Assembly (NCBI GenBank): GCA_023228245.1
Contig: JALOBN010000043.1
Span: forward strand, 1-20,763
Origin: Candidatus Pacearchaeota archaeon
GTDB lineage: Archaea > Nanoarchaeota > Nanoarchaeia > Pacearchaeales > GW2011-AR1
Length of the DNA: 20,763 nt
Direction: 5' to 3'
The position numbers and the translations under genes were made by a program. Below, piece by piece: positions 1 through 20,763 of this stretch (within the stretch, counting starts at the first letter, position 1; every line of letters starts with the position of its first letter). Below the pieces are notes generated by a model. The model was not told where the DNA came from, did not search any database, and was given only the letters and a program-made list of their open reading frames with translations.

Positions 1-269
1 TCGGGACCTCAGAGTGCTGGCTGTGGAAGGGCCCTTTCGCTTCTCACGGAGGCTACGGAGTATTCGCGGTAAGGCACCACTTGTTAACGGCTTCTAGGGT
101 TTCATGGATGATATCTAACGCAAGAGATATCCCACAAGGGCGCTGGGTCCTTCACACATGTGATACCCCCTCGTGCTGCAATCCCGATCACTTATATTTA
201 GGTGATCATGCAGACAACGTTCGTGATATGGTGGAGAGAGGAAGAGCACACAATGGCCAAGGACAGTGA
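1..269 (+). CDS. HNH endonuclease, 5' end outside the window
   Basis: The frame is open from the first bases with no start, so this is the C-terminal ~88 residues of a larger protein. It reads ECWLWKG near the start, then a G-G-Y-G-V-F strand, and ends with the core VLHTCDTPSCCNPDHLYLG followed by DNVRDMVERGR. This is the HNH_3-type (His-Me finger) layout: the His of VLH is the general base, the Cys residues likely hold a structural zinc, and N/H of CCNPDH complete the metal site. The family are free-standing homing-type DNA endonucleases, common in phages. About half of the residues match a second HNH gene at 6370-6780. Its last 17 bases overlap the next gene. The family call is firm; the target site is unknown. 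Confidence 0.9.
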   Translation, partial: GTSECWLWKGPFASHGGYGVFAVRHHLLTASRVSWMISNARDIPQGRWVLHTCDTPSCCNPDHLYLGDHADNVRDMVERGRAHNGQGQ

Positions 270-888
270 TTTACTCTCAGTCTCAGCGGCCGCTAAGCTT
301 GTAGGGCTACATCCGCCTCAGATATACAAGTACATCGAGAAAGAGGGACTGATTTCACATAAAGACAAAGAGGGACATACGAGGGTGATCCTCTCGGAGC
401 TAAAGGATTTCCTGGCCATCCGCAGCGCAACGCCCCGCGCGAGAGGAGGCTCCGCAACTAAACGGGCCCAAGACATCGAGTCCGTTAAGGAGTACGTAAC
501 GCCGTTCGTCAAACAACCTGTGCTAAGCCTGTGGGACCGAGGTTCTGACAAGGGATGGGCAGTTGCAGCAATCAAAGAGACTCCCGAGGTTCAGTACGAT
601 GCCGATGAGGACGGACGACGCAGCCAACGCCTAGTGACCTTCGATGTCGACTACGCTGACCATGATTTAGTCTGGGCTGATGCGCGCTTAATCGATGAGG
701 TCATCGCCGGTAAAATCATCGTTGCGGAGCCTCAGAGTGTACTGAGGATGCTGGCCGCTCAGCTCAAGATGTTTGACCCTGCTGAGCAGCCGCGTAATGT
801 CATTGATGCGCTCGAGGACATCGCTGTGCATCTCGACGAGTGGAAGAAACTAAGGATACAAAGTATCCAAAAAATCAAAGAAACCTAA
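253..888 (+). CDS. MerR/excisionase-like HTH DNA-binding protein
   Basis: A 211-residue protein. Residues ~6-50 read as a helix-turn-helix of the HTH_17/MerR-excisionase type: LLSVSAAAKLVGLHPPQIYK is the HTH, followed by a wing-like IEKEGLISHKDKEGHTRV. The C-terminal ~140 residues are unrecognised, mostly alpha/beta, and end in a helix (LEDIAVHLDEWKKL). The start at 253 is preferred because AGAGGAAG lies at good distance; an upstream ATG at 202 would add 17 implausible residues inside the HNH gene. It overlaps the HNH gene by 17 bases. Likely a phage regulator or DNA-architecture protein. It sits directly before a promoter flanked by a perfect 10-bp inverted repeat (909-950), so control of that promoter is a reasonable guess but only inference. 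Confidence 0.75.
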   Translation: MAKDSDLLSVSAAAKLVGLHPPQIYKYIEKEGLISHKDKEGHTRVILSELKDFLAIRSATPRARGGSATKRAQDIESVKEYVTPFVKQPVLSLWDRGSDKGWAVAAIKETPEVQYDADEDGRRSQRLVTFDVDYADHDLVWADARLIDEVIAGKIIVAEPQSVLRMLAAQLKMFDPAEQPRNVIDALEDIAVHLDEWKKLRIQSIQKIKET

Positions 889-890
889 GG

Positions 891-923
891 TGCTTGTTTT
901 GCCTTAAGAACCTAGATTATAAT
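891..923 (+). promoter_or_regulatory. Promoter, host-like, TTGTTT / TATAAT
   Basis: TTGTTT (894-899) and a perfect TATAAT (918-923) are 18 bp apart. The upstream bases AAGGTG-C-TTGTTTT are nearly repeated at the promoter at 2881 (AAGGTG-A-TTGTTTT). It drives the two-gene unit 967-2006. A ribosome site AAAGGAG lies before 967. Confidence 0.75.
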
Positions 924-950
924 AATATCAATGAAATGACAATCTAGGTT
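909..950. repeat. Perfect inverted repeat around the -10 (operator-like)
   Basis: AACCTAGATT (909-918) and its exact complement AATCTAGGTT (941-950) are separated by 22 bp, so arm centres are 32 bp apart, about three helical turns. The left arm runs into the -10 and lies upstream of the expected transcription start, so it cannot simply be an mRNA hairpin. This suggests a repressor or activator site. Confidence 0.6.
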
Positions 951-966
951 CACAAAGGAGAACAAA

Positions 967-1371
967 ATGGTTAAGTTCATTCAGGTTTCACCGGACGACA
1001 TCCCCAACTTTCGTGAGCCCCGCAAGGGCAGAGTGAGCTATCCTATCCTAAAGGCTTTCCTGGATTCAGGGATGGTGTTAGCTCGTATGGACCGTGAAGG
1101 TATTCAGAGGTCGGTCACCGGACTATCGGCGGGGTTGACGGCATACATCAAAAGTCACGACCTTCCCGTGAAACTGTTCGTGCGTGACGGAGAGATTCAT
1201 TTGCTCCGTCTCGATCTCAACGACGACGGGACTCCCAACCCAGACTATCAACCGCCGAGTGACGAGAGGCGTCTGAAGTCGTTGACTGCGTCTGACGAAC
1301 TTCAGGATCGTATTGAGGAGATCGAGACGTTGACTCCTGAGGTCATCAAGAAGAGGAGCAAATCGACGTGA
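967..1371 (+). CDS. Unknown early protein, 134 aa
   Basis: I do not recognise this protein with confidence. The N-terminal ~95 residues look like a compact alpha/beta domain: a helix YPILKAFLDSG, a small hydrophilic turn, a second helix TGLSAGLTAYIKSH, then two strands LPVKLFVRDGEIHLLRLD. The rest is charged and probably disordered, ending in a Lys/Arg-rich tail (VIKKRSKST). The helix-helix-two-strand pattern resembles small phage proteins of unknown function, possibly nucleic-acid binding; that is a guess. It is the first gene after the 918 promoter, with AAAGGAG 5-10 bases before the ATG. Its stop overlaps the GTG start of the DJ-1-like gene (GTGA), so the two are translationally coupled and may act together. 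Confidence 0.85.
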   Translation: MVKFIQVSPDDIPNFREPRKGRVSYPILKAFLDSGMVLARMDREGIQRSVTGLSAGLTAYIKSHDLPVKLFVRDGEIHLLRLDLNDDGTPNPDYQPPSDERRLKSLTASDELQDRIEEIETLTPEVIKKRSKST

Positions 1372-2006
1372 ATAGCCGCGTGTTGGTCATCTGCTCACGT
1401 AGATACAACCAGCACCAACTTTGGGGTGCCCTCAATGTTATGTTGGAACGAGGGCACTCCTCTGAGGTTGTATCGACAGACTACATTATCCAAGACGAAG
1501 AGAGTCTCAGTCCGAACCGAATCTCCAGGACTTTAGACGACCTAAAGGACCTACAGGCTCTAACCGAGTCTTTCGACGCGCTCATGGTAATTTCGGGTAA
1601 CCACTACGACACTGAGTCTTACTGGTCCGATAAAAGGGCTCTAGCAATTGTAGATGCATTTGCGGCCCTGGAGCGTCCTATTGCGGCGATATGTGCTGCG
1701 GTCCCTACGATTCGAGGGGCCGCTGCGGGTAAGATAGTCAGTTACTTTCCTCTTATCCGGTCGAGGCAGTTGTTGCAAGACGCAGGAGCAATACTGAGTG
1801 GCTCGGTACTAACACGTGACCACAATATAGTTACAGCTGCCAACGAGATGATGACTGAAATATGGGCTGAGGAGTTCTGCAACTTGTTAGAGGGGCTACC
1901 ACAGGAGCACCATTTTGAGGACAGTGGGTTTGTACCTAAGGGCCGCCCTCGCAAGCCTATGCCCGAACTGGAGAGACTCAAGAGGTCTAAAACTGATAAA
2001 CATTAG
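1368..2006 (+). CDS. DJ-1/PfpI-like (class I amidotransferase-fold) protein
   Basis: 212 residues starting at GTG. The fold signature is clear: an N-terminal strand VLVIC, FDALMVISG in the middle, then the nucleophile elbow PIAAICAAVPT with Cys109, followed by GKIVSYFPL, LLQDAGAIL and the late strand-helix NIVTAANEMM. This order matches DJ-1/PfpI proteins, which include deglycases, chaperones and hydratases. Aligned by eye to human DJ-1, the Glu that normally tunes the cysteine is Gln17, and the DJ-1 His126 position is aromatic (Phe127), so activity may be altered. The last ~35 residues (KGRPRKP... LKRSKTDK) are a basic tail not typical of the family. It is coupled to the gene upstream. Function in the phage is unknown; metabolite repair or countering a host defence are possibilities. 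Confidence 0.75.
   Translation: MNSRVLVICSRRYNQHQLWGALNVMLERGHSSEVVSTDYIIQDEESLSPNRISRTLDDLKDLQALTESFDALMVISGNHYDTESYWSDKRALAIVDAFAALERPIAAICAAVPTIRGAAAGKIVSYFPLIRSRQLLQDAGAILSGSVLTRDHNIVTAANEMMTEIWAEEFCNLLEGLPQEHHFEDSGFVPKGRPRKPMPELERLKRSKTDKH
1459..1476 (+). repeat. 18-bp exact direct repeat, copy 1 (inside the DJ-1-like gene)
   Basis: CCTCTGAGGTTGTATCGA occurs here and again at 13101-13118 in non-coding DNA. The first eight bases contain the small dyad CCTC/GAGG. Flanks on both sides do not match. Confidence 0.9.
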
Positions 2007-2039
2007 GGGGTAGATTTTGCCCTCGTGACATACTATAAT
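2006..2039 (+). promoter_or_regulatory. Class B promoter: G-run box, 11-bp spacer, TATAAT
   Basis: GGGGG-TAGATT-TTGCCC (2006-2022) is followed by exactly 11 bp and TATAAT (2034-2039). The -10 lies within a near-perfect dyad (ACTATAAT-A-ATATTGTAGT region). It drives 2095-2358 and is the first of seven promoters of this class in the window. Confidence 0.75.
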
Positions 2040-2094
2040 AATATTGTAGTGTAGAGTACGGGGAACCTTAATAATCTAGCGGAAGGAGCTGATC

Positions 2095-2358
2095 ATGCCG
2101 TCAAATAGCTACCGAGTGCTCAATGAGGCCGACGTTGAACTCAATGAGCGAAACCGCATCAAGATCCAACTGTCCGAGAAAGTAGCCTCGGATCCTCCCA
2201 AGGTCGTCCTAAGCCTTAATAAGCAGTGGCTCGACCAGGAGGGCAAGTGGCAATGGGGCAAAGGATTCCAAGTGCCGGAAGAGCAGTCCATTGAGCTCTT
2301 GCAGCGAGTAGCGGAAGTGCTGGGATTGGAAGTTCGATTCTCATTAGACGATAGCTAG
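2095..2358 (+). CDS. Small protein, possibly PC4-like ssDNA-binding
   Basis: 87 residues, start supported by GGAAGGAG seven bases upstream. The run RIKIQLSEK...KVVLSLNKQWLDQEGKW, then W-G-K-G-F, then a C-terminal helix SIELLQRVAEVL, has the strand-strand-helix order and the lysine-rich 'K.. W.d..GkW..GKG' spacing seen in PC4/YdbC-type transcription coactivator domains that bind single-stranded DNA. This similarity is by eye and weak; an unrelated small beta-alpha protein is equally possible. It is a single-gene unit between its own class B promoter and the next promoter at 2362. If the PC4 reading holds, it could support phage transcription or replication. Confidence 0.7.
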   Translation: MPSNSYRVLNEADVELNERNRIKIQLSEKVASDPPKVVLSLNKQWLDQEGKWQWGKGFQVPEEQSIELLQRVAEVLGLEVRFSLDDS

Positions 2359-2361
2359 GCT

Positions 2362-2391
2362 CTGGTCTTCGATGACGAGCCAGGTTATAAT
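2362..2391 (+). promoter_or_regulatory. Class C promoter: CTGGTCTT, 16-bp spacer, TATAAT
   Basis: CTGGTCTT (2362-2369) is followed by 16 bp and TATAAT (2386-2391). The same word at the same distance precedes the late genes (13202-13231). It drives the HTH gene at 2433. Confidence 0.6.
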
Positions 2392-2432
2392 ATAAGTGTG
2401 CAGTCGCAGACTATGACAAGGAGAAAGTAGCT

Positions 2433-2807
2433 ATGCCAGACACAATGATCACCAGGGAAGAGCAGAACGCAGTCGAGCTGATTGAGGCCAACTTCATGGA
2501 CGTCAAGACCATGCAGAAGGAGCTGGGCATTACCAGCTATCAGTACGCTCGCACCTTGATCGTGGAAGATCGATTCGGACTCGGTTCCAGCGCAACCAGC
2601 TTGTTCGGCCGCACTCTCGTCCATCGCCAGGCCGTGGCCGCTGCGAAGTCTGCCCGCGAAGAGCGTGCTCAGAACGCAGAGGCCAACAAGGAAGCCAAGG
2701 CAGCCGCTAAGGCGGAAGCCAAGGAGGCCAAAAAGGCCGCGAAGAAGTCCAAGAAAGCCGTCGAGCCCGACGAGCCCGCCGAAGCCTTAGACGACCTGAT
2801 CAGCTAG
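2433..2807 (+). CDS. HTH paralog 1 with histone-H1-like Lys/Ala tail
   Basis: 124 residues. Residues ~7-75 form the domain shared with genes at 6953-7273 and 12045-12275: E-x-x-NAVELIEANFMDV, MQKELGITSYQYARTLIVEDRFGLG, then GRTLVHRQAVAAA. The SYQYAR segment is invariant in all three and sits where an HTH recognition helix would be. Residues ~80-112 are almost only Lys, Ala and Glu (AAAKAEAKEAKKAAKKSKKA), like H1 or Streptomyces HU C-terminal tails, which coat DNA non-specifically. It ends in an acidic LDDLIS motif also present in paralog 2. AAGGAG nine bases upstream supports the start. It has its own promoter and terminator. Likely a DNA-binding regulator or nucleoid protein; the target is unknown. 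Confidence 0.8.
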   Translation: MPDTMITREEQNAVELIEANFMDVKTMQKELGITSYQYARTLIVEDRFGLGSSATSLFGRTLVHRQAVAAAKSAREERAQNAEANKEAKAAAKAEAKEAKKAAKKSKKAVEPDEPAEALDDLIS

Positions 2808-2835
2808 ACCGTGTAGATTTCCCCCGTACTGCACC

Positions 2836-2872
2836 AAAGGAGCCACGTCCGTACGAGTGGCTCCTTTTGTTT
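2836..2872 (+). terminator. Rho-independent terminator
   Basis: AAAGGAGCCAC (2836-2846) pairs perfectly over 11 bp with GTGGCTCCTTT (2857-2867) across a 10-nt loop, followed by TGTTT. It ends the paralog 1 unit. Confidence 0.9.
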
Positions 2873-2887
2873 ACAAACTGAAGGTGA

Positions 2888-2916
2888 TTGTTTTACCCCA
2901 AAGGATATCATATAAT
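2888..2916 (+). promoter_or_regulatory. Promoter, host-like, TTGTTT / TATAAT, of the 11-gene operon
   Basis: TTGTTT (2888-2893), 17-bp spacer, TATAAT (2911-2916). The upstream AAGGTG-A-TTGTTTT repeats that of the promoter at 891. No other promoter is evident until 6848, so it should drive the genes from 2962 to 6283. Confidence 0.75.
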
Positions 2917-2961
2917 TATAATATGTGAAACGCAAACCTGAGCAGAAAGTGAGGCAACAAT

Positions 2962-3192
2962 GTGAACAACTTAGAGCTGGACCGTAAGATCCGCACATAC
3001 ATGGATAGCATTGTCAGCGAGTTCGTCGACCCTCGTACGGGCGAAGTCTCTCTGACAGAGCTAGCCGAAGAGGCATGTGAGGAGTTTGACCTCTACGAGG
3101 ATGGCAGCTCAATCCCAGAGGATTTATTCGAGGTGGCGTTCGAAATTGCGGATGACTACCACAAGACTCGCAAGGTGGGGAGGTACGCATGA
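2962..3192 (+). CDS. Acidic small protein, 76 aa, GTG start overlapping ATG-TGA
   Basis: I do not recognise it. It is strongly acidic and probably all-helical (LDRKIRTYMDSIVSEFV, LTELAEEACEEFDLYEDG, PEDLFEVAFEIADDYHKTRK). The leader AAAGTGAGG-CA-ACAATG is nearly identical to leaders at 7406 and 9519, where the ATG is the start. Here that ATG (2960) is followed at once by TGA, and the reading frame can only begin at the overlapping GTG (2962). This is either a start-stop device that lowers or couples translation, or a two-base change that shifted the start. First gene of the 11-gene operon; it overlaps the next by four bases (ATGA). Acidic size and charge are compatible with a DNA-mimic or inhibitor, unproven. 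Confidence 0.8.
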   Translation: MNNLELDRKIRTYMDSIVSEFVDPRTGEVSLTELAEEACEEFDLYEDGSSIPEDLFEVAFEIADDYHKTRKVGRYA

Positions 3193-3821
3193 GAATCAAA
3201 GTATCAAATCAAGGTATGATGGTTTTGGACCTAGGCAACACGATCGACCGTCTTACCGACAAGCAGTTTGCACACGGGGTGGCACTGGGCATGAGGCCGA
3301 TGTGGCGAACAGGGCACCCCACGATCATTTTCAGTCACAACGTTTGGAACGCTCTCAACGCCGCCGCTGGCATGGAGCACGACGAACTGGATTTCCAGCT
3401 GCCTCTGGATGACGAGGATAGCAAAGCCAGTGCCCTAGCCGAGCTGATGACTGAGTATCTCAGACGTTCGGGGTACCCTATGCTCCCAAGGGTTCCAACA
3501 ATGGCTGTAGGGTTGTGCCTCGAGTGGGGATGGTTCGAGCTGGTGAAGTCTCCGGTAGAGTTCGAAATATGGTTCAATGGCGAGCTTCACGGCACGACCT
3601 CAAATCCCAAGTGGGAACCGGGTCCTGGCATACATTTCCCAGGTGAGAAGCCTCTGTATGGCCAGTGCGTCGAGCTGGTTGACCCTGTTGCAGGCAAATC
3701 CCTAAAGATGTGGGATCGCTGGCACGGGGAGTGGCACCTTACCAACGAGGAGGAGTGGGATATCCGGCATGGGAACGTTGATGTGGCTGGAGGTAAGGAA
3801 GGCGACAATGAATTACCCTAA
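3189..3821 (+). CDS. Unknown early protein, 210 aa, WGW motif
   Basis: No family recognised. Notable segments: TIIFSHNVWNALNAAAG in the N-terminal third, a helix ASALAELMTEYLRRSG in the middle, then GLCLEWGWFELVKSP, and a C-terminal Trp-rich run MWDRWHGEWHLTNEEEW. The 'L-x-WGW-[FI]-[ED]-L' motif and the C-terminal W..W.H[LI] ending recur in the gene at 8867-9421 (LMLAWGWIDLYCDP; VWYNGSWHISG), which suggests the two are distant paralogs. The ATGA overlap with the upstream gene fixes the start. It overlaps the DUF1737-like gene by 14 bases. Probably soluble; no signal peptide or membrane span. Confidence 0.85.
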   Translation: MRIKVSNQGMMVLDLGNTIDRLTDKQFAHGVALGMRPMWRTGHPTIIFSHNVWNALNAAAGMEHDELDFQLPLDDEDSKASALAELMTEYLRRSGYPMLPRVPTMAVGLCLEWGWFELVKSPVEFEIWFNGELHGTTSNPKWEPGPGIHFPGEKPLYGQCVELVDPVAGKSLKMWDRWHGEWHLTNEEEWDIRHGNVDVAGGKEGDNELP

Positions 3822-4047
3822 GCGGTACAAGTTGGTGACTGCTGACACAATTGTCATCGACAAGCATGTTAGCGACCTTCTGGAGGAGGGCTGGGAGCTG
3901 TACGGTCAGCCCTTCTTGACAGGTATGACCAACGGTGTCTGGGGTCCTGTAGTTGCGCAGCCAATGATCCTGCGTGTTGACAACCCAGACTTTGTCAGCG
4001 GCCCTCCTGGGTGGGCAGAGCCTTGCAAGGAGGCCGACAATGACTAA
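3808..4047 (+). CDS. DUF1737-like small protein
   Basis: 79 residues. YKLVTADTIVIDKHVSDLLEEGWELYGQPFLTG follows the DUF1737 pattern (YKVVTA..., a helix, L..GW.l.G), ending in strands AQPMILRVDN where family members have a Q-A-hydrophobic strand. Members are ~60-80 residue proteins of unknown role, frequent in phages and bacteria. The start at 3808 has AAGGAAGG at normal distance; an upstream ATG at 3769 would lie deep inside the previous gene without a ribosome site. It overlaps the previous gene by 14 bases and the next by eight. The C-terminal ~15 residues are Pro/Gly/acidic and outside the domain. Confidence 0.75.
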   Translation: MNYPKRYKLVTADTIVIDKHVSDLLEEGWELYGQPFLTGMTNGVWGPVVAQPMILRVDNPDFVSGPPGWAEPCKEADND

Positions 4048-4525
4048 AAAGGTAGTCTGTCAGGAGTGCGGTGGACCAGTCGAGGGTATCTATGTGCTTC
4101 GTCGAGGGATCTGGAGACAGCCCATAGATGCCATTACCGGAGAGGGCAGGGACATGTGCCTCGACGATGTTGAGTGGGACGACATGGACTTCAATGAGAC
4201 CTCATGTGTCGATCATCCCACTCACGATTGCGGGGTGAGGCTCAACTACGAGTGGGACGGCGATGAGGATATGTACGAGGTTCAACGTCCCACCGTGTAC
4301 TCCATAGTTTTGACGGATCGGGGAATCGGAGCACTAACAGCTCTGGCCGGAGGTAATTACAATTGCTCCATGAGGACACTGCTGAGCATGATGCCTCTTG
4401 AGGCTCCTGGACCAAGCCTTGACGAGGCTACAGAGGCTATCCCTGAGAGCGACGCCATGCGCAACGCTTACAACACCGCAGTGTCTGAGAAATTTGTCCG
4501 AATCGTCACAGAGGAGGTTGACTAG
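4040..4525 (+). CDS. Cys-rich (zinc-ribbon-like) protein with LTDRG segment
   Basis: 161 residues with AAGGAGG seven bases upstream of ATG 4040. The N-terminus has C7-x2-C10-GG, further Cys at 40 and 56, and C-x7-C in SCVDHPTHDCG, consistent with one or two small zinc sites in the first 65 residues. A second part begins YSIVLTDRGIGALTAL (residues 87-101), the motif that opens several neighbouring early proteins (4525, 5083, 8867, 10845), so this looks like a zinc-binding head joined to that family's domain. The C-terminus is a helix (YNTAVSEKFVRIVTEE). Its stop overlaps the GTG of the next gene. Function unknown; such small zinc proteins often bind host proteins or nucleic acid. Confidence 0.8.
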   Translation: MTKKVVCQECGGPVEGIYVLRRGIWRQPIDAITGEGRDMCLDDVEWDDMDFNETSCVDHPTHDCGVRLNYEWDGDEDMYEVQRPTVYSIVLTDRGIGALTALAGGNYNCSMRTLLSMMPLEAPGPSLDEATEAIPESDAMRNAYNTAVSEKFVRIVTEEVD

Positions 4526-4812
4526 TGCAACTAAAAATGATAGTAACACCCGAGGGCCAACAGTACGCCGATATGCAACGGGTGGCAGAACGGTTCGACG
4601 ATACCACTGCAGAAGTGTTGTGGTTCCTTGAGGGATATGTGGTCACTATCCACAGCGGTCCGATGGCGTCGATTACCGATCTGTACGCCGCATACTGCCA
4701 ACGATTCGCAACCGAGCACCCAGGCGACTCACCTGTGCCTATTGACGCGTTTGCGGCAGCGATTGGGTCAGGGTTCATAGCTCTTGACCCATTAGATCCT
4801 CAAAGGAACTAG
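4525..4812 (+). CDS. LTxxG-family early protein, 95 aa
   Basis: Starts at GTG overlapping the previous TAG; GAGGAGG lies seven bases upstream. Layout: a strand with MIVTPEGQQY (residues 5-14), AEVLWFLEGY, then ITDLYAAYCQRF, then P-x-x-AFAAAIGSGFIALDPL. The same order (LTxxGxxY / ALWYxE / YxxY / F..F...G...) appears in the first ~95 residues of the gene at 10845 and, more loosely, in 5083-5370. The fold might be a winged-helix-like unit because 'LT..G' commonly marks the end of a helix before a wing in such domains, but here it sits at the N-terminus and this is only a guess. No known function. Confidence 0.8.
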   Translation: MQLKMIVTPEGQQYADMQRVAERFDDTTAEVLWFLEGYVVTIHSGPMASITDLYAAYCQRFATEHPGDSPVPIDAFAAAIGSGFIALDPLDPQRN

Positions 4813-4813
4813 T

Positions 4814-5086
4814 ATGAGACTAACTGAGGAAGAGGCACGCAACTGGCAACAGATCCTTGAGGAAGCCGATCGTCCGTTTGCAGAGGCCGAGAAGCGGCGC
4901 AAGGCTGAAGAGGCTCGGCTCAAGGACGAGGCCGAAGCACAGAGGATTGTCCGCAAAGGATGCCTAGCCACAGTTGTCATTCTCTTAACCATACCGTTAG
5001 GGCTGGTAGGTATCGTTATCACTACGTTCGTCAAGGCACTGAGTAGCACCCATAAGAAGTCACGTGGACCAAGGAGGCATCGATGA
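4814..5086 (+). CDS. Coiled-coil protein with one membrane span
   Basis: 90 residues. Residues ~1-48 are highly charged and helical (EEARNWQQILEEADRPFAEA, KRRKAEEARLKDEAEAQRIVRK), a good coiled coil. Residues ~50-73 are one hydrophobic span (CLATVVILLTIPLGLVGIVI). The C-terminal tail is basic (THKKSRGPRRHR). The order coil, span, short basic tail suggests a tail-anchored or single-pass inner-membrane protein; the basic tail would favour the cytoplasm under the positive-inside rule, implying the coil might face out unless insertion is reversed. CAAAGGAAC precedes the ATG. It may modify the host envelope or block superinfection; the sequence does not say. It overlaps the next gene by four bases (ATGA). 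Confidence 0.8.
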   Translation: MRLTEEEARNWQQILEEADRPFAEAEKRRKAEEARLKDEAEAQRIVRKGCLATVVILLTIPLGLVGIVITTFVKALSSTHKKSRGPRRHR

Positions 5087-5370
5087 TGACAAACAGGTTA
5101 ATCGCAACCGATCGAGGAATGGAATGGGTCGAGTCCCAACTCGATGGCGAGCCGGTACTTGACGAGGCCGTTGAGGTCATCCTCAGTCTGGACGAGTTGA
5201 GCAGCGACGTCACCTATGACCCGCTAGCTGAGGATGTGAATGACATCTACAAGAGGTACCAGGAGGAGTACCTGGGATCCTGTGATCCTGACCACCTCCC
5301 AACTTTTGAGACGTTCGTCAGGTGTTGGACTGAATGCTGGATCGCAGGGGAAGAGTTCGATGCGAGCTGA
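5083..5370 (+). CDS. LTxxG-family early protein, 95 aa
   Basis: Two adjacent ATGs (5083, 5086) follow AAGGAGG (5071-5077); the first overlaps the previous stop and either may be used. The protein opens RLIATDRGMEWVESQL, the family motif, then an acidic middle (VILSLDELSSDVTYDPLAEDV), then DIYKRYQEEYLGSCDPDHLP and TFETFVRCWTECWIAGEEF. This parallels 4525 and 10845 (Y..Y, then P..F..F......G). It overlaps the next gene by 11 bases. Overall charge is acidic. Function unknown; likely a host-takeover or regulatory protein because it sits in the early operon. Confidence 0.8.
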   Translation: MMTNRLIATDRGMEWVESQLDGEPVLDEAVEVILSLDELSSDVTYDPLAEDVNDIYKRYQEEYLGSCDPDHLPTFETFVRCWTECWIAGEEFDAS

Positions 5371-5527
5371 CCTGAAGGCTCTCCACGATCAGATGAAGGA
5401 GTTGCGTCGTCTGAGGGTAGCCCTGGTTGCACAGGGTAAGTGGGTGGAGGCCTCCAAACTCGAACCCGATTATCAGAGACTCCTCAGGGAGTACAACGAC
5501 ATTGTGAGGAAGGAGACTTTGCAATGA
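5360..5527 (+). CDS. Small helical protein, 55 aa
   Basis: Begins at ATG 5360 after AGGGGAAG. Reads as a pair of helices: RADLKALHDQMKELRRLRVALVAQ, then KWVEASKLEPDYQRLLREYNDIVRKE, with heptad-like Leu spacing. It resembles the short helical hairpins found in many phage early operons and could form a coiled-coil dimer. No family recognised. It overlaps the upstream gene by 11 bases and the next by four (ATGA), so it is clearly part of the operon. The longer open frame upstream (from 5240) is out of keeping with the neighbours and has no ribosome site. Confidence 0.8.
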   Translation: MRADLKALHDQMKELRRLRVALVAQGKWVEASKLEPDYQRLLREYNDIVRKETLQ

Positions 5528-5748
5528 CGGGCGATCCTTGGAAGGTACTAGCAGAGCAGGCCATTGTCAACCTTAGCTCGGTGGATACGTATCTGAGGCG
5601 TGCGTCAGAGATGCTCCAGCAAGGCGCTGACGAAGCTCCTGATCGTCCTGTCGAGAGGCTTCTTAACGAGTCCGGTGTAGAACTTGCACTCGTCCGGACC
5701 GAAATCAAATCAGTGCAGGAGAAACTAATCGGGAGGTTGCAGCAGTGA
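5524..5748 (+). CDS. Small helical protein, 74 aa
   Basis: AAGGAG eight bases before ATG 5524 fixes the start. Mostly helical with a central break: VLAEQAIVNLSSVDTYLRRASEMLQQ, then PVERLLNESGVELALVRTEIKSVQEKL. Not recognised. A helical hairpin that would form a coiled-coil bundle is likely, possibly working with the 55-residue helical protein encoded immediately upstream. It overlaps genes on both sides by four bases (ATGA and GTGA), a sign of translational coupling and matched amounts. Confidence 0.8.
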   Translation: MTGDPWKVLAEQAIVNLSSVDTYLRRASEMLQQGADEAPDRPVERLLNESGVELALVRTEIKSVQEKLIGRLQQ

Positions 5749-5972
5749 GACTTACACACGTTGCATGGGACTATGGAGCTGTTGACAGGGCTATGCACGA
5801 GGTGCTAGGGGACTCAGCCGACGTTGCGAAGCCGAAGACCACCCTCACCCTGTGCGGACGCCGCGTGAGCATTAACCTGATTGACAACGGTAACCCCATC
5901 TGCCAAGACTGCATCAAGGAGAAGCGTAAGGCAGAGATTGTGGAGAGGAAGCTGACCCAATGGATAGGCTAG
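5745..5972 (+). CDS. Small zinc-finger-like protein, 75 aa
   Basis: GTG start with GGGAGG nine bases upstream. Central pattern T-L-T-L-C-G-R-R-V ... P-I-C-Q-D-C-I-K-E-K: an LCGR turn followed ~20 residues later by CxxC and a basic helix. This 'TLCGR ... C..C' arrangement is typical of small actinobacterial and actinophage zinc proteins, with His5 or another residue as a possible fourth ligand. The remainder is a charged helix (KRKAEIVERKLTQW). Likely binds DNA, RNA or a host protein, not shown. It overlaps the membrane-protein gene that follows by 13 bases. Confidence 0.75.
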   Translation: MRLTHVAWDYGAVDRAMHEVLGDSADVAKPKTTLTLCGRRVSINLIDNGNPICQDCIKEKRKAEIVERKLTQWIG

Positions 5973-6283
5973 ATAAGAATGTGGGGTGCGGGATCTTGGC
6001 GATGTGTTTCTTTGTGCTGCTGGTAGTGCTGGCGGTGTTGATTGCGGCGTATCTCATACCATACTTGCCGCAGGTTCACCAAATTGTGGACACCACGTTG
6101 CCCGGTGCATATGAAAGCCCTCCCACCCCTGTGCATGATGTGTACGCCATTGATGTCGTTGGGGCGGATGGAGGGCAGACTACGCTGATAGAGGTTGAGG
6201 TACCGTGGTCGACCCACTCGCGAGCAGTGCTTGGATGGTATAGAGTCCCACTAACGTTGATGTTACCAGACGCTCTCCCGTAG
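5960..6283 (+). CDS. Single-span membrane protein, 107 aa
   Basis: ATG 5960 follows GAGAGGAAG at eight bases. Residues ~10-34 are strongly hydrophobic (CGILAMCFFVLLVVLAVLIA, then AYLIPYL), preceded by a short MDRLDKN, so a signal anchor or uncleaved signal peptide is likely. The C-terminal ~70 residues (VHQIVDTTLPGAYESPPTPV..., then strands VYAIDVVGADGGQTTLIEVEV) should lie outside the cytoplasm and look like a small beta domain. Last gene of the 11-gene operon before a terminator at 6309. It could be an envelope-directed early protein such as a superinfection-exclusion factor; nothing in the sequence proves this. Confidence 0.8.
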   Translation: MDRLDKNVGCGILAMCFFVLLVVLAVLIAAYLIPYLPQVHQIVDTTLPGAYESPPTPVHDVYAIDVVGADGGQTTLIEVEVPWSTHSRAVLGWYRVPLTLMLPDALP

Positions 6284-6308
6284 TACGGCGGGATCGAGCA
6301 ATACGATT

Positions 6309-6350
6309 GGGGAGAAGGGACTTTCACTCACTTTGGCCCTTCTCCCCTTT
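6309..6350 (+). terminator. Terminator hairpin before the second HNH gene
   Basis: GGGGAGAAGGG (6309-6319) pairs over 11 bp with CCCTTCTCCCC (6337-6347); a short TTT follows. The T-tract is weak, so partial read-through is possible, which would be the only evident way to transcribe the HNH gene. Confidence 0.8.
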
Positions 6351-6369
6351 CAATTCTTGGAGGTACGAC

Positions 6370-6780
6370 ATGAAGTCTATGACGGAAGAAGAGGCCAAAG
6401 CTGCTCGGCGGTTATATATGAAGGGCTACATGCGCGGAAAGCGCGTGCTAATTGACTTAGCCTCTGTGCTAGACGCCAGAGATAGATTTTGGTCACGTGT
6501 GAGACTGCCGAATGCTGTGGGCGTAGATGTTTGTTGGGAGTGGCAAGGAAGGGTTGACAAGGACGGCTACGGCGTAACGAGCGTAGCATTAACAGGCCAA
6601 CAATCCCACCGAATTGCATGGATACTATCTCACGAAAGATTGATACCTATCGGGATGCAAGTGCTGCATCGGTGTGATAATCCCTCTTGTTGTAACCCCT
6701 CGCACTTATTGTTAGGCACTCCGAAGGACAACGCTAGGGATCGTGACGTTAAGGGTCGAGATCGGTGGTCAAACCCTTAG
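6370..6780 (+). CDS. HNH homing-type endonuclease
   Basis: 136 residues from ATG 6370, with TTGGAGG seven bases upstream. Residues ~1-40 are a charged helical extension (MTEEEAKAARRLYMKGYMRG). The nuclease part runs VCWEWQG ... DGYGV ... SHRIAWILS ... VLHRCDNPSCCNPSHLLLG ... DNARDRDVKGR, the same HNH_3/His-Me finger layout as the partial gene at 1-269. Catalytic His of VLH, zinc-type Cys residues and the NPSH motif are all present, so it should be active. It lies between two terminators with no clear promoter, and interrupts the otherwise promoter-gene-terminator rhythm of the region, as expected for an inserted mobile nuclease gene. Target unknown. Confidence 0.92.
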   Translation: MKSMTEEEAKAARRLYMKGYMRGKRVLIDLASVLDARDRFWSRVRLPNAVGVDVCWEWQGRVDKDGYGVTSVALTGQQSHRIAWILSHERLIPIGMQVLHRCDNPSCCNPSHLLLGTPKDNARDRDVKGRDRWSNP

Positions 6781-6800
6781 GTCTTTCATTATATTATTAT

Positions 6801-6836
6801 AATAAGGGAGCCATGAGACGGCCTCCCTTATTTTTT
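6801..6836 (+). terminator. Rho-independent terminator
   Basis: AATAAGGGAG (6801-6810) pairs perfectly with CTCCCTTATT (6823-6832), then TTTT-GTTT. It ends the HNH gene. Confidence 0.9.
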
Positions 6837-6847
6837 GTTTAACTTTC

Positions 6848-6881
6848 GGGGGTAGATTTTGACCTTACGTCGTTCTATAAT
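6848..6881 (+). promoter_or_regulatory. Class B promoter of HTH paralog 2
   Basis: GGGGG-TAGATT-TTGACC (6848-6864), 11 bp, TATAAT (6876-6881). The -10 is within the dyad CTATAAT-AAA-ATCATAG. A ~65-base leader with AGGAG leads to the ATG at 6953. Confidence 0.78.
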
Positions 6882-6952
6882 AAAATCATAGTAGAGTGAG
6901 CAGGGAAGCAAGTGTGAGCTACCCTCAAGCACTTTAACAATAGGAGTCAGTG

Positions 6953-7273
6953 ATGGCGAACAAAAGTGATGGTAACAAGGTTGCGGATGCAGTTGCTCTG
7001 ATCGAGCGTGAGTATATGGATGTCAGCGAACTCCAGAAGACTCTCAACCTCAAGTCCTATCAGTACGCCAGGCAGATGCTGGTGCAGGACAGGTACGGCC
7101 TCGGCTCAACGTCCATCGAATGTATGGGACGCAAGCTGGTCAGTCGTGAGGCAGTAGCCAAAGCTCTGCAGATCCGTGAGGAGCATCGTCTCGAAGCCTC
7201 TCGGAAGGAAGCATCGGAGCCCCTGGACGAACTGATTGACGAGGCGTTCGACGAGCAGGTAGCCGCAGCCTAA
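6953..7273 (+). CDS. HTH paralog 2
   Basis: 106 residues. The shared domain covers residues ~8-75: VADAVALIEREYMDVSELQK, TLNLKSYQYARQMLVQDRYGLG, GRKLVSREAVAKALQIRE. It is nearer to the minus-strand paralog (12045-12275) than to the 2433 gene: both have LKSYQYARQ and LVSR-x-AV. The tail is acidic (LDELIDEAFDEQVAAA) and lacks the Lys/Ala run of paralog 1. ATG 6953 is preferred to GTG 6950 because AGGAG (6942-6946) is six bases away. Single-gene unit between its own class B promoter and a terminator. Likely a small DNA-binding regulator with a helix-turn-helix centred on LNLKSYQYAR; the operator is not known. Confidence 0.82.
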   Translation: MANKSDGNKVADAVALIEREYMDVSELQKTLNLKSYQYARQMLVQDRYGLGSTSIECMGRKLVSREAVAKALQIREEHRLEASRKEASEPLDELIDEAFDEQVAAA

Positions 7274-7299
7274 CCATCCAATCGCATAGTACTCCAAAC

Positions 7300-7336
7300 G
7301 AGAGCCTGTCACTGAGACAGGCTCTCATGGTTTTTA
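7300..7336 (+). terminator. Rho-independent terminator
   Basis: GAGAGCCTGTC (7300-7310) pairs over 11 bp with GACAGGCTCTC (7316-7326) across ACTGA; ATGGTTTTT follows. Confidence 0.92.
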
Positions 7337-7345
7337 GTTAGCGTT

Positions 7346-7380
7346 GGGGGGTAGATTTTGACCAAAGGCTGTACTATAAT
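7346..7380 (+). promoter_or_regulatory. Class B promoter
   Basis: GGGGGG-TAGATT-TTGACC (7346-7363), 11 bp, TATAAT (7375-7380), with the -10 flanked by GTAC on both sides (7371-7374 and 7391-7394). Drives the genes from 7420 to 9421. Confidence 0.78.
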
Positions 7381-7419
7381 AATTATATAACGTACAACTG
7401 AAACCAAAGTGAGGTCACA

Positions 7420-7662
7420 ATGAACAGACGTACCTTAGAACAATCAGCATATGAAGTCTTACGTAAGCACGGCTATCCCAAAGCAGTGGCAAGTGAGAGT
7501 GCCGTCGAGGTAGTGGCGTACGTAATCCACAACAGAGAGCTGGCCGAGAAGTACTTCGACGTGCACACTGCCTATGCGTTAGTCGAACGAGCTGCGGAAG
7601 CTGAGTGGGGTATCGAATATGTAGGTCATCGTCGCTACCCCAATAAGAACACCGAACTATGA
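7420..7662 (+). CDS. Unknown early protein, 80 aa
   Basis: The start has the conserved leader AAAGTGAGG-TC-ACAATG (7406-7422), shared with 2946 and 9519. Mostly helical: EQSAYEVLRKHGYPKAVASE, AVEVVAYVIHNRELAEKYFD, HTAYALVERAAEAEWG, then a short basic end (GHRRYPNKN). Not recognised. The HGYPKAVASESA turn between two helices could be a small HTH-like unit, but the match is weak. First gene of a six-gene operon; its TGA overlaps the next ATG. Confidence 0.8.
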   Translation: MNRRTLEQSAYEVLRKHGYPKAVASESAVEVVAYVIHNRELAEKYFDVHTAYALVERAAEAEWGIEYVGHRRYPNKNTEL

Positions 7663-8033
7663 ACGACAAACAGAAACTCGCCGAGCTGAAGAAGCTCCTA
7701 GACAGTATCCACGGTGCGGACAACGATGCAGATTACATTGAGGTAGAGTCCGCGTTAGACGACATGCATGCAATCCTCAGTGACAGTGTCAAGCTGAGTC
7801 GAGACAATGACTGCTTCATGCTTGGAAAGGCATGGCTGAGCTTTCGCATAGGCGACGTCGACATGGGCATCCATGTGCTACTGCCGACAACAGACGGACA
7901 CAACGAGCAGTTCATGAGCCTCTTTGACGAATTCGACAACTTGATCTGTCCAGAGGCATTAGAGTACTCAACGGTCCTGGCAGCTTGGGCTCGCGAACAA
8001 GGTTACGACTTCGATCCGGAAGAGTGCATGTAG
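7659..8033 (+). CDS. Unknown acidic early protein, 124 aa
   Basis: ATG overlaps the upstream stop (ATGA). The protein begins with a helix (KQKLAELKKLLDSIHG), then an acidic helix (DYIEVESALDDMHAILSDSV), then strands SFRIGDVDMGIHVLLPTT and a helix near the end (ALEYSTVLAAWAREQGYDF). Strongly acidic, no Cys-based metal site, no membrane span. No family recognised. A compact alpha/beta protein that could bind a host basic protein or enzyme is conceivable, but there is no direct sign. It is followed after 10 bases by a very small gene at 8044. Confidence 0.85.
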   Translation: MNDKQKLAELKKLLDSIHGADNDADYIEVESALDDMHAILSDSVKLSRDNDCFMLGKAWLSFRIGDVDMGIHVLLPTTDGHNEQFMSLFDEFDNLICPEALEYSTVLAAWAREQGYDFDPEECM

Positions 8034-8043
8034 GAGACGCGCG

Positions 8044-8184
8044 ATGAAATACTACAACAAGGTGGCGCCCGTTAAGGCGCCACCCAAATTCGACATTACT
8101 AACAGACCTACCCTTGAGGTATACATTGTCAATTATGTGGATCTCAAGGCTCTATCCGTCGGGAGGAAACGATGGCCAAGATAG
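8044..8184 (+). CDS. Very small protein, 46 aa
   Basis: Reads MKYYNKVAPVKAPPKFDITN then RPTLEVYIVNYVDLKALSVG and a basic end RKRWPR. TAGGAG lies seven bases before the ATG, and the stop overlaps the next start by 13 bases, the same style as other genes in this operon, which supports it being real. The codons for VAPVKAPP are formed by a perfect 9-bp hairpin (8061-8084), so either the peptide is real and the hairpin modulates its translation, or the hairpin is the feature and the frame is accidental. Basic and without known relatives; function unknown. Confidence 0.55.
   Translation: MKYYNKVAPVKAPPKFDITNRPTLEVYIVNYVDLKALSVGRKRWPR
8061..8084 (+). promoter_or_regulatory. Perfect GC hairpin inside the 46-aa gene
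   Basis: GGTGGCGCC (8061-8069), loop CGTTAA, GGCGCCACC (8076-8084). No T-run follows, so it is not a standard terminator. It may act as an mRNA stability element, a pause or attenuation site, or a protein-binding site between the upstream and downstream genes of the operon. Confidence 0.5.
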
Positions 8185-8444
8185 GTGACTACGTTAAGGC
8201 GGACGAAGTAGTCTGCCCTGAGTGCGGAGCCAAGCTGCGCTATAGACAGTACGTCTGTGGTTGGATGTACGAAGACCTCACAGACGAGGGACTCAAAGCG
8301 TCCACCGACTTCGATGGTGAGGATGTGGATGATGCTCAATTCGTCTGTCCTGAAGGCCACGAAGTACCGGATTGGCTCTTTGGTATTAACATGGAGCTGA
8401 ACAAGTATGTACGATTCTACAGCCAGGAGGCTTACTATGAATGA
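8172..8444 (+). CDS. Zinc-ribbon protein, 90 aa
   Basis: GGGAGG precedes ATG 8172. The N-terminal pattern VVCPECGAKLRYRQYVCG and the later FVCPEGHEVPDW give CPxCG ... CPxGH, a classic zinc ribbon with four ligands (three Cys and a Cys/His of the second knuckle). Between them is an acidic insert (YEDLTDEGLKASTDFDGEDV). The C-terminus (FGINMELNKYVRFYSQEAYYE) is aromatic. Small zinc ribbons of this kind bind nucleic acid or polymerase-associated proteins. It overlaps both neighbours, so it belongs to the operon starting at 7420. No closer family could be named. Confidence 0.8.
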   Translation: MAKIGDYVKADEVVCPECGAKLRYRQYVCGWMYEDLTDEGLKASTDFDGEDVDDAQFVCPEGHEVPDWLFGINMELNKYVRFYSQEAYYE

Positions 8445-8853
8445 GACTACGAGTCAATCGACTGACGAACTGGTCAATAGCCTTAAGCCTATTCCGTTCG
8501 ATCGTCACAAGCCTGTCGAGTACATCAAAGCGGTTGACGCGGAGCTGACTCGCATTAAGCCGTTGCTAGAGGCAGAGGGTTGGGTTGTTGACACCTCTAT
8601 CAATGTGCGGTTTTGTGAGGACTGGACAAATCTGTGGCCAGTGGACGATGAGACGATTCTCAACGGTGAGAACGATGTGCTGGTAGACGTTGGGTTTCGT
8701 CTCTGGGACAGGGTTTACGAGGCTCTCGACCTCCAGCACGAGATCATTGTGGCCTTCGTTATAATGATGTACCACGCAGACCCAAGACCCTCAGACTCGT
8801 TTCGAGAGGATGTTGAGGGTCTAACGTTCTTTACCATAAGCCATGATTCATAA
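8437..8853 (+). CDS. Unknown early protein, 138 aa
   Basis: Start at ATG 8437, six bases after AGGAGG. Segments: a helix PVEYIKAVDAELTRIKPLLEAEGW, strands VVDTSINVRFCEDW and DVLVDVGFRLWDRVYEALD, then an apolar helix HEIIVAFVIMMYHADP, and FTISHDS at the end. Probably a globular alpha/beta protein. The apolar stretch EIIVAFVIMM is too short and flanked by charges to be a confident membrane span. Not recognised. Stop is 14 bases before the next ATG, same operon. Confidence 0.82.
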   Translation: MNETTSQSTDELVNSLKPIPFDRHKPVEYIKAVDAELTRIKPLLEAEGWVVDTSINVRFCEDWTNLWPVDDETILNGENDVLVDVGFRLWDRVYEALDLQHEIIVAFVIMMYHADPRPSDSFREDVEGLTFFTISHDS

Positions 8854-8866
8854 AGGAGATGGAACA

Positions 8867-9421
8867 ATGAACTACAAACTTGAGTTGACGGACGAAGGGA
8901 AAGCTATCCGCAGGATGCTCACAGCCCTCAAGGTGTGGCATAGCAACAACAGAGAGTCTACCGACGAGGCAGATCCTCGTACAGAAGCCGTACACGTCAG
9001 CAACGTGTTGGCTGAGGCCGAGTGCGGTACCGTATTGAACACGGACCGTGAAGGTGCTATCCACATTATTTCCTGGAAGAGCAAGACGCCTGACCGCCTC
9101 ATCTATCTGATGCTTGCTTGGGGGTGGATTGACCTCTACTGCGATCCCACGACGGTGGAGATCGCTGACGCGTTTATGGTGTCGGGGTACCACGGACCTC
9201 ACGGAGTGTATGACGACGTTCGCACAGAGCGTGTCGCCTGGCTTATGGCACAGGAGTTGGAGGCTTACATCGGCAACGTCGCGAAGCGATCAGGTGTCAG
9301 ATGGCACTTTGAGTCAGCTAGGACGTCTGGCACAGGGAGGACGCTCGTAGCGGTACTCACTGCAGCTGGTGGACGGCATCGTCAGGTGTGGTATAACGGC
9401 AGCTGGCACATTAGCGGGTAA
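8867..9421 (+). CDS. LTxxG/WGW early protein, 184 aa
   Basis: ATG 8867 follows AAAGGAG. It opens YKLELTDEGKAIRRMLTALK, the motif shared by 4040, 4525, 5083 and 10845. In the middle, LIYLMLAWGWIDLYCDP matches GLCLEWGWFELVKSP of the gene at 3189, and the C-terminal VWYNGSWHISG echoes its W..W.HL ending, so this protein links two of the paralog groups seen in the region. A C-terminal helix-strand block (ERVAWLMAQELEAYIGNVAK ... TLVAVLTAAGG) is also present. No known function. Last gene of the unit, followed at 9431 by a terminator whose 3' arm is also the next promoter's G-run. Confidence 0.82.
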   Translation: MNYKLELTDEGKAIRRMLTALKVWHSNNRESTDEADPRTEAVHVSNVLAEAECGTVLNTDREGAIHIISWKSKTPDRLIYLMLAWGWIDLYCDPTTVEIADAFMVSGYHGPHGVYDDVRTERVAWLMAQELEAYIGNVAKRSGVRWHFESARTSGTGRTLVAVLTAAGGRHRQVWYNGSWHISG

Positions 9422-9430
9422 CCTCGGATG

Positions 9431-9470
9431 ACCCCCAGGCCAAAGACGAGGCAGCGTCTGGGGGTATTAA
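9431..9470 (+). terminator. Terminator sharing its 3' arm with a promoter box
   Basis: ACCCCCAG (9431-9438) pairs with CTGGGGGT (9458-9465), followed by ATTAATT. The GGGGGTATTAATT segment is at once the hairpin's 3' arm and the upstream part of the next class B promoter. Confidence 0.65.
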
Positions 9471-9493
9471 TTGACCTTACGACATAATATAAT
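9460..9493 (+). promoter_or_regulatory. Class B promoter
   Basis: GGGGG-TATTAA-TTGACC (9460-9476), 11 bp, TATAAT (9488-9493). Drives 9533-9829. Confidence 0.77.
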
Positions 9494-9532
9494 AATAGTA
9501 ACGATAGCAACCATATACAAAGTGAGGATACA

Positions 9533-9829
9533 ATGGCAGACAGAATCAATGAAGCTGGACGTAAGAGCCTGCACAAGGTGCTTGACAGGATGATCGACAG
9601 GTACAACAAGGAGGAGCCTCTTGAGGGGATGCTCTACATGCAGCTACAGGAGATCCGGACCCTTGAGAACGTCGAGAGAACGGTATCGCATAGCATCGTT
9701 GCATCATTGGAGGAGAGCAACGACGGTAGCCTAGAGGTAGAAAGCGCCTGGTTGGGTATTGAGGAGTGGGATGACCAGGATGATGGCAGCAACAAGGATG
9801 TTGATATCACCGAGGATGTTAACCTGTAG
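9533..9829 (+). CDS. Unknown acidic early protein, 98 aa
   Basis: The start has the conserved leader AAAGTGAGG-AT-ACAATG. Residues 1-65 are helical and basic-then-acidic (EAGRKSLHKVLDRMIDRYNK, LYMQLQEIRTLENVERTVSH), and the last third is extremely acidic (EEWDDQDDGSNKDVDITEDV). The acidic tail could mimic DNA or contact a basic partner; this is inference. Not recognised. A single-gene unit with its own class B promoter and a terminator after it (9860-9893), a layout repeated four times in this part of the window. Confidence 0.82.
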   Translation: MADRINEAGRKSLHKVLDRMIDRYNKEEPLEGMLYMQLQEIRTLENVERTVSHSIVASLEESNDGSLEVESAWLGIEEWDDQDDGSNKDVDITEDVNL

Positions 9830-9859
9830 GTAGTACCCTCAAGCTCACCAAAATGTACG

Positions 9860-9900
9860 ACCCCCAGGCATAAGTGTGACCTCGCTTGGGGGTATTATTT
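9860..9900 (+). terminator. Terminator sharing its 3' arm with a promoter box
   Basis: ACCCCCAGGC (9860-9869) pairs with GCTTGGGGGT (9884-9893; one G-T pair), then ATTATTT. As at 9431, the G-run is also the box of the following class B promoter. Confidence 0.7.
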
Positions 9901-9921
9901 GACCTCAGGGTGTTATATAAT
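9888..9921 (+). promoter_or_regulatory. Class B promoter
   Basis: GGGGG-TATTAT-TTGACC (9888-9904), 11 bp, TATAAT (9916-9921). The -10 lies in the dyad GTTATA ... TATAAC (9912-9932). Drives 9965-10273. Confidence 0.78.
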
Positions 9922-9964
9922 AATATTATAACAATCCACCTTAACAACCTTATAGGAGGTCGAA

Positions 9965-10273
9965 ATGAAGTGCGCAGTCTGTGGTAAACGTGTAGTGTTG
10001 GATGTCAAAATTGAAGGGACCCTGAGATTCGCACCCAACCGCAACGGACTGGGACCCATCAGAGCGTTCAAAGGTGAGACTGTATCAGTGTGGCAGAGGT
10101 GTATAGCAGATGCCTCACACAGTCAACCCAAGGAGATGGATAGGAGATACCTCGACAACTGGTTAGACGGACTCAATGAAGACTATCCAGAGTTGACGAT
10201 CGATGATCCGGACTTTGGTGAACACTCTGAGGGGTGGGAGCTAGGTGAAGCAACACCACCTACAGACGAGTAG
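9965..10273 (+). CDS. Cys-rich small protein, 102 aa
   Basis: TAGGAGG lies six bases before the ATG. Opens MKCAVCGKRVVLDVKIEG (CxxCG knuckle), with a further Cys and His in VWQRCIADASHSQP, a plausible Cys3His zinc site. The C-terminal half is acidic and rich in Asp/Glu/Pro (LNEDYPELTIDDPDFGEH, EGWELGEATPPTDE), probably flexible. It is the fourth small Cys-based protein in the early region (with 4040, 5745 and 8172). Single-gene unit. The exact partner or nucleic acid target is unknown. Confidence 0.82.
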   Translation: MKCAVCGKRVVLDVKIEGTLRFAPNRNGLGPIRAFKGETVSVWQRCIADASHSQPKEMDRRYLDNWLDGLNEDYPELTIDDPDFGEHSEGWELGEATPPTDE

Positions 10274-10279
10274 CAAGGA

Positions 10280-10310
10280 GATAGGGTAGCGACGAGCTAC
10301 CCTATCAGTT
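10280..10310 (+). terminator. Rho-independent terminator
   Basis: GATAGGGTAGC (10280-10290), loop GACGA, GCTACCCTATC (10296-10306): 11 perfect pairs, then AGTTTG, a weak T-tract. Confidence 0.85.
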
Positions 10311-10343
10311 TGTGGCTGCGAGGCGAAAGAAACGCGTCGCTAC

Positions 10344-10376
10344 GGGGTAGATATTAACCTTCGGATAGTATATAAT
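10344..10376 (+). promoter_or_regulatory. Class B promoter
   Basis: GGGG-TAGATA-TTAACC (10344-10359), 11 bp, TATAAT (10371-10376). GTATATA and TATATAC flank the -10 region, and the palindrome ATTAACGTTAAT lies just downstream. Drives 10417-10689. Confidence 0.75.
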
Positions 10377-10416
10377 ATAATTAACGTTAATATGTATATA
10401 CAGAAAGAGTTACAGA

Positions 10417-10689
10417 ATGAAGATCAAAGAAGTGAGAGACATACTGGAGCAGCTAGCAGAAGTCGAGCGTGATAGTGAAGATCGCGCATCGGATGCTGCA
10501 ATAGGGGTAGCTTGTTGCGACTACCTAGACGCGTTGGTGGCGTATTGGAAGACTGCCGGAGGTGAGTTACAACAAGATGGTAGCTACAAAATGGCACCTC
10601 CTGAGACGATGGGTGCTGCGCGAGCTGTCGTTGACGCGTCGCAAGACGCATTGGAGTCGACGATAGCAGACTGGCATATGAACCAGTAG
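10417..10689 (+). CDS. Helical early protein, 90 aa
   Basis: Starts MKIKEVRDILEQLAEVERDS, continues with helices AAIGVACCDYLDALVAYWKT and GAARAVVDASQDALESTIAD. Predicted all-alpha, weakly acidic. The ribosome site is poor (GAAAGAG), weaker than its neighbours. Not recognised. Single-gene unit between a class B promoter and the terminator at 10709. Confidence 0.8.
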   Translation: MKIKEVRDILEQLAEVERDSEDRASDAAIGVACCDYLDALVAYWKTAGGELQQDGSYKMAPPETMGAARAVVDASQDALESTIADWHMNQ

Positions 10690-10708
10690 TAGTTGTAGTT
10701 ACGAGAGT

Positions 10709-10737
10709 AGAGTAGCACGTTGCTACTCTTTCTCTTT
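10709..10737 (+). terminator. Rho-independent terminator
   Basis: AGAGTAGC (10709-10716), loop ACGTT, GCTACTCT (10722-10729), then TTCTCTTT. Confidence 0.85.
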
Positions 10738-10769
10738 GCACCGTCATGTCGGAAGAAACGATCGCATCC

Positions 10770-10803
10770 GGGGGTAGTAATTGACCGAGGGATATTATAT
10801 AAT
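10770..10803 (+). promoter_or_regulatory. Class B promoter, with a possible second -10 downstream
   Basis: GGGGG-TAGTAA-TTGACC (10770-10786), 11 bp, TATAAT (10798-10803). A second TATAAT at 10826-10831, with TTAACG 12 bp before it, may be a tandem start. Drives 10845-11399. Confidence 0.75.
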
Positions 10804-10844
10804 ATAATTAACGACCGAAGTATATTATAATAAAGGAGCCTAAA

Positions 10845-11399
10845 GTGAGTACCAAGAAGCAGTATAGCTTAGAGATGACGGACAAGGGTAAGCAGTATAG
10901 TGAAGCGGCGCTTAACGACGGTCATTACGACGATCCGAAAGCAGATGCGCTATGGTACGTCGAAAATTGCGGGTTGCTCGTTGATACCCGCGGTAACTTG
11001 CCGGTACCGCTACGCAGCTACAAACGGTTCCGCGCTTGTTATCGGGACTATTGCGACGTCGATACGCCGTCGACGTTTGACGACTTCAAAGCGCTCTTCG
11101 TCGAAGGGCTAGTGATTTGGGACGACGTCACACCGCCGCTGGAGGACAAATTGCATCTGACGTTAAGCGACGTGCACGAATGGATCGTAGCTACGCGATC
11201 GCAATTCGATGACTACGAAGGGAACACGTACAGCGACGAAGACACCGATGTGGTGATCGGCGGAACGCAGTTCAATGAAGGGGTGACGCAAGAGGAGATC
11301 GACGCCGGCATGCGGTGGGTGAATACAGCATTGCCGAATCTACGAGAGACGCTGGCCGAGTTCGACTGCATATTTCACGATCACTTCGGTTGTGCGTAG
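10845..11399 (+). CDS. LTxxG-family early protein, 184 aa
   Basis: GTG start with AAAGGAG upstream. The first ~95 residues match the gene at 4525: YSLEMTDKGKQY, then DDPKADALWYVENCG, then YKRFRACYRDYCD, P-STFDDFKALFVEGLVIWDD. The second half (LHLTLSDVHEWIVATRSQFD, then EEIDAGMRWVNTALPNLRET) is new and acidic, so this appears to be the family domain plus an added C-terminal region. Ends before a strong terminator at 11419, the last plus-strand gene before the junction region. Synonymous codons are visibly richer in CG dinucleotides (gcg, cga, acg) than in the 2962-6283 operon. Function unknown. Confidence 0.82.
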   Translation: MSTKKQYSLEMTDKGKQYSEAALNDGHYDDPKADALWYVENCGLLVDTRGNLPVPLRSYKRFRACYRDYCDVDTPSTFDDFKALFVEGLVIWDDVTPPLEDKLHLTLSDVHEWIVATRSQFDDYEGNTYSDEDTDVVIGGTQFNEGVTQEEIDAGMRWVNTALPNLRETLAEFDCIFHDHFGCA

Positions 11400-11418
11400 C
11401 GCTTAGCAACGTAGCAAC

Positions 11419-11446
11419 GAGCCCCCAGCGATGGGGGTCTCTTTTT
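11419..11446 (+). terminator. Rho-independent terminator ending the early region
   Basis: CCCCCA (11422-11427), loop GCGA, TGGGGG (11432-11437), extended by GAG/CTC with one bulge, then TTTTT. Same C-run/G-run core as the terminators at 9431 and 9860. Confidence 0.88.
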
Positions 11447-11954
11447 GCTTGTTGACAGGCGGTCTGACGGTGGTGATTGGTGAGAGGTTATGCGGGATGC
11501 AGATAGCAGGGGATAGCGGTAGACGCTTGCGGACCGACACAGACAAACCGACGTAAACTCGTGCCCGATGCAGCCGGCCGAGGGACGCCTCCGCAGGTCG
11601 CTACCTCAGGGTGCCGCTGGATGCACAGGGTGAGGGGCTTCCTGACGTCGTCGGCAAACGGCTTGCTCCGCCGCAATGCGGTCGGCCAAAGGCAGCGAGG
11701 CCACGGAGATAGCGCAGCTCAGCGGGCGGCCCTTGGGGAGCCATCAACCTGTGAGACTGCGGCCAAAGGCGGGCGGCGGACGGTCAGCAGCGGGCGCACA
11801 GGGGGTAGGTCGATCAACGGCGGCGGCAAAGCAGGGCGCAGCGATACAGCGAGCGGGCTGACAGCGGCCGATGGGTGCGGGGTCGAGCAGAGAGACGGCG
11901 GCCGAGGGTGAGACCGGGGCAGAGATAGAGGGCCTCAGAGTGAGGGCTGCATTT
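11447..11954. other. G+C-rich stretch with no convincing gene
   Basis: About 500 bases that are much richer in G+C than anything else here (44 of 60 bases in 11761-11820). Open frames exist (one of 116 codons from GTG 11561) but they lack ribosome sites and encode low-complexity Gly/Arg/Ala-rich sequence, as random G+C-rich DNA does. Internal repeats are short (GGCCAAAGGC at 11684 and 11761; several CAGCGGGC words). It could be a structured RNA, DNA tied to packaging or genome ends, or captured host DNA; I cannot choose among these. Confidence 0.6.
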
Positions 11955-11970
11955 GGGAGGGTAGATTTTA
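11955..11970 (+). promoter_or_regulatory. Orphan class B box at the edge of the A+T-rich cassette
   Basis: GGGAGGG-TAGATTTTA resembles the class B upstream box, but neither TTGACC nor a TATAAT at 11 bp follows; A+T-rich DNA begins instead. It looks like a promoter cut by an insertion or a decayed one. Confidence 0.45.
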
Positions 11971-11981
11971 ATAATACATAA

Positions 11982-12016
11982 AATAAGAACTACTCGTTTA
12001 TATAGTAGTTCTTATT
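11982..12016. terminator. Terminator (bidirectional hairpin) after the minus-strand genes
   Basis: AATAAGAACTACT (11982-11994) pairs perfectly over 13 bp with AGTAGTTCTTATT (12004-12016). Read on the minus strand, it is followed by TTTTATG, so it should end transcription of the 12275-12045 gene. Confidence 0.88.
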
Positions 12017-12044
12017 GCGTTACTATTTAGTTGTTGCGTTAGAT

Positions 12045-12275
12045 TTACAATCCCTTACTCTTACGAATTTCTAACGCTCGCTGTACCGCATTTCTACTCA
12101 CTAATGTACGTCCTGTTAATTCAATCGTGTTATTTCCTAACTCATATCGATTCGTTTGAATGAACTGCCTCGCATATTGATATGATTTGAGTTTGAGTAT
12201 TTCCTGCATCTCACTTACTGTCATATAGTTATCTTCAATCAGCTTAACTGCGTTCTTAACTTCAGTCTTATCCAT
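12045..12275 (-). CDS. HTH paralog 3, A+T-rich
   Basis: 76 residues and nothing but the shared domain: VKNAVKLIEDNYMTVSEMQE, ILKLKSYQYARQFIQTNRYELG, GRTLVSRNAVQRALEIRKS. SYQYAR is identical to the copies at 2433 and 6953; it is closest to the latter. Codons are strongly A/T-ending, unlike the other two copies, and the ribosome site AAAAAAGGAG six bases before the ATG is of low-G+C style. The opposite strand, own upstream promoter, terminator and base composition all say it arrived as an independent cassette (a moron-like unit). Likely a DNA-binding regulator, possibly controlling the same sites as its paralogs. Confidence 0.85.
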   Translation of the reverse strand: MDKTEVKNAVKLIEDNYMTVSEMQEILKLKSYQYARQFIQTNRYELGNNTIELTGRTLVSRNAVQRALEIRKSKGL

Positions 12276-12335
12276 TATAAACTCCTTTTTTAATATTGAG
12301 CTGTATCGTCAGTATGAGTAGCTCATCTCTCATAT

Positions 12336-12364
12336 ACTATATATACTTTATTTGTATATATAGT
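12336..12364. repeat. A+T-rich inverted repeat between the minus-strand genes
   Basis: ACTATATATAC (12336-12346) and GTATATATAGT (12354-12364) pair over 11 bp across TTTATTT. It lies in the leader of the HTH paralog 3 gene and may be an operator or an RNA hairpin limiting read-through. A smaller dyad ATGAG-TAG-CTCAT is at 12315-12327. Confidence 0.65.
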
Positions 12365-12381
12365 TTCAACTTATTTATTTA

Positions 12382-12540
12382 TTATCTCATATTGATCATA
12401 CAATTAATTGTGTTTTTGATATTCTCTATCTCGTTTCTTAATTCATTGCGTTCTTTATCGCTCATATAGTAAGTCTTGTATTTATTTATTAGTTCTTTCA
12501 TTTCAGCTTCTAGTTTTTTAATTTTATTTGAGTCGTTCAT
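12382..12540 (-). CDS. Small coiled-coil protein, 52 aa
   Basis: On the minus strand, ATG 12540 to TAA 12382. The peptide reads MNDSNKIKKLEAEMKELINK, then YKTYYMSDKERNELRNEIEN, then IKNTINCMINMR: Lys/Glu/Asn-rich with Ile/Leu/Met at heptad spacing, so a short coiled coil. AAAAAAGGAT lies eight bases before the ATG, a good low-G+C ribosome site, and a promoter-like TTGAGA/TATAAT is further upstream (12591-12613). It is the first gene of the two-gene A+T-rich cassette, followed by HTH paralog 3. The size, composition and placement suggest a genuine gene, possibly a partner of the HTH protein. No family recognised. Confidence 0.65.
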   Translation of the reverse strand: MNDSNKIKKLEAEMKELINKYKTYYMSDKERNELRNEIENIKNTINCMINMR

Positions 12541-12590
12541 TTTTATTTATCCTTTTTTAATTTTAATTGTTGTGTCTCAACTTATAAACT

Positions 12591-12613
12591 ATTATATTAT
12601 AAATTTTTCTCAA
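12591..12613 (-). promoter_or_regulatory. Minus-strand promoter, 11-bp spacing
   Basis: On the minus strand, TTTTGAGA is followed 11 bp later by TATAAT (-10 at 12596-12591; box at 12613-12608). The distance equals that of the plus-strand class B promoters, though the G-run is missing. A further TATAAT overlaps five bases upstream. Confidence 0.55.
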
Positions 12614-12945
12614 AATGTTTTTTTACTATAGCATGTGGTAACCTATGGACCTCGTCCCCTATAAAGAGGTCACTGAGGCACCGAACACGTTTTGGCTGAA
12701 GTCGCTGCAAATGCACAGGGTGGAGCGCTTAATCCCAGGGCGCCCTCTATAAATCCAACGCCTCGAGCTTTTCGAAAATCCTGAAAATATACCGATTCTT
12801 GAGATTTTCTAACCGTTTTCTACGAGACTTATCCGTCGCTCTCTGCGCCGACGTGGGCGCGATTTTATACGTAAAACTGAAGTGCCGGAGACTAGAGGAT
12901 ATCTCTCATATTAGAAAATTAGAGAATTATAAAATATTTTTTATG

Positions 12946-13004
12946 AAACGGAAAAGGTAATAATCATTATTTGAATAATCATTATTAGGTCTTTCGCTCC
13001 GTTT
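12946..13004. repeat. Long imperfect hairpin with tandem AATAATCATTATT
   Basis: Outer arms AAACGGA (12946-12952) and TCCGTTT (12998-13004); within them two copies of AATAATCATTATT (12959-12971, 12974-12986) that pair with each other over 13 bp (C-C mismatch) around a TG loop. A TTTTTTT run starts ~10 bases after the right arm. Candidate packaging, origin, or RNA element. Confidence 0.7.
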
Positions 13005-13100
13005 AGCTTTAATTTTTTTCATAATATTCTACAAACCAGGTTTTTCTCATTGGTATGTAGGGGTTCTACCTATAGAATTGCGGTTAAATAACGGGGTAAG

Positions 13101-13118
13101 CCTCTGAGGTTGTATCGA
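13101..13118 (+). repeat. 18-bp exact direct repeat, copy 2 (non-coding)
   Basis: CCTCTGAGGTTGTATCGA, identical to 1459-1476 inside the DJ-1-like gene. About 85 bp upstream of the late promoter region. Confidence 0.9.
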
Positions 13119-13129
13119 ATAAGTCTCAC

Positions 13130-13220
13130 GACGATTTTGCTGACGATTTTTTGATCCCTCCGGAATTTTCTAACACCCCTTCTGTGCCCAGCCTGCAGGC
13201 GCTGGTCTTATCCCTCCGGA
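13130..13220 (+). repeat. Two pairs of short direct repeats at the late promoter
   Basis: GACGATTTT at 13130-13138 and 13142-13150 (12 bp apart); ATCCCTCCGGA at 13154-13164 and 13210-13220 (56 bp apart), the second copy lying in the promoter spacer. They look like sites for a late-gene regulator. Confidence 0.55.
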
Positions 13221-13231
13221 TCGTATATAAT
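13202..13231 (+). promoter_or_regulatory. Late-module promoter, class C
   Basis: CTGGTCTT (13202-13209), 16 bp, TATAAT (13226-13231), the same word and distance as at 2362. Followed by AAGGAG and the first late gene at 13252. Confidence 0.65.
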
Positions 13232-13251
13232 AAGTATTAAGGAGATTTACC

Positions 13252-13473
13252 ATGTCCCGGGAGTTTATACGAAATCCTCGATTAGGTCGTCCTCGTGAGC
13301 GCCTGATCGGAGCTTCGGAGAGACGGCAGCAAGCTAAAGAGTACGGGCGTTTATATGCAGAGTTTACTAGATTTGTAAACTCCCTTCCTGCTGATCTAAT
13401 CGAGGCTAAACACACCTCGTTCGCGTGGTATCGCGAGCATCGTGAGGAGATTTTACGTGGCAACGCGGACTAA
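13252..13473 (+). CDS. Small protein before the terminase genes, 73 aa
   Basis: AAGGAG nine bases upstream of ATG. Basic N-terminus (REFIRNPRLGRPRERLIGAS), then helices ERRQQAKEYGRLYAEFTRFV and EAKHTSFAWYREHREEILRG. Not recognised. Its place directly before terS and its basic, helical make-up are compatible with a DNA-binding packaging accessory, but this is only positional. It overlaps terS by 17 bases. Confidence 0.75.
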   Translation: MSREFIRNPRLGRPRERLIGASERRQQAKEYGRLYAEFTRFVNSLPADLIEAKHTSFAWYREHREEILRGNAD

Positions 13474-14011
13474 GAACACCGAACTCTACGGGCACCACAA
13501 AAAAGACGGGGGCCTCTACCAGCCTCGAGGGTTGACGGACGATGTATTTGATCTGCTTATTGAGGCTATTACTGTCGGGGCCCCCATTGAAATCGCGGCT
13601 CAGGCTGCTGGCGTGGCTGCTTGGACAGTACATCGTTGGCTCCGTGAGGCGTCGCTCTTAGAGTCTCAGGGCGTTACCGATGATCAGGATGTGCGCGTTA
13701 GATTCGCTCATGCCCTCGATAAAGCGCGTGCTGACCGCGCAATTGAGGCGTTAGAACGCATTATGAAGGCTGCGGAAAACCCTCAACACTGGACTGCAGC
13801 TGCGTGGTATTTGGAGCGAACTTACCCTGAAAGATACGGCAAACAGGACAGAAAACCGGTAGATTGGCGGGACGAACTGCGTAAATTAGGTGTAGATCCT
13901 GACCAGATGCTCCAAACCATGGTCAAAGAGGCTATGAGACTGCACGAGGGTGCGGAGGAAGTTGACGGAGACGAGTATATTGACGGTGATGGCCTAGTCG
14001 TCTCAGGGTAA
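13457..14011 (+). CDS. terS: Terminase small subunit
   Basis: 184 residues from GTG 13457 (GAGGAG seven bases upstream; an in-frame GTG at 13442 would add five residues without a site). Residues ~44-65 are a helix-turn-helix, IEIAAQAAGVAAWTVHRWLR, which in small terminases binds the packaging start. Then a long helix pair (RADRAIEALERIMKAAENPQ) and the typical AAAWYLERTYPERYGKQDR segment that precedes the oligomer core. The C-terminus is acidic (EEVDGDEYIDGDG), a usual contact for the large subunit. It ends four bases before terL. The role, choosing and delivering DNA to the motor, is family knowledge; the pac or cos site is not identified. Confidence 0.85.
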   Translation: MATRTKNTELYGHHKKDGGLYQPRGLTDDVFDLLIEAITVGAPIEIAAQAAGVAAWTVHRWLREASLLESQGVTDDQDVRVRFAHALDKARADRAIEALERIMKAAENPQHWTAAAWYLERTYPERYGKQDRKPVDWRDELRKLGVDPDQMLQTMVKEAMRLHEGAEEVDGDEYIDGDGLVVSG

Positions 14012-14015
14012 CCCC

Positions 14016-15437
14016 ATGCCAACCCCTGTGCCAAATGACTTAGAGAGCCTCCTGAAGACTCTCCCCGACGATGTTAGGGAAGCGATGCTTGCCGATGTCA
14101 CTGCCGAAACCATTCGTACCCAACGAATCGGGCAGCAGACACGGCGACTCGTTTTTCGTGGAGCGGCGAAACAGATTCAAACCGAGACGGCACCTGATGT
14201 GTGCATCTCTGGCCCGGCTCGTACGGGTAAATCCCTCGCCGTTCTCCATAAAGTTCACAGCCTGCTGAGTTCCTTTCCCGGAGCTCGTGGGCTGTTTGTA
14301 CGCAAGACGCGGGCTAGTCTGACTGAGACAGGACTTCAAACCTATGAGGACGACATCCTCGGTGAGAAGAACCCTATCAAGGACGGGCCGGCCCGCAACA
14401 ATAGGTCGGTGTACGTCTACCCCAACGGGAGTCGTTTCGTAATTGGAGGCATGGACAAAGCAACCCGCATCATGTCTGCGGAGTACGACATTATCTTTGT
14501 CCAGGAGGCGACTGAACTAGAGGAGAACGAGGTGGAGATGTTATCCACCCGTCTTAGTGGCGGTATTCTCCCCTATCCCCAACTTATAATGGACTGTAAC
14601 CCCAGCTATCCTCAGCACTGGATTAAAAAGAAGGAGTCTGAGGGGTTACTCCTAATGTTGCACAGCTATCACCGCGACAACCCGATGCTGTACGACAACA
14701 AGGGTGAGTTGACCTCCCGCGGTAAGATTTATATGGAGCGCCTTGAGCGATTAACGGGCGTTCGCAAGCAGCGTCTCTTGTATGGCTTGTGGGTAGCCGC
14801 TGAGGGAGCTATCTATCCCGAGTGGACTGAAAAACGTAACCTATGCAACTGGTTCGAACCTCGAGATGACTGGCGTCGGTTCCTCGTTGTTGACTTCGGG
14901 TTTACTAATCCAATGGTGGTTCAGTGGTGGGCGGTTGATCACGATGACCGTCTATACATGTACCGCGAGATTTACGAGACTAAGCAGCTAGTCGAGGACG
15001 TTGCCCAGCGTATTAGGGAGTACGGGGATTTCTACCGACTTGAGACTATCGTATGTGACTGGGATGCAGAAGACAGGGCGACCCTCGAGAGGCATTTGGG
15101 GCGTGAGACATCCCCCGCAGACAAAGCAGTGGTTGTAGGGATCCAGGAGGTTCAGAAGCGCATTAGAGGCACTGAGGGCAAGGAGCTATCCCAGATCGTC
15201 CTGATGCGTGATAGTCTCGTACGAGTCGACCCCGAGCTTGCGGAGCGCGGTAAACCAGTTTGCACGAAGGATGAAGTCCCAGGATATGCATGGGCTCCCG
15301 ATAAAACGACCGGTTTGCATAACTCTAAGGAAGCTCCCGTTAAGGTCGATGACCACGGATGTGATGGTATGCGTTACGCAAGTATGTATCTTGGCAGCTA
15401 CGGCAACCCTGAAGACTGGGTTATAAAACCGAGGTGA
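14016..15437 (+). CDS. terL: Terminase large subunit (packaging ATPase-nuclease)
   Basis: 473 residues, normal length. ATPase half: Walker A GPARTGKS at 66-73, RKTRASLTETGL at 96-107, Walker B DIIFVQEA at 158-165 with the catalytic Glu, and MDCNPSYPQHW at 192-202 as the coupling motif. Nuclease half of RNase H fold: VVDFGFTNP (Asp293), VCDWDAEDR (Asp348/Asp350), and VDDHGCDGMRY (Asp445-Asp450). All key acidic residues are visible, so the enzyme should be active: it translocates DNA into the prohead and cuts it. The start at 14016 is close after terS without a strong ribosome site, suggesting coupled translation. Next gene (portal) begins four bases after its stop. Confidence 0.96.
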   Translation: MPTPVPNDLESLLKTLPDDVREAMLADVTAETIRTQRIGQQTRRLVFRGAAKQIQTETAPDVCISGPARTGKSLAVLHKVHSLLSSFPGARGLFVRKTRASLTETGLQTYEDDILGEKNPIKDGPARNNRSVYVYPNGSRFVIGGMDKATRIMSAEYDIIFVQEATELEENEVEMLSTRLSGGILPYPQLIMDCNPSYPQHWIKKKESEGLLLMLHSYHRDNPMLYDNKGELTSRGKIYMERLERLTGVRKQRLLYGLWVAAEGAIYPEWTEKRNLCNWFEPRDDWRRFLVVDFGFTNPMVVQWWAVDHDDRLYMYREIYETKQLVEDVAQRIREYGDFYRLETIVCDWDAEDRATLERHLGRETSPADKAVVVGIQEVQKRIRGTEGKELSQIVLMRDSLVRVDPELAERGKPVCTKDEVPGYAWAPDKTTGLHNSKEAPVKVDDHGCDGMRYASMYLGSYGNPEDWVIKPR

Positions 15438-15441
15438 TATC

Positions 15442-16908
15442 ATGACAAAGAACCGTCCAGTAGCAATCATTAAACGAAGTGCCCCAGTCCCGGGCAATAT
15501 AAGCAGCAGTAGACAGTCAAGATCCCGGCGGTTGGACGAGGCTAAGGAGTACTTCTCACCTCTTATCCTTCAGTGGGCTGAGGCTGCTGATGAGCTGCCT
15601 GCGTGGTGGAGTCCGGAGAGAGACGTGCAGATTCGTCGTATCTGGAAGCGCGACGGATTGATGGCGAGCACTATTTATACCATGCAGGCCATCCTCTCTA
15701 CCATTGGTTGGACCATGTCTGGTCAGGACGATGCTGTAAAGATATCGAAAGAACCGTTTGAGACCGCAGAGTTTGGTCAGGGCCTCAAGACTCTAACCAA
15801 AAAGCTTGCGGAGGATTGGTTCACTCAGGATAACGGGATTATGGTAGAGTTGTTGGGTGAGGAGGGGGACGACAATGTAAGTGAGCCCCTACTGCTGCCC
15901 CGCAGTCTTTGTCATCTGGATGCGGGGCGCTGTTGGAGGTCGGGCGACTCTCAGTATCCGATTTGGTATCTAGACAAATCTCCGGGAGTGTATAAGTGGA
16001 TCAAGTATCACTGGACGCGGGTGGCTTTTAGTGCCCCCAACCCTAGTGCTATTGAGGAAGCGAGGGGTATCGGGCTTTGCGCCGTAAGTCGTATGGCTAT
16101 ATTATCCCGGATGATGCGTGATACAATCCGCTACAAGTCTGAAAAGGTAGGAGGCCGTCAAACCCGTGCGATTATGACAATCAGTGGAGCTCCGAAGTCC
16201 GCCGTGGAGCTTGCTATGGAGGAAGCTGAGGAGTCGGCCAATAACGCCAATCAGATAAGATTCTCGGCGATCCCCGTCATTGCAGCTCCTGGGTTGGGTG
16301 CTAGAATCGAAGCGGACCTACTTGAGTTTGCCCGCGTCCCCGATGGTTTTAAGTGGGAAGACGAGATTCAGATGTATATGTATACTCTCGCACTAGCGTT
16401 CGGTATTGACGCTCGTGAGTTATGGCCCTCAACGCAAAGTGGTGCTACCAAAGCAGACGCTGAGGTGCAGCACCGCAAGGCTATGCGCAAGGGCGTCGGC
16501 GATTTTATATCTACACTGGAGTGGATATGGAATAACCGTGTTACGGTCGGCGGAGCTATATTCGAGTACAAGCCCAAGGACTACGACGAAGAGCGGGCGC
16601 AGGCCGATGTAGATAAGATTCACGTAGAGGCTGCGGCTTCTATGTCTAAGCAGCAATTTATAACACCCAGAGGTGGCACTGTTTATCTTGTTAATAAGGG
16701 GGTGCTACCTCGTGAGTACCTCGATAATCCAGACCTGTCGACCCCTGACGCCACCCCGTCAACCGAGGATGCTCCCCAGACAGTATCCTCTACCACGTCC
16801 GAGACTGCAGAACGTGTCAGGACCGCCAATACCGAACCAGTATCTTCGGATGAGATGGGTCGGGCGGATGATAGTATTAAACAGGCCTCTCTGGCAGGGG
16901 CGGCGTGA
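15442..16908 (+). CDS. Portal protein
   Basis: 488 residues, start preceded by GAGGTGATATC. Directly follows terL, the standard place. Sequence features fit siphovirus portals: RIWKRDGLMASTIYTMQAIL (clip/wing start), SLCHLDAGRCWRSGDSQYPI, GIGLCAVSRMAILSRMMRDT, ALAFGIDARELWPS, and a Thr/Ser/Pro/Glu-rich C-terminal tail (STPDATPSTEDAPQTVSSTT) that is typically disordered. The dodecameric ring forms the DNA entry vertex, binds terL and the connector. The family assignment rests on size, context and the ALAFG-D-x-REL segment common in such portals. An own promoter for the next gene lies right after the stop. Confidence 0.88.
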   Translation: MTKNRPVAIIKRSAPVPGNISSSRQSRSRRLDEAKEYFSPLILQWAEAADELPAWWSPERDVQIRRIWKRDGLMASTIYTMQAILSTIGWTMSGQDDAVKISKEPFETAEFGQGLKTLTKKLAEDWFTQDNGIMVELLGEEGDDNVSEPLLLPRSLCHLDAGRCWRSGDSQYPIWYLDKSPGVYKWIKYHWTRVAFSAPNPSAIEEARGIGLCAVSRMAILSRMMRDTIRYKSEKVGGRQTRAIMTISGAPKSAVELAMEEAEESANNANQIRFSAIPVIAAPGLGARIEADLLEFARVPDGFKWEDEIQMYMYTLALAFGIDARELWPSTQSGATKADAEVQHRKAMRKGVGDFISTLEWIWNNRVTVGGAIFEYKPKDYDEERAQADVDKIHVEAAASMSKQQFITPRGGTVYLVNKGVLPREYLDNPDLSTPDATPSTEDAPQTVSSTTSETAERVRTANTEPVSSDEMGRADDSIKQASLAGAA

Positions 16909-16911
16909 TGC

Positions 16912-16941
16912 TTGTGGATTTTGTATGACGTACATTATAAT
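16912..16941 (+). promoter_or_regulatory. Internal late promoter, TTGTGG / TATAAT
   Basis: TTGTGG (16912-16917), 18 bp, TATAAT (16936-16941). CAGGAGG and a GTG start at 16962 follow, leaving a leader of only ~14 bases. Confidence 0.6.
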
Positions 16942-16961
16942 ATAGTCAGGAGGACGTATAA

Positions 16962-17513
16962 GTGCCTCAGAGAACCCTCATAACCTTCAAGCCGATTAGA
17001 GTGCCTCTGGCCCGTACAGTTAATGACCAGGAGCTTTATGATGCTTTGATAGCTGAGGTAAACTCCTTTGCTAAGGATCTCAAGGCGGACTTTGAGGAGA
17101 CTACGTCCAAGTGGAAAAAGAAGCCTAAGTTTGCCGTTGAACCAAAGACTCAGGGCAATAAGGTTACGTTTAAGGTCTACACCAACTCACTCATCTACTT
17201 TATGGTGAGCTCTGGCACTAAGCGTCATAAGATTTACGCCCGCCGTGCCAAGGCTCTTAAGCTAGCTGGTGTTAAGCGTAGTCGCAGTTTTTCGTTAGAG
17301 ACCTGGACGCGCGTAGGACTTGTCAACGTACCGAGCGTTACCACGAGACACTTTACGTCACAGACGTTCTCTAAGTATGTTAAACATCCTGGCATTAAGA
17401 AACGCGATTACCCTGCTAAGATAATGAGGGTTCGCAAACCGACGTTTTCGCCTCGGATGCACAAGGCTATTACCGCCGCTATATTGCGTAAGAAGGCAGG
17501 GATCCGCCGATGA
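16962..17513 (+). CDS. HK97 gp10-like neck/connector protein
   Basis: 183 residues, GTG start with CAGGAGG eight bases upstream. Very basic. The pattern LKADFEETTSKWKKKPKFAV, then YFMVSSGTKRHKIYARRAKALK (residues ~79-100), then KYVKHPGIKKRDYPAK, and a final helix follows the HK97 gp10 / minor-head-tail joining family, in which a 'y.n.GT..h.I.pk.aKaL.f' segment and a 'v.HPG....' turn are diagnostic. Such proteins form the neck ring between portal and tail. It is odd to find it between portal and protease, as in most siphoviruses it follows the capsid gene. It has its own promoter. It overlaps the next gene by four bases (ATGA). Confidence 0.72.
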   Translation: MPQRTLITFKPIRVPLARTVNDQELYDALIAEVNSFAKDLKADFEETTSKWKKKPKFAVEPKTQGNKVTFKVYTNSLIYFMVSSGTKRHKIYARRAKALKLAGVKRSRSFSLETWTRVGLVNVPSVTTRHFTSQTFSKYVKHPGIKKRDYPAKIMRVRKPTFSPRMHKAITAAILRKKAGIRR

Positions 17514-17953
17514 CTATTGACGAAATGTTTCAAATTCGCAACTCCAAGGGCCTGGTGGATCTCGCTAAGCTGCGTGACGCCATTAAGACGCTGGGTAAGC
17601 CTGTGAAGGGTGTAACCCCCCAGCAGCGGCGAGCCCTACAGCAGCAGGCACGTAAGATGCTGGTGGCCGTTTATGGTAAAAAGGAGATGTCCTTACGTGA
17701 ATTCGAGAGCGCAGTATCCTCTGCAGTATACAAAGCAAGCCCGGACGGGCAACAATATTCTGCACCTCCTTCTGTTGATTATTGGTATGTCTGTGATATC
17801 TATCCTGAAGAAGGCTACGCCGTCGCGGAGATCGGCAACATACATCGGTACCTCAAGATACCGTTCACGGTCGAAAACAAGATGGTAGTGTTAGCGGATC
17901 CTGATATGTGGGTTGAGGTGGAGCGCCGTTGGATGGAAGTGTCAAATGACTGA
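17510..17953 (+). CDS. Small capsid-maturation-associated protein (putative)
   Basis: 147 residues. N-terminal half is helical and basic (LAKLRDAIKTLGKPVKGVTP, QQRRALQQQARKMLVAVYGK). The C-terminal ~55 residues are WYVCDIYPEEGYAVAEIGNI, HRYLKIPFTV, then MVVLADPDMWVEVERRW, close to the 'V.DVY.d..v.e....ky..IPYTV....V.l.....V' module that occurs in phage proteins encoded beside prohead proteases. Its exact role is not known. Flanked by gp10-like and protease genes and overlapping both (four and eight bases), so likely a structural or assembly factor. Confidence 0.6.
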   Translation: MTIDEMFQIRNSKGLVDLAKLRDAIKTLGKPVKGVTPQQRRALQQQARKMLVAVYGKKEMSLREFESAVSSAVYKASPDGQQYSAPPSVDYWYVCDIYPEEGYAVAEIGNIHRYLKIPFTVENKMVVLADPDMWVEVERRWMEVSND

Positions 17954-19097
17954 ATCGCGTGGCCTAATTGCGGGGCGATTTAAGTCTCTGGGGGATGCTG
18001 GATGGGAAGGGCTTTACACCAACATCTTTTGGGATAGAGACGTCGACCCCGATAACCCTAACGGGCAGCGGTTTACCCTTAAAGCCCTGAAGGAGATGGC
18101 TGCATGGGCCAACGAAGACCCCGATAACAATATGCCGGAGCTTCGATTTTGGCACTTGCCTAATATGGTGATGGGCCGGGCTAAGCACTTAGAGGTGTTG
18201 GGTCCGTTTATGTATGCCAGAGGAGATTGGGGAGACGATCCACAGGCCCAACAGTTGAAGCAGTACTTCGGTAGCGAAGAGTCCACCGAAACCGAGTGGG
18301 CGATGTCCCACGGGTACAAATATTTGTTGCCGGATCTGGTGTCGGGGGAGTACTTAAGGTTTCGGGATTATGAACTGACGGTGCTACCCGATAAGTGGGC
18401 AGCAAACGAACTTACATTCTTTACGGAGGACGACATGGCAACAAAAGCCAAAGGTTTACGCGAGGAAGTCATCGGTGCTCTGCAAAAGGCTCTGGGATCT
18501 AAGGTTAGCCCCGACGAAATCGCAGAGATCGCCGATCAAGGGTTGGCAGACATGAAAGCTCTGGGTTCAGAGGGAGAGGCGACGGGTCAGAAGGACGCCG
18601 CAGAAAGCTCGACAGAGGCCGCGACAGAGACACAGACCGAAACGTCTACTGAGGAAGTCACAACTCCTGCAGAGACGCCTCCTGACGGTGACGATGATGA
18701 AGAAGATGTCACCGAGGACGATCTGGCGTTGGCTTTGGCTGACGCACTTGTCAATACCGACCAGCTAGTTGCGAAGCAGGTTACAATGGAGGCAGATATC
18801 AAGGCTCTCAAGGAGTCTGTGGCGCAGCTGACTCAGATAGTAACCTCTGACGTGAAGGCTCTCAAGGAAGAGGCAGAAGCCCGTAAGTCGCTGTATCCGA
18901 AGCACATCATCGATGCCATCAACAATCGGAGGAAGGGGACTCAGGTTTCCCGCACAACTGTCGAGTCTGACGTAACAAAGCAGACCGGTGCATTGACTGG
19001 CGATAAGGCCGGGTCCTCCAAGGATCCCAATGAGGATAAACTCGGATGGTTCGGTGAGCAGGCTGGGATTGACTTAGATGGGGCTGCTCCTCAGTAA
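17946..19097 (+). CDS. Prohead protease-scaffold fusion
   Basis: 383 residues from ATG 17946; an upstream ATG at 17913 lies within the previous gene and has no ribosome site. N-terminal ~165 residues are a herpesvirus/HK97-type serine protease: ELRFWHLPN with catalytic His70, TEWAMSHGYK with Ser121, and YELTVLPDKWAANELTFF, the 'E.SvLP...a.p.T.f' strand that closes this fold. The C-terminal half is scaffold-like: an acidic Thr/Glu/Asp-rich run (residues ~195-260), a coiled coil (LVAKQVTMEADIKALKESVA), and a basic end. In such fusions the scaffold shapes the prohead and is then cut out. Precedes the capsid gene by ~40 bases. The third catalytic residue is not assigned. Confidence 0.82.
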   Translation: MTESRGLIAGRFKSLGDAGWEGLYTNIFWDRDVDPDNPNGQRFTLKALKEMAAWANEDPDNNMPELRFWHLPNMVMGRAKHLEVLGPFMYARGDWGDDPQAQQLKQYFGSEESTETEWAMSHGYKYLLPDLVSGEYLRFRDYELTVLPDKWAANELTFFTEDDMATKAKGLREEVIGALQKALGSKVSPDEIAEIADQGLADMKALGSEGEATGQKDAAESSTEAATETQTETSTEEVTTPAETPPDGDDDEEDVTEDDLALALADALVNTDQLVAKQVTMEADIKALKESVAQLTQIVTSDVKALKEEAEARKSLYPKHIIDAINNRRKGTQVSRTTVESDVTKQTGALTGDKAGSSKDPNEDKLGWFGEQAGIDLDGAAPQ

Positions 19098-19138
19098 TCC
19101 ACCAGATGTGACTACTACCTAGTCGAGGAGACTATACA

Positions 19139-20638
19139 ATGAATCAAGCAGAACTTGTCGCCCAGGTGGTCGCCCAGTCCCTGAAAAGCCTAGGCATCAT
19201 CGACGGCGACCAACAGCCAAAGACAGGCCGTAAGGCCACAGGCGTCGGCGTGGGCCCCTACACTCACGGCCCAGGCGGGTTATTCTCGATGGAAGACGGC
19301 GAACACCCGATTCTATCGGCGATGATCCAGCCCGAGGGCCTACTGAGCACACTGCCAATCCTGCGTGCCGACGACCACGTAACTGACTTCTTCACCACTC
19401 TGACCGGCGTTACCGCAGGAGGGACTACGGAACCCACCACGATGTGCGCCGATCCCCGCGAGGCTGGGTTGAAGAAACTCTGTACGCTCGCCGTTCCGTT
19501 CGGCCGTCAGAGACTGAAGACACGCGAGTGGAACGCTGTACGGCTGGCAAAGCGTCGCGATCGGATTGAGGATCTGGCGTTCGGAGCGATGTTCCCGCAG
19601 AACTTGTTCTCCAACGACACTCTCTTCCCGATGGCAGGCGTGCCCACCCAAGGTGCTTCAGTGGCTCGCACGGAGCTCGGCAATCGTCTGTTCGAGGTCG
19701 CCGTGGAGTTCCAACGAACTGCAGGCCCCCTGATCTATACAGGCGATCCGACCAACAACAGCAACGCTGATCCCAACGAAGCTCCTTACAAAGAGCCAAT
19801 CGGCTTGGAGATATGGGTCAACGCCGGGAACAAGAGAGACGCACGCAGCTCCGCGATCTGCACCGCTCTCAACAGCGACATCAAGGACTTCGCGTACTCC
19901 GATATTGACGGCAACGTTCGCGATATCGTTGACTACATCACCGCAGTCGTCTCGTATTGCAAGTTCAACGCGCGGCATATGCGTCTTGCTCCTGCAACGT
20001 GGCGATTTGCGATGACTCCCGACCTGTTTGAAATGCTGGCCCGCAAGTGGCCGTGCTCGTACCTCTCAAACCGGTGCGCAAACCAGGACGGGACCAACAT
20101 TGTAGTCCTCAACGACGAGTCTAACGTGCGGATGCGCGACGCAATGATGGAAGGATCATACCTGATCGTTGATGGCGTTCGGTATCCTGTCGTCCAGGAC
20201 ATGTATCTGCCTGAGCGCGACTGGACCATCGATCCCGTGCATCACCTGCCAGGCCAGTACTCATCGGACATATACTTCCTCAACGACTCGATCCTGGGAG
20301 GTATGCGTTCGCTGGGCCTGCAGTACTTCGATCAGAACCTGACCGTTGCGGCCAACGCCCAGACACGCGATAATCGCCTGTGGGCCACTGACGCCGGATT
20401 GTTCCTCTGGAACAGCACGAACGTCGACCTGTGCCACGACATCCGCATGCTGACCGAATGGCGCTTGATCATGCTTGCGCCACAGCTCTGCGGCAGGATA
20501 ACCAATGTGCTCTACGCACCGATGCAGCACAAGCGCCAGCACATGCCCGGATATCCTTATAACCTTGACGGTGGTGTCACCAGCCAGCCTGATGAGCAGT
20601 TCTACAATCAGTGGCAAGCCACCCAAGCAAGGTTCTAA
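19139..20638 (+). CDS. Major capsid protein (HK97 fold)
   Basis: 499 residues; GAGGAG eight bases upstream. It follows the protease-scaffold gene, as usual. Segments that fit a large HK97-type capsid: GGLFSMEDGEHPILSAMIQP, LLSTLPILRADDHV near the cleavage/N-arm region, MRLAPATWRFAMTPDLFEML, and SYLIVDGVRYPVVQDMYLPE in the A-domain. Synonymous codons are richer in C/G-ending forms (CTG, GGC, ACC) than in the flanking genes, which fits very high expression. It is followed by a strong terminator at 20657. The N-terminal ~45 residues may be removed by the protease (small Gly/Thr-rich linker at GRKATGVGVG), which is inferred. Confidence 0.88.
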   Translation: MNQAELVAQVVAQSLKSLGIIDGDQQPKTGRKATGVGVGPYTHGPGGLFSMEDGEHPILSAMIQPEGLLSTLPILRADDHVTDFFTTLTGVTAGGTTEPTTMCADPREAGLKKLCTLAVPFGRQRLKTREWNAVRLAKRRDRIEDLAFGAMFPQNLFSNDTLFPMAGVPTQGASVARTELGNRLFEVAVEFQRTAGPLIYTGDPTNNSNADPNEAPYKEPIGLEIWVNAGNKRDARSSAICTALNSDIKDFAYSDIDGNVRDIVDYITAVVSYCKFNARHMRLAPATWRFAMTPDLFEMLARKWPCSYLSNRCANQDGTNIVVLNDESNVRMRDAMMEGSYLIVDGVRYPVVQDMYLPERDWTIDPVHHLPGQYSSDIYFLNDSILGGMRSLGLQYFDQNLTVAANAQTRDNRLWATDAGLFLWNSTNVDLCHDIRMLTEWRLIMLAPQLCGRITNVLYAPMQHKRQHMPGYPYNLDGGVTSQPDEQFYNQWQATQARF

Positions 20639-20656
20639 CCAATCGGAACATCTAGT

Positions 20657-20695
20657 AATGAGAGGCTCGCTAACCACGGGCCTCTCATTTTATTT
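20657..20695 (+). terminator. Rho-independent terminator after the capsid gene
   Basis: AATGAGAGGC (20657-20666) pairs perfectly with GCCTCTCATT (20680-20689), then TTATTTGG. Confidence 0.88.
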
Positions 20696-20730
20696 GGTGC
20701 TGGTGTCTTAGCAAAGACCTGTTATATAAT
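20696..20730 (+). promoter_or_regulatory. Promoter of the gene after the capsid
   Basis: A perfect TATAAT (20725-20730) with GCTGGTGTCTT ~16 bp upstream (a loose class C match) and an internal GTCTT/AAGAC dyad. AGGGAGG and an ATG follow at 20758. Confidence 0.55.
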
Positions 20731-20757
20731 TAGGTATATCTATCCAGGGAGGATATC

Positions 20758-20763
20758 ATGCCT
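20758..20763 (+). CDS. Start of next late gene (cut by window end)
   Basis: ATG at 20758, six bases after AGGGAGG (20746-20752), encodes Met-Pro before the window ends. By position it is a head decoration, connector or tail gene; nothing more can be said. Confidence 0.55.

Follow-up and report, generated by a model that had tools for sequence, protein, structure and literature searches.

The takeover of RNA polymerase through a phage box that replaces the -35 element is best worked out in T4. At T4 middle promoters, as described in part of PMC2988021, the MotA box replaces the -35 element and lies 12 ± 1 bp from a good -10. PhoB promoters have no canonical -35, and the sections of PMC4496699 devoted to them describe an activator that replaces the missing element without a sigma-remodelling partner; contact between the PhoB site and sigma region 4 is described in parts of PMC4496699 and PMC3973317. 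A different arrangement is that of the operators and stoperators of cluster A mycobacteriophages, in which, according to a portion of PMC9283540, a short asymmetric site is repeated genome-wide in one orientation to transcription.

In the 20,763-nucleotide stretch of DNA analyzed here (the window), seven + strand sites carry GGGGTA-N4-TT[G/A][A/C]CC, then exactly 11 bp, and then a perfect TATAAT (Table 1). A sequence-only reading of the window had listed these seven sites, with TTGACC, TTGCCC or TTAACC 11 bp before TATAAT, and we recovered every one at its position. We give roughly even chances to the view that they form a phage-specific promoter class, in which a protein-bound box takes over the role of the -35 contact and seven small units are activated together.

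The sites resemble T4 middle promoters in their excellent sigma-70 -10 (TATAAT in 7/7) and, provided that the first TATAAT acts as the -10, in a box that occupies the -35 place at 11 bp in all seven. However, the MotA box (WWWTGCTTtA) differs from the longer GGGGGTA-N4-TTGACC found here, which has no GCTT core, the spacing is a constant 11 bp instead of 12 ± 1 bp, and the sites vary far less than those of T4. T4 uses MotA and AsiA; no match to either family was found among 30 window proteins (Pfam, E ≤ 0.1; about 20.8 kb of genome). In a T4 control (bases 1-50000), 15 TGCTT lay at most 45 bp upstream of TATAAT, and at 6 of them TGCTTNN was separated from it by 11-13 bp; the signal is weak, with GCTTT at -18 occurring 4 times, level with unrelated 5-mers.

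A pho box is a direct repeat of 7-4-7 bp whose end lies about 10 bp upstream of the -10. The box described here has the same general layout, but GGGGGTA and TTGACC/TTGACCT are not direct repeats, and no response regulator was seen among 30 window proteins scanned with Pfam. With cluster A stoperators the boxes share an asymmetric site repeated in constant orientation, although the exact copies here all lie at promoters with one spacing, none of them being intergenic without a -10. As at ordinary sigma-70/sigma-A promoters, both hexamers occur here, TATAAT and TTGACC, but the distance between them is 11 bp, and the usual 16-18 bp is found only via a second, less conserved hexamer.

Anatomy of the boxed promoters

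Searching both strands of the window, we found GGGGTA....TT..CC seven times on the + strand and never on the - strand, and the same counts for TT..CC-N11-TATAAT. There was no exact box without a TATAAT at 11 bp (0 cases in the window); 7/7 boxes are at promoters. The exact TTGACC-N11-TATAAT form has 5 matches in the window versus 0 in 100 dinucleotide shuffles, and the other two boxes carry the variant hexamers TTGCCC (2017) and TTAACC (10354). GGGGTA recurs 7 times at one offset 5' of TATAAT; in + strand dinucleotide shuffles (n = 100), at most two occurrences of any 6-mer shared an offset upstream of TATAAT. A leave-one-out PWM gave the seven sites 34-48 bits, against 19.1 bits for the next best site in the window; copies with at most 3 mismatches were near background (21 seen versus 14.6 expected, with 21 reached in 4/100 shuffles).

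With positions indexed from the first T of TATAAT, conservation extends over a block from -33 to about +15, with sharp borders and 19 of 50 columns invariant. Pairwise identity is 0.96 in GGGGGTA, 0.90 in TTGACC and 1.0 in TATAAT, compared with 0.45-0.46 in N4 and the spacer and 0.23-0.29 in the flanks adjoining the block. The G-run itself varies in length, with six G at the 7346 site and four at the 10344 site. At all seven boxed promoters a start codon lies 45-77 nt from TATAAT, and the label "early" for these promoters may be apt, judging by their position and the small genes behind them. Two further bases are invariant at the seven sites, one C upstream and one G in the spacer; neither these nor the pyrimidine-purine start at index 12, described below, figured in the sequence-only reading.

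Table 1. Boxed promoters and candidate regulators in the window
Feature	Coordinates	Strand	Box	-10 TATAAT	Predicted +1	Gene and remarks
Boxed promoter 1	2006-2046	+	2006-2022 (TTGCCC variant)	2034-2039	2046	5' of ORF 2095-2358 (87 aa)
Boxed promoter 2	6848-6888	+	6848-6864	6876-6881	6888	5' of winged-helix paralogue ORF 6953-7273
Boxed promoter 3	7346-7387	+	7347-7363 (extra G at 7346)	7375-7380	7387	5' of ORF 7420-7662
Boxed promoter 4	9460-9500	+	9460-9476	9488-9493	9500	5' of ORF 9533-9829
Boxed promoter 5	9888-9928	+	9888-9904	9916-9921	9928	5' of ORF 9965-10273
Boxed promoter 6	10344-10383	+	10344-10359 (TTAACC variant, four G)	10371-10376	10383	5' of ORF 10417-10689
Boxed promoter 7	10770-10810	+	10770-10786	10798-10803	10810	5' of ORF 10845-11399
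HTH_17 (AlpA/MerR-like) domain protein, candidate regulator	253-888	+				211 aa from ATG 253
Winged-helix trio, long member, candidate regulator	2433-2807	+				Behind box-less promoter TGGTCT-17-TATAAT at 2386
Winged-helix trio, short member, candidate regulator	6953-7273	+				Preceded by boxed promoter 2; modelled as a winged helix (mean pLDDT 76.8)
Winged-helix trio, third member	12045-12275	-				Within AT-rich island, opposite strand

Competing readings of the box and the -10

T[T/G]G lies 17-18 bp from TATAAT at 0/7 boxed sites, at 6/13 other + strand TATAATs and at 0/13 - strand TATAATs. A box that replaces the -35 fits these data because T[T/G]G is absent from the boxed set and present at nearly half of the other + strand TATAATs. 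Against it, the boxed site at 10371 has a fair -35, TAGATA (4/6), at 17 bp. Moreover, the -35s of the box-less promoters are weak too (at most 3/6 at 15-19 bp), and a weak -35 alone is therefore not diagnostic. A pyrimidine-purine step at index 12 was present in 7/7 boxed and 4/6 box-less promoters (background 25%, local 31%).

These sites could also be ordinary sigma-70 promoters, in which TTGACC (a 5/6 match to the consensus) serves as the -35, together with an AT-rich -10 hexamer (TAATAT, TAAAAT, TATAAT etc.) that overlaps the end of TATAAT, 16-17 bp downstream. The T4-like interpretation of the sequence-only reading is supported in part, by a box in the place of the -35 at a constant distance from a perfect -10. 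Its further statement that TTGACC cannot serve as a -35 goes too far, since 6/7 boxed sites have another -10-like hexamer at 16-17 bp from TTGACC/TTAACC. A consensus scan for TTGACC/TTAACC with this second hexamer recovers six of the seven, scoring 11/12 at 10781, 10/12 at 6859 and 10354, and 9/12 at 7358, 9471 and 9899, but fails at site 2017. The second hexamers match TATAAT at a mean of 4.3 of 6 positions, versus 3.3 in six box-less controls. In boxed promoters 6 and 7 the second hexamer is itself a perfect TATAAT, which overlaps the first and begins at 10376 and 10803, respectively, with 16 bp between it and TTAACC or TTGACC; the TTGACC-16-TATAAT of boxed promoter 7 makes the best case for an ordinary promoter. 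Even so, we think such promoters quite unlikely. The first TATAAT is invariant in 7/7, whereas two sites have TAATTA and TAATAG as their second hexamer; index 17, where an ordinary promoter would be expected to start, has the pyrimidine-purine step in 4/7 boxed promoters; identity drops to 0.23 from index 16 onward; the AT-rich stretch 3' of TATAAT occurs in box-less promoters as well; and the conserved GGGGGTA is left unexplained. On sequence grounds, the start-point signature and the conservation favor the first TATAAT as the probable -10.

The box might instead serve as an operator, bound by a phage repressor or some other negative regulator that covers the -35 region of the seven promoters, with polymerase otherwise working mainly via TATAAT, a possibility that we regard as unlikely. 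The portion of PMC9283540 concerned with the cluster A mycobacteriophage repressor has it binding many asymmetric sites, including promoter operators, and the box-less promoters, with their own weak -35s, suggest that a strong -35 may be dispensable. A short dyad, GGT-N8-ACC, lies inside 6/7 boxes, but its arms have just 3+3 bp, and the + strand has 5 more copies that lack a TATAAT at the matching distance. The exact box is never off a promoter and its distance from the -10 is constant, although a steric repressor needs neither; sites away from the -10 or at varying distance, a trait of operators and stoperators that simple operators need not show, account for 0/7 exact boxes. The T[T/G]G of the box-less set is also missing from the boxed set, and the fixed spacing between box and -10 fits better with an activator than with a repressor. 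No immunity repressor was identified in the window. That one promoter cassette was copied around the genome and conserved by recent descent only, with no common regulator, seems to us highly improbable. Descent alone could keep the same spacing; some site pairs share more positions than others, with sharing in variable columns of 0.61 for 2034/6876, 0.61 for 9488/10798 and 0.58 for 10371/10798. However, the boxed promoters are not simply fresh copies, since N4, spacer and flanks have diverged (0.23-0.46 identity) relative to the conserved block, and yet 19 columns are invariant.

For promoters with a box in place of the -35, we propose that the RNA polymerase of the host, carrying the primary sigma factor, would read the perfect TATAAT at -12 to -7 and start transcription at the pyrimidine-purine step 6 nt 3' of it, and that the 17-bp box GGGGGTA-N4-TTGACC (about -40 to -24) would stand in for the -35 contact. 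A DNA-binding protein on the box, which we infer to be an activator of phage origin, would recruit or reposition sigma region 4, and the outcome would be the joint switch-on of seven small transcription units. That a sigma-remodelling partner takes part is pure conjecture.

Candidate regulators and relatives

Candidate regulators that may bind the box are the HTH_17 protein and the three winged-helix paralogues. The HTH_17 protein has five relatives in other contigs (54-81% identity). We put forward tentatively, as an unlikely possibility, that a phage unrelated to T4 has evolved a substitute of its own for the -35 contact and uses a small winged-helix (BldC/Xis/MerR-like) protein, made from box-less promoters, to dock host sigma-A polymerase on GGGGGTA-N4-TTGACC without a MotA/AsiA relative, driving a second wave of seven small units. 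If so, an unrelated phage, perhaps with an actinobacterial host, would have reached the same solution as T4 via another box and another protein, and seven near-identical promoters would provide a clean test set for the bypass of sigma region 4. If the promoters are ordinary or repressed ones, the box would be a motif that marks a regulon in a new phage, of modest interest.

The window has no DNA match to named phages, and the best named matches of its terminase are actinophages, at about 46% identity. Terminase relatives in IMG/VR comprised 48 loci at no more than 49% identity, and the examined loci of more than 8 kb among them held no comparable promoter set. Searches of IMG/VR found no relatives of the major structural protein (19139-20638), the winged-helix family or the HTH_17 protein, and a search of GTDB genomes found none of the HTH_17 protein. 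Pattern scans of IMG/VR, with 1, 13 and 19 stretches, and a scan of GTDB genomes, with 12, yielded one match in each stretch and no contig with two box copies; the best-scoring of these matches (28.9 bits, locus L205) lies inside an ORF. A 14-base pattern (at least 119 stretches) was too loose for use by itself, and a PWM scan of these loci (194 loci) reached 26.1 bits at best, no locus having more than a single hit at or above 16 bits. phiC31 has only 2 TATAAT-like sites (eight -10-like forms scanned) and therefore offers no comparison. We found no earlier report of such a promoter in the literature searched, itself only part of the whole.

Searched against Rfam, the window gave nothing at the gathering score, weaker matches being at chance level, and an RNA element considered in 11400-13300 was rejected, as the folding of two stretches there did not surpass that of shuffles (z 0.71 and -0.15). 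Two of the boxes coincide with predicted hairpins: the G-run of boxed promoter 4 doubles as the 3' arm of one, and a terminator-like hairpin at 9879-9893 overlaps the G-run of boxed promoter 5.

Anatomy and conservation of the boxed promoters

The seven boxed promoters carry the element GGGGGTA-N4-TTGACC upstream of a TATAAT, on which they align with the consensus C-N5-GGGGTA-N4-TT[G/A][A/C]CC-N4-G-N6-TATAATA; 19 of 50 alignment columns are invariant, and one site has C for the first of the five Gs. The exact box occurs seven times on the plus strand and never on the minus, always 11 bp from TATAAT, confirming the seven boxes and the spacing described in the sequence-only reading. We found TTGACC-N11-TATAAT five times in the window versus none in 100 shuffles, and GGGGTA at a fixed offset upstream of TATAAT seven times, while in 100 shuffles no 6-mer did so more than twice at one offset. 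An ORF lies downstream of every boxed site, with 45-77 nt from TATAAT to start codon.

Mean pairwise identity among the seven sites was 0.96 for GGGGGTA, 0.45 for N4, 0.90 for TTGACC, 0.46 for the spacer, 1.0 for TATAAT and 0.60 from +6 to +16 (counted from the first T of the first TATAAT). Outside this block it was 0.25-0.29 upstream and 0.23 immediately downstream of +16. This mix of retained and diverged positions speaks for constraint. At 9460 and 9888 the G-run also belongs to a predicted hairpin and thus has a second possible reason at those two sites.

The -10 hexamer and the -35 contact

The first TATAAT had been proposed as the -10. Alternatively, these could be ordinary sigma-70 promoters, with TTGACC or TTAACC as the -35 and a second hexamer as the -10. 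A consensus scan does pair the two at 16-17 bp at six of the seven sites, the second hexamer being a perfect TATAAT at two of them, and this hexamer is slightly closer to TATAAT in boxed promoters (4.3/6) than in box-less ones (3.3/6), which have TATAAT without such a box. However, the first TATAAT is invariant, conservation ends at about +16, and a pyrimidine-purine step lies at index 12, the usual distance, in 7/7 boxed (4/6 box-less) promoters, versus 4/7 (1/6) at index 17. (Index 6 also scores 7/7, solely through the TA within TATAATA.) With three results for it and one leaning the opposite way, the first TATAAT is favored as the -10, and we consider ordinary sigma-70 promoters unlikely.

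The hexamers 17 bp from the boxed -10s are TAGATT (three times), TATTAA, TATTAT, TAGATA and TAGTAA, with 1-4 of 6 consensus matches. Among box-less promoters chosen by position (918, 2386, 2911, 13226, 16936 and 20725, the last without an ORF in view), T[T/G]G occurs at 17 or 18 bp in 6/6, compared with 0/7 boxed promoters and 0/13 minus-strand TATAATs, a pattern that was spotted post hoc and whose strength should not be overstated. Seven other plus-strand TATAATs lack it (2917, 6798, 8760, 10376, 10803, 10826 and 14585); two of them, 10376 and 10803, share sequence with boxed -10s, and at 10803 there is a TTGACC 16 bp away. The -35s of box-less promoters are weak as well (at most 3/6 at 15-19 bp).

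According to PMC2988021 and PMC4496699, respectively, T4 MotA together with AsiA replaces the -35 contact, as does PhoB at promoters without a canonical -35. Provided that the first TATAAT serves as the -10, the boxed sites would operate in the manner of T4 middle or PhoB promoters: a DNA-binding protein would sit on the box and take over the -35 contact. We regard such replacement as the most likely reading, with middling confidence. A repressor acting at the box seems rather unlikely, since fixed spacing is superfluous for a steric repressor but required by a polymerase-touching protein.

The earlier proposal of T4 middle-promoter geometry, with an activator or sigma-remodelling pair, is partly supported, in that the box would replace the -35. 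Because the boxed sites do not match the MotA box consensus of T4 middle promoters, and neither MotA nor AsiA was seen among 30 window proteins, we do not class them as T4 middle promoters. As a yardstick we made the same kind of motif-to-TATAAT comparison in T4 bases 1-50000, where 6 of 15 TGCTTNN occurrences stand 11-13 bp from a TATAAT; enrichment there is weak (GCTTT at -18 in 4/103, level with other 5-mers), and the box, with 7 of the window's 33 TATAATs (both strands), gives a much stronger signal. The boxed promoters would be a variation on a known promoter kind, with a protein site in place of the -35.

Other promoter groups

Promoters 918 and 2911 have AAACCTAAGGTGCTTGTTTTGCC / AAACTGAAGGTGATTGTTTTACC in common (score 13, reached by 0 of ~20,000 random pairs), and 2386 and 13226 share AGGC-CTGGTCTT (score 10.5; P 0.00035 per pair, ~0.005 over 15 pairs). 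Promoter 2386 precedes a winged-helix gene, one of three paralogues, and 13226 directly precedes ORF 13252-14011, neighbor of the terminase gene. Given these shared elements, there may be three promoter groups in the window, with one -10 and differing upstream elements.

Gene content and relatives

Megablast against 50,697 records of named phages gave no match to the window (20,763 bases, G+C 52%). As far as ~11.4 kb, small ORFs on the plus strand predominate; the terminase large subunit gene follows at 14016-15437. Since the nearest named-phage terminases are those of Streptomyces phage Dagobah (46.2%) and Thermobifida phage P1312 (45.5%), we infer an actinobacterial host; terminase relatives in IMG/VR reach 49% at most. 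The DJ-1/PfpI protein had no match in named phages, and predicted folds of the stretches with the ATGCACAGGGTG 20-mer were no better than shuffles.

Features of the window
Coordinates	Feature	Remarks
81-269	ORF close to window start	Looks like tail end of a second HNH endonuclease (judged by eye)
887-923, 2881-2916	AAGGTG-N-TTGTTTT-N-CC	Shared form upstream of TATAAT; box-less
1368-2006	Phage-encoded DJ-1/PfpI family protein	41 bits, cut-off 26.6
2362-2391, 13202-13231	CTGGTCTT	16 bp before TATAAT
2943-2961, 7404-7422, 9517-9535	AAAGTGAGG-N2-3-ACAATG	Common to three leaders, at or just 5' of start codon
6370-6780	HNH endonuclease	HNH_3, 47.2 bits
11621-11640, 12711-12730	20-mer with ATGCACAGGGTG	Two copies 85% alike; no genes assigned in either stretch
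11960-11969	GGTAGATTTT, left part of box	No TATAAT at usual distance; adjoins inverted repeat
12000-12650	AT-rich island	Two 300-base bins with G+C 0.34 and 0.23, about 0.5-0.63 to left; carries minus-strand winged-helix paralogue
14016-15437	Terminase large subunit
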